Assembly: GCA_002205965.3 (NCBI GenBank)
Contig: NADL03000457.1
Coordinates: 186,001 to 250,000 of the forward strand
Reading direction: 5' to 3'
DNA from: Kappaphycus alvarezii
Taxonomy: Eukaryota > Rhodophyta > Florideophyceae > Gigartinales > Solieriaceae
DNA length: 64,000 nt
Part shown: positions 1 to 64,000 of the stretch, in pieces
How positions within the stretch are numbered: the first letter of the stretch is position 1
How the letters are laid out: each line of letters opens with the position of its first letter
Notes under the pieces: model-generated
Seen by the model: the letters and a program-made list of their open reading frames with translations, nothing else
The model's database searches: none
What the model was told of the DNA's origin: nothing
Program-made: the position numbers and the translations under genes

Positions 1-190
1 TATGTCGTTTACCATTTTATACGCGACTATGTGAATAAGGGAGAAATCGTCCTGCAACACATACCCACAGAATAGATGATCGCTGACTGTATGACAAAAC
101 CATTAGAAAGATTCAAGCTTCAAAGGTGTATAGGCAAAATGGGAATGTCAGGACACAGTAACAAAGCCGAGGCGGAATGTGAGGTTTACA
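1..190 (+). mobile_element. Copia (Ty1) pol 3' end, RNase H tail
   Basis: The plus strand reads as the C-terminal end of a Copia RNase H. A HFIRDYVNKGEI-like stretch is followed by QHIPTE and by MIADCMTKPLERFK, the family's usual closing motif (ADxLTKPL). The element enters from outside the window, so only its last 60 or so codons are visible. It is a broken fossil. A second Copia fragment in the same orientation follows, and the 240 bases between them may hold LTR sequence that I could not delimit. Confidence 0.75.
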
Positions 191-429
191 TGCAATTGCA
201 TGAAACATACAGGTTGGTCATTTAGAAATGGACGCACGGGCATTTAGTCACAACGAGACACTATCAATATCAAATGCATCGTCCCAAAAAAAATTTGTTG
301 TGTGCAGGTGATTACCCCAGCAATACTCTAGAGCTAATGACTTAGAACTCTATATATGTAGGTTGAGCTATCCATCACTGGACTAAAAATAAGGAATGAG
401 TACGAAATACTTGGCCTAACATCTAAGTT

Positions 430-1790
430 CTACCAAAGCCGAGACTAACAGCTTCACTATGGTATTCTTCGCACCTGGTTTAACCACCGCTTTCGTCCAA
501 TCCATACCATAGTACTCACAGACAGAATGCTCAAGTACATCATATGGAAATCACTGGCGCATTTTTGTACGGGGAACTTTCCGAGGATATTTACATGTCA
601 CAACCTCGAAGATTTGAGAACCAAAAATATCCCAGTCACGTGTACAAGTTGAAGAAAAGCATATATGGCTTAAATCAAGCTCCAAGAATATATTATTTTC
701 ATTTTAAAGCTAAAGTATATCAAATTAGATTTAAGCCAATACCATATACTGAAAACACATTCATGTACAAGAACCAAATGGTGCTTACCATTATCATCGT
801 CTATGTTGATGACATACTAATTATAACTCGATCAACGAAGCTGCTTAAACATCTCACGTATCAGCTTATGTCTACAATCAAGATTAAGGATTTGGGACCC
901 GACAGTTATTACCTCAACGTAGAAATTGTAAAATACATGAATGGTGACTACTATCTCTCACAGTCAGTGTATACGAAAAGTGTATTGGAAAAATTCAGCA
1001 TGCAAGACTGTAAAGTAGTTAGCACTTCGATGGATCCTTCAATGCTACATGAATTGGCAAACAAGCAACCTCCTTCCGATGCAGAAAGGACGGAGATGTA
1101 TAACATACCATAAAGGGAGGCCATCGGAAACGTTCTATATCTCAGCACCAGGACGCGACCAGATATCGCAAACGCAGTTAATATCCTAAGTCGGCATGTC
1201 AGCCAACCTAGACTATTTCATGGGCAGGGTGTTAAGCGCATTTTTAGGTACCTACAGGGAACGTCAAATTTTGTTCTCAGTTTAAGTACTAACAACTTTG
1301 CGTTGGAGGCCTACGCAGATGCTGAGTGGGCATCAGGTACAGACAGGGTACCCACCAGTGGACATGTCATAATATTAGGTGGGGCACCCATTGCTCGGAA
1401 AAGCATCAAGCAAAAGTCTATCACGTTGTCAACTACTGAGGCAGATTATTAGTCTATCTACGGCTGGAAATGAAGTTGTCTGGCTTCGCCATTTATTGCT
1501 ATATCTCGGTATAGAACAAAATCAGCCTACAACTATTTTCCAGGACAATCTAGGATCCATTACGTGGGCAACAGATATCTCCAACTTCCAGCGCAATAAG
1601 CACGTGGATATTAGGTATCATTACATTCGGTCTCTAGTCCAGAAAGGCATAGTCAATATTATATACATTCCAACCGCCCAAATGTTAGTGGCTATCTTAA
1701 AAAACCGCTTTGCGACCCAAAAATTTAGAGTTTTCGAACAAGATTGAAACTGTGGAGTTCAACTCCGAGTGGGAGAGTAAGCGGTGTAGA
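430..1790 (+). mobile_element. Copia (Ty1) RT and RNase H fragment
   Basis: Seen: a Copia reverse transcriptase with MEITGAFLYGELSEDIYMSQ (the 'D/E-TAFLxG' block), LKKSIYGLNQAPR and YVDDILII, the catalytic YVDD. RNase H follows with TRPDIANAVNILSRH, LEAYADAEWASGT, TLSTTEADY and NKHVDIRYHYIRSLV. The upstream gag, protease and integrase are not visible here; a similar integrase scrap lies at 10.2-10.7 kb. It is clearly decayed, with several breaks. Copia is defined by the integrase-before-RT order, which cannot be checked in this fragment, but the RT blocks are diagnostic. Confidence 0.9.
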
Positions 1791-1875
1791 TGTAATGGTA
1801 ACAGCCCCAAGCAAACCTGGGATGGACATGTGATATGCAAATATAACACGGTAGTACAATAAGTGTCAGGAGGGG

Positions 1876-2205
1876 TGTTGACTGAGACTGAATCAAAGTG
1901 ACCAAGTGATACGGAATCTTCCGTCAATTACATACATTTATTGTTCGAGTAATCAAGTTCTATCAAACTACTTCCGTTTAAATAACAAGTCTATATTCTG
2001 TTTATTGATGATCACTAAATACAACTGCTTCAGACCTAATTAGATTAGAGCAAAAGAGAGCTTTACCTTAAATGGCTAGGGGTATAAGTACAGGACTACA
2101 TCACTAACGAAAAGAAAACGAACGTTCATAAAAAAGAAATATATACTGTACCTGATTAAAGCTTCATTGTGTGTAACGTTTCGTTCTTTCAGATCTGACT
2201 ACTCA
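1876..2205 (+). repeat. Probable Copia 3' LTR
   Basis: A purine run (AGGAGGGG, ending at 1,875) stands where a polypurine tract should be, directly before TGTTGACTGAG. A TATA-like GTATAAGTA lies near 2,090, and a plausible ...CTCA end falls at 2,205, giving about 330 bp, an ordinary Copia LTR size. No second copy is in the window, so the right end is a guess. Confidence 0.4.
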
Positions 2206-2905
2206 GTCTTCGGAAAATAGCCGTCATACATCTGTGAATAGGGGGAGTTTTGGGTTATTTTAATGCATGGAAGATGTAGTCGGTTATATCCACGCGGCTA
2301 ATGCGTTATGCGTGATATGTCGTCGCTGATGGGTAACACTACGTACAGTACATGACCTTCCTTACAGGGCCGGCTCAATGCTAGCGAGAATATGAATAGT
2401 GCAGTACCCCAATTTTCCTAACCTTTGGAGATCTGAAAACCTAGGGGGTTTAATGTGTCGGGTTTATTGATACTGAATACAATATGAATGGGTAAATCCT
2501 TGAACTACTTGAAAGAGACAGTAAACTAAGATGTACAGTACATGAGTAGGCAGCTAGTTTTAACATATATATCCTTCTCCGAGCGAAAAATATTCTCAAA
2601 TGGCTCAGTTACTGCAAGTCTGAGGTATCCGTAAGACTTTAGGAAGCGAAGTATCAATATCTTAAGGTAACTTACCAAGTTCCATTGACTAAAAATTAAC
2701 AACCATTGCATTAATTGAGTTTTCTCTAACAACTTAAAGCTCTAGGTAGTCAACAACTGGTCCGATTATGGTATTACTAAACGGTAGTCGAGAAAGAGGA
2801 CCTCTTGCCACATCAGAACGGTAAGGTCTGTCGCAAGTTGTTTCAAGGGTTGCGTTCTCGCCCTTTTCCGGGAAAGTAACATAACTCTGTTCTTCTGAAG
2901 ACACA
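2206..2905. other. Intergenic, partly 3' region of the zinc-finger gene
   Basis: No recognisable gene at 2,206-2,733. At 2,734-2,916 the minus strand holds a 60-codon open frame (VQSDVSSEEQSYVTFPEK...) that continues the coding character of the zinc-finger gene in a different frame. It may be an extension of that gene. Confidence 0.4.
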
Positions 2906-3844
2906 TCACTCTGCACTTTTGAAGAATCTATAAAAGCTATTCGCTTGCGGGGGGTTCTTCAGACTCGCTTGCAGCGTACCCAGCTTCATGGGTCTTTTGT
3001 CTGCACAGATTTTGCTGTCAGCCTGAACAGCCTCTGTCGCAAGATTGTCATCTTCCATTGGATCTTCCACGTTATCAGGGGGAAGAAATTCACCAACCTT
3101 GGTTTGAGAAGTTTGTTGTCCCTGATTCTGCTGATGACCCTGTGCTTGTGACTGGCCGTTTGGTGCCGACTTGACCTGCAAGGCCGTACTTTGATCCGAG
3201 GTGTGGTGAATACTTTGAGATTAGAGAAACATATCATGAGAGAGTTAGTAATCATTGCCTGACAGTTAGCGCCCTAAAAGGAAGGTTGGGGACCGACATA
3301 GAGTATCTTAATTTCTTGACTTACTTTGAGACATGCTCCCGTCCCTCCACCGCTGTACCAAATAGCTTAAAACAACCGGGTGCAAGGCAAACAAATTGTG
3401 ATCTCGGTCCGTGCCTTTTCACTTGGTGCATCTGTGTAAGAAAGCAAAAAGTACAATTTGAGAAAGTGCAAGTCAGTCTTCTGGTTTTTCCGATATTGAC
3501 AACTCCACTCAGTTACGAAAGAAGCTGTGGGTACTTACCCCAAGACGTGTGAATGACGGATAATTTGCGTAGCAGCCCTCAACGGGGCATGTCACGTTCC
3601 CTCTTTGCTCATAAAAAGCAAATACATGCTGACCAAGCTGTGTACGACGTGTTAGTCTTCTGCAGAGGCGTTCCTCCTCCAAAATAGGTGGAAGTGCGCG
3701 GGAATTCCCGTAAATAAGTCTATCAAGGACCAGTCCGTTGGTGTGCTCCATCCGCCGCTTGGCCATATCTTCTAAAGCCTTCATTTGAACACGGTTGTAA
3801 CGACGGCGTTGACGCCCTCGAATGTTTTCTCGTGTGTTCGGCAT
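2906..3844 (-). CDS. Two-finger C2H2 zinc-finger protein, three exons
   Basis: Probable nuclear DNA- or RNA-binding protein of 239 aa. Exons: 3,844-3,539, 3,431-3,325 and 3,212-2,906. Intron 1 starts GTAAGT and ends TTCTTACACAG; intron 2 starts GTAAGT, has an exact TACTAAC branch site and ends at the first AG after it. The spliced length is a multiple of three. Each splice completes a finger: finger 1 CPVEGC...HQVKRH (C-x4-C-x12-H-x4-H) crosses intron 1, and finger 2 CLAPGC...HVSNIH (same spacing) crosses intron 2. The N-terminus is basic (RGRQRRRYNR). The C-terminus is Gln-rich, then acidic (DNVEDPMEDDN). Oddity: after a run of six C near 2,955 the coding signal continues in another frame (PRKRIAFIDSSK...) to 2,734, so a run-length error, a frameshift or a further intron is possible. 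The target is unknown. The spacing is typical of fungal C2H2 proteins. Confidence 0.75.
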
Positions 3845-4147
3845 TGATTTTTACAAAAAAGCAGGCTAGATTACGTGGTGTTCTTGTTTGAGTAGCTTTA
3901 CACCTGCGATTTTGGACGATGAAATCGTATAGGAAGCTTGGAAGAGTTTTAAGTGTATCGTTTTGTCAAAAGCAACAATTTAGATCAATTTAAATTCTGT
4001 TTGCGCATCGTCGACCCAAAGAATTATATGCTGTTTGCTTTTCGTCGACAAAAAATAACTTATTTCGCTTGGCTGTGTGACACTAAATTTGCAAATGTAT
4101 TTAGCGCTATCTGTACCATCTTATCACATCCAATAAAAAATAACAGG
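3845..4147. promoter_or_regulatory. 5' flank of the zinc-finger gene
   Basis: AT-rich sequence upstream of the minus-strand ATG at 3,844. No clear TATA box. A GTCGACxxAAxxAATTA-like stretch is repeated (near 4,010 and 4,048). An open frame on the plus strand here has no support as a gene. Confidence 0.3.
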
Positions 4148-4365
4148 GGAGGGTTTTGGTGTCTAACTCATGGAACATACATTCAATCTTTCCTAAAGTT
4201 TACCAGACAACCACAATCGACTCAAAAGGGTATGCCGACACAGTATTGGGGAAAGAACCACGCTCCCTAGGAGGCCACCTTAAGGCCAGCCATCAAGCAA
4301 GCCGAATTTGACATGGCGACTGCTTCAGCGTGTCTTTGCATACAAAATAATGCTGTCACTACATG
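4148..4365 (-). mobile_element. Type I LINE 3' end (truncated)
   Basis: The minus strand carries the last codons of the type I LINE C-terminus (TQRHAxAxAMSN-like), then the family's 3' tail, read on the plus strand as ...TTTTGGTGTCTAAC...CCAGACAACCACAATCGACT.... The tail is the same one that follows the intact C-terminus at 25.4 kb. It is 5'-truncated, as LINE insertions usually are, and diverged. Confidence 0.7.
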
Positions 4366-5200
4366 ATTGCTGCTCTTTTCAGTAGTCTTGTGGTTCATTT
4401 AATGAGCCTCTATTGCCGTGTGACAAAAAACAACGTAGATGTTCTCCCGAGAATGAGGCCATAAAAATTGACCACAGCTGTGATGGCGACTTTACGGACT
4501 CTTCCTTTGGGAATTTCTGCGGATATTTTGCCCGCAAATAGATGATACCCAAATATCTAAACTATGGAATGTCGAAATCTTAGCTCTTGTAAAAACTTTG
4601 ATACTTCGCGAAGGAGAAAGGTATGATGAGGCGAGGCGTGATTTTCGTACATATGTTTTGAGATTAGTGCGATGCCGACGAGGAGCAAGCAGTCAACATG
4701 GACTATTTGCACTAAGAGCTACTCAACAGTTTCGAGTAGAGGGATTTGAACGCACTAGTCGATGATATTATAAGACCTCAACTTTTGCAGCTGTCCTTGG
4801 ATCGTTATTACACGCAGCTGGATAATTTTCTCCTCCTACAACATTGCAGCCATCTTTAAAGTCTTTTCCATGCATTACTGAAAAATAGATAGATGGATTG
4901 AAACTGCTCTCACTACATTGAAATCTTTGGACCAGTTCCTGGAGGGGGGCAATAGGTTTGGTTTACTGCGACTGATGCAAAGATTATAAGTCCTGTTAAC
5001 TTGCATTCAAGCTATGTGTCAGGATCTGCATTGCAAAATAATGGGGCATTTCACCCAATTAGAAAGTAGCTTATAGCCCAGTCAACAAGTAGACCGCATT
5101 AGAGGTGACCCTCAACGCGGCGTGACGTTGAATGAGAATCAACCTCAACCTGGAACACCGGTTCAAGGCTCGGCTGACGACCGATCGGGCCACCTTGATG
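4366..5200. other. Relic sequence with one unexplained open stretch
   Basis: No recognised gene. The plus strand stays open without an ATG at 4,484-4,765, about 93 codons, including EGERYDEARRDFRTYVLR and RRGASSQHGLFALRATQQ. The composition is protein-like, but I recognise no family; it could be an exon or a TE relic. Confidence 0.25.
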
Positions 5201-5204
5201 TGAG

Positions 5205-5750
5205 AATATGGGGAAAGAATTGGGTGTTTAAACCCTTGGGAGGTATAGTCGATCTATACTAAAGAAACTGCATCGGAGTGCCACCCGCCAAGCGTGGAGA
5301 TAGGAACGGGGACCACCTTGGTTCTACCAGACAATTCGGCTGTCAATCTCTGGTATTTTCGTAGTTCGTCCGCGCGGGCTGCATTTATGCTCGTAAAGGG
5401 GTTAAAGGGTCTCATTCTGAGATGGTAATGGGTCAGTGGGTGTACTAAAGTGACATTATGGTGGCACCCGTTACCCTGATGTCTGGCCTGGAGTTTTGTT
5501 CCCCGTTCGACCGGGGTTCGCTAGCGGGATGCCTTGCGCCTAGGCTGAGATCGTTACCTAGCAAAGTGATTTGGTTAACGTTCTCAGCCTAGCCGTCGTG
5601 GCGAACAGTTCGCTGGGAGCCATTACTGTAGTGGATCAGACGGATCCCGTGTTCGTCCAGGCTTTCCGAACACCTGGCCTATTGGCATGGGTTCCGTGAT
5701 CAAATAATAGCGCCCGACAGGAGTAGTTGAACCATACCAAGAAATATCGA
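5205..5750 (-). mobile_element. Type I LINE endonuclease fragment
   Basis: Minus strand: RHDG...NQITLLGNDLSLGARHP, then SRPDIRVTGATIM (start of the restriction-like endonuclease core), RPFNPFTSINAARADELRK and VPVPISTLGGWHSDA, in the same order as the better copies at 25.4-26.0 and 57.4-57.8 kb. A scrap of the 3' tail (GGGTGTTTAAACCCTTGG...) follows at 5,215-5,260. Strongly decayed, with several stops and frame changes. Confidence 0.75.
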
Positions 5751-7039
5751 GTGCTCAAAGCTGAAACTGCTGTAGAAGGGCAGCGGACCTATTCCATGCC
5801 GTCTTGGATACTTATAGAGGCACAGTGGGCCTGCGTGAGGCAAGTGCATGTATAAAACTCTTCGTTGTCACGATGAAGGACATAACCAGAGTAGATAGCC
5901 TAACTTGCATACCTCGAGGCAATTGAGCAGAATCTTGAAGGAGGTCTGTGCATCCCGCAGTTCGATAGCAGTCGGTATAAAAGGTTCCAGAGGTTGTACG
6001 TGGTTGGTAAAGTAGCGCCTTACACTCGACCACCCGGGAGCATTCAGGACTGTAGTTCCTTCACCATGAACCTGTTGGATTTACAGGGGTACGCAGCGTA
6101 CACAGTCTCGCTTGTATTCGCGCAGGTTACGTTTGATGGTTTGCTCTCTTTTTCTTCACTTATCATGGAGACTAACTAACACCTAGATTGATTGTGAGAC
6201 ATTTCTACTTTTCTAAATCGTATTCACTTTTCCGTACTTCCAACTCCATATTAAGTAGTCAGGAGGAACGTACTACGTAAAGATTGAAGCATATCACCAA
6301 CTCAGGTGGTCAGTGACCTCAACTCTGGGAGAACACATGTGTCAGCTTACTAAGGATTTCGACGCCCTCTAAATGGTTGATCACACTGCACTGTAGATTC
6401 ATCATATATCACATGTCGCAAGCATACGTGTAATTCTTCAGTAGTCTAGTCCAAGAGGATGCATCACGAAAGATGATGTGATCTGTCTTTGACTTTCCCC
6501 ATCAACTGTGAGAATGGCACTATCCTAATAGCTTGGAGTGGTGGGCCACTATAACTTACACTCGTGAAGTACTAGGTATAGAAGAAGTCGCTCTGACTCT
6601 AAAGAAGACAGAATTGAGACAGTTTCCAACAGATCGGCATGCCTGGGCATTATGTAACCATCGTCGTGATACAATCAAGGGGTAATTTCTAAAGCTGTTG
6701 AGCTATGTAAATTACCCCTTGATCTCCTTGTCGCACCTGGAGAGGGACAACACATCTTTTCTCTAGAGAAACGGTCTATTGAGAACCAGATCGAATATCA
6801 GACCGCCCAGCGGGTCCCATTGATGGGGAAAAATCACGCTACTTACTAAGGTTTCAAATCCCGTCATAAATATTTTGAATCGTTATTGCAGCACGGTACC
6901 CAGCGCCGCAGATGTTAAAATGGGTTTGAAATGCTTCGAAAATGCGTACTTACTGCAAAGATTGAATAAGTTCCTGAAATCTGTACTAATAGCAGCATAT
7001 CATCAGGAGAGCATTACAGTGTACGTGAACATGTAAGTA
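5751..7039. other. Unrecognised intergenic sequence
   Basis: No coding sequence that I recognise on either strand. Short open frames at 5,812-6,179 have no family motifs. It contains a perfect hairpin, listed separately. Confidence 0.4.
6674..6723. repeat. Perfect 15-bp inverted repeat (hairpin)
   Basis: ATCAAGGGGTAATTT at 6,674-6,688 and its exact reverse complement AAATTACCCCTTGAT at 6,709-6,723, with a 20-base loop. It stands alone in otherwise relic DNA. It could form an RNA hairpin or be the residue of a palindromic element. Confidence 0.8.
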
Positions 7040-7292
7040 GGAAAAATGGGGTAAAATGCGGTGGTTTACTAAATTTTTCTTACAAGAGCAATCGCAAACG
7101 ACGCTTAAGTAGAGTAGTTACTTACATATCCTGAGAATGGAGGTTGTCTGCAATATAAAATTTTTTTAGGTTGCCTAAAGTGTCGAAAAAATGGGTGGTT
7201 TACTTAATTTTCTTGATAAAGGTTTGGGTTAAATGGGGTAGCTTACTTGAGATTCCTGAAAACCTCAAAAAATGTGGTGGTTTACTGTGAGT
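7040..7292. repeat. Degenerate repeat of GGTGGTTTACT units
   Basis: Four related units (AAAATGCGGTGGTTTACTAA, AAAATGGGTGGTTTACTTAA, AAATGGGGTAGCTTACTTGA, AAAATGTGGTGGTTTACTGT) lie near 7,044, 7,190, 7,232 and 7,268. Spacing is irregular and AT-rich sequence separates them. Confidence 0.5.
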
Positions 7293-7409
7293 GGTGTAAT
7301 GGTTGTGAGTCGTGCTAAAACGTTGCTACTGCTGTGTCTATGTAAGTTGGAAGTTAATTTCTCAATATATAAAATGGACTCCGCCGCTCAGCCCATTGGC
7401 TGAATAGGG

Positions 7410-7950
7410 ACACCGGGTGCAAAATAATTGGGATAATTAGATCCAAAAAATAAATGGTTCCAACTTGAATAAATAAATAAATGCCACAATTGGACCTAGA
7501 ATGAATAATGAATAGAAAACCAAATTTAATAATATCTAATCGAAGGGAATAGTTCGATGGCCCGAGGATGTAAAAAATATTTCTAACAACCTAGTACTAC
7601 TTATACTCTATATCAGGGTACAATAATTCTGGTTGGGCATGATTCAAGCTCAGCAATAATTACTGCAGTATTTTCCAGATAAGCACTCATCCAGATAATA
7701 ATTTGTTGGTAGCATAAATGCAATAATTATAGCCTGCATAATATAAAAACCCAACTGTAGGACATAAGAATTATTACACACTGAATTCAGCATAAAAAAG
7801 GGCCAGTGTAAAATAGATAAAATTATTCCTTGATGATTCACAATAAATATAAATTGTGGGCCTCAATAAAAATATTGCTCAACAATTCAGCATCACTATA
7901 GGACACTAGGATAGAGGTTAAAATATTTGGTCAATTTTCGCACCGGGTGT
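7410..7950. mobile_element. Possible MITE, AT-rich with terminal inverted repeats
   Basis: The left end ACACCGGGTGCAAAATAATT at 7,410 matches the reverse complement of the right end, ACACCCGGTGCGAAAATTG, ending at 7,950. Between them are 540 bp of AT-rich DNA with many AATAATT palindromic words and no gene. No clear target-site duplication flanks it, so the call is tentative. Confidence 0.35.
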
Positions 7951-8564
7951 GATATTAACGGGTTATGAGCCATACGCTACGAAAGCGCAACAAGCACCTC
8001 AGGACTAACAACGAAGGTCGTAAAGCTGGAGGACAAACATTCTCACTACCTTACCCCGAGAAGCAGACGAGTGCACTACCGTGAAAGCAGCTCTGTCTCG
8101 TTAAGATCTCGGGTGACAAGTCAGCCAAACTATGGACTCTACTAGTACCCAAGAAAGGGAAAGGTTAGGCTGTTTTACTCCTGGGAGATATATTCGGGAA
8201 ACCATAATAGTTCGCAAAATTCTTGCGCCCCAACCCCAACGAAAGAAAACCTACAGCGAAAAATTCTTTGGCAAGAACTATATGATCTTCAATCACACAA
8301 AAAGCAAGCCCCGCTAAAAATGGCCGAATAGGAGCTCATCTTGCTCTCAGCAATTCCCAAGCAGCACACTCCAGGACTAACCTGCTCGGACTAAGCAAAC
8401 GGTAAGCAAAAAATCCAGTTGCACAGGGTCTCAACACATTAATTTCGAGTGGCCAGTGAACTTTTCAGATTTACTAGGCCCATGGAACGGATGTACAATG
8501 TCAACAGCAGATGCTTTATTTCCATTCATGGATATTGTTAAGAGAGAAACTGGGGGAATAATCC
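7951..8564. other. Unrecognised sequence with a LINE tail scrap
   Basis: At about 8,160-8,205 the plus strand reads GGTTAGGCTGTTTTACTCCT and GGGAGATATATTC, a short diverged match to the type I LINE 3' tail (minus orientation). Nothing else is recognisable. Confidence 0.4.
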
Positions 8565-10016
8565 TTATGCGCACAAATTCGCTCCTATTTAAGTTTCTCT
8601 ACTCATTGACTTTCCTTTTGTTTCTACATTTACTTCCTTTTTTGCGCCACGAATTTTACATTTCTTACATAATCTTTCCTTTTTCCTAGCTCCTCTTTTT
8701 ATGAGCGATTATCTTCCCCTTTGATGGTAACTCCTTTATTGTTCCCCGTTTATTTGATCGTCGTCGCGCCTAAATATCTTTGGTCTTACCCAATATTTCT
8801 ACACATGGTTTCGCCTCACATCACCCGTTTTAGGAGGTTTTCACTAAATCCCACTACAAGACCAATTTTCGCCACTTTTTCTGATTCAGAGGGGCTATCA
8901 ATCAGAAAACCGTTTGGCGCTACTTAAACACGCCAGAATCCCCCCGAAATTTATCTTCGTCCCTAAAAGGACAAAAGATCGACAATTCAATCCCCCCTTC
9001 GCAGCCATCAAGCACCGACTCCACTCTTTTCGCCCCATTATCAAAACCCGTCACCCTCGTCCCATCACTATCTCTCCTCTTTTCATTCTGGCCGAACCGA
9101 CATCGAGGACTACCTCCGTCGCCAAACCACAAAACGCTTGACGGAGCTGGTTGTTCGTCACCTGGTGGAAATCAAAATTCAGGAATCGATAGGCGAGGAC
9201 TCTGGGGAGGAGGATGGTAGGGCAAAGAAGTGCTTCTAGGAGTGGTTGACCCCGGGCTCGTCTACGATATGGAACAATGGGGGACGAAGACGAGCCCAAA
9301 CAGGAGGCTGGGGAGGAAGAAGAAGAAGAGGAGGAGTCCGCGGACGAAGAAGGGGGCCTCGAGCCGGTTCATATAGGAGGGGAAGAAATGAAGTAGTTCG
9401 ACCTGGTGGTCCCAGCCATGGACCCGGTTGGAAAGGATTAAGGTAAGCTGTATTCTTCGCAGGAACTGGCGGACAATTATGGGCCACCCGTGGTTATGTG
9501 TGTGGAACATATGGGAAATTACGATTTCTTAAGGGAAGCGCTAGGTTCTGATCTAGAGGATGAATACTTTGAAGAGTATATTCACATAGTTTATTTCAAC
9601 TATCTTTTTTAAACTCTCTGCGTCCAGATGAAGCCTTCTCTTTCTTTTTTCTGGTGCTTCTACTAGTTTTATCGATACTTTAGTGTCTCAAAAAGTCTAT
9701 ATAAGCTAAGTAAATTGCTTCCTCCATGAGACGGAGAACAAATTGATAGACAACTTCAGGTCCAGCCCTGAAGAGTTAGGAAGTTGAGATTCAACTTCAG
9801 ACCCAAGAACCTTTTTTACGCCAGACGGAGAGCATAGGTGGTAGAGCCTGCGCCTTTATAGTTGGCTACTAGAGCAGTGTCTCAGCTTTCACGCCTGCTC
9901 CTCTCCACCATCTGTTGACCACTATCTTAGCACTTTAGTCGCTCGCAGCGACTCTCATTTCAGGTAATTAGTCATTCTCTTTTCCGTAGGAGCCATTTTC
10001 ACCTTACCAGATATCA
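8565..10016 (+). mobile_element. Solo Gypsy LTR with internal acidic reading frame
   Basis: The left end TTATGCGCACAAATTCGC matches the start of the young Gypsy LTR (TGATGTGCACAAATTCGC). The right part, 9,690-9,830, matches its promoter and R region: AAAAGTCTATATAAGCTAAG, then TTGCTTCCTC and GGAAGTTGAGATTCAACTTC. The end is ...GATATCA at 10,016. Between them lies a diverged copy of the LTR-borne protein: TDIEDYLRRQTTKRLTELVV near 9,095, a Glu-rich stretch at 9,290-9,370 and YDFLREALGSDLEDEYFEEY near 9,510-9,570. The protein frame is broken in several places, making this an old copy. No matching target duplication was found. Confidence 0.7.
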
Positions 10017-10209
10017 CATTGCGCCATGGAATACGCTATTTCACACAGAAATGTCCCCCAGTCTTCGTGAAAAAGCCATCCTGCATCCCTAATCAGTAAA
10101 GCCCCCAATTTCTCCCCATCAGAGCAAAGATAGATCGGATATATCTTTCAAAGATAAAATACACAAATCTCTGCCCCCAAGAGCAGAAATGAGATAAACA
10201 GGTACGTTA

Positions 10210-10720
10210 TAGATATGATGGTACCCATAAAATGCCAGCATCAAAGATACACAAAGAAATTCACCACGGACAACGAGTGAGAATACCTATCCAACATCTC
10301 CTGAAATTCTGTAAGTGGTCGGGCATTACGGTAAACGCTACCAATTCCCACACACCGCAACAAAACTCACTGGTCGAATGCATACCCTCCACACCCATGA
10401 CGATATCCCGAGCACTACTCCATCAAACGAATCTCACCGAAGAATACTGGGAGTATGCGCTCAGATACGCAGTATCAATTTATGCAGCCTTCATGAAATA
10501 CAATCATAAGTCAACTTCTCCACACTAAATGAACAGACGAGGCAACCTCAATCAAACGAAGGCACGCCTTTGGTAAAATTAGAACAGCATTCGCGCATCG
10601 CTACAACAAAAAAAATTCGCAAGTACTTTACTGTCGCACGCGGTGTGAGTCTCTCCAATAGCAGTACAAGATCTTCAAAAGAGCAGTGTCTACCTCCATA
10701 TCGCTGTGGTCATAGCTGAA
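10210..10720 (+). mobile_element. Copia integrase fragment
   Basis: FCKWSGITVNATNSHTPQQN, then RALLHQTNLTEEYWEYALRY: the 'YTPQQNGxxER...' and 'WAEAxxxAxY' blocks of the Copia integrase core's C-terminal half. Nothing of RT follows, so it is an isolated, decayed piece, possibly of the family seen at 0.4-1.8 kb. Confidence 0.85.
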
Positions 10721-10744
10721 CCAAAGGGAAATATACGTTCGATT

Positions 10745-11240
10745 TGGTTCTTAAATATTTGGAAGGTGCGGTTTGGCTATCCTCCGGTATATGCTAAACG
10801 TGTTCAAGATAATGGGTAGAATCACTCGTGCGCCTAAAAATGCCCCAATCTTAATCCCTAAAGGGCTGGCTCAGTCCATATCAGCAGACATAAGGAGGAA
10901 AAGTTTGGGTGTTTTGCTCTTGGAAGATATACCCGATCTATCCCATGGTTTTCCAGACACCCAAAATTGACTCAAAAAGGTATACCAACACAGTAATTGG
11001 GAAGGTACTACGCTTCCTAAAAAGCTGCCTTCAAGTCAGCAATCAGGCAAGCCGCAATGGACATGACGGCTGCTGCAGCGATCCTTTGCATCAACCCCCC
11101 TGACCCTTTCCGGAAGGCATTATGCGTTGGACATCACTACTGGTACTGCATGCTTGTGGGTTGAAACCGCTCGAACCTTTTCGTATGTCTCCATTTCCCT
11201 AACAGCCATGTTGCGCGAAAGGAAATTTACACCGCACGGG
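10745..11240 (-). mobile_element. Type I LINE (subfamily B) 3' end, interrupted
   Basis: The minus-strand C-terminus (NMAVREMETYEKVRAVSTHK) lies at 11,120-11,235. Its 3' tail (AGCCAGCCCTTTAGG, a CGAGTGAxxCTACCxATTA-type run, GAACACGTTTA, then ACCGxxGGATAGCCxAACCG) lies at 10,745-10,892. The same tail follows the plus-strand copy at 13.5-13.8 kb. The copy is split by another LINE tail at about 10,897-11,118. Confidence 0.75.
10897..11118 (-). mobile_element. Type I LINE (subfamily A) 3' end nested in subfamily B
   Basis: The plus strand reads GTTTGGGTGTTTTGCTCTTG, then GAAGATATACCCGATCTATC and CCATGGTTTTCCAGACA: the inverted A-type tail. The last codons of the A-type C-terminus follow. It sits inside the B-type copy, between its last coding block and its tail, so A transposed after B. 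Confidence 0.75.
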
Positions 11241-11251
11241 CTATCGTTGTT

Positions 11252-11575
11252 TTGCCAACTACAGCTCTCCGAGCCAGTCAGGCGCAGAAACTGCCCGAAA
11301 ATGTGAGCAACCAAATGCAAACGTTTCAAAAGACACGCGCTGCCAGAAAATACCTAGCTAATGCGCTCTCAGAAGTAGCATATGACAAATACCTCCAGAA
11401 TCTTGACTATGCACACATTAATTCCTTGCACTCGGCCGCGGAGTGCGTCAGTGATACTTCGGCTCTCATTGTGCTCGTCAGGGAAAATAGGTTGTCACCT
11501 TGCACTTTGCTTCCAACTGAACTGGAGCCAGTATCCACGATTTCGGTGATATCACCAAAACTGGCAAGAAAATGA
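11252..11575 (+). CDS. Unrecognised open frame, 107 codons
   Basis: Open from an ATG: MPTTALRASQAQKLPENVSN..., including RAARKYLANALSEVAYDKYL and DTSALIVLVRENRLSPCTLL. The composition looks protein-like and helical, but no domain is recognisable. It lies between a LINE fragment and a minisatellite-bearing LTR-like piece, so it may be part of a retroelement rather than a host gene. No intron or promoter signal was seen. Confidence 0.25.
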   Translation: MPTTALRASQAQKLPENVSNQMQTFQKTRAARKYLANALSEVAYDKYLQNLDYAHINSLHSAAECVSDTSALIVLVRENRLSPCTLLPTELEPVSTISVISPKLARK

Positions 11576-11727
11576 AAAAATGAAAAAATGAAAGTGTTGG
11601 CTGAGCTGGTATGCTGCGCTGGCTGGGTTGGCATGCTGCGCTGGCTGGGTTGGCATGCTGCGCTGGCTGCGATGTATTTCATAATTTATTTTCAATTAAT
11701 TGTAGAGGGATTCTGTGCACTGTACAG
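11576..11727 (-). repeat. Minisatellite-bearing LTR-like repeat, copy 1
   Basis: About three units of TGCTGCGCTGGCTGGGTTGG with CA spacing (a 22-bp period), followed by a TTTATTTTCAATTAATTGTA stretch and GAGGGATTC, ending at CACTGTACA. Related copies are at 16.53-16.74 and 43.21-43.47 kb. Read on the minus strand it starts TGTACAGTGCACAG. Confidence 0.6.
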
Positions 11728-12150
11728 TAGCGGTGCTGCGCTAGCATAGATACTGCTCAGGTGCCACAGATTTCGGATGTTTGGAACTGTATATAAGGAT
11801 GTAAGAGGGCATGCCCGTGGGCACCGGTCATGGGGCTGAATAAGGATATTTTTAGTGATCTATATATTGCAGCTGGTTTGAACCACTAGAATAAATGCTC
11901 GTGGACTCCATTGGAGGTATGGATATTTTGGAGGTATGGATATTTTGGAGGAATTTTTTGGTTCTGATCTATAGTACTGAGATGTTTAGGAAAAAATGTA
12001 TATATTTATGCTAATAGTATATGCTTTTAGTCTTTATCGTTCACACGATTCCATTTGATGCATTTTATGGTTCTCAGTAAGTTTTTTTGAGACTTAACGG
12101 TTAGCTAAAAAGTCTATATAAGCTGAGCAAACTGCTTCCTCTTGCTTCCG
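11728..12150 (+). mobile_element. Partial Gypsy LTR (acidic-frame family)
   Basis: Contains LNKDIFSDLYIAA and MDILEEFFGSDL-type codons (end of the LTR protein), then CATTTTATGGTTCTCAGT and AAAAAGTCTATATAAGCTGA, the LTR promoter. It breaks off just after TTGCTTCC. Its left part, from GGTGCTGCGCTAGCATAGAT, is shared with the copy at 43.63 kb, so both derive from one rearranged LTR form. Confidence 0.65.
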
Positions 12151-13330
12151 ATGTGGTCCTCGGTATGGTCCCTTTAACTGTTCTCATCATAATTTTCGTT
12201 ACACATGGTGGAATAGAACACAGTTACTTTGGGCTCAAATCCATTTTCTGTCATTAATTTGATGGTATAGTTTGCATTAAAGCAAATTGAATTGTCTGAA
12301 ATGGTTCTTCTAGGAAGGTCAAACGGCCCGATTTATTCCTGTCTTATAAATCCAATGACTAAGTCGGCATGGCATCCTTAGACAGTACTGCATATGGCCA
12401 TTCCTTCTGGTGTTCAACTACCATGAGGTGAAATTTATTCCCAGATGTGTTCTTATAGAAGGACAAGACGAAGTCACGGAAGAATTTTTTAAATAGCTGG
12501 GTAATAAAAATACTGAGAAGGGCTTATATTTTCGAGCTCAAGGGAAGTTTAGGCAAGCTTCTCAAGTTTTCACAAAGTTATGGATGTCTTTGTGCACTTC
12601 TGGCCCCACAGATGTCTCCGTGTTAACTTTTTTCGTTCTTTTAAGGATCTAATGGCCCAATTCATAATGGGATGTTATCATAATTTCGCTTTCTTTTCCA
12701 ATATACACCACAAACCGGGGATCTGCATTTGTTAAACGAAAAATTTTAAATCCATTAAACGAAATGTTTTTTTGTTCCCATTCCGAAAAAACTTACTGGT
12801 ATCGCTTTACCCATTCATTGTGCCTCACGTCCGCTTTGTTGATCTTCGCTCTCATCAGAAATCGATAAAATTACTTTAATTTAGCTTTTCAGTATGGCAG
12901 TCCTGGCATATAGGCGATGACTAATTCTGCACTGCTTTTTTCTGCTCCGCCGATGTTTTCGATTTCATCATTCGGCCGGGAAAGAAATTTTGCAAGCTAG
13001 TTGACCCTTCCCGTCTGATAAACGATTTAGAATTGTTATTCTGCGAATAAAAAAGCCACCGTGTTGAGCGATTGTGAACATATTTCTTCTCAAACGCAAA
13101 TTAAACGGCCTGATGATCTCCTATTGACTTAATTTTTTCCCCCACAAACACGAGGGGCAAGGCTATTTCCCGCAAACGGTATACTTCGTCGGCATAGTTC
13201 ATTCTACGACTCGCAACCCGTACTTGGTACACCTTGCCATCATCATCTCTTTGATATAACACAGCGCAAAGTGCTCCAGTACGTCAGTTTCGATGAGTAA
13301 TCTCTTCTCAAAGTCCATATGAAAGAGTAC
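12150..13330 (-). mobile_element. Decayed Gypsy pol (RNase H and integrase)
   Basis: Minus strand in order: LIETDVLEHFALC and DDDGKVYQVRVASRRMNYAD (RNase H), KKYVHNRSTRWL, then integrase traces HYELGH (zinc motif region), EVHKDIHNFVKT, SGNKFHLMVVEHQKEWPYAV and DLPRRTISDNSICFNA. These match, block by block, the young Gypsy at 45-52 kb. It is an old copy with many breaks and no open frame long enough to be noticed by length alone. Confidence 0.8.
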
Positions 13331-13369
13331 TAACGGCTCGCAAGGCTTCGGTTTTATTAGGATGAAAGC

Positions 13370-13800
13370 TTGCTACATGTATTGGTCCCACTTGAATATT
13401 TTCACACTTTGACGTTACTGTGCTGAGAGAGAGGTATTTATCCCGCTCACATCCCTCAACGCCGCAAACGCTGCAAAGCATAGAAGATATGAATCTTTTA
13501 TCGCGACCTCCGCCCGAAGCAGGCTCATGCCCATCCCTATATCCGCCCTCGGGGGCTGGCACCCAGACGCCTACGCAGTGCTAACCGACGTGGCGCGGAA
13601 CGTGGCTGTTAGGGCAATGGAGACATACGGGACGGTTCGAGCGGTTTTAACCCAGAGGCATGCGGCAGCAGCAGTGATGTCCAATGCATCATGCCTGCTG
13701 AAGGCTTCGAGCCAGCCCTTTAGGCGCACGAGTGACACTACCGATTACCCTGAACACGTTTAACATACACCGGGGGATAGCCGAACCGCACTTTTCAAAA
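13370..13800 (+). mobile_element. Type I LINE (subfamily B) endonuclease end
   Basis: FDVTVLRER (endonuclease core) at about 13,410, then MPIPISALGGWHPDAYAVLT, DVARNVAVRAMETYGTVRAV and LTQRHAAAAVMSNASCLL in one frame to 13,762. The 3' tail GCCGAACCGCACTTTTCAAA ends near 13,800. It is the best-preserved B-type 3' end and defines its tail. Confidence 0.8.
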
Positions 13801-13814
13801 ATTAAATAACCAAA

Positions 13815-14850
13815 TCAATTTCTTTGCGAGGGTGCGTTGGAGCAAAACGCGCTGAAGGGAACTATCTTCGACGGCAGACATGAGGCAGATAACACCCTAT
13901 GGGCTTCGGCTGCATCTTTCGATGTGCTCAGCAGTCGTACCGAAGCCGGTAAGATGGAGCGGCCGGCGGTATCACCAGCGGCACAAGAAGCGAGGAAAGC
14001 GGAGGCGGAAATGTCGCGCCCCGACCTGAGGCCTATCCCAGCGATGGTTTCTTGGGGTTTAGCGGTTTCACCGGGAGCTGGAGTTCTCGAAAGACTACAC
14101 GGGCGACGACGCCTCTGGTCAAAATTCGGACGCATTTCTGGATCATCTCGTCAAAGCACTTTGCGCCTTCCGCTGTACTAGAAGGGGGAACGACGCGTAA
14201 CAAGGGACCTTGCAGACGCCAAACCAATTTCGGAGGAGTTGAAGGGCCACATGTGTGTCGTCGAGATCGGCATTTTCCTGGAAGGACTTGAGGACTCGAC
14301 GTGTTCGTAGAAGTCTCGTTGCATGAATGCCGTCGACCCTATGGGGGCGTTGAGAATGTGAGTCCCTTTGCTGTACACTTGCTTTAGGCCGGCTGGGTAA
14401 AGCTCTTGGACGGACGGCGGGGGTGCAGTAGGCCACCAAATCTTGTACTTTGTCATGTACAGATGAAGGCCGCGGTCTTTGGCATATGACGACGAGAGGA
14501 CTTTTACTGCTTTCAATAGCTGCTTGTGGGTTCCTATGATATACCCGTCGTCATGATACCATAGCTGTATTAGTAGCTGCCCTACCTCTCTGACGCCATC
14601 CTCGTTAAAGGACAGCAAATCGAGATCGTAGTGACGAGGCGGAGGAATTAAGTAGTGGAACTTGTACCACGGCAACGTGCGAAGTAGGAGGCCACGAAGG
14701 CGAGCAGTGCTTGGGTAGATTTCCCGACGACACTATATGTGTCGAGGCCGAAAGGATGAAACTTGGCGTTGACAAAAGAGCGCAGGGCGGCGTAACGTTG
14801 CGTTTCTGTGCTCCGATTCCGGCAACACTCGCCATCTGAACGGCGACGGG
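13815..14850 (-). mobile_element. Type I LINE reverse transcriptase fragment (YHDD)
   Basis: Minus strand: LWYHDDGYIIGTHKQLLKAV, the RT active-site block with YHDD in place of the usual YADD. Downstream come RGLHLYMTKYKIWWPTAPPP, LYPAGLKQVYSKGTHILNAP, and at 13,815-13,950 EAHRVLSASCLPSKIVPFSA. The same blocks in the same order are in the copy at 27.1-28.5 kb, so YHDD is a family trait. Several frame changes. It abuts a type II LINE on the right. Confidence 0.85.
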
Positions 14851-14869
14851 ACTGAGCTAGGGCGCGAGA

Positions 14870-15900
14870 GGTGTGGAGGCTGGCTATGGAGACGTCAATT
14901 GCTTGTGGGGTGGTGAGAGCTCGAGATCGTCGATGAAGATTTCCATGCGGTGCTGTGCATGCGGTGGACGATCATGTTCACACGGAGAGGTGAACTCCTT
15001 GGGGCGCAGGCCGATGGATGGATGCCGGAAGAGGGTCATGAGCTTATCCCAAATGTGAATATGACGTCTGACGTATCCCTCCAGGGAGGGACAGGTGGTG
15101 GCGTCGACTGCAAGCGGGTCGAGGAGTGGCGGGGAAGGACGGGAAGAGGGCAGGCAGCGGGGGCACGGCTGGTTTCCTGGGAATATCGGGTTACCGAGTC
15201 TTAGCATCACCATCATAGTCCAAATTTCAGGGTCAGCTTTGGTAGAAAGCTTGGCGACGGGGTGTTTGGAGAAACGTAGGCAAGAAGATCGTGTGGACAG
15301 GACAAATTCCGCTCAAGACGATAGGAAGGAGGTTCGAAGGTGCCAGGAGCCGAAAGTCACGAATCATGACGAGAACGGTGGAAGGCGGCGGTTAGGGTTG
15401 CCTGTGCACCTGAAAGGTGACCGTGGCGTTGGAGGGAGTGGAGGGCGACAGTAAGCTGGAAGGGGGGAGGAATATCCAGCTGGGACGAGAGGTAAGCATG
15501 CGAGAGGGACAGGACATTGTGCAGTGAATATTGGATAGGCGGATGTAGATTGGCTCGAACAATAGCGCCAGTGGCGAGGAGCGAAGTGTAGTATGCGATA
15601 AGGGAAAGTGGGGCGGGGAAGGTCACGCCAAGCCCCCCCCATTTGAAACGGGAGTGTAGGGCACATCCAAGCGTCGTCGTGAAGGTCCCGGTGAACGGCG
15701 TCGAATGCACTTCGCAGTTGGAGGTCAAATTGTTTTGCACTAGAAAGAGAAAGTTGCGGCGGTGCAAGCATGGAGGGTGTGGTCGGCTTCAAAAGGGGGG
15801 GGATTTGGGGTGTAGAACGGCCTCTGTGCGAGACGATGGGGGCAGGTCTATGAAATTAGAGGGTCCGAGGAGGAGAGTGAGCCAGGCGAGACTATATCAC
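14870..15900 (-). mobile_element. Type II-like LINE thumb and zinc region
   Basis: Minus strand: KWGGLGVTFPAPLSLIAYY (the 'GGLGI' block after RT), a long helical stretch, then CPRC...PLLDPLAVDATTCPSL (zinc motif) and EGYVRRHIHIWDKLMTLFRH. This parallels GGLGIPLASS... and LLDPLGKHALTCKYN in the larger LINE at 16.9-20.7 kb, but is clearly diverged. The endonuclease end is missing. GC-rich; open frames on the plus strand here are shadows. Confidence 0.7.
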
Positions 15901-16030
15901 AAGGCTGGTGTGAAACTAACCGTAAGACATGTTTTGTTGAACGAAACCGTCGCCGCGGCGTGTCTTTACACGGTGTGTGCAATCTTTACGGGATGTGGAA
16001 AAGGCATGTGGGAGAACATGTTGAGGGGGA

Positions 16031-16530
16031 TGATAGGGGCAAATCGTCGGGAGAAGAGATATTCAGAACCAACTACCCCAAGAAGGAGGTGTTGCAAGCG
16101 ACAAAAGTGCTGCCGTGGTATAGTTGAACGAATAAAAAGGAGTTTATATGGAAGAGAGTTGAGAGGTCTACAAGCAAGTATGGAAGGGGCAGGGTCTACC
16201 ACTGATGCTCTGTGAGCAGCGTAAGAAAAGGTTTTCTTGGGTCTGAAGTTGACTCTCAACTCCCCACTACTCAGGACTTGGCTTGAAGTTGTCTGCCAAC
16301 TTGCTTGACCTCCACAAGAGGACGCAGTTTACTCAGCTTATATAGACTTTTTGGGTATCCCTAAAGTCTCAAAGAAACATACAAAAAATCATAAAATGCA
16401 CCAAATTGAATCGTTTGAACGAGAATGACTAACAGCAGATACTATCAGGATAAATATCTAGATTCTTTCCTTTATATCTTAGTCCTCTTTATCAGAGCCG
16501 AACAGTTCCCTCAAAATATAGCAAAATATA
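16031..16530 (-). mobile_element. Partial Gypsy LTR, acidic-frame family
   Basis: Starts TGATAGGGGCAAATCGTCGG at 16,031 (the LTR 3' end in reverse), and runs through the R region and inverted promoter CTTATATAGACTTTTTGG to the last codons of the LTR protein (ELFGSDKED, read on the minus strand). It joins minisatellite sequence at about 16,530. Similar to the LTRs of the young Gypsy but with many substitutions. Confidence 0.75.
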
Positions 16531-16740
16531 GCAAAGCCCCCCTCTACAAATAATTGAGAATTAAACTGTAACTACAGTGACAGCGCAGCCAGCGCAGCAT
16601 GCCAGCGCAGCCAGCGCAGCATGCCAGTGCAGCCAATGCAGCATGCCAGCGCAGCCAGCGCAGCATACCAGCACAGCCAGCGCAGAGTGCCAGCGCAGCC
16701 AGCACAGAATGCCAAATAATATCTACAATTTTCATTATAT
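16531..16740 (+). repeat. Minisatellite-bearing LTR-like repeat, copy 2
   Basis: About six 22-bp units of GCGCAGCCAGCGCAGCATGC with CA spacing. The left flank is CTCTACAAATAATTGAGAA and the right flank AAATAATATCTACAATTTTC, A, followed by TTATATCAGGGG. That last word resembles the iMet-tRNA primer site (TATCAGAGC) of Copia elements, as in the copy at 43.2 kb. Confidence 0.65.
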
Positions 16741-16858
16741 CAGGGGATTACAGAGAAACTAACATGCGAAGGGGGATGAGAGAGAAACTAATCGGAAATG
16801 CATCTGGTAAGAACTTGACGAGCTTGCAACCCATGCAAGCAGAACACAAAGCGCGTTA

Positions 16859-17353
16859 TTAGGAGGTGGAGCTCCCATTGGGAGTGGTGCCTCGACGGGC
16901 AGCAGCGAACGTAGAAAAGCGCCGGAAGAAAGTCGCACCGTCGGCCCCAAGGGCACCGAACACATCAATACCAACAGAAAGAAGCCGTATATCGTTCGTG
17001 TGGCAGACTAGACCGTAGTGCGTGTGTTTCGCACGTTCAGCCATTGAGGCAGCTGCGCCGCCAGACAGGGCACACTGGGAAACGCGAGAAGTGACCTGTG
17101 GATGGGCCACTGTGACATCCAAAGCGATATCCTTCGGGTCGAGGCCATATGCAGTAGGGATATAAAGATCTATGCGAAGGGCGGACGAGGGAGAGGACGA
17201 AGGGGGAAGGGGAGGAAGCAGATGTTCAAGAGAGGCAGAAATTCCGAGCTCCTTACAGTGACGATGGAGAGCGTTACGCAAGACATTATTGCGACGAGTC
17301 TGCCCATCGTTGTACTTACAGGTGAGGGCATGTTTGCCCAGGGGATCGAGCAA
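16859..17353 (-). CDS. Type II LINE zinc motif and restriction-like endonuclease
   Basis: The C-terminal 164 codons of the LINE protein. LLDPLGKHALTCKYNDGQT is the end of a zinc-binding motif. LRIDLYIPTAYGLDPKDI, then ALDVTVAHP, matches the RPD...DV core of PD-(D/E)XK endonucleases in R2/NeSL-like LINEs, with an Ile in place of Pro. Such enzymes nick the target site to prime reverse transcription. The tail AERAKHTHYGLVC...FGALGADGATFFRRFST is shared with the copy at 26.4-26.9 kb (EREKHRHYGTYC...YGALGDDGKGFFRRLS), so the whole domain is conserved in the family. Confidence 0.8.
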   Translation of the reverse strand: MLDPLGKHALTCKYNDGQTRRNNVLRNALHRHCKELGISASLEHLLPPLPPSSSPSSALRIDLYIPTAYGLDPKDIALDVTVAHPQVTSRVSQCALSGGAAASMAERAKHTHYGLVCHTNDIRLLSVGIDVFGALGADGATFFRRFSTFAAARRGTTPNGSSTS

Positions 17354-17647
17354 CGGGGCGATGTCGTTGGAACGGCGAGCACATACCGGACATCGATCAT
17401 GACCAGAGAAAATCGCGCGGCCTAGGCGTAGAGATACAGCGACTATCCAAGCTTGCGAAGACAGATACGTTCCGCGGTGAGGGTGCGGTAAAGTTGAGAA
17501 AGCTGAACAGGCGGACGACTCACGGACGGATAGGAGGCGAGATCTGTCGCGGTCAGAGGATGATCGGAAGATCCGATCAAACGTCGAACTGTGAAGCTCA
17601 GACGAGATAGCAGACTGGAGCCGTTCGCCGGGGACCGGCGTTTGACA

Positions 17648-19140
17648 TCACTGAAACAGGGAAGTGGGCGACAAGGAAGCCGAGAGATCTAAATAACGGG
17701 TAGATAATAAAGAAATCGCGGCCCGAGGCACTTCCTCCAGGTGCAGGTGTCCCGAGAAGGAGAGCAGATCTGAGAAACGGCGGAAAACATCAATCATCGA
17801 AGCCGCATAAGCGGACTCAGGAATTGAAGAAGCGAGAGGAATGCCGAGACCACCGTAGGAAATAGGAAGGCAGGCTTGCTCCCATTTGGAGTCGGTGCAA
17901 GGACCATGAATCTGTGCGAAAGCCTCCCGCTGCTTCCGGTCGAAGCTGACGGCCAAAGCCGCAGATTGGTGGGGGTAGCGAGTCCGCAGCAGATAAATAA
18001 CCTTACAGGCGCTCGCACAGAAACGGTGCAAGTGGTAGGCCATCTGGGTGTCATCGAGGACTGAAGACAGGAAAAGATGCGATCTACTGCAGCTTGACGG
18101 GTGTCGAATGCGGCGCTGACGAAGGAATCGGAACCAATGGGAGAGCCAAGAACGGTAATGCCATCGGGCGTGGAAAGGGGCAGGGAAGAGTGAGGGGAGA
18201 AGTATTATAGGAGATGCCGTATACGTGGGTTTTGGTCATATTCAGTGCGAACCCGATTGCTTGTCCCTGACTCTGGAAGAATTGCAAAGCCTCGAGGGCC
18301 TGCGAGCGGGGAACAACCAAGTTCCCATCGTCCGCATACCAAGCATTGAGCGGGGGCCGGAATTGCTCCTGGAACTTGAGAACGAGAGGATGGAGAGCGA
18401 GAGCGAAAAGCAGAGCCCCCAACGGATCCCCTGTTGAGTGCCATCGGCGCTTAGTACGGAGAATGAACCGAATGAGAGAAAAGAGGTATCCCGAAAGCAG
18501 TAGTGAACCCATCGCGCGATGCCAGGTGCAAAGTCCAGAACGGCATCAAGAATGCGTTGTCGAGAAATGCTGTTGAAAGCATTGTGGGCATCGACTTGGA
18601 TCAATACGTGGTCCTGGAACTTGGTGTTTTGCATCAGGCGACGGACGGCATGAACAATGGCCTCAGCCCCACTTTTAACGCCCACGCCGAGTTGATGAGG
18701 CAAGAGATAGGAAGCTGCAGTCGAGCAAGCCTTGTGGCGAGGAGGCGGGCAATAAGTCGGCGGAGGAGGAGACCAACAGCTATAGGGCGAAGTCCACCGT
18801 TGGGCTTGTGGAGGGCTGTGAGCCGGCCCCCGCAGAAGTAGGCCGGGCACGAGTCCGGTAGTTCGCCGCTGGAACACATGTTAACAAACTTAGTCAGCAC
18901 ATAAAGACAGTCACGGGCGGGATGCACTCCTCCCGCAGGTCGAAGCAACATACGGAGAAAGACCGGGGAAAGGCCATCAGATCCAGCGGTGGACGGGTCG
19001 AGGCTATGGATGGCTCTACGAACATCCGAAACGGAAAACTTGACGGCAGGGGGAAGACGAGAGTTAGGAAGGGGCTGAACGGGGGACGCGGGCGTGGGGT
19101 GAAGGGATTTGAGTCTGCGGAGATTGTCTTCCGAGGGCAC
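17648..19140 (-). CDS. Type II LINE reverse transcriptase and thumb
   Basis: Several overlapping frames on the minus strand give a complete set of RT blocks: AIHSLDPSTAGSDGLSPVFL (fingers), KPNGGLRPIAVG, VLIQVDAHNAFNSISRQRIL (motif A, Asp), GTQQG and GDPLGALLFALALHPL (motif B), NAWYADDGNLVVPRS (motif C, YADD) and FALNMTKTHVYG. The thumb follows with KWEQACLPISYGGLGIPLAS. The catalytic aspartates are present. The domain is split over at least four frames, so the copy is not translatable as it stands in this assembly. Confidence 0.8.
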
Positions 19141-19604
19141 AACAGGTGGGGTATCGTGCAGTAAGGCTGCTGTGGCACGGGAAGGACTGCCACGGTGCAG
19201 TAAGCGGCGGCTGCGCTGGAGGTAGATGGGGAAGGAGAGGCGTCGGCATGAGTAGCAGGGGGTGGGAGGCCCGAAAAGGAGAGGGCTTCAATGAAGAGGT
19301 CATCGAAAAGACCGGAAGATGCGATACGAATGCGGTCAGCAAGATTGGAGCAGTTTTCAGAGCGGCTCGAGCGATGGAAGCGAGGATGATTGCGTCGAAA
19401 TACGAACAAGTTCGAGAAGGGCACGATGACGATGTGCATCAGACGGAGCAGCGATGACACGGCTCAGGAGGCAAAATAGAGGTCGTAGGCCGCTGCTTGA
19501 ACTGGGCGAGGGATGTACGGAAGAACGGGTATCGAAGCCCTGAAAAGAGCAGGGAAAGTAAGGGCAGTAGGAGGGACAGAAGCAATCCTACTGGTCATTA
19601 TCGG

Positions 19605-20734
19605 TCATTGATTCCGGAACTGGGACGTATTCGAGGACAGAGAACGACCGTCAGCCTGCGGGGGAACAGGGGAGCTAGGAGCAGAAGAGGTCGCGGGCCC
19701 AGGGCCGCGACGTGCAACCAGGGTAAAACCGTCCGTATCGGTCACTTCTGGACGGGCGCGACGGCGCTTAGAGTGGACAGCGGGAACCGAAGTGGGTGCG
19801 AGGAGGCATGTCCCGGGCAAAGGTGGGATCGGCAGAAAGAGTCTGGTAAGCTGCGGATTCCATTTCGCGGAGGGATTGGGCAAAAGCAGGAGCCGGATAC
19901 CACTGGCAGGACGGAGATTCCAGGCTTCCGATTTCCAGTCGAAGGCCAGGAAAGACGCCGGGGAGCTGGGCAGGAGACAGGTCTGAAGAGATGTCCATGA
20001 TTTCGGAAAACACGAGTTCGGGAGGGTCGAAGTTGTCTGATGTCTTCGCCAAGTTTCGGAAGGCGGTATAGGTGGGAAGCAATGACGCCAAATCCCGATC
20101 GGCAGCGCACACCATGAAGAAATGAGAAGAAGAGGAGCGAATAATGGAACAGGAGCCGGTAAAACCACCTTGTGTGATGCCTCGGCGGATAGCGGACGGA
20201 TCGTGTACAGGAAAGTCCGGAGAAGACGTGACAACGACAACTCGCTTGGTGTTGCCGCCACATAGCCCGCGAGTGGCTCGGCGGACGCGGCCCGCAACTT
20301 GGTGGAGATCCGAACAGCTGAAAGGTCATCATATTGGGTGAGGCCTTGGCGGCCCAGGAAAGGGAGACGGCGGACAGGTTTGGGGCCGTTGGGGGCATGT
20401 TCGCCACGTGTAGGTAGGATTGGGCGGGAGGCAGAGGAGCAGGATTGGGAGACTGGTCCGATTCAGTGGCAGGAGAAGTTGGCAGGGAAGGGGCCGCAAG
20501 AGAGGTCAAGACATGCAGAACGGAACGAAAGTGAGGGTTGTTTTGCAGAGAAGGGGCCAGAGCGACCGTCACGGGGGAGTTCTGAACGGCAGAACAGAAT
20601 GCAGCTGTGGCTGCAGGGTCGGAGAGGTCGACGACCCCATCAAAGATGGAGACGCATTTGACCAGGTAATCCATCGACGCATGGGTTAGGGAGACAACGG
20701 TGTCAGAATGCCCAGAAGAAGGTCGGGAGGGCAT
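19605..20734 (-). CDS. Type II LINE N-terminal / ORF1-like region
   Basis: Starts MPSRPSSGHSDTVVSLTHAS at 20,734. Residues up to about 155 are Ser/Pro/Ala-rich, with helical stretches (YLVKCVSIFDGVVDLSDPAA). In another frame the 19,605-20,297 part ends TDTDGFTLVARRGPGPATSS, a 'DGFTxVxxR' motif common at the end of LINE ORF1-type or N-terminal domains. I recognise no RRM or zinc knuckle. It probably binds nucleic acid by position in the element; this is inference. Confidence 0.5.
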
Positions 20735-21420
20735 AGTGGCAGAAACTGTGGGGTCGGGAGATCACAGGAAAGGGAATAGCCAATAAAAAGGTCACGATAA
20801 ACAAAAAATCAAGAAGTAGCCAATAAGATAGCGCTGTGGAAAAACGAATCTGGCGAAGATCGGGAGAAGCAAAGAAGAAAAAAAGGAAAAAACCGGGAGA
20901 AGAGGGAAGATGAGGGCAAAAGCACCGTCGTCGCGCGACAGAGCGCAACCGCAGCAGAACCGCGGGAGCGGGCGCGAACGTCGGACGAGGGAGGGCGAGG
21001 TGTAGGGGAAGAGGGAGTTTCACAGAAGAAATACAAACAAAGATATCAGCTAAAGACTTCATTGTTTGTTGCCTTTGCAAAGGTTTCCATGGGTCGCACC
21101 ACCGCGACATTGCCTAGCCACGTCATGCAGCACCAATAGCGACATTCTGCACATTATCGCAGTACAGTACTGTACGTACTGTACTGTACAGAGGGATGAA
21201 CACGGGGTGTTGTTATCTGGAAAGGCTCAGAACCAGGAGTTTGTTAAGCAGTACAGGACATTCCACCGAATGTTGTACACTTGTAAGAGTGCACTGCACA
21301 AGTATGTAAAAAACAGATCCGTAAGCGCAAACTATAAAACATATAATCATCTTTACTTGATGTATTATAAAAGGCGTACAAGCCTAGCTGACAGTGTAAG
21401 CTAAGAAACGGTATGGTATG
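20735..21420. other. LINE 5' flank and GTAC-rich palindromic DNA
   Basis: 20,735-21,060 (minus) is the likely 5' leader of the type II LINE. At 21,160-21,193 a run of GTACAGTACTGTACGTACTG with further GTAC words is nearly self-complementary. No gene recognised. Confidence 0.4.
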
Positions 21421-21479
21421 TACAGTAAAGTACAGTAATTGCATGGAGGTGGCTGTGCAATATGTACATTTTCCCCCCA

Positions 21480-22365
21480 GGGCAAAGGAGTTTTGGGAGG
21501 ATGAACTATGGAAGAGAGTGCCACATCCTAGCTGCCACGCCGACACGTCCACACGTCGCCGGATTCGAGGCTTGGCCTTCCGTAACACCGGTGCGGCGGC
21601 GTTCTTATGGGCCCACCCCACCACAGCGACGAGGGTGTCATCAGCACACTGGAGCATCGTACTGCGCAGGCACCTCGGTCTCCCAGTCTACACAGACTTG
21701 GTGCCATTGAAATGCCACCACTGCCAGCAGAACGTGGATGTCCGCGGTGACCATGCCGCCGACCGCTGCGTCTCAGAGTTTGGGCGCATTCACCGCCACA
21801 ACTCCGTTCGCAATGTGTTCGCGTGGCACATGTCCCGCGCCGCCGGCCTTGACTACGAGTTCGAAGCCGAGAATCTCCTCCCCGGGACGGACTATAGGCC
21901 CGCTGACATTCTCCTCGTGCATCCCCCCCGTGACACTGAAGGTGCCTACCAGACCGACCCATTGCATGTGACGTCGCCGTCACGTCTCCGTTCAAGCAGA
22001 CCTCCATCACCAAAGCGACGCAAGTCGCCGGTGGGGCTGCCGCCCTCATGCACCATCGCAGGATCCAGAACCTACAGCACAAGCTGTCAAGGCGCCTGGT
22101 CCCCCCCTCTCTGCCCTCCCGCGACCCAGGTTTCCGATTCCAACCTCTGGTTTTCGACTCCTTCGGTGCGCCTTCTCCAGATACCGCATTATTTATCGAA
22201 GAGTTTGTGCCACGTGTAGCCACGAAATGCCACACCTCGGACGCTACGATTCGCACACGCATCTACCAGCGTATCAGTTGCACTTGGTGGTCGTCGGTGG
22301 CTATGGCCATCATATCGCGGACCCCACTGCACGTGACCGATGTGGTCCATCCAGTTAGCTCTTAA
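21480..22365 (+). mobile_element. Type III LINE C-terminal fragment
   Basis: HWSIVLRRHLGLPVYTDL, a zinc motif CHHCQQNVDVRGDHAADRC, RIHRHNSVRNVF, then TDYRPADILLVHPPRD: the RPAD form of the restriction-like endonuclease core. After frame changes it continues FRFQPLVFDSFGAPSPDTAL and IRTRIYQRISCTWWSSVAMA, ending near 22,364. This 'PLVFDxFG...R..QRIS' block closes many RLE-LINE proteins. No RT is visible upstream, so the copy is 5'-truncated. It ends in a tail (GGTCCATCCAGTTAGCTCTT) that recurs at 23.1 kb. Confidence 0.8.
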
Positions 22366-23928
22366 CTGAATAGTCGGTCAGTCGGTGTACACTCAAGATA
22401 AGTAAAAAAGAGTAAAAGATTCTTCCTTCTTGAAAGAGTCCCGTTTACAGCAGGGCACAGTCATTGCTAGACTTGCAAATATGCTTTCGCTGCGATTGTC
22501 GGGCGGGAAAGCACGCCTCGAACAATACACGGCCATTGCTGTGTTGACAGTTCTACAACAAACGAGAAAACGCCATTGTACCGTCAACCTTTGCACCAAC
22601 ACTTTTTGCAAGCAATCAACCAGTGGTTACTGCATGGAATACTTTTCTATAGGGGCGAATGTGGGATGATTTCATATTTGAAAGATATGGTCGTTCTATG
22701 GTAATTCACTCGTTGATTCACGTTCAATCCAAAGCAACACTAAACACCAACGGCCGCGTTGAGAAACGCGGCAGCATGTGCGACGGGGAACGTTCGATAC
22801 CAAACGTGTTGATTGTTTGTCGCGGGTATGTACGCTGGTCGTACAACAGGATGATAAAATGGAGCACTCGGATATGTTCGGTGACGAGTTGTGGCACGGT
22901 TTGTGGACGAGGAGCTGAACCAATGTGCAAGTGCGATACGCCACTGTACACTTCACAGTACTGCACTGTAATCACCGCTGCGATGAACGGAGGGTCAAGT
23001 CCCACGTGAGAAAATAATGGGATTTGCTGTTATTTGCACAACGGCATGAGTGGACACGTGTTGACCGAATTGTGGGGGGTGGATGGTACTCAATCAAGTA
23101 AAGTTTCTTCAGAGGTACATCCGGTTAGATCTTAGCCGTATAGTTAGGACGTGCGCAGTCCTCAGATACTGAATGCATTAAACTTCTTTCCTACTGTACA
23201 TAGTCAAAACTACTCGATATCCCGCAACCCTTGGGAAATGCTGCACATGTCCGCGGAATCGGGTACTGTACCTTTGCGAGTCGTAAACAGGTGCTCTGTG
23301 CTCCTCTCTCAAGAGTGACGACGTGACTCTTCATATCTTCAACCCCATGCTTGTGTACTCGCGACTCCACTACGAGCCGATATTGCTCTACTCTGCAATG
23401 AGCAATGCATCCCCGAGCCATCGACCTTGTTCAACACGTCGTCATCATCCGCAGCGAATCGCACAGTTCTAGACTGTAACCAACCAGATTCCAACCCCAA
23501 CATCGATAAGAGCCAGATATCATCCACTCTTCCATACTCCATAAAACTCTCTCCTGCCCGGAAACGACTCGTTGCACCATCTCCGTGGATCATACGGCCC
23601 CTGTACCATTGTGAGCACAATCTCTATGGCAGAAATCAAGGCAGTCTGCATTCTTGTCGAACCAACTCGACACAGAAATTGCGATACGATACATGCAGCT
23701 CGCCGTACAACATCCTGCTCGACTGCAAACCTTCAAACACCTCTTGCCACCCTCCTACGACTACCTGCTCCCCTCACACCATTCCACACCAACATGTCAA
23801 ACAACTCATCACAAGCTCCGCCCTCCTCACCCCATTCCTTTATAACCCCTCTCACTCCGCCCAACAACACCTTGTCATCCGTCAACAAACTCTCCAACAC
23901 CAGTACAACAACCCGCAAAACTACCACA
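22366..23928. other. Intergenic; repeated LINE tail; upstream of secreted-protein gene
   Basis: GGTACATCCGGTTAGATCTT at about 23,112 resembles the type III tail at 22,341, suggesting a second, nearly empty copy. 23,430-23,928 is pyrimidine- and AC-rich plus-strand sequence, plausible as 5' leader and promoter of the gene starting at 23,929. The long overlapping open frames here lack any conserved motif and reflect low-complexity C-rich DNA. Confidence 0.35.
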
Positions 23929-24703
23929 ATGGCTCTCCCCACCCACTTTTCCTTCCTCCTCCTCCTTCTTCTCCTCCTCCTCCCGGTACCCAATCCCAAA
24001 ATTGCCCCTGCGTCTGCCGCGCCGCCTCCCGCGGTCTATCAAACCTCACATTCCAGTGCAACAGGCCAGTCTTTGTAAACCGCGGTTGCGCCATCCTCCC
24101 CTGCAACCTGGACAACCCCCGCTCCACCCCCGGTTTCCATTGCTGCAACCCCTCCCCCACCCCCACCCTCTCCTCCAGCCCCCACCACCCTGTCCCTGCG
24201 TCTGCAGGGTCGGGGCCAACCACGAGGCCGCCTCCAGACGCGACTGTGATCGCATCCCGTTTAGTACCCTCTGTCGTGTCACCAGTTGTACATTGAGTAC
24301 CGGGATGAGGAGGACTGGCTCTCATTGCTGTGATCAGGACTTGATGGAGGAGTTGTTGGAGGAGTCCGTGGAGCCGGAGGTTACCCTACCCGCGTCACTG
24401 CCCTGCCGTGTGTGTGTCGTAGAGGGAGCCTTAGATACCAAGCAAGTCGTGCAGAGTGTGGCAGAAGGGCGTTTGTTGGGAGATGTAAGCTTGGACCGTG
24501 TGTCCGTGGGCGTAGTGACCAAGGGGTGTGGTGCTGTTGAAGATTCTGATGGGGTTTTAGTGGAACGGAGTGCGATTCATAGGGAATTGCCTGCTGTGGA
24601 GTGGCAGTATTGGCTTTTGCTTTGTTGGTTGGGTTTATATTTTAGTTGGTTTGCGTTTAATTTTGTCTTGCCTTGGCAAGGAGTAAATTTAGGGTGTTTT
24701 TAA
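23929..24703 (+). CDS. Secreted protein with two tandem 8-cysteine domains
   Basis: ATG in a good context (ACAATGG) begins a clear signal peptide: MALPTHFSF, nine Leu, then PVPNPKIAPASA with a likely ASA|A cleavage. Two cysteine-rich repeats follow: CPCVCR...HCC at 24,003-24,146 and CPCVCR...HCC at 24,191-24,331. Their spacings are C-x-C-x-C-x13-C-x9-C-x4-C-x12-CC and C-x-C-x-C-x13-C-x8-C-x4-C-x12-CC. The C-terminal part is acidic (DLMEELLEESVEPE) and ends in a hydrophobic segment (WLLLCWLGLYFSWFAFNFVL), perhaps a membrane or GPI-type anchor. The signal peptide, repeat 1 and repeat 2 lie in three different frames, separated by C-rich runs, so small assembly errors, unseen introns or decay must be considered. 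The spacing does not fit CFEM or hydrophobin patterns, and I do not recognise the family. A cell-surface or secreted role is inferred from the signal peptide. Confidence 0.55.
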
Positions 24704-24789
24704 TCCATGAAAAATGTGGTCAGCTGTTCGCTCAGGGATGTCGTGATGTGTGCAAAAGCTTACAATGTAAAGGATTGGCGGGAAGCTGT

Positions 24790-25260
24790 CAAAACGCTAG
24801 AAAAATGGCTGGAAGCAAGCCAACAGGCACGCCGCATTGGACATCGCTGCCGCTGCGGCATGACGCTGTGTTAAGACTTGCTTGACCCTTGCGTAGGTCT
24901 CCCTTGCCTTCGTAGCGACGTTGCGTGCGACGTCCGTTAGCAACGCGTGGGCGTCCGGGTGCCATCTTCCGAGGGTAGAAATGGGGACGGGGACCAGCCT
25001 ACTTCAAGTAGCTTGTCGCGGTGTTTTGAGTAATGACACTGTCTCGGCATGCGGATTACTTCTTTGAGAGATTTCTTTGAGTGCGGGAGAGACCCCAACC
25101 TTGGATGATAATATATGTTTTGGAACGTCGGGGGGACACCTAGGACGAATTTTACCATGCGGTACTTCCCCAGCAACTGTGATCGGTAAACATCGCGAAT
25201 AGATTGGTGCCTTTCATTGCGCCATGCGCTGTTGATGAAACGCATTTGCACTATATGCCC
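24790..25260 (-). mobile_element. Type I LINE 3' end, diverged
   Basis: 24,790-25,020 (minus) encodes STLGRWHPDAHALLTDVA, then RNVATKARETYARVKQVL and AACLL. Upstream, 24,937-25,251, an open minus-strand frame (FINSAWRNERHQSIRDVYRS, LLGKYRMVKFVLGVPPTFQN) precedes it and does not match the usual LINE sequence at this position. It may be foreign sequence or a different subfamily. Confidence 0.6.
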
Positions 25261-25274
25261 TCCATTCTAATTTG

Positions 25275-26010
25275 GGGGAAAGGTTTGGGTGTTTTACTCT
25301 TGGAAGATACATCCGATCTGTCCCATGGTTTTCCAGACAACAATCACAATCGACTCAAAAGTGTATACTGACACAGTAATGGGGAAGGAACTACGCTCCC
25401 TAAAATGCTACCTTCAGGTCAGCCATCAAGCAGGCCGCATTGGACTTGACGGCTGCTGCTGCGTGCCTTTGCATCAAAACCCCCCGAACCTTTCCGTACG
25501 TCTCCAATGCCCTCACGGCCACGTTCCTTGCCACATCATTTAGCACTTCACATGCATCCGGGTGCCACCCTCCAAGAGTGGAGATTGGCACAGGCACGAG
25601 CCTACCCCCGGTGGAGATCGCGATAAAGGATTGATATCTTTTCTGCTTTGCATTTCGCGCCGCATTAAGAAAGGACACCGGGTTGAAGGCCCTCACTCTC
25701 CTGTTGGAGGGAGCGAGGGGATTCACGGGGGTAACATGAAAAAGTCGGTCCCTCCGCTGCTTCCCATTGCCTGGATGCCAGGTCTCGTGCGCTGGAGACC
25801 ATGGCGTGGCTCTACGACAGAATGACGAGCAGCTCTTCCCAGGTCTTTTGCGAGAAGGTTTACTTGGCGATCATGTCGGTTGATCCTGTGGGCCCCATGC
25901 AAGCAGTGCATGAGATGATCGCCATGTGCATCGAGTGTTTCCGGGCAATTCCTTCTTGGGCATGGCGTGCCAGGGTGAAAAAGTGGACTTGACAGTAGCA
26001 TTGAAGCCAC
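25275..26010 (-). mobile_element. Type I LINE (subfamily A) 3' end with full tail
   Basis: Minus strand: zinc motif CPRRNCPETLDAHGDHLMHC, RINRHDRQVNLLAKDLGRAA, then RPGIQAMGSSGGTDFF (endonuclease core), NPLAPSNRRVRAFNPVSFLN and VPVPISTLGGWHPDACEVLN, down to NAACLMADLKVAF and stop near 25,400. The 3' tail continues to 25,275, ending GTAAAACACCCAAACCTTTC on the minus strand. This copy links the dispersed tails elsewhere in the window to the LINE. One frame change lies between the two halves. Confidence 0.85.
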
Positions 26011-26289
26011 AAAGAAAGAAAGGGCTCACGATGTCGGTGAGCGTGTCCTTACAGCCGGTGTCCTTACAGCCGGTGTCTGGCTGTGTTTCTGAGAGAATAA
26101 AAATAGACTCAAGGTTTCTGTGAGCGTGTCTTTACAACCGGCGTCTGGTTGGGTCTCTGATGTCTCTTGTGTTTTTCTGTCTTCGGACCAAACCAAACAA
26201 ATAAGAATACTTCAGTACTTGCAACAAGTAGAGGCTGTAGCACTGTGAACGGCTACTAATGACTAAACATAGTTCTAACAATATAATTC
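26011..26289. repeat. Short direct repeats beside a LINE
   Basis: GTGAGCGTGTCCTTACAGCC and GTGAGCGTGTCTTTACAACC, each followed by GG(T/C)GTCTGG, lie at about 26,037 and 26,122. Between them TGTCCTTACAGCCGG is itself doubled. No gene. Confidence 0.5.
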
Positions 26290-26906
26290 ACGTGGTATGA
26301 CCCAAGGAACGTTCTATGTGGTGGTAAATCTTTATTGGTTGTACAATGTCGCACAGAAGCGTGCGGAGGGTATTCATAAATTAACTACGGGTGCGGGCGG
26401 CGGGTAGAAATCTGTCGCGCCTGCATTATTTGGAGACTAAATGCAAAACGGGTAACGAAGTCGCGGAGCTCCTGTTGAGGGGAGGAACCGCGACGGGAAG
26501 CAGCGGAAGAAGAAAGGCGGCGGAAAAAACCCTTGCCGTCGTCGCCCAAGGCGCCATAGATATCAATCCCGACGGGGGAGAGGAGTATATCGTTTTGGTT
26601 GCAGTAAGTGCCGTAATGACGATGTTTCTCGCGCTCTGCCAGTGTTGCGGCAGCGCCTGCGGTAACCGTACTTGGCGAAATGTGGCGGCGTGCGGAGGGG
26701 TGGGCAACAGTAACGTCGACGGCGATATCGGTACTGTGAAGCCCGTATGCAGTGGGTATGTAAATGTCCATTCGTAGCGCGGGGGACTCCGAATGCCCAG
26801 ATGGGTTGGGAAACTGGTAGAGGAGCGGATGCTCGACGAGAGCGAACGTCCTATACGGTAGTGTATCAACTGTCTGGGGATGAGCACTTGTTGCTGCATG
26901 AATCAA
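26290..26906 (-). mobile_element. Type II LINE endonuclease 3' end
   Basis: RMDIYIPTAYGLHSTDIAV, then DVTVAHP (endonuclease core), EREKHRHYGTYCNQNDILLS, YGALGDDGKGFFRRLSSSAA and SPQQELRDFVTRFAFSLQIM, ending about 26,385. The 3' untranslated end has AATAAAGATTTACCACC near 26,320, a possible polyadenylation signal. The match to 16.9-17.35 kb is strong, but the C-terminus here is about 25 codons longer. Confidence 0.8.
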
Positions 26907-27079
26907 AACAGGGAAGTGCTAGGTAGCACAGTAATCGAAGCATCCACAATACAATGGTGACTCAGTGGAGTAACCACCTGTTGACATAATAGGAACACGC
27001 AATTTCGGTACCAGCACAACCAAAAGCGTGCTTTGAAATGTTGCCTTAATTGTCAACACTTAGGTGAAATTTGATTTCT

Positions 27080-28470
27080 CATAGGTCAACTTTCACAGCC
27101 ACATCGAGAATTCTCGATGTTCAACGCTTGTCTGTGGTCCGGGGCATGGGGACAATACACCCATCCTTAACTCCAGGGAGGGCCATAGACGCGCGAAACG
27201 CCTGCCTCCCCGAATCCTCAAGAGGAATTCGTTCTTGCACTGCTTCATGGATTACGTCCGTTAGCGTCTTTTGCGATGCTGTTTTTTGTGAGCAAATTAC
27301 ACTGAACGGGATAATCCTAGACGGCAGGCAAGAGGTCGACCACCTCCGATGGGCGTCTGCAGCTGCTTCGTATGTTCTCAGTTCCTTAATAGGAGTGGGG
27401 AGTGAGGTCTTGCAAAGCTTGCTAGATGATGAGCTAGAAGCCAAGAATGCCGCAGCCGCGATGTTCTTCGCTGAGATGAGTCCGATCCCAAGAGATTGTT
27501 TTTTCTTGTCCTTGGGTTTTACTGGCAGCTAGAGTTTTCGGGATACTTCCGAGTCCAGTACTCCCCCTGCCAATTTTCGAACACAGTCTTCCATCATCCT
27601 GTTGAACTCTCCCGCTCCTTCTCCAGTGCAAGACGGGGGCACTACGCGCAACAAATGACCTACTTTGCAGACGCCAAAATAGTTACGCAGTAGCTGGAAC
27701 GCCACTTGCCTATTTTCAAGGTCAGCAATGGTCTCGAGGAATGGTCTGAGAGATCAGACATGGTTCGTAAAGGACCGTGTGGTGTATTCCTTCGTACCGA
27801 CGGGGGCATTCGGGACGGAAGTACCCTCGCTGTACTCTTGCTTAATCCCGTCTGGGTAGAGACTCTGTACTGGCCCTGGAGGGGCTGTAGGCCACCAGAC
27901 AGTGCACTTCGGCAGCGACAAGTGCAGTCCTCGGCTTTCAGCATCCACGGAGCGAAGAACTTCGCTGGATTTGACGAGTTGGTCGTGGCGCCCGATAATG
28001 TACCCGTCATCGTGGTACCACAGTTGAAGTAACAACTTTGCCAAATCTCTGTTCTCCCCTTCCTCTAAACTTTTTGTACGGTTTGGGTGTTTTACTGTTG
28101 GAAGATATTTCCGACCTATCCCATGGTTTTCCAGACAACCGCAATCGACTCAAAAAGGGTATACCTACAGCGTAATGGGGAAGAAACTACGCTTCCTAAA
28201 ATGCTTCCTCTAAACTGAAGAGTTCTTTTATTTTGAGGATAATAGAGTGCAGCACCAGGTCGAAAAGGAGGCCTCCAAGGTTGTCTCCCTGTTGGGTCCC
28301 GCAGACGCTTCTTATGGCGTGACTACCTATCCACAGGAATGCGGGTTCGTTTGCATAGCAATATGAGACCCAAGGCTGTAACTCTGGGAATAGTTCTCTT
28401 ACCGCGGTCCGAAAAGCGGGTTTGCTGCACATATTAAAAGCATTCTTGAGATCGACCGTCAATAGTGTTA
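27080..28470 (-). mobile_element. Type I LINE RT fragment (YHDD), split by a tail insertion
   Basis: Minus strand: MTVDLKNAFNMCSKPAFRTA (RT motif A), VCGTQQGDNLGGLLFDLVLH (motif B) at 28,462-28,217, then after the insertion LWYHDDGYIIGRHDQLVKSS (motif C), RGLHLSLPKCTVWWPTAPPG and LYPDGIKQEYSEGTSVPNAP, and at 27,121-27,444 DAHRRWSTSCLPSRIIPFSV. With 13.8-14.9 kb it shows that YHDD is inherited in this family. Several frame changes. Confidence 0.85.
28072..28204 (-). mobile_element. Type I LINE tail inserted with a 12-bp target duplication
   Basis: A 133-bp severely 5'-truncated insertion consisting almost only of the type I 3' tail (plus strand GGTTTGGGTGTTTTACTGTT...). It is flanked by TTCCTCTAAACT at 28,060-28,071 and again at 28,205-28,216, a clean 12-bp target-site duplication inside the RT of an older relative. 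Confidence 0.85.
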
Positions 28471-28479
28471 GAGTTAGGT

Positions 28480-29335
28480 TGTAAGTGCCCTTTACAAAGA
28501 CGAATGTCCACGCATGTTTACAGAATTACTTTCATGCCTGTATTATTCTTTTGAAGGACAACCTTGTAAGAAACTTCACCTTCAAAGCTATGACAATGTT
28601 TATGGAAAGTGTGACGAGTACGAATCCCACTGCGTGGTGTAGAACCATGCTCATGCTGTGAGCCGCATGACATTTGTACGGCAACCGCACCAAGTCACGA
28701 GACAATCCGAGGACTAAGTGCTGAACATTGACTACCTACAATTAGTTTGATGAGTATATAAGGTCTAGAGTTGTAGTAGAAGCGTTAAATAATAAAAAGC
28801 AACAACTTGAGTCCTGAGATAACCACTGCAAAAACTGATAGCCTATATGCTGGGTCACTGCCGTACTCCTGAACGATTTGTCGGATTCTGTGCACGACTG
28901 TGTCGGTACCCGACTATGTGGCCATACCTACTTGCAGAGGTTGGAGGTAGTCGGCCACCTTCTGGGACACTCGCTTCATTAAGCAGCTACCGACCAACCT
29001 GCGCAGCGTCTCCCCAATGGCGATTGGCCTAGGCGACATGTCTTTCTTCGCCAACGTAGTTAGTGGGTCACCAGCGATCCAACGAGCGAGAACGGCTGGT
29101 GCTTTTCCAGTTGCTAAAACATTAACAAGTCCCGCGGTAATTTTGCTAGTAAATAGGACTTTCCATTACCGGTAACCCTCTAAGTTATTCCAGGCCCCAT
29201 TCAACCACATAAAGATGTTAAAGCATCAAAAAGTTTTCCCTCGTTAAAGTCCTGCCAAAATCTGTCGAAAATAGAGAAATCGAGAACTTCTCGAGGGCGA
29301 CATCAACTGCTTTGAGTAAAATATACACTTCACTT
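28480..29335. other. Unrecognised; possible LTR-like promoter
   Basis: GAGTATATAAGGTCTAGAG near 28,750, followed by an AATAATAAAA run, looks like an LTR TATA box and poly(A) region, but no ends can be fixed. No coding motifs were recognised to 29,335. Confidence 0.3.
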
Positions 29336-31245
29336 TCAAAATGTTGTAGAGCCATGCCATGGTCTCCACTGTACGAGACCCGACATCCAGGCAATGGGAA
29401 ACAGCGAAGGGACCGACTTTTTTGATGTTACCTTCGTGAATCCCCTCGCTTCCTCCAACAGGAGAGTGAGGACTTCCAACCCAATGTCCTTCTCGAATGC
29501 GGCGCGAAATGAAAAGCAGAGAATATCAATCTTTTCGATGTGCGCAAAAATTGCACACGAAAAAAAACTAGAAGAGGACCAAATTTGGATACACTATCGG
29601 ATTTGCAAGATATTTTTTACAGTTCCTGAATTTGAAAGATATCTTTAATTTGGATGAGTGTGGCAAATTCAAGGGTTGATTTTTTATTTTAAGACACAGT
29701 GTCATTAATAGATGTCATTACTGTACACGTCCAAGGTCGACATACTTTTCGAAGACGTCACAGTATCTAAACTTCGAAGTCGATGTCGTTGAGGCAACCC
29801 CCCGCCATAAACTACCCCATCGGCTCACCCCTTCTTTGGCCCTTAACATGACCAACCTCCGTCCTTCCCTCACTATTTCCAAGTCATCCCGGGCCGTCGT
29901 CCACTCAACGCTCTGGCCCTGATGGCAAATGGTCCAACCGACTACGATGATTACTGTAGAAGATTGGACAGGGAACGCATTCGGGAGTGGGTCCGCCGTA
30001 ACTGCTTTTAGCAGGCAGAAGAGGCAGGAAGGCAGAGAAGGAGGAGGAGGCGGAGGAAGAGGAGGATGAAGAGGAGGGCTCGGTGGACCCGTGGGAGCTA
30101 CTAGTGAACAACGGTGGAGGGGATCCCATGGAGAACGAAGCGGATACTGAGGGAGCAATTTTGATCTATGACTCTTCTGAAGAAGATGAAGAGAGGGGTG
30201 AAGAGGAGGATGAATGGGATGAGGGGGGGGAGACATGAAAAGTGCTGGAATAGTGGAGAAGGGGCCGGAAAATATGGACCAGGTGGTCTCGACTCTGGAA
30301 CCGGATGGGGGCGTCTTCCGAGGTCTAGATATTTCGCAGGAGGCAATGGAGAATTCTAAGCCGTTCGTGGATATCTGTGGGGACTGTTTGGGTGGAATGA
30401 AAATTTTGGGAACTGTTTGGATCTGATATAGAGGACTAAGATACTAAGGAGGAAATCTAGATATTTATCCTGACAGTATCTGCTGTTAGTCTTTCTCATT
30501 CTCAAGATTCCATTTGATACGTTTTATGGTTCTTAGTATGTTTCTTTGAGACTTTAGGGTTAGACAAAAAGTCCATATAAGCTGAGTAAACTGCTTCCTC
30601 TTGTGGAGGTCAAGCAAGTTGGCAGACAACTTCAAGTCAAGTCCCGAGTAGTAGAAAGTTGAGAGTCAACTTCAGACCCACGAAAATTTTTCCTACGCTG
30701 GTCACAGAGCATCACTGGTAGACCCTGCCCCTTCCATATATGCTCGTAGCCCTCTCAACTGTCTTTCTTATCCACTCATTTTCGTTCGTTCAACTATACC
30801 ACAGTAGCACTTTTGTCGCTTGCAACACCTCCTTCTTGGGGTTGTTGGTTCTGAATATCTCTTCTCCCGACGATTTACACCTACCTTTTATCGCGATCTC
30901 CACCAGAGGTAGGCTCGTGCCTGTGTTAATCTCCATTCTTGGAGGGTTGCACCCGGATGCATGTGCAGTGCTAAATGAAGTGGCAAGTAACGTGGCCGTG
31001 AGGGCATTGGAGACGTACCGAAAGGTTCGGGTGGTTCTGATGCAAAGGAACGCTGCAGCAGCCGTCATGTCCAATGCGGCCTGCTTGATGGCTGGCATGA
31101 AGGTAGCTTTTTAGGGAGCACAGTTACTTTCCCATTACTGTGTCGGCATACACTTTTTGAGTCGATTGTGGTTGTCTGGAAAACCATGGGATAGACAGGA
31201 TATATCTTCCAAGAGTAAAACACCCAAGCTTTTTCCCCTTACAAA
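29336..31245 (+). mobile_element. Type I LINE (subfamily A), split by a solo LTR
   Basis: The left part, 29,336-29,535, encodes RPDIQAMGNSEGTDFFDVTF and VNPLASSNRRVRTSNPMSFS. The right part, 30,885-31,115, encodes AISTRGRLVPVLISILGGLH, VLNEVASNVAVRALETYRKV and NAACLMAGMKVAF. The tail follows to 31,240. The LTR at 29,536-30,884 lies between them, with CTTTT on both sides; without it the LINE sequence runs on directly. Confidence 0.9.
29536..30884 (+). mobile_element. Solo Gypsy LTR with acidic reading frame, CTTTT duplication
   Basis: The start (CGATGTGCGCAAAAATTGCA) and first 180 bases match the young Gypsy LTR (TGATGTGCACAAATTCGCAC), as does the right third from ATCTAGATATTTATCCTGAC on, including AAAAAGTCCATATAAGCTGA and CTCTTCTCCCGACGATTTAC. 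Between 29,800 and 30,430 it carries the LTR-borne protein: NGPTDYDDYCRRLDRERIRE, a long Glu-rich stretch, QVVSTLEPDGGVFRGLDISQ and FVDICGDCLGGMKIL. The protein region has several breaks. A solo LTR is the usual trace of recombination between two LTRs. Target duplication CTTTT (29,531-29,535 and 30,885-30,889). Confidence 0.9.
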
Positions 31246-31350
31246 CGCTGTGTCGGCACAACTGTTTGAGTCGATTGTAGTTGTCTGGAAAACTTTAGGG
31301 AAGATCGAACATATCAACAACAGTAAGAACACCCGAATCCTCCCTCCTTG
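31246..31350 (+). mobile_element. Second, adjacent type I LINE tail
   Basis: TGTGTCGGCACAACTGTTTG, AGTCGATTGTAGTTGTCTGG and AACACCCGAATCC repeat the tail that ends at 31,240, more diverged. Both are followed by (C/T)TTxCAAACGCTG. It is either a tandem tail duplication or an insertion next to an older tail. Confidence 0.7.
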
Positions 31351-32039
31351 CAAACGCTGCATGTCTGCTGAACGGGCTCACAGCATATTTTTAGTCTCCA
31401 TTACTTAGCACGCCCATTTTCACCGTAGAGCTTATTCCTCCGCCGCCACACTGCACAGAATAATGGGAGATTCACTTTACGTTCCACTCGCGGTAAACTA
31501 ACCCAAACGTTCCCCCCTTACAATCACAGCTGCATACCCCATGAGTGGTCTACGGTATGGGAACTGGAGGATTTTGCGTCTCAATCCGCCGCGGAGTACC
31601 CACTTGTGAGTGGAAATACAGAGTTGGGTGACTGGAAGTGAAATAAAGGTTGGGAGTCCTATGAGTTTGAATATAACCATGTGGCAGGTCTACATCCAGA
31701 GGTTCTGGCCATTGTTGGCCCTTGTGTCCTTCATAGTAGGACACAGGGGTCTTATTTTTTGAGAATGGAAACTACAGTGCTAGCCCAGGCATGTGTTTTA
31801 GTGTAATTTCACTTCTTTGCCTTTTTCTGACAGCTGACAACTCGCAAAAAGGATTGCAGTTATTACTGTACTTTACCCTTCAACCCAGAACTTAACCGTT
31901 ATGTTTATGCACTGTACAGTGCTGTAAGCTTGAGCTGATCTACTTTAGATCAGCTCAAGAAAGTTTAGGGTTAGACACTCACGGTCGTCTACATGTCTTC
32001 TGGAAACTTCCTTTGATCAACAGAAAGCATCAGTCGACT
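31351..32039. other. Intergenic with an unexplained minus-strand open frame and a hairpin
   Basis: The minus strand is open at 31,550-31,744 and upstream (YYEGHKGQQWPEPLDVDLPH, THRTPNLYFTSSHPTLYFHS), protein-like but unrecognised. A perfect hairpin lies at 31,929-31,959, listed separately. Confidence 0.3.
31929..31959. repeat. Perfect 13-bp hairpin with 5-base loop
   Basis: CTTGAGCTGATCT (31,929-31,941), loop ACTTT, AGATCAGCTCAAG (31,947-31,959). It lies about 100 bases upstream of the TATA box for the following transcription unit. Confidence 0.85.
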
Positions 32040-32663
32040 CGCTATGAATTCTATATAAGCCCTGGTCTCTCTCCACCTTCTACCTGGGTAAAGTTCCTCA
32101 TCACCTTCTCCTCTCTGACCTCTCCTTCTCGGTCTCCCACTCTTTCTTCCCCCCCTCTGTCTCTCTCTCCTGCTCTCTCGCTCTCTCCCTCACTCCTCTC
32201 TGGCTCCCTGGCCCATTCTCTCTCGTTCTGTCCATCAGATTATGGGCCCAGACCTGTTCGACGAGAACCACCTAGAGGATATCCAACACTCTGTGTAGGA
32301 AGGAAAACACAGTAGCTCCAAAAAAAGCACCTCAGATTTGATCTGACTTCTTTGTCGTCTCTGCACTATCTACTAACCTTCTGTCTTGTGGCCTGTCTAA
32401 TGCCCGTCACTTCTCCACTACCTACCTTGGTTGGTTTTGCGGCCCGTCGTCGTTCTTCATCCACGCACCACAGAACAAAGTCCATTTTGCGGCCCGACTC
32501 CTATTTGCTACTCGCGTCGTCTTTGTGTCACATACCTCGGGTTGTTTCACAGCCGGTGTCTAATTTCAACAGTAGGTCCAAATCTCCTCGAAACCACTTG
32601 CTTCCTTATACCTTTCACGCTTCTTCCTCAGCCTTCGCCTAACCTCGCCACGTCCTGCCTCCA
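32040..32663 (+). promoter_or_regulatory. TATA box and CT-rich leader before the zinc-finger frame
   Basis: TTCTATATAAGCCCTGGTCT near 32,048 is a good TATA box. It is followed by about 140 bases of nearly pure pyrimidine (32,085-32,230). A tandem theme TTTTGCGGCCCG(T/A) occurs near 32,435 and 32,488. It could be a host promoter or the start of an LTR for the Copia element downstream. Confidence 0.5.
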
Positions 32664-33526
32664 ATGGTCATCTGCCACCCCGTCTTCCTTCGAGGAATCA
32701 AGATCTCTCCAGACGACCCTGTCGTCCGCCGTATCAATTTCACTTCCGACGACGACTCATTAGACCATGTCCAAGCACCGACCCGATCCGAGAAGCCGCA
32801 GCTTCGCCCGAAGTGCAGTTTCATCGACGACTCCACCATTGAGTCTGACGGTGAAGGCGGTGATATAACCTCCACTGCAACCACTCTGCACGTCGTTTCA
32901 CTCCCTTCTCACTCTCATAAGAAGATTATCTCTCCCAAGAAGAAGGATTTTCTTCAACACATCTTGTCATTGGGTACATTGAAAAGGCCCGCAATCGGAA
33001 ACAACTCTGATAATCCAGTCAAGCTCCGCTCGAAGCCTCTACCCGTCTCTGCAAGACGTGTGTCGAAACCAAAGGGTCAGAAGAAACCAGTTACAGACTT
33101 AGATGCCCCAGTTCAAGTTATTAACTTGATCTCTCCTACTCCAGTACCCCCGACACCACCAGCCCAGTCTCCCTTATCGCCTGCGCTGCCGTCATTTCCC
33201 GTTGACTGTCCAGCGTTAAAAATCCCGACTCCGCTTACTTTTGAACCCCTCTCTCCGTCTCCACCTTTTCTGTCTACTGTGTCTTCTCCTCCACATCCTG
33301 TCGTACCTATAGTACCCTTTGTTTCGGGACCCAAGTATTCTTTCCTCACCTGTGATCTCTGTCAGCTCAAAGTATCGGGTCCGAAGCAACACGCTCAGCA
33401 CAGAGGTTGTAAGAAGTCCCGCAACAGATCTGAGCGGAACTAGGCCCTTACTCCTTGTGACCATTGTAACCGCGTCTTCCAAACTAGACACGACCGCAAC
33501 AAAAACATTGAAAACAAACACCAAAA
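32664..33526 (+). CDS. Pro/Ser-rich protein with CxxC zinc-finger-like motifs
   Basis: A 259-codon open frame from MVICHPVFLRGIKISPDDPV to 33,443. Residues 1-130 are charged and Ser-rich, with basic patches (RVSKPKGQKKPVTD); residues 140-215 are Pro-rich (TPVPPTPPAQSPLSPALPSF). The C-terminus has CDLCQLKVSGPKQHAQHRGC, a CxxC...HxxHxxC knuckle. A second finger-like motif CDHCNRVFQTRHDRNK follows at about 33,460-33,525. It lies 40 bases before the gag start of a Copia element, in the same orientation and behind a TATA box. It could be a host gene, an extra frame carried in that element's long terminal or leader region, or the N-terminal finger region of an RLE LINE, where such fingers bind target DNA. 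I cannot decide. Confidence 0.5.
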
Positions 33527-33562
33527 TTAAATTTCGATTCAATTGATCCCATTCTACTCATC

Positions 33563-36500
33563 ATGGACTCCTCTGCCGGACCTCGTATTGATAATCTCGA
33601 GAAGCTCCGTGATGATAACTTTCACATTTGGAAAGCTCGAATTCAACTCATCCTATCTCTCAGGAGGTTGATAATCATCTCACATTTGATCCACCGGAAG
33701 CATCTTCGTCAACTCACTCCGCATGGCAAAAGCCAGATGCCAAAGAACGAACCATCATTGGACTCACACTTTCAGATGCCCACCTTGAGCAGGTTCAAAA
33801 TGCCACCACGGCCAAGCAAATGTGGAAACTCATTTGTGATATTTTAGAAAAGCATACTCTGCTAAACAAGCTCGCCGCAAGACGTCGCTTCTATACCCCG
33901 GAGATGCACCCAAATGAGAAAGTTTTACTATTTGCTGCCGGTATTCGTCAACTTGCGGCCACTCTAAAATCTATGTCTGTGTATGTCGAGGACAGTGAAA
34001 TGGCTATGGACTTCCTCAATGGCTTGCCCGATCGCTTTGACAGCCTCATATCAGCCCTTAATGCTTCCAATATCGAAGATGGCAAGCTTTCGTTCGAATT
34101 TGTACAGAGTAGATGTCTCCAAGAAGAGCAGCACCATTTTCAGCGAGATCAAGATGCACTCAAAGTCGCTGAGACGGCTGTACTCCTGGGAACCCAGTCT
34201 TCCAAGCCTCGAACAGGAACTTCCGCAGAAATGTGCATACACTGCGGCAGGCATCGGGATAGCAACCGATGCTACAAGAAGTTCCCTCATCTCGCTCCCA
34301 GAGGTCATCCAGCTAGAGCTCATCTTGGTAAGGCTAGAGGAAGTGGAGGAAAATCCCTCAATGCCACGGAGGTTTCTGAAACTACCGAACACTCAGATGT
34401 CGTTTGTCTCTTTGCGTCGACATCCCCTGCGCAACAAGTAGCACTTCAATCTACTGGAGGCCCTCCTATCTCATCTATGCAATGGATCATCGATTCAGGA
34501 TGTACCTCGCATGTCACTTACGACCGCTCAGCTTTCACAAGTTATCACCTTCTCGCGTCCCCTTCAACTCTCGACCTTGGAGCAGATTCTACGGCTTTGA
34601 TTATTGGCTCCGGTGACGTTGCTCTCACGTTACGATGGAAGGAAAAAACTGTCAAGTGTGTAATGAAAAACGTATTACACGTTCCAGACCTTTGCTACGA
34701 ACGGCAGTCCGTATCTGTCATGGCAAAGCTTGGAATTGAGATGCGCTTTAATAACGATAAAATCACCCTTGTTCGTCATTTGGACTCTACTCTTGTGGCG
34801 ACAGGTACGCTCACTAATGGCCTATACTCCTTTGATGTCAACAAGCTTGCACTAAAGCCACCGACGGGATCTCAAGTTTCCTTGATATGCCCAATTTCAA
34901 TCTGGCATCGGAGATTGGCGCACGTAAATGCTCCCGAAATCAAATCATTGATCAGAAGCTGTGTCGCGAGAGGTGTAAAACTTTCATGAGGAAACGAGGA
35001 AGATGATGTTTGCGTCGGCTTCATACTTGGTAAATCCCACCGTGCCCCAATCCCTAAGAAAAGACAAAGCCGTTCATCAAAAACTCTAGAACTGGTTCAT
35101 TCTGATGTCTTGGGACCGGTTGAAACTCCTTCTCTGGGAGGGGCTAGGTATTTTGTATCATTCATCGACGACTACTCCAAGTAGACAGTTGTGTATCCTA
35201 TGAGCCACAAGTCAAATATGATAGATTTATTTGAAAACTGCAAAGTCTTTGCGGAGAATTACACTAGCCAGTCTCTGAAATATCTCCAAGTCCATGAGTT
35301 TCCTGAAATGAAAACTCCATTGCATGAAGATAAGCTTCTTATTAAGGCTTTACGGTCTGACAATGGCGGAGAGTACCTCTCAACTGAGTTCAAGAACTTC
35401 CTAAAGGACAACTGCATACAACATCAGCTCACTATGGGTCACACTCCCAGCAAAACGAGACTGCAGAACGGATTAATCGAGCCCTTCTCAATCTGGGCCG
35501 TTCGATGATACACCACAAGGGTATTCCAAAGCATTTCTGGGCTGAAGCACTTTCCATGGCTGTCTATGTTCTGAATCGCGTTACTTCAAGCTTTTTGCCA
35601 GAGAGCACCACTCCTTACCACCGCTGGAACGGCATTGCCCCTGACATATCTCACATGCGGGTATTTGGTGCACAGTGCTAGTACGTCGTGCCAAAGAACA
35701 AACTCAAGAAGTTGGATTCCAGATCTTGTGAAGCCTTTATGATGGGGTACTCCTCTCAGAGCAAGGGATATAAGCTGTGGGTTATCGGCTCAGAAAAAAT
35801 GGTAATATCCAGAAATGTAATTTTTAATGAAAACGCAACTTTTACACAGCCTGAAGTCACCTGTAAGCTACCGAATAGAGATCATGGCCAAAATATTTCC
35901 TCCGATGAAGATACATATCCTTCTGAAGAGTTTTTCGAAGTACAGAATTACGCTGACGAAGACGAAGATTCTGAAGAGTCCACTGCCGGTGAAGAAAATT
36001 TACTCTCATCTGAAGAAGCCCATTCAGTAGCTCCTCATCGATCCTCTCGGGTCTCAAGAAGCCCATCCGCTGGTGTCCCTCTAGCTCTTCCTAAATGTTT
36101 CACTTGTCGCAGAAAGTGCACCACTCTCAACAGGTGTTCCTGCAACATCCTAAGAAGTTACTTCTGCAGAAAACATTGATTTTTGGATTCCAGGGATCAA
36201 AAAGGAAGAAGACTGAACCCTTAGAATAGAAACTTCGATCTCGTTCCAAGAAAACCAGGAATGCACGTGATTCCATGTCGCTACGTTTTTCGTATCAAAC
36301 CCGACGTTGGTCCCAAGGTTCGTATCGTCGCTAAAGGGCTCAAAAAAGTTCCCGAACTAGAGTACACAGACACGTATGCTCCTATATTTTCTATTGATTT
36401 TGTACGAGTGTTTCTCTGCTTGACAAATATGTTAGATATTGAATGCGATCAGATGGACGTAGTAACCACGTTTCTGAACGGTGACTTGGACGAAGAAATA

Positions 36501-37085
36501 TTCATGGAGAATCCAGCTGGTTTCCGAGATCCAAAGAAACTCAACATCTTCTGTTGACTTCTGAAGGCCCTGTATGGATTGAATCAGGTTCCTCGCCAAT
36601 AGTATCCAAAAATAGATGCATTTTCTGACTTTGCAACTCAACTTTATCAGCAACCCGCACGAGTCATGTCTTTATGTCTATCGGAGGGAGACTATGTTCT
36701 GCATGATAATACTATATGTTGATGATCTCCTCATTTAAGGCAGAATTCGACATATGCTCAACAATATCAAGGCAGAACTGAAGAAGAGATTCAAGATGAA
36801 AGACTTAGGTCCTGTCCAGGAATTTCTTGGTATTCAAGTGCAGCGAAACCGCTCTGAGAGAACACTGCATCATTCGCAATCGATATACGCAGAAAAGATC
36901 TCGATAAGGTTCCAAATTGCGGATTTAAAACATGTCGATACTCCAATGGTCCAAAGCAATTCCACAAAGACGGAACTAATGATCAAGACCTTTCATCATC
37001 AGTACCATATCGCTCTGCAATAGGCAGTCTCATGAACATGATGATCTGCACTCGTCCGGACATTGGATTCGCTGTAGGAAAGCTC
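33563..37085 (+). mobile_element. Copia element, gag to RT
   Basis: Parts in order: gag from MDSSAGPRIDNLEKLRDDNF (LTR-Copia gag, with EKHTLLNKLAARRRFYTPEM), about 33,563-34,250; zinc-knuckle-like CIHCGRHRDSNRC; protease WIIDSGCTSHVTYDRSAF at about 34,480; GAG-pre-integrase IWHRRLAHVNAPEIKSLI at about 34,900; integrase ELVHSDVLGPVE and RSDNGGEYLSTEFKNFL, about 35,090-35,650; a linker; then RT with HVIPCRYVFRIKPDVGPKV and MDVVTTFLNGDLDEEIFMEN, and TRPDIGFAVGKLS at about 37,060. The RNase H end and 3' LTR are missing, so it is 3'-truncated and has about half a dozen or more breaks. The order integrase before RT confirms Copia. Confidence 0.9.
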
Positions 37086-37830
37086 TCGCAGTGATGAAAG
37101 GAACAGGGGATGATGAGGGATGAGGATAGAGAATGAAAAGGGAAGTAGGGATAGAGTGTAGGTGGATAAAGGAAACAGAAAGGAAATAGAACGGCAAGGG
37201 TGAGGTTGGTGTTGAAATCAAAGGCAAGTCCGTACCTTTTCTTAACTTGGATGAGCTATTAGACTGCAACTACATAATCTTTGCCGGTACTCACTTCGGC
37301 TTTGTGAAAGCAATATGAAAGTAGCAAAATCTACATTTGCAGTACTATCTTTGTTGATCCTATAGCCTACCCAAGCCGAGATGCTTCAGAATCCCTGATT
37401 TGCATGCGCGGGAAATTCATAATTACCGATATTCAAAACGTAAGTAACATTACGTGCATGCTAGCCATGCATGTTCTGTTACGTAAACGTACAATAAAAC
37501 AGTCAACCCGTGAATTATGCCTTACGTGACCCGCCAATGCAACTGTAATCTCTCGGCCTGTAACAGAACCCAAAGGCGGGAAGTTAGGTCAGGAACTTAA
37601 AATATCATAAAAGTAGAAAACAATTTTTCGCGGGCTTGTCTCACGTTGTTACGTAACAGTACGTAAATCTCATTCAGGCCGTTCAAATTGAATTAAGCCT
37701 TACGTGCCATACGTGCAATACTGTAAAAGCAACGTGGCTGCATCAACATACTTTGACTGCACACTTGTGCAAGAGTGATTTGTATGCAGCCAGTATAATG
37801 AGTATATTATATATATATATGTAGTGTAAA
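37086..37830. other. Non-coding, rich in TTACGT words
   Basis: No gene. 37,430-37,730 holds many TTACGT/TACGTAA words (for example GTTACGTAAACGTAC, CCTTACGTGAC, GTTACGTAACAGTACGTAAA, CCTTACGTGCCATACGTGC). TTACGTAA-type sites bind bZIP factors in many fungi, so this may be regulatory or a decayed LTR promoter. Confidence 0.4.
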
Positions 37831-38360
37831 GTGTATGCCGTCAGTCCAGGCAACTATAGGATAAATATAGAAACGACTGTTTACTTGTACACGTACGACA
37901 CGTATAACACTGCACACGTACGACAGAGAGAAGACAGTACACGTATGCCACATAGGAGGCAGTACACGTATGAGGCACTGGGTACAGTACTTTGAGCCTA
38001 GAATAGAGACAAACCATCAACCAACCATAACATGCCAAGTGTCAGAATGCTCCAAACGATCAGCTCAGATATCGCCACTTGGAGCGATATGAGTGGTATG
38101 GAGGCGTATCTAGCAGCCAATCAGAGGGCAGATTACCAAGTGGTTTGAAAAATGGCAAAATGGCAAAATGCGCCGTGATTTTGAGTTGCCCGAAAATGGG
38201 CTTTCGTCCCAGGCAACTTTCGATTTGGCCCATTTTACAGGTGTAGTAGGTGTACACCCAGAAGAAGGGTGCAACTCACTTTTTCATGCTACAAGTGTAC
38301 ACGTGTCCAGGTGGCAACTAAAAACCATGGGATCGCATGCATTCTATCCCTTTTTCAACA
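37831..38360 (-). repeat. 3' LTR of the minus-strand Copia
   Basis: On the minus strand it starts TGTTGAAAAAGGGATAGAAT directly after a purine tract (GATCGAGGGGAA). Before its end lie four ACACGTAxG-type words (37,880-37,975). Ends near CTTTACACTACA at about 37,825. I could not find a matching 5' LTR at 41.7-43.2 kb. Confidence 0.6.
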
Positions 38361-41300
38361 TTCCCCTCGATCACATTGTTTTTACATTAATTCATGCTCC
38401 CCATTTTTACATATCACAATCAGTCTAACAAGTTTATGTCATCTGAACTCGCCCTAGTGGTTTTGTCAAAGCTTCAGCAACATTTTCAGTTGTTAGCACG
38501 TACACGAAGTCCACCCCTTTACGCACATCTGCATCTTTTACAAAGTGATATGCAATATCAATGTTCTTGTTGCTCTGTTGGTGCTCTCGTTTTGGAGCGA
38601 GCTCCATAGCTCCCTGTTTATCGCTGTATATTGTAGTAGCATGATCAATTCCAAGTGCTTTCATGCCCATCGATGTCCAGATTTCAAGGATGTCCCGAAC
38701 GACACGTCTCAGCCATATTGCTTCTTTACTTGCTGCAGTTAACGAAATGTATTCGGCCTCACATGACGAAGCTGCGAAAACCGTTTGCTTTCGCGAGCAC
38801 CAACTTACCCCACTTCCAGCCATGCGAAACACGAAACCACTCGTCGATTTGCGATCGGACACATCTCCGGCCCAATCCGAGTCACAGTATGCAGACAAGC
38901 CCAGATCAGCATTCCCTCGGAACACAAGACCTAAACATTTGGTTCCAGCGAGATACCTTAACACTCTTTTTACTGCTAACCAATGCTTCCCTCTTGGTTC
39001 TTCGCAGAGACGTGCAAGTTTGCCCACCGCATAAGATATATCAGGTTTTGTCCCAACAGACAAATACATGAGAGCTCCAATGGCGCTCCTGTATGGAGCA
39101 TCTGTCCGACCATCACTACCCGTATCTCTCGACCGATCCACGTTCAACTCGTCGGTGTTTAGATTCATAGGATTTGGAACAGGTCTACAATTCTGCATTC
39201 CTAATCGCTCTAAAACGCTGTCCAAAAACCGTGGCTGGGATAATTATAAGGATTTTTCGAATCTCCGGCGAGAAATTTCATGCCCAACAACCATTCTCGC
39301 TTCGTCCAAATCTTGCATTTCAAAACGGCGGTTCAGCTCCCCCTTCATCCATCCAATCGCCTCCATGTTGTTTCCTGCAAGCAGCATGTAATGAACATAC
39401 AATAGGATAATAATGATTGAGTCGGAGGTCGGGACAAATTTTACATAAACACAGGGATCATTAGTGCTACTTTTGAATTTGAGCCCATCAACAAGAAAAT
39501 CATCGATATTCTGGTGCCACCGCCTATGTGCCTGTTCCAAACCATACAAGGCCTTCAGAAAATTTGCAGACATGATTTGGTTTCGAGGCGTCCTTAAATC
39601 CTTCAGATTGTTCCATGTACACGTCCTCCTCCACATCACCGTTCAGAAATGCCGTCTTAACGTCCATTTGATGCAGCTCCAGGTCCTGACGTGCGACAAG
39701 TGCCAAAAGCACCCGAATTGACGCGAGCTTCACGACAGGGGCGTACGTCTCATTATACTCGACCCCTTTCACGTGTTGGAAACCACGAGCGACAAGACGC
39801 CCCTTAGATTTTCGGGAAAAGCCTCCGTTGGAGTCCTGGGCATCTTTTATTGCAAACACCCATTTTGGAGTCAGAATGTTTGAGGCCTCCAAACGTGGGA
39901 CTAACTTCCATGTTTTGTTCCGAAGGATCGAGTCTCGCTCGGACTCGATGGCGGACTTCCAAAAGTCTGCGTCCGGTCCTGTCGCCGCGTGTCTGTACGA
40001 GATGTTGACAACATTTGTAACGAGAGCCGTGTCATTAGGTGTCAAGGATATGTTTGATCTCCACCAAGCATTTGGGGCTCTTCGAATCCTTTCAGATCTC
40101 CGAGGAGCTACAGACACCTCAGGGGGTTCAGGGATTTCGTTATCTGTACCTACGTTTTCGGGGACCGTTGGGTCGTTTCCAACATTAGCCTGGTCATTCC
40201 CTTGTCCCTGAATATCTTGTCTCGAAGATGCAGTTATTTCGACTGTGTCCGGTGTAGGAAGCCGGACTTGAGCATCCTGTTCAACGCCGAGACTTACAAG
40301 ATCCTCATCGGAGCTAATTGAGAGATACTCATGTGATTCTTTCTCATTTATTTCAGACTGGCAGGTTCCGCTCTCACTGAATCTGACATCTCTGGAAACA
40401 ACTACCTTGTGTAATTCAGGATCCCACAGTTTGTAGTCTTTGCTGGCTTCCGCATATCCAAGCATAATTGCTTCCCGTGCTCTGTTGTCAAGCTTACTCA
40501 ACTGACTTGCCGGGACGGTGTACCAACATTTGCTTCCGAACGTACGAAGGTGCGACAAATTGGGCTTGCGACCGTACCATATATGATGCGGGGTCGTGTG
40601 GCTTGGAAGTGCCCGAGTTGTAACTCTGTTTCGGATGTATACAGCAGTCGCCAGAGCTTCGGCCCAGAACTGTTTCGGCAGACTCTTTGCATGTATCATG
40701 GACCGAACCAGATCCATCAGTGTTCGCTTCAGCCGCTCTGAAACACCATTCTGTTCAGGTGACTCCACTGCACTAAGCTCATGTTTTGTGCCGCGCTCGG
40801 CAAGGCAGTCCTTGAATGCAGTGGACATATATTCTCCCCCTCGATCTGAACGAAGAATGCCAATGCGACGCCCAGTATGGGCTTCGCTACGAGCTTGGAA
40901 CAGTTTATATTAATCAAAGACCTCTGACTTTCGCTGCATCATGTAGACGGTAACCCAGAAAGAGTGATCGTCCGTGAAGGTCACGAAGTAGCGTGCCTCT
41001 CCAACAGAAGAAACCTCCATAGGTCCACACACGTCACTGTGAACAAGGTGTAACATCGCTTCAGCTCTACCAGTCGTGCGTTTCTCCGGCATTGCAGAAC
41101 GATGAGCCTTTACATGAACGGATGAGGTGCATATTTTGGATTTATTCGAGCCACTGGTCTGCACGCCGTCCCAACATTGTTCCTTACCATAAATGCAATG
41201 CCCTGCTTGCTTATATGAGCCATTCTCTCGTGCCATGTCGAGAGTGTGGTGACTTTCGCAGAGTACAAGGTATGATTTGGTATCTTCTGGACTATGCCGA

Positions 41301-41705
41301 TAGCATAAAGAAGGCTACCGCACAGCATTTTTTCAGTTGCTACAACTCTCCCATTCTTAGTCATCTGCAAAGATTTGTTCTCAAATACAGTTTTGATCCC
41401 TTCTATGTCCGCTTTGCCTACAGAGATGAGAGAATATTCGAAACTAGGAACGTGGACAACATCTCGCAGAAGGCACCGCTTTCGAGAACCATCCACTAGT
41501 AGAGTCAGCTTCACGTCACCTCGCCCAGCAATCTTAGCCCGGGCTTTAGTTTGAGAGCCCCATCATCCAGTTCCTCAGGCGGATCATCCACAATGTAGTC
41601 ATCAAGCTCCCGGAGAGCGAGAAGAAGCTGCACCTTCTGCTTCCAAACATGGAAATTATTGTTGGTGAGCTTTTCAATTCGAACTCCGCCTCCGCGATCG
41701 TCCAT
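38361..41705 (-). mobile_element. Copia element, minus strand, gag to RNase H
   Basis: Minus-strand order: gag start MDDRGGGVRIEKLTNNNFHV (41,705), GAG-pre-integrase TWHERMAHISKQGIAFMVR, integrase LVHSDVCGPMEVSSVGEARY and the 'SPEQNGVSERLKRTL' block, RT with WVFAIKDAQDSNGGFSRKSK, LELHQMDVKTAFLNGDVEED and YVHYMLLAGNNMEAI, and RNase H YCDSDWAGDVSDRKSTSGFV, AASSCEAEYISLTAASKEAI and NVAEALTKPLGRVQM at 38,440. A polypurine tract and 3' LTR follow. It is better preserved than its neighbour, with a few breaks; the gag/protease region is short. Confidence 0.92.
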
Positions 41706-43212
41706 GACTACGTTTTTATAGAAGACCCTTTCTATCTGAAACCTCTATTACCACGTATGCAGTGAGTATGCAAATTCCTCTGTTCGGGTATCCCAAGCCG
41801 GCGACCGATAGTCGCTTGTCACGGCAAGCCTTTCCCTATAAGAAGTTTGCAGCGTTTACTCAAAGACACGTGGTGTTAAATTTCCAACTCTTTACCTCTT
41901 TAGATTTCCTCCTCTTTACCTCTTTACCACCTCTTTATTTGTGCCTTAGGGCGCTACCCCTGTATATCGGCCAGTGCTGGTCTTTCAACTTTGAGCGCAA
42001 TCCGTGTGCCACGAGTAAGCACAGCGACTTTACCTGTAGACGGCCAGGAATTTTCAGCCACTACCCCGAAAGGTCCCGCAGCAAAGGGCGTCTTACCACA
42101 ATCACAGTCTTTCCGTACTAACTCAGGCGCGTTTCCTTCCGGACTGTGTTGCTTGACTTCCGTCGTACTCGTATGAAAGGACTCAAGGTCACCAATGAGC
42201 CTCGTCCTTCCGTGCACAGCACGTATCTATACCTCAACAGAAGTATAGCCAGCAAGTACCCAAGTACAAGTGCAGAACACTAGTACCCTGTATGCTACCA
42301 AAATAAGGAATTAGAAGACAGTCGTTCCCTCTCCGACCACGGGCGATGATTTTTTGTGTACGTATCGGTCGTTCAAGCGAGGAGCGTCCCTGTCCCGTCG
42401 GCGCGCAAAAGGGCCACTGGAACGGACCGACTCGGCTGGCACACCGTGATTCCCACCGGGAATCGGGTTCAGTCTTACGACTTTTGATAACTCGCGTTAT
42501 CAACCGCGTGGGTTTGTATGGTACGGTCCGTCCAACTCGCGTTACACAAAGGCACTGTTCTCAAAAGAGTGCAGCCGGTGAGAGGATTACAAAAACGATT
42601 GCCAAGACCACGATTCGGCAAAAGAATCGGACAAACTTGGGTGAACCCCCAGCACTCTGTCTTCTTCTTTTCCGTTGCCGTGAAGGCTTCCAATGACAAC
42701 AAAAAGCACTCAAGATACTCACACAGAGTGCTTCAAAACACAAAATTGGTCTAAACAGCAGTAGAGCACAAACACCGATTGCTCTGATTCAACACACAAT
42801 GGTAAACACAAAAACACTAAGGATCCACATACCGAGTTCTTGACAACCTTAGAGTTGGTTCGTATAAACAATAACTTCCAACAACACGCAATGAGAACCA
42901 CAAAAACACTCGGGATCCACACACAGAGTGCTTGAAAATCACTAAATGGGTCCTAACAAAGACAAGAACCTAACAACAATCACCACGAAGCAACAATGAC
43001 AACACCAACAGCACCAAAAACACAGAGGAAGCCATTACCCAAACGTCAACGTAAACGGTTGAGGGACGGATCAAGGGGAAATAGCGGTAGCAGTCTGAGA
43101 TATAGAGGAAAAAACAACTCATTCGCGGCGAAAATGGTCGGAGAACCCTGAATGAGGTCAATTAGGGGATTAGAGCCCCTGGAAGCGTCGAGAACGAAGG
43201 GCTCTGATATTA
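41706..43212. other. Non-coding leader-like DNA with a triple diverged repeat
   Basis: No gene recognised. Three related blocks lie near 42,697, 42,806 and 42,898 (CACTCAAGATACTCACACAG, CACTAAGGATCCACATACCG, CACTCGGGATCCACACACAG), each followed by AGT(G/T)CTT. On the minus strand TAATATCAGAGCCC near 43,213 resembles a Copia primer-binding site. Confidence 0.4.
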
Positions 43213-43470
43213 TGAAAATTGGCGAAAAAAGGAAATTCTTACAGCGCTGACTGGGCTGGCATGCTGCGCTAGCTGCGTTAGCATGCTGCACTAGCTGCGT
43301 TAGTATGCTGCAATAGCTGCGTTAGCATGCTGCACTAGCTGCGTAAGCATGCTGCACTAGCTGCGTTAGTATGCTGCAATAGCTGCGTTAGCATGCTGCA
43401 CTAGCTGCTCTGGAGCTGAATTAACAAATTTATTTTTAAGTATTTTTGGGGTATGCTATTCATTGTACAG
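43213..43470 (-). repeat. Minisatellite-bearing LTR-like repeat, copy 3
   Basis: About seven 22-bp units (GCATGCTGCACTAGCTGCGT and variants). On the minus strand it starts TGTACAATGAATAG and ends CGCCAATTTTCA, directly before the primer-site-like TAATATCAGAGCC. This supports it being a Copia-type LTR carrying a minisatellite. Confidence 0.6.
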
Positions 43471-43477
43471 TGGCCTG

Positions 43478-43625
43478 CTTGATGGCTGGCCTGAATGTAG
43501 CATTTTAGGGAGCGTAGTTACTTCCCTATCACTGTGTCGATATACCGTTTTTGAGTTGATTGCGGTTGTCTTGAATACCATGGGGTAGACTGGATATATC
43601 TTCCAAGAGTAAAACACCCAAACCT
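43478..43625 (+). mobile_element. Type I LINE tail insertion
   Basis: Starts in the last codons (CLMAGLNVAF-like), then GGGAGCGTAGTTACTTCCCT..., ending AAACACCCAAACCTTTCG. It interrupts a GTACAGTAGCGGTG-like sequence that is continuous in the copy at 11,715-11,735; TTGTACAG and CTGTACAA flank it. Confidence 0.75.
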
Positions 43626-43629
43626 TTCG

Positions 43630-44527
43630 CGCTGTACAAGAGCGGTGTTGCGTTGCCATAGATACTGCTCAGATGCCACAGATTTCGGGAGTTTTAAAAT
43701 GTATGTAGAGAGCTTTTGCCGCCTTACTTACGTCGCTGCTTTCCGGCACGGTTTCTCCCCTCAACAAGAGCTTCGCGACTTCGTTACCCGTTTTGCATCA
43801 CGTTTTTAGGTGATGCAAGCACGACGGTTTCCACCCCCGCCCGCATTTGTAGTTAATTTCTGACTATCCTCTATAAGCTTCTGTATCACACTGGAAAATT
43901 TTTGAAGATTTACCACCCATCTTATAAGGAGGTAAAGAACGATGCCTGGGGCACCGACTATGGAGCTGAATAAGGATATTTTTGTGATCTAGATATTGCA
44001 GCTGCTATGAACCACTCAAAGGAATATTTGTGGACTGCTTTGGAGGTATGGATATTTTTGAGGAACTTTTTGGCTCCGATCTCGGGGATTAAGATTGCGA
44101 CAGGTAAATCAAGACATTTATTCTGACAGTATCTGCTAGTAGTCTTTCTTGTTTACACGATTCCATTTGATGCATTTCGCGGTACGCGGTATGTTTGTTT
44201 GAGACTTTAGGGTTAGCTAAAAAGTCTATATGAGTTGATTAATCTGATCTCTCGTTTAGAATTAACAGACAACTTCAAGTCAAGTCCCGAGTAATCAGGA
44301 AGTTGAGAGTCAACTTCAGATCCAAGAAAATCCTTTTACGCTTTTCACGGAGCAGCAGTGGTAGATATCGTCACTTTCATACTTTATTTTAGTCCTTTCA
44401 AATTTCTTCCTTATCCAACTCTTTCTGGTGGGGTAGCTATACCATGGTGGCACTTTTGGCGCTTTTAATACCTCTTTATTTGGAACATTGATTCTGAGTA
44501 TCTCTTCTCCCGACTATTTACCCAATC
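43630..44527 (+). mobile_element. Gypsy LTR of the acidic-frame family, rearranged
   Basis: The left part (GGTGTTGCGTTGCCATAGAT, CAGATGCCACAGATTTCGGG) matches 11,730-11,780. The end of the LTR protein lies at 43,950-44,090 (MELNKDIF, LDIAAAMNHSK, GGMDIFEELFGSDLGD). The promoter AAAAAGTCTATATGAGTTGA and R region follow, ending CTATTTACCCAATCA at 44,527. A type II LINE 3' end is nested within it. Confidence 0.7.
43715..43922 (+). mobile_element. Type II LINE 3' end nested in an LTR
   Basis: AAFRHGFSPQQELRDFVTRF, then VMQARRFPPPPAFVVNF and AAGATTTACCACC near the end, matching 26.29-26.48 kb. It sits inside LTR sequence that is uninterrupted at 11,780-11,830, so it inserted after the LTR formed. 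Confidence 0.75.
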
Positions 44528-44990
44528 AGACTGATTCCGAATGTTATCGAGAGATGGAGGCCCTTTTCAACGACACAGAGGTCACCTCTTTTGGGTGGGA
44601 TCCGAAACTTGTGGAGTGCCCTCTCTCTTTTCTAGAGCACCAGAGAGATTTCAGTATAGGTAAAAGTGGTCTCCTGTATATTGAGATTGTATAGGACACC
44701 GGAATATGGGCAATTGAATACAAAGATGTGCGTTGCAATAGAATGGGAGCACGGGTCCATCCTCGCCCAGGAGCTGGGATTTATGATCATGACGGGAGCA
44801 GCTCGGTTGGATTCGAAAGACTTTATTCCAGTCCTATCCCTGATCATGCTAAATTCCACGGGAAATGTGTGAAGGGTGGAGGGCACGAAAGCGGAGGAAT
44901 GAGCGACGCGGCAAATAGTGCCCTGAACCGTGGAATCTTCAGTAGACTGAAGGCGCCAGCTTGTCGTGCGGATATGGAACTAGGGACTGC

Positions 44991-45193
44991 TCAGCTTCCG
45001 GCGGCGAGAAGTTGACTAGTGGCTGCGGAAAAGATGCGCTGCAGTAATTCCTGGTCTTCTTCGAGCCAGTTCACTAAAGAAGCGGATAACTCGTAACAGT
45101 CATCACTGAAGTGCTTTGTGCTGGTGCGGGTAAGGAAGGCTGTGATGTTTGTCCAGTTCAGCGAAAGCACTCAGGTGTCATCCGCAGGGATAG
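44991..45193 (-). pseudogene. Host open frame, downstream part (split by Gypsy)
   Basis: Read on the minus strand from the Gypsy target site: PADDT, then after an in-frame TGA VLSLNWTNITAFLTRTSTKH, FSDDCYELSASLVNWLEEDQ and ELLQRIFSAATSQLLAAGS, stop at 44,991. It is in the same frame as the upstream part at 52,688-52,943, counted across the duplicated GATAG target. No family is recognised. The in-frame TGA just past the junction means the gene may already have been dead, or that a small intron lies here. Confidence 0.5.
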
Positions 45194-45914
45194 TGATAGG
45201 GGTAAATCGTCGGGAGAAGAGATATTCAGAATCAACCACCCCAAGAAGGAGGTGTTGCAAGCGACAAAAGTGCTACCGTGGTATAGTTGAACGAACGAAA
45301 AGGAGTGTATAGGGACGACAGTTTAATGGGCTACAAGCAAGTATGGAAGGGCAGGGTCTACCACCTATGCTTAGTGACTAGGGTAAAATAAATGCTTCTT
45401 GGGTCTGAAGTTGACTCTCAACTTCCTAACTATTTGGGACTGAGCTTGAAGCTGTCTGCCAACTTGCTTGACCTCCACTAGAGGAAGCAGTTTACTCGGC
45501 TTATATAGACTTTTGGCTATCCTAAAAGTCTTCAAACAAACAGACTAATAACCATAAAATGCATTCACGGGAATCGTGTGAACCAGAGAGACCATTAGAA
45601 GATATTTCCTCAAGGTAAATATCTAGGTGCCATACCCATGCCAGCCACCCATCGGCCAGGGGTGGGAATTGATGTGGCCATTATATAGACCTTTCAGAGT
45701 CACTCGTAGTATCACCCACAACCTAGAACTGTACTGACATCCACTATGACAGCGTGTCCTAAAATAAAAAAATCAACCGATGAATTTGCCACACTCACCC
45801 AAATTAAAAATATCTTGCAAATTCAAAAACTGTAAAAATATCTTCCCAGTTCCAATACTGTATACAATTATGGTCCTCATCTAGATTTTTTCGTGTGCGA
45901 ATTTGTGCACATCA
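45194..45914 (-). repeat. Young Gypsy 3' LTR
   Basis: 721 bp, TG...CA ends. The promoter AAAAGTCTATATAAGCCGAG lies in it. Compared with older LTRs at 8.6, 29.5 and 55.6-57.1 kb it lacks the roughly 600-bp acidic protein frame between the first 200 bases and the promoter. Confidence 0.97.
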
Positions 45915-45950
45915 CGCCCTCCCGCTCAAGACGAACGTCCCGGCTCGTTC

Positions 45951-48200
45951 TCAATGCTCTTGTTGTTCTTGTGGGAGTTCTATCCATTCATCAGGGAGAG
46001 TATAGGGTTCACTGTAAGGATATGGTAGTAGCTCATTTCCAATATGATGAGAGAGTGTGTACCGTGCGATAACCGGCTCATCTCCTTGGTCAAGAGTTTC
46101 GTAGATTCGGTGTATGGTTTCATAGTGTTCTCTAATGAGCTCCTCCCGTTTCACTTCTCCAAACCTTCCAAATGTGAGGTAGTAAACGTAGTATGCAAAC
46201 TTTTCTTGCAACGGGTCCAGAAACGGGTATCTGAAGGAGAAAAAAACTCGCAACATAAGGACTGAGTCCTCACGAGTAAGGTGCGCCCCGTGAATGGTCT
46301 GGAAGCACATGCAAATACTAATGGCAAAAAAGGAAATTACTTCTGCTTCTCGAGGGTCCTCTGTCATTTCGCGAAGCCAACGTCTAATTGGTAGCCGTCC
46401 AATAATTAAGGATGCATAGTTTCCCCTTGGGAGACTAGGCGGTGTTTGGGGCGATCTTCTTGGCGATCTTCCTCGCTGCTCCCGACGCCTTGCCCTCTTC
46501 GATGATCCGCCTCGATCACTTGATGGTCCTGCCCGTATCATCATAACGGTCTCGGGAGGATCTTGGTCTCCAGCTGAGGTTGTGTTTCTGAGCGGAGCAA
46601 CGTAAGGTTCCCATAGAGGATACGGGACCAGTCGATATTCCATATCAGGGGGCAAGCTGTAACCTCTCAGTCGCACATCTTGGTTGTTCTTGAGAAATAC
46701 GTAAACTGGACGGATAATATTCAGATATGTTTGCGACAAGTCTCCGATAGCTACCATTCCATACCTTCCTATAGAGTAATGATATATGACTTCCACAAAC
46801 TCTGGACCTGCTTCCGTGAACCTTCCGTTTTGGAATGAGAATAGAACTCTGATTAATAGTCGGAAATCTTCTTCAGGTAGCAATGGTCCGTTCAACGTAC
46901 GAAAACATAGGCATATATTAATGTAGAAATGGATGATTACGTGGAGTTCGTAGTAGTCACGCGTAATCGAGATGATCCATTCCCAGGCCCTTTTTCCTCC
47001 CATAGGAATCATTCTATAGTTAAAGATGAGTATTCCCCGTGGTTGCGCATAGTCCTGTGTGAGAAGGAATTCTTCAGGCCTCTGATGGTAAGGGACCAGA
47101 CGAGGTGCATGGATTGCCCTCCTTGATCTCTTCCCTGAGCTTGAACAGAGCTTATAATGCGGGTGTCTTTCCTCCGTGACGATGCAAGGGTTCGAGTACT
47201 TTGTTTGGAAAGCCGGCCATTTCACAGCCTGTTGCATTGCTTTTCCGTGTGCTACAAGTACTTTAGAGCCGACTGAGAAAGTTTGGACTGGAGGCTCTTC
47301 ATCCTTATTTCTTGTCTGTGTTAGCGCGCGGTGTGATCTCCAGCTTTCGGTGGCCAGTAGTTCGACCTCTCTACTCTCTTCGTCGATAATATTTGTTTCC
47401 ATATCTCTCTGTAACATTCTAGGAGCTCTTCCGTACATTAGCTCAAACGGTGACCGTCCACTTCTTCCTCTTCTTCGACGATAGCCGTATAACACTTTTG
47501 GTAAGGCATCTTCCCACTGGATTTCATTCTCCGACATAGTTTTCGATATTGCTCGTTTGATGGTTCCAACCATCCTCTCCGCTTTACCGTTTGACATAGG
47601 AGCGTATGCGAGAACTGTCTTCAGCTGAATCCCCTTCTCTTCCAAGAAACGAAGCAGTGAAGTTGCAGTAAAACAAAGGGCGTTATCTGAGATGATCCTT
47701 TTTGGAAGACCAAACGGTTCAATTATTTCTTTTTCGATGAATCTCAGGACCACTTCAGCATTGGCCTCCTCAACTGCAACTGCTATTGGCCATCCAGTAA
47801 GATGTTCCACCCCTATAAGGAGGTATTTGTTTCCGGAAGAGGTTTCCTTGAATGGGCCGGCAAAGTCAATTGAGAAGGTTTCAAAGAGACCGGAAACTGG
47901 AAAGCCTAGAGTTGTCTTATACTTTCGTATTGGCGTGAATTTTTGACAGTTGTCGCAGCTTTTCACGAAATTATAGACGTCCTTATGGATACTGGGCCAC
48001 CAGAATCTCTCAGTAACGAATTTCTTGGTTGTTTCGAGATCCCAATGCCCTAACTCATCATGAAAAGTCCTCAAGATCTTCATTCTTTCTTTCAAAGGGG
48101 CCACTAGTCGAGGACCGGCTTTCGTGTGTCGGAAGAGTTTCCATTCATAGTGTAAAAGCCTTTTGATTCCTGCGTACCCAATTTCTGTGTTCAATATCAA
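45951..48200 (-). CDS. Young Gypsy integrase with long C-terminal extension
   Basis: 749 codons open. Residues 47-86: HHCC zinc domain (HDELGHWDLETTKKF, CDNC). Residues 108-255: catalytic core with FSIDFAGPFKETSSGNKYLL, RIISDNALCFTATSLLRFLE and LAYAPMSNGKAERMVGTIKR (D, D, E in place). Residues 300-370: an SH3-like tail (FSVGSKVLVAHGK). There is no chromodomain; instead about 380 residues follow with two copies of one unknown domain (about 397-537 and 603-738), joined by an Arg/Ser/Pro-rich linker (SKRARRREQRGRSPRRSP). The extension nearly doubles the usual integrase length. Joins element DNA to the chromosome. Confidence 0.93.
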   Translation of the reverse strand: MILNTEIGYAGIKRLLHYEWKLFRHTKAGPRLVAPLKERMKILRTFHDELGHWDLETTKKFVTERFWWPSIHKDVYNFVKSCDNCQKFTPIRKYKTTLGFPVSGLFETFSIDFAGPFKETSSGNKYLLIGVEHLTGWPIAVAVEEANAEVVLRFIEKEIIEPFGLPKRIISDNALCFTATSLLRFLEEKGIQLKTVLAYAPMSNGKAERMVGTIKRAISKTMSENEIQWEDALPKVLYGYRRRRGRSGRSPFELMYGRAPRMLQRDMETNIIDEESREVELLATESWRSHRALTQTRNKDEEPPVQTFSVGSKVLVAHGKAMQQAVKWPAFQTKYSNPCIVTEERHPHYKLCSSSGKRSRRAIHAPRLVPYHQRPEEFLLTQDYAQPRGILIFNYRMIPMGGKRAWEWIISITRDYYELHVIIHFYINICLCFRTLNGPLLPEEDFRLLIRVLFSFQNGRFTEAGPEFVEVIYHYSIGRYGMVAIGDLSQTYLNIIRPVYVFLKNNQDVRLRGYSLPPDMEYRLVPYPLWEPYVAPLRNTTSAGDQDPPETVMMIRAGPSSDRGGSSKRARRREQRGRSPRRSPQTPPSLPRGNYASLIIGRLPIRRWLREMTEDPREAEVISFFAISICMCFQTIHGAHLTREDSVLMLRVFFSFRYPFLDPLQEKFAYYVYYLTFGRFGEVKREELIREHYETIHRIYETLDQGDEPVIARYTLSHHIGNELLPYPYSEPYTLPDEWIELPQEQQEH
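45987..47012 (-). other. Tandem-duplicated accessory domain in the Gypsy integrase
   Basis: Copy 1 (47,012-46,590) and copy 2 (46,394-45,987) share, in order: ISIT-D/EMTED, INICLCFRTLNG / ISICMCFQTIHG, LIRVLFSF / MLRVFFSF, IGRYGMV / FGRFGEV, a helix ending RPVY / HRIY, RGYSL / ARYTL, and LVPYPLWEPYVAPL / LLPYPYSEPYTLPD. Identity by eye is about one third, with no gaps in the key blocks. Helical, Phe/Cys/Ile-rich. No known domain is recognised. Confidence 0.8.
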
Positions 48201-49871
48201 CCTTTCTCATTTCTAGTCCATCCAGGAATTTAATTAGTCCGTGAATATTAGCTTCGTACTCGTTATTGTTCGGCACTTGCACCTCGGCAACTCCGACGAT
48301 GTTCTCGGAAGCTTTTTCATTTGGAATCAGTGGATCCCTCAAGCGGGATAGGTAATCGGCAGGCTGATTATTGCGTCCGGGCCTATACACAATTTCAAAC
48401 CGATATTCTGCGAAAATGTCGAGCCATCGGGCCAAGCGGTGATGTACATCTTTCTTTTGGAATGCTGTCTTAAGTGCCTGGTGATCAGTTATCAAGACAA
48501 ATTTCTCGAGTGATAAAAGGTAAACACGAAACTTTTTCAGTGCGAAGACGACAGCTAGCGCTTCTTTCTCGCAGACTGAGTATCTCTTTTCCGCATCATT
48601 CAGAGTGCGACTTGCGAATTGAACCGGGTGTAGTCTTCCGTTTTCATCTTTTTGGGACAAAACGGCACCCAAAGACCGTTCTGAGGCATCTGTCTCCACA
48701 ACAAATGGTCTCTTGAAATCTGGATACATGAGCACTGGGGGACACATAGCTTATCTTTAAGCTCTTCAAATGCGGTTTGCATTTCCTTGTTCCATAAAAA
48801 TTTTCCGTTCTTTGTTGTGCTGGCATGTAACGGTGCTGCAGTCTTGGCGAAATCTTTGATAAATCTCCTGTAATATGAGGCCAGTCCTAAGAAGCTTCGA
48901 ACCTCCGTCTTTGAAGCGGGCCTTGGTGCCAACTTGATTTTTTTCGTTTTCTCTGGATCCACTTTAATTCCCTCTTGATCGACGATATGACCGAGTAATT
49001 GGATAGACGTTTTCGCAAAGAAGCATTTGCTTAACTTAATTTTCAGGCTGTACGCAGCTATTTTCTCCACCACAGTCTTGACATGCGATATGTGCTGATC
49101 CAAGGTTTTTGAGAATATCACTACATCATCGATATAAACTCTTGCAAATGGAAGTCCTTTCAAAACCTCGTTCATCATTCTTTGGAATGTAGCTGGGGCA
49201 TTCATGAGACCAAAAGGCATCACTTCGAACCTGAATGTACCGGCTTTGCTGGTAAAAGTTGTTTTTTCCTTGCATTTTTCATCCAATGGAATCTGCCAAT
49301 AACCAGTGTAAAGATCAATTGAGGTGAAGTATCTCCCGTCCTTCAAGTCCTCGAGGATTTCCTCCATATTTGGAATCGGAAATCGATCGGGTATCATTCT
49401 CTGGTTCAGTTGTCGGTAATCGACGCAAAAACGCAGCTTTCCATCCTTCTTTGGTGCGACCACAACTGGAAATGACCATGGGGATGAAACTGGCCGAATG
49501 ATATCATTTTCCAGCATACTTGTAACATTCTCTGAGATAAATTGGTCATATTTTGGCGGTTGACGTCTAGGCCTGTGGTAAATTGGTTGAGTATCGGTAA
49601 GTTCAAATGAGTGAGTGACCGGTACACTTGCTTGTCTTAAATCTGATACACTCCATGCAATTACTTCGGAAGATGTTAACATGTCGGATATTATCATTGA
49701 GGCGGGGGCTGGAAGGTGCTGTACTTTTTCTTGAATTTCTCCAATTTGGCGCTGGTCCTTTTCTTGATCCTCACCCTCCAAATTTTGAAGGACCTCTTCC
49801 GGCGTGCTCACATCTTCAGATATGGAATTCGATATATCCTTGTTTTCCGTGCAATTGTAATCTTCTTTCAT
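48145..49871 (-). CDS. Young Gypsy reverse transcriptase and RNase H region
   Basis: RT blocks: VVAPKKDGKLRFCVDYRQLN, FTSIDLYTGYWQIPLDEKCK, FEVMPFGLMNAPATFQRMMN and ARVYIDDVVIFSKTLDQHIS (YIDD catalytic), then LGLASYYRRFIKDFAKTAAP (connection). RNase H: VVETDASERSLGAVLSQKDE, FASRTLNDAEKRYSVCEKEA, LITDHQALKTAFQKKDVHHR and RPGRNNQPADYLSRL. All catalytic blocks are present. These copy element RNA into DNA and remove the RNA strand. Confidence 0.95.
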
Positions 49872-49995
49872 GCCCGAATTCCGTCCTTTGATTCGATATT
49901 ATCGCAAAAAGAAACACATTCAGGTGTCAAACCTACCCTAGAATTCCATTCTTCATCTGTTTCAAACCCAGAATCATAATCGTCCCATGTCATGT

Positions 49996-51876
49996 TCATT
50001 GTCCCCCGAGCGTACCCTTTCTCACTTCCGAAAGTGTTAGTTGGTTCGGAATCTTCGCTGTCATAGCTAGAAGTGAAATCTTCACTGTCGTCTCTCTTAG
50101 ATCTTCCGGATGTGTGCTTTTGTCGAAATCCAGGGGCATCTTCACGTTTCTGCCGTCAACATTAACTGAAACGATTTGGTTGCCCAAGTCAATGCAGGTC
50201 CCTAGTCTTTCCATGGTAGGACAGCCAATGATTGCATCGAAAGGGAGCTCCGGCATGACGAGAAAGTCTACATCAACTTTAGAGTCCCCAAAGAACACGG
50301 AAACCTTGTTAACAGTGCCCATGCATTTTGAGACGGTTCCATCCGCCACAGTTATTCTTCGAGTAGTTGGAATAATTTCGAGACCTAAATCTGTCACCAA
50401 AGTTTCTGAGATAAGGTTTGGAACAGCGCCCGAATCGAAAAGAGCTTGGGTTTGCATTCCCAATACTTTGACTGGTACTAGTTTAAGACGTCTTGGTGCT
50501 GTCGAGGCCGATTGAAGAAACAGTTTCTTACCCTTAGCGGACTTATTAGACCTGATAATTTTTTTGAGTTCTTTTCTCGCATCCTCTGCGTCGCCCCTCA
50601 AAAGTTGACCAAACGTTATCCCAGTTGGGGCCGATGCAAGCTCAGCCACCAAATTGTACTTCTTCACATATTCTAGTACGTCCTTCGGGATACTCTTAAA
50701 TTTCTTACTCTTTCTCGTCTTCTTGGCCGAAGTGTTTCCCACCCCTGGAACAACTTGATCAAGCCTCTTGGTTCGAGGAGGTACAGGTGCTGGGATATGC
50801 TCCAGCATTCCATAATCTAGCCTAGGTTTTTTCGACAAAACGTTCCCTTCCCCATCCCTTTTTGTCACATTAACTTGACTGATTTCTTCAGCGATGGATA
50901 CGTTACCGGCATCCGCCAACCTTTGATCCTTCCTGTTTTGTAAGATTTTCATCTCTGGTCCTGACTCACTCCTCGCGTCCGATAAATTTGCTCTTCTGTT
51001 GTCTTTAGACCAGCAGTTACTTTCATGATGCCCGTAACGACCGCACTTTCCACAACGAGTGTTTCTATGTGGATTATCAGGACATCTATTTGCAAAGTGT
51101 CCAGGCTTGTGACAGTAGGAACAGACTTCTGCGGCCTTGGGGGCCCCAGACTGGTTCTTCTTAATGGTAAGAGTAAGGCTTTCCAACTGCGAGGTTATCA
51201 TGTCAAGTCGATTATCGAATCGGGTTTCCAACCTTTCTTCCAAGTTTTTGACATCGCTCCTGACTGATTCCAATGCTGCTGCGCTAGTCGCTGGCCTTTG
51301 ATAATTCTTTTCAGGATGTACGATAGACACCGATGTGGGGGTTTCCCTCGGTACCTCACTCAGTGACTGAAACGTCTCCGAATTTTTGACAAATTCTACT
51401 ATGGTACCCTTCAGTTCATTAAAAGTGTGAGGGCCCTTGATGAGGAGGAAATCGGAGAGCCGCTTATCCCCCATCGCCGCCTTACGCAGCATTCCGTACT
51501 TGGCTTGGGCGTTGAACCCAGCCTTTTCATAGAGATCACACAAGTATACCAATGAGCTTAACAAATCGTCGAAGTTGAGCCGGGCCTCTATGGCGGTACG
51601 AATCATCTCATCTGGTTCTACCTCCTTAGCATATTCTTTCACGAGCCACTCACATACCTCACCGAAGTTACGCCCATTCCCGTTAAGAGACCACCCGTTG
51701 ATAAACTTGGCCTTATATTTGTGCTTTGCGTCACCATGAAGATAGGCGAAGATACTTTCGGCCTTCTCTTCATCGCTCTTCTCACGCATCACAACGTTGA
51801 CATATGTATAGAGAAACTCCTCAACGTCTTCATTCTTGCCCCCTGTGAACGTTATACGAGCAGCGTTGAGATCCAT
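49996..51876 (-). CDS. Young Gypsy Gag and protease
   Basis: A 626-codon open frame. Residues 1-190 are a capsid-like helical gag (ITFTGGKNEDVEEFLYTYVN, VVMREKSDEEKAESIFAYLH). Two zinc knuckles follow at about residues 253-290: CSYCHKPGHFANRC and CGKCGRYGHHESNC. A basic linker leads to a conserved block KYNLVAELASAPTGITFGQL, then LRGDAEDARKELKKI. The aspartic protease has LFDSGAVPNLI (DSG active site) and AIIGCPTMERLG. Packages and cleaves the element's own proteins. The second Gypsy at 59.4 kb has the same layout. Confidence 0.93.
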   Translation of the reverse strand: MDLNAARITFTGGKNEDVEEFLYTYVNVVMREKSDEEKAESIFAYLHGDAKHKYKAKFINGWSLNGNGRNFGEVCEWLVKEYAKEVEPDEMIRTAIEARLNFDDLLSSLVYLCDLYEKAGFNAQAKYGMLRKAAMGDKRLSDFLLIKGPHTFNELKGTIVEFVKNSETFQSLSEVPRETPTSVSIVHPEKNYQRPATSAAALESVRSDVKNLEERLETRFDNRLDMITSQLESLTLTIKKNQSGAPKAAEVCSYCHKPGHFANRCPDNPHRNTRCGKCGRYGHHESNCWSKDNRRANLSDARSESGPEMKILQNRKDQRLADAGNVSIAEEISQVNVTKRDGEGNVLSKKPRLDYGMLEHIPAPVPPRTKRLDQVVPGVGNTSAKKTRKSKKFKSIPKDVLEYVKKYNLVAELASAPTGITFGQLLRGDAEDARKELKKIIRSNKSAKGKKLFLQSASTAPRRLKLVPVKVLGMQTQALFDSGAVPNLISETLVTDLGLEIIPTTRRITVADGTVSKCMGTVNKVSVFFGDSKVDVDFLVMPELPFDAIIGCPTMERLGTCIDLGNQIVSVNVDGRNVKMPLDFDKSTHPEDLRETTVKISLLAMTAKIPNQLTLSEVRKGTLGGQ

Positions 51877-51965
51877 GATTACAGAAAAGAAATCCCCTCG
51901 AATGGTTCCCTAAGACTGCTCAACTCGAATACCTCGGGTGCAACCCCCTCCACAAGAGTACCAAA

Positions 51966-52687
51966 TGATAGGGGTAAATCGTCGGGAGAAGAGATATTCA
52001 GAATCAACCACCCCAAGAAGGAGGTGTTGCAAGCGACAAAAGTGCTACCGTGGTATAGTTGAACGAACGAAAAGGAGTGTATAGGGACGACAGTTTAATG
52101 GGCTACAAGCAAGTATGGAAGGGGCAGGGTCTACCACCTATGCTTAGTGACTAGGGTAAAATAAATGCTTCTTGGGTCTGAAGTTGACTCTCAACTTCCT
52201 AACTATTTTGGGACTGAGCTTGAAGCTGTCTGCCAACTTGCTTGACCTCCACTAGAGGAAGCAGTTTACTCGGCTTATATAGACTTTTGGCTATCCTAAA
52301 AGTCTTCAAACAAACAGACTAATAACCATAAAATGCATTCACGGGAATCGTGTGAACCAGAGAGACCATTAGAAGATATTTCCTCAAGGTAAATATCTAG
52401 GTGCCATACCCATGCCAGCCACCCATCGGCCAGGGGTGGGAATTGATGTGGCCATTATATAGACCTTTCAGAGTCACTCGTAGTATCACCCACAACCTAG
52501 AACTGTACTGACATCCACTATGACAGCGTGTCCTAAAATAAAAAATCAACCGATGAATTTGCCACACTCACCCAAATTAAAAATATCTTGCAAATTCAAA
52601 AACTGTAAAAATATCTTCCCAGTTCCAATACTGTATACAATTATGGTCCTCATCTAGATTTTTTCGTGTGCGAATTTGTGCACATCA
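51966..52687 (-). repeat. Young Gypsy 5' LTR
   Basis: 722 bp, the same as the 3' LTR apart from three run-length differences. In element orientation it starts at 52,687 and ends at 51,966, just before the primer-binding site. Confidence 0.97.
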
Positions 52688-52943
52688 GATAGTTTCGTTT
52701 TTAGCTTCTACCTGCAAAAAAGCGGAGGACAGGCCAGAGTCGCTAAAGTTTTGGTTGCTCAAAACGCCACAGTTGGGAGATTCCATAGGTATTTCATCGT
52801 CACTTATAGGTGGAGATTCTTCAGCTCCAGTGTTGGGAAAGGGTTCTATTTTGTGAAAGAACTGGCGTTGGTCGACTGTAATTTCTCTAAACTTTCTGTC
52901 GAGTAACTTATCTGCAGATGCCTGATCGAAGGCGGCTTCTAGA
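52688..52943 (-). pseudogene. Host open frame, upstream part (split by Gypsy)
   Basis: The minus strand is open from a likely 3' splice site (GACTGCCGCAG at 52,944) to the Gypsy target: SLEAAFDQASADKLLDRKFR, EITVDQRQFFHKIEPFPNTG, AEESPPISDDEIPMESPNCG, VLSNQNFSDSGLSSAFLQVE and AKNETI. Hydrophilic, Ser/Asp-rich, like a regulatory or nuclear protein; no family recognised. Exons further upstream are likely at 53,335-53,568 and 54,118-54,237. Confidence 0.5.
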
Positions 52944-53334
52944 CTGCGGCAGTCCCGTTACGCTGGGTGCGAGAAGGAAGTAATAGGAGAGAGAAAAGGG
53001 TTTCAAGTAGAAACGCGAGGGAAAAGCAGGAATAAATGGTATTTGGAGCTACGAGAATATTTGGAAGGAAGGAAGGGACGTCAAAGATTCTTCTGTCCCC
53101 ACTATCTCTTCGGGGCCATCTATAAGGGCGTTGTAAGTAGAGGAAATTTCTGAATGGGGACTAGAAATGGAATAATATGAAAGATTCTAGTGATTCAGAT
53201 ACATAAGGAGGTTTCTAAAGAGATGAAAAGGCGCACAGATCTATAGCAGAAAAAGGCCCTTGTTACTGAATCTCTCGCCTAACCATAATGATGACCCCCA
53301 AATCGTAATTCTATCATATAGCCATTTCCAATAC

Positions 53335-53568
53335 GGAACAGAGAATGAGCCGTTCTTTTTCGGGCGATAGACCAAGCTCTAATTTTTCAGAACACGTGTC
53401 AACCTCTGTTGAGTCAGGCTCTCTCCAGGCCTGATTTAAATCCACCTCTCCGGACATCACATGGGAACTGGAATCCACAGGCGTGCTAACGCTCAAACTG
53501 CGGGCTCTGAGGTCGGTACCCCTGAGCTTTGGGAGGCTAACCAAGCCCATCAGCGTCACTTTGGGGCA
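53335..53568 (-). CDS. Probable internal exon of the split host gene
   Basis: A good 3' splice site (pyrimidine-rich, TTCACTGCAG at 53,569) opens a 78-codon frame: CPKVTLMGLVSLPKLRGTDL, RARSLSVSTPVDSSSHVMSG, EVDLNQAWREPDSTEVDTCS and EKLELGLSPEKERLILCS. A possible donor GTATTG follows. The phase does not join simply to the frame at 52,943, so an intermediate exon or a different donor is needed. No family recognised. Confidence 0.4.
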
Positions 53569-54117
53569 CTGCAGTGAAGAGGTAAGTGCGTGATGAGAAG
53601 CAAGTGGGCGATGGAAGCGGGTAGGGACTACCCGAGAGAACTACTTTCATGATATACTGTGCATGGTGATTGTCTCGGGACGATTGCATGGAGCTGAGAG
53701 GTAAGTGAATGGGTTGCGTTGCTTCGGGCTGATGACGTGACTAAACTATGTTTTGAGTAGGGGCGACGAGAATGGAGTGGAACTTAAGTATAGCAGGTAG
53801 GTAATAGCAAGAAAGTATTAGTAAATCGCAGGTAGATAGTGATAGTGCAAGGTAGAATTTCCTCTCACTGCGGGTGCAGTGGATGGCATGCCCGGGCAGC
53901 GGAGTGTACCGGAACAGATAATTTTATTAAAGCGGGCGATAATGTGCGACAGGAGCTGGAAGTGCAGATATGAGGGGGATTATGATAGATACAGAATATA
54001 GGAGAGATGGTAAATAGTGTGCGAATAAAATGGTACGGGATGCCAGGATATCATTTCAGATTCGAAGAGGGCTCCCTGTAGAAAGAACATGGTTGGAAAG
54101 GCAGACCGTAATCTCAC

Positions 54118-54237
54118 CCTGAAGGAACTGGGAGGGCAGCTAGTTGCAGGTACCGGGGCGAACCGGCATTGGTCATTAGGTTGGCCAATGGGGCCTGTGG
54201 ATAGCGCTTCATAGAGAGATGATTCCATGCGCAACAT
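54118..54237 (-). CDS. Probable first exon of the split host gene
   Basis: An ATG at 54,237 opens MLRMESSLYEALSTGPIGQP, then NDQCRFAPVPATSCPPSSFR, 40 codons, ending exactly at a GTGAGA donor (54,117) in phase 0, which fits the acceptor at 53,569. Phase, donor and acceptor agree, but the 549-base intron would be long if the host has typical fungal introns. An alternative acceptor (TTCTTTCTACAG at 54,076) exists. Low certainty. Confidence 0.35.
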
Positions 54238-55379
54238 GGCCCCCGAAAGTAAATGTTCATGTCGCTATTTTGGCTGAGAGATGCAACTTACCTCAAAGGG
54301 TAAATTGTGGTAATTTTCAACCCTGATGAGCGGAAATCGTCAGAAAAGTGCGACATGGTTCAGCCCTTTCCGGTATATTTTTAGATCTGAAAATACCGTT
54401 CGATCGGGTGGAAAAATCACAGGAACTGCCCAATCGGAATCTCCAAATTTGACCGTTTTGAGATATTCATGCCTAGTTCTTCAACTATCTCTGCTATTAT
54501 GAGGTTTTTTACTGCTTTGGAGCCACAATGTGCCTGTTTTTCTCTCCTTAATACCTCTATAGGGACTAATATAAGACATCAGTCGAGGGAGAGCGTCGTT
54601 GTAGCGGCGGTTCTTTTTCGTTTGTCTTTTTCCACTGGCCGCAAGATCTTCTTCAACGCTCTTCATGTATTCCCAGTATCCCCTCCTATATGCCTCTAAA
54701 TCGTACCAGAAGGAGCTGTACCGTGCTTATATAATAGCTCATGTCAAGGAATAACTGATTTCGTTCTCTTTCGGCGCAGAAACTCTTTCTACCAGTGTTG
54801 CTCCCTGCAATTTCTTGTCTCGTTTATGCGACTAAAGCCCTTTTTCTAAATAATATTTTACTTTTCTAATTTTATCATTTTTTGTAAAATTATCTCCTTC
54901 CTTGACAGTCATTCTTTCCTTCCCCCAGGGCTATCTGACTTTCTTCGACCCTAGAAATATTTTTCTATAGCAGAGAGTTCTGCACGTATTTTTCGCAATA
55001 AATTGTCCTCCCAAATAAAAATTTCACCAAATTTCACTGTAATAGTAGTTTATACCTGTTCTCGATTTGGCAGAACTGCCAATTCGAGTCTGTTGACGCT
55101 ATTTAAACCCATTCGATGCGGACTGGAATTTATCCGCGGCCCTCTAGTCAGAATCACTCCACAATTCAAACCATAAATTCTGGGCCTCCCCCTCTCGCTT
55201 ATTCCAAGAATTCCATCATCCTTGTCATATTAATGTCCCCCCTTTATTCCCTTTGAGTCTAACCGAAGTATAGAACTACCTCCGTCAAAAAAAGAAAGCA
55301 AACTAAAATGCTAGTAGCTCGTCATTTAGTATGAGCAGACGAACAGTGCACGGCGAGGAAGGAGCTGGAAAATGATCAT
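54238..55379. other. AT-rich intergenic with a small minus-strand frame
   Basis: At 54,481-54,666 (open upstream to 54,715) the minus strand encodes SSFWYDLEAYRRGYWEYMKS, then VEEDLAASGKRQTKKNRRYN and ALPRLMSYISPYRGIKERKT, behind a TATTATATAAGC box. It could be a small basic protein or a relic; no family recognised. The rest is AT-rich and unrecognised. Confidence 0.3.
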
Positions 55380-55570
55380 TGTAAGTCATAGAAGTGCTTT
55401 GAGAATTTTGTCGGAACTGGTCCACGGGTCAGATGAAGAGGTGGGCGAGGACGAGTGCGAAAATTGAGAGTAGTTCGAGTAGTCCGAGAATCAGGAGGGA
55501 TAGTGTGGAACAAATCACAACGGAAGGGAAGGATATAATTCTGTGGGACAGGTGGTCCCGACTACGGGTT
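55380..55570 (+). mobile_element. Scrap of the LTR-borne acidic protein
   Basis: HGSDEEVGEDECEN-like codons and GGACAGGTGGTCCCGACTAC, matching the QVV(P/S)TLEPDG segment of the LTR protein at 30.28 and 56.5 kb. It lies just upstream of a better copy, so two LTRs of this family abut. Confidence 0.45.
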
Positions 55571-55639
55571 TGGTGGGAGTGACATTCTATCACTGTACTT
55601 CCCTAAGGAAGAGGTATTGAATCCTGAGCCGGTCAAGGG

Positions 55640-57107
55640 TATTTGTTTGATACCTCTCGGAACGAAAAAGGCCCTCTTCGCATCTTGAAATCCGTCCCTG
55701 ACCAATCGTCCTACCTTTGTCTTCCCAAAACAAATTCTAAATATCTTTTTCCTTTATGAATCCAAATTCACTGTACAATTACATTTTCTATTTTATGTTT
55801 GAATATTTGGTCCTCCCCCTTCAAAGAAACGCCTTTCAATTCGTGGTCACTTCGCCTCCCAAATTCAGTTCCGATATTTTATCACGCAGATTTTTATGAT
55901 GCCCCGAATTCATGCAAATCCAAGGCCGCAGTATCGCCTTTTTTTGACCAAGACCATGATGATTACCAAAGACATGCCCCTATTTAAAGTGCTATAGCAT
56001 TGTCGCTGAAGCATCACTCCTACCACCAACAATTTGATAAGCTGATAACCCTTTCTGTCAACATCCGCAACCCTGCTCACCCCTTTTCCAGAAATATGAC
56101 TTCAAATCGCCCCTCTGTCCCTATCTCCGAAAACCGCCCTTTCCGTCCCATCAATGGCCTCAGTCTCGCCGCCTACGGGCCAACCGATGCCGACGACTAC
56201 ATCAGACGGCAAACTAAGAAGAAAATCATCTAGTTCGTTCGCCGCCTCTTCATCGAAGAAGAGGCGAGGGAAGTAAGTGAGGAGGAGACTGAGAAAGTCG
56301 AGGAGGAGAGCGGGGAGTCCTTCGAGGAATGGTTACCCCCTGAGCTAGTGTACGATACTCAGGAGAAGGAAGAGGAGGAAGAGGTGGGAGAGGAGGGAGA
56401 GGAGGATGATGAGGACAACGTCGAGGACGGAGTGGATGAGGGAACAGAGGGCATGGAAAGTGTTGGACTGGTGGGGCCTGGACTGGAGAGTATGAAACAA
56501 GTGGTGCCGACGCTGGAACCGGATGGAGATATCTTTAGTAGTTTAGATATCTCCAATGAGGAATTAGAGAGCTATGAGCCGTTCGCAGATATTTGTGGGG
56601 ACTGCTTGGACAGCATGGATATTTTAGAGGAGTTGTTTGGATCTGATTTAGAGAATGGGAAATAAGAGGACACCATTGATTGTTAGTTTCTTAAGTATCT
56701 TTTGTTTAGAGTATATCATCCACACAAATTGTTTGTATGCATTTCCTGGTACCTTCTGTAGTTTTGTTCGGACTTTAGGGGTAGCCAAAAGTCTATACAA
56801 GCTGAGTAAACTGCTTCCTCATGGAGAGGTCAAGCAAGTTGGCAGACAACTTCAAGCCAATTCCTGAGTAGTAGAGAGTTGAGAGTCAATTTCAGACCCA
56901 AGAAACCTTTTTCCTACGCTGCTCACAGAGCATCAGTGGTAGACCCTGCCCCTTCCATACTTGCTTGTAGACCTCTCAACTCTCTTTCATAGACACTTCT
57001 TTTTATTCGTTCAACTATACCACGGTAGGACTTTTGTCGCTTGCAACACCTCCTTCTCGGGGTAGTTGGTTCTGAATATCTCTTCTCCCGAAGATTTACC
57101 CCTATCA
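55640..57107 (+). mobile_element. Solo Gypsy LTR with the best acidic reading frame
   Basis: Right end CGAAGATTTACCCCTATCA at 57,107 and promoter CCAAAAGTCTATACAAGCTG as in the young LTRs; the left end is not fixed. The protein runs from about 56,098: MTSNRPSVPISENRPFRPIN, GLSLAAYGPTDADDYIRRQT, a Glu-rich middle (56,250-56,450), QVVPTLEPDGDIFSSLDISN and EPFADICGDCLDSMDILEEL, then FGSDLENGK, ending 56,664: about 190 codons with about one break. A TATA-like CTATTTAAAG lies 115 bases upstream of the ATG, so this frame could have its own promoter. Confidence 0.75.
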
Positions 57108-57149
57108 ATACCTATGGGCACATATGATGTCTTAAATGTTGTTGAAATG

Positions 57150-58240
57150 GGGGGTTAATTTACTGTGTTAGATATATGGGTTGGTACCCGGTAAATTTGT
57201 GTCGGAGCGTAGGTACCGTATATTGGCGAAGCCATTTGCGAAACCGTACAATGCATCGAAAACTGTAGATGGCACTCAAATTTACCAGAAGGTGGAAGGG
57301 AGGCCTGCTAGCAAACAAGTGGCATTGGAGGTTATTGTCAATGCGGAGTGCCGCTGTAAAAGAATGCATCTAACCTTCGAAAACAGTTCCATTGCGTGAG
57401 TGGCAACAGTTCTCGCGAGTTACTTGACGACGGAGAACGCCGCCGGATGCCATCCTCCAAGCGTTGAGATGGGAACAGGAACCAGCCTGTTTTTCCCAGG
57501 CAGTTCAGCAAGGAACCCTTGGTATTTCCGCTGCTTCTCTGCGTGGGCTGCGTTGAGGCTTGTGAGTAGGTTGAAAGCCCTGGCTCTTGCGTGAGACGGA
57601 GCGAGCGGGTTGACAAAGGTTACGTCAAAATAATCCGTGCCACCGACGGCTCCCATCGCCCTGATATCCGGCCTTGTCCTGTTTTGGAAGTGTAAAAGAG
57701 GTTCAATGGAAGGACGTCGGGCGGCTCTTGCGAGATCGTTCCCCAGTAAAGTCACCTGGTTGTTGTGGCGAGTATTCCGCTCGCAGCCAAAGCGACAATG
57801 TAGCAAGTGGTCCCCGTAGATATCCAGCATTTCAGGACACCATGCTTTTGGGCAAGAGGTACCTAGGGCGAATAAAGGGGTTTAGCAAAAGTACTGGAAC
57901 CACACGGAGAAGTCTTTGCTCTTGATATGCGTCCTCAATCCTGGGCAAGGTGCACAGTAGACCCAGTCTTTGGCTCCGGGGAGGTACATGCTAGCGCTAA
58001 AGGCGCAGTTGCGGATGTTTCCGAGCGGAAAGGCCTCTTGCGGAGCCGTATGAATTGCGTCTGTTAGCTTCTTCTGCGATGGTGGTTTAGAGGAGCAGAA
58101 AATGCTAAACGGAATTCGTTGTGAGGGCCGACAGGAGGCGCTCCATGTGGCAAAGGTGGTTGTAGCATCCTCGTACTGAATCAGGTCTTGAACATAGGAC
58201 GGCAAAGACTTCTCCCATAACTGCTGCGTCGCGGCGCTAG
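57150..58240 (-). mobile_element. Type I LINE C-terminal half
   Basis: Minus strand: EDATTTFATWSASCRPSQRI (58,150), then a zinc motif CPKAWCPEMLDIYGDHLLHC, RNTRHNNQVTLLGNDLARAA, RTRPDIRAMGAVGGTDYFDV and TFVNPL (complete RPD...DV endonuclease core), NAAHAEKQRKYQGFLAELPG, and LVPVPISTLGGWHPAAFSVV at 57,425. This is the clearest endonuclease of the type I family. A short C-terminal remnant and a different 3' tail run to about 57,150. Confidence 0.85.
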
Positions 58241-59304
58241 ATGTTTTTAATTAATTGCAGTAGTCTGATTTATAGGACGAACACTGTGAGGAAAAGAAGC
58301 TTTTTAGTTTCGGTCATATATCTTTTGTCACATTAAATGCATCAAAATGAACCATTTTGTGTATTTTCAGGATCTTTTAGTATTTTCATCGATATTTTGG
58401 TTAGAAAAAATTCTATTTAAGCTGAGTAAAAAACTTTCTTTAGGAGAAATTTATTGTTGAACTCCTCCACCACCCCCCTTCACCCCTTTTCCATCCGCGC
58501 GCGAGCGCGCGTGCGCGTAGCGCTCCCCTCTTGCGCATTGGGAGCAGAGCCCCGCAACCGGCTCGACCCTTTCCCTCAACTTCCAACAATTCTCTTCCCG
58601 CCACGTTCATCTGGGGTAAGTACCACAATACTCTCACCTTCGTTTTACTTCTTTTGGTATCATCCACAGTCACGTGGATCTCGGTGCCCGGCGCCCCCCC
58701 CTGCTTCTTGCTGCCAAGGCGATCGATTCGAACATCGAAATCCCGACCACGCTTTCTTCATCGCACCGCGCATCGACTATCCCGCAGGCTCCCGTGTCCT
58801 CCGCTGACGAGGACAAAATTTCAAAATCCTCAACGGTCAATTTCCGCAGCACCGTATTGATTGCATTGCTGTATCAACTGACAGTGAAGCACGGGTGACA
58901 ATTACAGTTTGAATAAGGAGGTCTGAAGTGCATACCGACCGTACAGGACAGGAAGTCCCGAGGATTGGCACACTGTACAGTACTTTACAGTAGTAAGTCC
59001 AATCGCTTAGTAGGGTGCACTGTTTTCTAGGAACTCAGGGAATCGGAAAATTGTCACTCGGCTTACTGTACCTTTCTCTATTGCCATCATGCCCCCTGTG
59101 CCCCTGCCAACCGATGAACAACCAATCAACCCCCTTGTCGCGCGATTTTTGTGTCGCGCGACGGTCAGGGTCGTTGGTTGATTGGCCCAGTGTGCTCGTA
59201 CAGTATACAGTACTACTGTACACTGTACGAGCGGGAAGTGGGCACGTACAGTGTACAGTAGTAGTGTACACTGTACTTGCACGTTCATGAGTAGAAATCC
59301 CAGA
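58241..59304 (+). other. LTR/leader DNA before the second Gypsy
   Basis: 58,380-58,440 (GGTTAGAAAAAATTCTATTT, AAGCTGAGTAAA) resembles the Gypsy LTR promoter. 58,495-58,525 is a GCGCGCGAGCGCGCG palindrome. 59,190-59,275 has two near-perfect palindromes of GTACAGT words. The LTR edges could not be set, because the second LTR lies beyond the window. Confidence 0.4.
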
Positions 59305-59339
59305 CCGGCCGCCCTATAAGATGATGCGAGGGCGGCCGG
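59305..59339. repeat. Perfect 10-bp GC hairpin around TATAAG
   Basis: CCGGCCGCCC at 59,305-59,314 and GGGCGGCCGG at 59,330-59,339, loop TATAAGATGATGCGA. It stands about 80 bases before the Gypsy gag start, so it could be a promoter structure or a leader RNA hairpin (dimerisation or packaging in retroelements). Confidence 0.85.
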
Positions 59340-59417
59340 AGTCCGGGGGAAGGAGAGGTAGGTTCCGCTTGGCCGCGAGAGAGAGAAGAGGACAGAGTAA
59401 ACAAAAACAAGCACTTC

Positions 59418-62400
59418 ATGGTACCGCATCCGTTGACTATGGACATGAACGATTCCCTTAGACCCCACGTTTCCTTCAATGGTTCCCCTTCTTCCGACGT
59501 CGCGCGCTTTCCTTTTGCGTACGAGAATGTAGTCATGCGCGGGAAAAACGACGAGAAAAAGGCGCTCCAGATCCTTTGCCACCTCGAGGGCGCGGCGTTT
59601 GAGCGCTACTATGAGGCTTTCGCGAGAGACGGAGCATTGGTGGAGGAGGCGAAAGACTATTCGACCGTTAAGGCCAAGCTCATCGAGGAGTTTTTGAAGA
59701 CCTCGAAGCCGGAAGAAGAACTGCAGAATGCTATAAACGCTAGGTTGGACCCGAAGGATATAATGGGCTCCCTAGTGCAGTCGGACGCTCTATATAAGAG
59801 AGTTGGATTCAATGATACCGCCTCGTTCGGCCTGCTTCGGAAAGCAGTGGCAGAAGATCAAGACATGGCGCAGTTCGTAATGTTTAGAGCCCCTTCGGAA
59901 TATAAGGGGCTCAAGGAAGCAGTCACGGAATTCGTAAGTGGAAAGAAGACGCTCTACGGAGAAGGAAGTCAAGGATCATCGTCGAGTGAAGCGCAGAAGA
60001 AGATCTTCCAGAGGCCGGATGCCCGTAGTTCTCAGCTACTGGAAAATAAGGTGGAGAAGTTGGCAGACCAATTCGCTGAGCTATCGTTGCTTGTGAAGAA
60101 GCAATTAGACGGAACGAAGCCGCCGGTGAAGACGGATGCGGATTACTTTTGCAGCTTTTGCAACCAAAAGGGCCACGGAGCGAGCCGTTGTCCGCATAAT
60201 CCGCATCGAGATACGCGCTGTACAATTTGTTGGAGAAGAGGACATTCGAAAGCAACATGATGGTCCAAGAACCCCGTGGTGATGACCAGCGGAGAGGAGT
60301 TGCTAGGGCTCGTTCTGAGTCTGGAGAAGAACTGAAAATGAAGGAGCCGAAGGACGATGATAGGGTCGCCGTTCTTCAGGAATCTCGCAGAAAGGACATG
60401 GTTCCCGCTGCGAAGAGAAGAGCGGACGGGCAGGCCCTCCCGAAACAGCGGAGGGAAAACTTGATGGATCTGGATGCCATATTGAACAAGGCCCCTGCTA
60501 ATCGTCCTCTGATGATGGCTCCTGTCCCAAAGAAGAAGAATAAGAGAGGAAATCGCAAGTCGAAGAAGAAATCCGGTGGACTTCAGGATCATGTAGGGAA
60601 ATATAATGTGATCGCTGAACTGGCTTCCGCTGCCACAGGAATGAACTTCGGGCAACTGTTGCGCGGGGATGCAGAGGAGGCCAGAGGGGTTTTAAGGAAA
60701 TTGTTATCCAAATTGTTACGGGTTACACAGGCGTCGATGGTTAACTCTTCAGGAGCTCCACGCCGACTCAGGTTAGTAGCCGTGAAGTTGTATGGAACGG
60801 AGACTCATGCCCTTTTGGACACGGGTGCAGTTCCTAATCTAATCTCTTGGGACCTCTGCAAAAGGCTTGCCCTCACCCCGACGGAAACCGATCGTCAGGT
60901 GACAGTAGCAGACGGAACTGTCGCCGAGGTTCTTAGTTGTCTGGAAGGAGTGCCGGTGTCTTATGGGTCAATGGTTGTGCATCTTGAGTTCCTGGTTGTC
61001 AACAATGCCCCGTTTGACGTTATTTTTGGAAGCCCGACTTTGGAAGCCCTCCAGACGCGCATAGATTATGCACTCCAACACGTAACTTTGGTTATTGGAG
61101 ATGAAGAGGTTGTGTTGCCATTCGCCAACGAGCCGTCCAGAGCCAATGGGTCTCAGACGGATAGTGAGGACTTCACGTCCCCCAAAGGTTCAGACGATGA
61201 GGAATCCCTCCAACCTTTCTCGTCGTCTAGCGAAAGCGATGGTGGATCGGACACCAAACATGACCTGGTCTTAGCCATCATTAACAAGGAACCATACGAG
61301 CCTGATCTACCTCGCTCGACGAAGACTGAAGTTAAGAAGGAGGTAAAAGAGGAGGTGGACCGCTCGGCTCTATTGGCCTCGAAGCTGGACCACCTCGAAG
61401 AGAAGAATCAGAAGGAGCCGGCGAGAGCTCTCAAGGAAACGGGTGTCATAGCTTGGGACATTCACGACCTGGAGCCTGCTAATGTGCCGGTGGTACATTC
61501 TTTCGAGTTGACGGAAGAGACACCGATACATTCGAAGGCCCACCGAATGCCGCCGAGGCATAACGAGGTCGTAAAGAAAGAAGTGAAGGAATTATTGAAA
61601 GCTGGAATCATTACGCCGTCTAGGTCCGCCTGGTCCTTTCCGGTCGTGATAGCCGCGAAGAAATACGGAAGGCCCCGGTTCTGCGTCGATTACCGTCAGT
61701 TGAACAGCGTGATGAAGCCAGACCGCTGGCCGCTACCGCAAATAGAAGAAATCTTCGATGAACTCTCTGGCGCAGAGTTCTTCACAACGTTGGACCTTTA
61801 CACAGGGTACTGGCAGGTTAGGATGTCCGAGTCTTGCAAGGAAAAAACCACCTTTGTCTCTCGATATGGAACGTACAAGTTCGAGGTAATGCCGTTCGGA
61901 CTCATGAATGCTCCAGCGACATTTCAAAGGATGATGGATGATGTCCTTCGCGGGTTGCCGTTCGCTATGCTTTATGTGGAAGACGTTGTCATCTTCTCGA
62001 GGACATTGGAGGAACACATAGCTCATTGCAAGGAAGTGTTCAGGAGAATAAAAGAATCGAAAATGAAGTTGAAGGTTACCAAGTGCAGCGTTGCCCAGTC
62101 AGAAGTGAAATTGATTGGTCACATCGTTAATTCAAGTGGTGTGAAGGTGGATCCCGACAAGATCAAAGATATTGTAGAAGCTCCGGTGCCGGAAAACGTG
62201 ACCGAACTCAGGAGTTTTCTGGGACTCGCGGGGTACAACCGACGTTTCATAAGGGGGTTTGCGGACAGCTCAGCAGTGTTGCACGCGGCGACGTCTGTTA
62301 AGAAGGCTTTCGAGTGGACTCCGGAGATGTAAGAGGCCTTCGAATACTTGAAGGGGAAACTGACTACCCCTCCAAAATTGGCGTTCCCGGATTCCAATTC

Positions 62401-64000
62401 TCCTTTTCTAGTGGGAACAACGCCTCTTCGACAGCCCTTGACGTTGTTCTCTCGCAGAAGAAAGAAGACGGGAAAATACATCCCATTCAGTTTGCTTCTC
62501 GAACGATGACAGACCAGGAGCGCCGCTACTCCACGAGCGAACGAGAAGCACTCGCCGTGTTATTCGCTCTTAAGAAGTTTCGAGTGTACCTCCTGCCTGA
62601 AAAACCCTTCGTTGTCTATACGGATCATCAAGCCCTTCAAACCGAATTCAAGAAGAAAGATATTCACGGGCGGTTGGAAAGGTGGATGGATTTGATGGCG
62701 GAATACGACTTCGAGATCAAGTATCGTCCGGGACTGACAAATGGGGCGGCCGATTATCTCTCGAGAAGACCTAACAAGAAGGAAGAAAGAAGAAACGAGG
62801 AAAACATAACAGAAGGATTGGTGGCGACAGTGGATTGGGCAGACCCAAAGCTGCATGGTTTGGAACTGCACTTGCTAGATATAGCACGTTTCCTAGCCAG
62901 AGAAACGGTTCAAGAATCCGACCCGAAGAAGAAGGTCGCAGTCAGACGGAGCGCAAAAGGTTTCATGCTCTGGAAAGATACCCTCTTTCGTCGTGAGAAG
63001 GACGGGCTCCGTGTAGTGCCTCCGGTCAATTAGCGCTCGGAGATTCTGGCCACCTTTCCTGATGATGTTGGCCACTGGGACGTCGGTTCGACAAGAAAGT
63101 TCGTGAGGGACCGATTATGGTGGCCTGCGGTGTACCGTGATGTCACCGAGTATGTGCAAGGCTGTGATGGGTGTCAGCATGCGAGAAGGTTGCCAACGTA
63201 TCACTCGAGTTTGAGACCTCCCGCTATTGAACTCTTTGAGACCTTCTCGATGGACTTTGCTGGACCCTTCAAGCCTTCGAAGAATGGGAAGAGATTTATT
63301 CTGATCGCTGTGGGACATATGACAGGGTGGCCCATAGCCTGGGCCGCGACGGATTATACGGTTGATACGGTGATGAGGTTCATCGAGGAAGAGATTTTAT
63401 CACCGTTCGGACCGCCAAAGAGAATTGTCTCGGATAACGCGACTGCGTTTATGGCGGGAGCGGTACAAGAGTACATGAAAGAGAGGGGAGTCGAGTGGAA
63501 GGCGGTGCTTGCTTACGCGCCGATGGCAAACGGTCGCGCGAAGCCGATGGTGGGAACTATCAAGCACATGCTCAAAAGGGCTATCGTCCGCAGTGGGATA
63601 GACTGGGCAGAGGCCCTCCCCAAAGTCTTATTCGGTTACCGCAGATGCGACCGAAGCGACTCCCCTTCCCCTTTTCGACTGATGTATGGAATTAGTCCGA
63701 GGATGCTGTCCAGCGATTCGGTAGCATTTCTCAGTGACGCTGGCCCCATCATCGGCTTATAGAGACCTTAGCCGATTCGAGAACGCGGGCCGGCGTGGTG
63801 GAGAAGACCAGCGAACCCCGCAAGACGAAAGGAAAAGTCAGGAAGTTCGAAGTTGGAGATGAAGTATTGGTAGCGCACGGTGCGGCCTTCAATAAGGGGC
63901 GCAACTGGTCGGTTTTCGACTCTTATTACTATGGACCGTGCAGGTTGATGAAGGCGAACCACCCTCGCTACGAGTTACTTTCCTCCACCGGCCTCTTTAC
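59418..64000 (+). mobile_element. Second Gypsy (Ty3) element, runs off the window
   Basis: Parts: gag from about 59,418 (HVSFNGSPSSDVARFPFAYE, VVMRGKNDEKKALQILCHLE) with zinc knuckles CSFCNQKGHGASRC and CTICWRRGH; linker block KYNVIAELASAATGMNFGQL; protease LLDTGAVPNLISWDL at about 60,810; RT FCVDYRQLNSVMKPDRWPLP, FTTLDLYTGYWQVRMSESCK and FEVMPFGLMNAPATFQRMMD at 61,670-62,000; RNase H FASRTMTDQERRYSTSEREA and YTDHQALQTEFKKKDIHGRL at 62,480-62,770; integrase GCDGCQHARRLPTYHSSLRP, FSMDFAGPFKPSKNGKRFIL and RIVSDNATAFMAGAVQEYMK at 63,040-63,770, then VGDEVLVAHGAAFNKGRNWS. Same clade as the young element but GC-richer, with about four breaks. The 3' end is outside the window. Confidence 0.95.

What the first reader, a model, noticed from the sequence alone, without database searches (positions are those of the whole stretch)
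29536..30884. A Gypsy LTR family that carries its own acidic protein frame
LTRs at 8.57-10.02, 29.54-30.88 and 55.6-57.1 kb hold about 600 bp of protein-like sequence between the U3 start and the promoter. Diverged copies keep the same layout: (Y/N)GPTDxDDYxRR near the N-terminus, a Glu-rich middle and a C-terminal LEPDG...LDIS...DICGDCL..MDILEELFGSDLE. The C-terminal motif also survives in rearranged copies at 11.85, 16.5 and 44.0 kb. Frames rarely sit inside LTRs; MMTV sag is the known animal case. Conserved residues across diverged DNA suggest past selection.
Basis: partly seen in the sequence, partly recalled or inferred. Interest (0 to 1): 0.78.

Follow-up and report, generated by a model that had tools for sequence, protein, structure and literature searches.

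The report
Protein gene inside retrotransposon end repeats
A family of Gypsy jumping genes once carried a small acidic-protein gene inside its repeated ends, and the way the copies differ shows that selection preserved the protein, although what it did is unknown.

Summary
Confirmed and sharpened. The three LTRs are complete solo LTRs with matching 5-bp target duplications: A 8568-10001, B 29536-30884, C 55655-57107. Each holds, upstream of the LTR promoter, remains of one acidic protein frame. It is best kept in C: 56096-56665, about 189 codons, one internal stop. Substitutions follow codons: on a DNA-only alignment dN/dS is 0.25 (C-B) and 0.44 (C-A) in this frame, against 0.90-1.12 in the other forward frames. 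Neutral simulation gives z = 6.5 and 4.3, weaker in one antisense frame. A fourth copy, H, into which C inserted, has the same layout. All four carry a TATA-like TAYYTAAA box 84-116 bp before the aligned start, so the segment looks like a gene with its own promoter inside U3. The Gypsy at 45.2-52.7 kb has short LTRs without it, most simply by deletion. No credible Pfam or PDB match turned up. Nearest known design: MMTV sag. A role in regulating the element's own promoter is a low-confidence guess. The copies seen here are decayed; organism, expression and fungal relatives could not be tested.

The parts
29536..30884 (+). LTR B: solo LTR with TSD CTTTT, carries the frame
   Evidence: TSD; paralogous empty site at about 25.6 kb; both ends match the LTRs of the full Gypsy
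29764..29771 (+). P1 TATA-like box TATCTAAA of LTR B, 84 bp before the frame start
   Evidence: motif chosen after seeing the copies
29848..30439 (+). ORF remnant in B, same frame as in C but broken by frameshifts (in-frame pieces 29898-30008, 30026-30235, 30238-30408, 30410-30436)
30550..30583 (+). dyad GACTTT-N12-AAAGTC and P2 TATA (CATATAAG) of LTR B
   Evidence: dyad not significant in a single copy
8568..10001 (+). LTR A: solo LTR with TSD CCTTA, TG..CA, most diverged copy
8921..8928 (+). P1 TATA-like box TACTTAAA of LTR A
9090..9567 (+). ORF remnant in A (pieces 9090-9230 and 9262-9567)
   Evidence: aligned to C without protein guidance
55655..57107 (+). LTR C: solo LTR with TSD ATACC, inserted inside older copy H
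55981..55988 (+). P1 TATA-like box TATTTAAA of LTR C
56096..56665 (+). ORF in C, ATG to TAA, one internal TAG at 56231-56233
55100..55654 (+). Copy H: P1 box TATTTAAA at 55100, then decayed frame up to the insertion of C; similarity resumes at about 57113
44006..44083 (+). ORF C-terminal remnant F
11936..11971 (+). ORF C-terminal remnant E
16482..16517 (-). ORF C-terminal remnant D
58240..58440 (+). G: ORF 3' tail and P2 region of an LTR remnant beside the second Gypsy (pol at 60.2-63.8 kb)
45194..52687 (-). Full-length Gypsy with 99.6% identical short LTRs (45194-45914 and 51966-52687, TSD CTATC) that lack the ORF

Best explanation
The segment is a protein-coding gene lodged wholly in the U3 part of the LTR of a Gypsy lineage. 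SHOWN BY SEQUENCE: it lies between a TATA-like box (P1) and the ordinary LTR promoter (P2), and its amino-acid sequence was held by purifying selection while the lineages diverged. SHOWN BY PARSIMONY: it is older than the split of the A, B and C LTR types and was lost from the short-LTR line now present as a full element. INFERRED: P1 makes a short mRNA that ends downstream in the same LTR. Because U3 is copied into both LTRs at each reverse transcription, every new copy receives the gene twice, and a solo LTR still carries it, so decayed or solo copies could serve the family in trans. INFERRED, LOW CONFIDENCE (about 0.25): the product, with a basic predicted-helical N-terminus, a very acidic middle and a short acidic-hydrophobic conserved C-terminus, works as a nuclear regulator of the element's own P2 promoter. 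The confidence given below is for the gene, not for this function.
For: Complete LTRs with TSDs. Third-position excess in the ORF for C-B 62/63/94 (p 0.0019) and C-A 74/77/104 (p 0.0081), none in U3 5' of it or in R-U5. Neutral simulation: amino-acid similarity z 6.5 (B) and 4.3 (A) in frame, between -1.5 and 0.2 in the other two forward frames. dN/dS 0.25 and 0.44 in frame, 0.90-1.12 in the other forward frames. C-H in frame z 2.9, p 0.0017. TAYYTAAA 84-116 bp upstream of the aligned start in 4 of 4 copies tested, shuffle p 0.0065-0.0225 each; these are 4 of the 5 plus-strand occurrences in the window. Charge: residues 1-60 have 8 D/E and 11 K/R, 61-120 have 31 and 2, 121-189 have 18 and 2. 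Predicted helix 29-71.
Against: No copy in the window is intact. A-H alone shows no clear constraint (44 codons p 0.25; 66 codons p 0.045). Of six sub-region tests for third-position excess three are not significant. One antisense frame of the ORF also exceeds neutral (z 3.2 and 2.3), and one antisense control frame in R-U5 does too (A, z 3.4), so the simulation's z values overstate significance. C-B silent sites are near saturation (pS 0.67), so dS is imprecise. The P1 motif was defined after inspection. The structure model is poor (mean pLDDT 49.9). The dyad at P2 is not significant in single copies (6-28% of shuffles) and persists in the short LTR without the gene. Function and expression are untested.
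Confidence: 0.78

Rival explanations
1. Host gene captured by LTRs, perhaps more than once; the selection seen acted on host paralogs before capture, and the LTR frames are passive passengers.
For: No retroelement or other homolog was found in Pfam or PDB, so a host origin is open; U3 sequence 5' of the frame is not detectably similar between types.
Against: Frame, P1 box, downstream P2 and R-U5 stand in the same order in A, B and C; independent captures would not give this. The frame tail is also joined to P2 in D, E, F and G. A single capture does not explain constraint between LTR types.
Confidence: 0.1
2. The gene was first an accessory ORF between pol and the 3' LTR; the LTR boundary moved outwards and took it in. 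This concerns origin and is compatible with the best explanation.
For: Extra ORFs after pol are known in other LTR elements (rotifer ORF3, PMC5408684, passages); P1 lies before the frame, as a free-standing gene would have it.
Against: The one full element here has no trace of the frame inside: the six-frame HMM search gave no hit in 45-52 kb scoring above the noise of reversed sequence (best 25 listed).
Confidence: 0.2
3. Not a gene: a purine-rich promoter-proximal DNA element conserved for regulation, in which an open frame arises from base composition.
For: The middle is low-complexity GAG-rich and its identity to B and A is near neutral expectation (p 0.11 and 0.32 by identity); B also shows a 241-codon antisense open frame.
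Against: The ends carry the signal: N-terminal identity 26 of 54 codons against 13.0 expected, C-terminal 42 of 71 against 35.0 (B). Shuffles do not yield such a frame. The antisense frame is not open in A or C.
Confidence: 0.05
4. A real U3 gene but with a function other than promoter control, for example an acidic chaperone of histones or of Gag, an anti-silencing factor, or a trans-dominant inhibitor that limits copy number.
For: High acidity with predicted disorder fits many partners; loss of the gene in the short-LTR line shows it is dispensable for transposition in at least one lineage.
Against: Nothing in the calls points to any one of these.
Confidence: 0.5

Closest known systems
MMTV sag (betaretrovirus superantigen)
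   Same: An entire ORF in U3 of the LTR, and extra promoters in U3 upstream of the classical one (PMC12789967, passages).
   Different: Sag is a type II transmembrane protein of a vertebrate retrovirus; here no strongly hydrophobic stretch exists (best 19-residue mean 0.66), the charge is acidic, and the carrier is a Gypsy element. No sequence comparison with Sag was run.
HIV-1 nef
   Same: Coding sequence within U3 of the 3' LTR (PMC12789967, passages).
   Different: Only part of nef lies in U3; here the whole frame does.
crapaud LTR retrotransposon of Podospora anserina
   Same: LTR subfamilies that differ mostly in U3 while R and U5 are conserved (PMC10787394, section 6 and passages).
   Different: In the parts I saw, no ORF in the LTR is described; the authors suggest promoter selection or recombination.
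Extra ORFs of LTR elements: rotifer ORF3, rice Retrosat2 ORF0
   Same: Accessory ORFs of uncertain role in LTR retrotransposons (PMC5408684 and PMC3485330, passages).
   Different: The Retrosat2 ORF0 lies upstream of the gag-pol ORF and ORF3 is an additional ORF beside gag and pol; neither is described, in what I saw, as lying inside the LTR.

Membership tests
Ty3/Gypsy LTR retrotransposon (carrier) | Flanking LTRs, short TSD, protease, RT and integrase in this order in the related full element | tested here: met
   LTRs 99.6% identical, TSD CTATC, Asp protease in 49996-51909, RVT_1 in 48600-49898, H2C2 and rve in 45951-48206, minus strand
Ty3/Gypsy LTR (the ORF-bearing repeats A, B, C) | Solo LTR: LTR homology at the ends and 5-bp TSD | tested here: met
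   B both ends match the full element; TSDs in A, B, C; A and C match in the P2/R-U5 part only
LTR-encoded accessory gene (MMTV sag-like position) | Whole ORF inside U3, upstream of the LTR promoter | tested here: met
MMTV Sag protein | Type II transmembrane protein | tested here: not met
   highest 19-residue hydropathy mean 0.66; the usual cut-off near 1.6 is recalled
MMTV Sag protein | Superantigen activity | not testable with these tools
   needs animal immune assays and has no meaning in the likely host
Protein-coding gene under selection | Codon-wise constraint between copies | tested here: met
   weaker in A-H
Protein-coding gene under selection | Transcript and protein made | not testable with these tools
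   no RNA data
Known protein domain family | Match to a Pfam model above its cut-off | tested here: not met
   4 proteins or pieces scanned, all hits far below cut-off, best E 0.045

The most novel reading that the evidence does not exclude
A non-vertebrate retrotransposon lineage evolved a self-contained gene in U3 with its own promoter, so that each LTR, even a solo one, is a mobile gene that can act in trans on the family; the U3 diversification of such LTRs would then reflect an arms race around this protein, and short LTRs would be lines that escaped from it.
Probability: 0.3. Interest if true: 0.85.

Novelty: new variant of a known kind. Interest (0 to 1): 0.7.

Why it matters
LTRs are treated as regulatory DNA. 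If one lineage keeps a selected gene there, then solo LTRs, usually the most numerous remains, are gene copies, and automatic gene annotation may already hold them as unnamed proteins. It would give a second, independent case beside MMTV sag of an accessory gene placed wholly in U3, outside the vertebrate retroviruses, and it offers a direct test of why LTR U3 regions diversify. In ten full-text searches that ran I saw no fungal or other Gypsy element described with an ORF inside its LTR; I judged from listings and the passages of four papers, and the library lacks most subscription journals.

Tried and rejected
Antisense coding: B has a 241-codon antisense open frame at 29721-30443, but the corresponding antisense frames of A and C are stopped (longest 105 and 94 codons) and conservation is weaker than in the sense frame. 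Rejected.

Composition artefact: rejected by shuffles and by codon tests. The acidic middle alone would not have carried the case.

Protein-guided codon alignment gave stronger pos-3 bias, but it favours the hypothesis; I rely on DNA-only alignments.

First query was out of frame through an off-by-one; only its N, Ct and Bct queries are used. The first HMM run returned no table because of incompatible options; redone.

A supposed match at 57882 (LEPHGEVF) is at chance level and lies too far from P2; dropped. The global alignment of the short LTR with B failed and was redone; there the first TATA of the short LTR does not align with P1 of B, although both lie about 228 bp from the LTR start. 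So homology of P1 in the short LTR is not shown.

Relatives elsewhere: viral contigs with the C-terminal protein (31 stretches, none confirmed), with RT (none) and with the P2 DNA (0); genome contigs, prokaryotes (119 stretches, none confirmed). None of these collections is built to hold fungi, so this says little. Structure search was not run because the model is poor. Bacterial promoter scan of C is not informative for a eukaryote.

Full report
What was claimed. Three LTRs of a Gypsy family hold about 600 bp of protein-like sequence between the U3 start and the promoter, with conserved end motifs, and this suggests past selection.

Anatomy. The window is dense in retroelements: a full Gypsy on the minus strand at 45194-52687 with LTRs 99.6% identical and protease, RT and integrase in order, parts of a second Gypsy at 58-64 kb and of Copia elements. 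The LTRs of the full Gypsy begin TGATG, end TATCA and are flanked by CTATC on both sides. LTR B matches them over 188 bp at the U3 start (83%) and over about 430 bp at the other end (84%), but has about 730 bp in between that the short LTR replaces by about 100 bp. B has the TSD CTTTT and an empty site in a paralogous repeat. A and C have TSDs CCTTA and ATACC. So the extra segment is inside LTRs.

The frame. In C it runs from ATG 56096 to TAA 56663-56665 with one stop at 56231. In B it is broken by frameshifts, in A by stops and a frameshift. A DNA alignment made without protein guidance aligns the frame in all three. C-terminal tails remain in D, E and F. A fourth copy, H, was found upstream of C: similarity to A runs from its TATA-like box through the frame up to the insertion point of C and resumes behind C. 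So an older LTR with this frame was hit by a younger one. G, an LTR remnant just before the second Gypsy, keeps the frame's last part and P2; its local score with A (29.5) exceeds all of 852 background windows except the two that are A itself, and the next one (22) is part of G. The RT regions of the two Gypsies are 67% identical over 410 bp, which hints that the frame is old; that G is truly the 5' LTR of that element was not proved.

Selection. On the DNA-only alignment, C-B differences at codon positions 1, 2, 3 are 62, 63, 94 of 186 sites each (p 0.0019); C-A 74, 77, 104 of 182, 181, 182 (p 0.0081). Downstream to the LTR end they are 29, 26, 30 and 56, 56, 61, upstream 40, 38, 38 and 53, 63, 63, with no excess. 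By sub-region the excess has p 0.033, 0.11 and 0.043 for C-B and 0.21, 0.026 and 0.10 for C-A (N-terminus, middle, C-terminus). In 2000 neutral placements of the same substitutions the amino-acid similarity in frame lies 6.5 (B) and 4.3 (A) standard deviations above the mean, and between -1.5 and 0.2 in the other two forward frames. The antisense frame -2 also exceeds (3.2 and 2.3), as does one antisense control frame in R-U5 (A, 3.4); so the z values should be read as relative. Nei-Gojobori dN/dS is 0.25 (pN/pS 0.48, bootstrap 0.38-0.59) for C-B and 0.44 (0.66, 0.54-0.81) for C-A; 0.90-1.12 in the other forward frames and 0.69-1.25 in R-U5, where one of six intervals (C-A frame 0, 0.63-0.99) just excludes 1. 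C-H is constrained in frame (z 2.9), A-H is not clearly so. The constraint is real in the sense that it is frame-specific, but it is measured on three and a half old copies.

Promoters. TA[TC][TC]TAAA lies 115, 84, 96 and 116 bp before the aligned start in C, B, A and H, with shuffle probabilities of 0.008, 0.0065, 0.009 and 0.0225; the starts in A and H were set by hand from the alignment, and the motif was chosen after seeing the copies. In the window it occurs 5 times on the plus strand, 4 of them here, and 6 times on the minus strand. P2, (T)ATAAGCTGAGTAAACTG, follows the frame. Just before P2 there is a dyad with perfect arms of 6-8 bases in 7 of 9 copies looked at (two of the seven are the LTRs of one element), 5 in A and none at that place in G; in single copies such a dyad appears in 6-28% of shuffles, so only its recurrence speaks, and the copies are related.

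Protein. Of 189 residues 57 are D/E and 15 K/R; the first 60 are slightly basic, the rest strongly acidic. AlphaFold gives mean pLDDT 49.9 with one long helix at 29-71. No Pfam model reaches its cut-off (4 proteins scanned); in the PDB only narbonin at E 0.18 and 0.85. No 19-residue stretch is strongly hydrophobic.

History. R-U5 identity is 0.86-0.92 among B, C, D and the short LTRs, 0.72-0.75 to F and 0.57-0.64 to A. The frame is in A, B and C with tails in D, E and F; the short LTRs lack it. With A as the most diverged type, one loss is simpler than repeated gains, though the tree is weakly supported (0.65-0.93) and U3 may have been exchanged by recombination. Silent sites of the frame differ far more between B and C (pS 0.67) than R-U5 (about 12%); R-U5 is likely constrained or homogenised. 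Similar U3-limited variation is reported for crapaud (PMC10787394, section 6 and passages).

Mechanism. Shown: position in U3, frame-specific constraint, recurrent TATA-like box. Inferred: expression from P1, duplication of the gene into both LTRs at each round, persistence in solo LTRs. Guess: nuclear regulator of P2. The retroviral parallel is MMTV, where the entire sag ORF is in U3 of the 3' LTR and further promoters lie in U3 upstream of the classical one (PMC12789967, passages).

Verdict. Its kind, an accessory ORF in an LTR, is known from retroviruses; its setting in a Gypsy element and its protein are new as far as ten full-text searches show (listings, and passages of four papers). Function is open.

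Noticed in passing
45194-52687 (-): Young full-length Gypsy, LTRs 99.6% identical, 722 and 721 bp, TSD CTATC; its LTR has two TATA boxes about 180 bp apart.
   Followed up: partly
55100-57230: Nested insertion: LTR C sits inside the frame of an older ORF-bearing LTR, H; A-like similarity resumes behind C.
   Followed up: yes
29721-30443 (-): 241-codon antisense open frame across the ORF segment of B, not open in A or C.
   Followed up: yes
30550-30573, 56771-56793, 52265-52325 and other P2 sites: Dyad AGACTTT-N9..12-AAAGTCT directly before the LTR TATA box in most copies, kept in the short LTR too.
   Followed up: partly
25414-25819, 29342-29535, 30887-31241, 10891-11110, 4146-4347, 43472-43648: A dispersed repeat that serves as target of LTR B and recurs across the window; identity unknown.
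   Followed up: no
15364-20761: Several overlapping long open frames on both strands in G+C-rich, strongly skewed DNA; only a weak RVT_1 hit (E 0.024).
   Followed up: no
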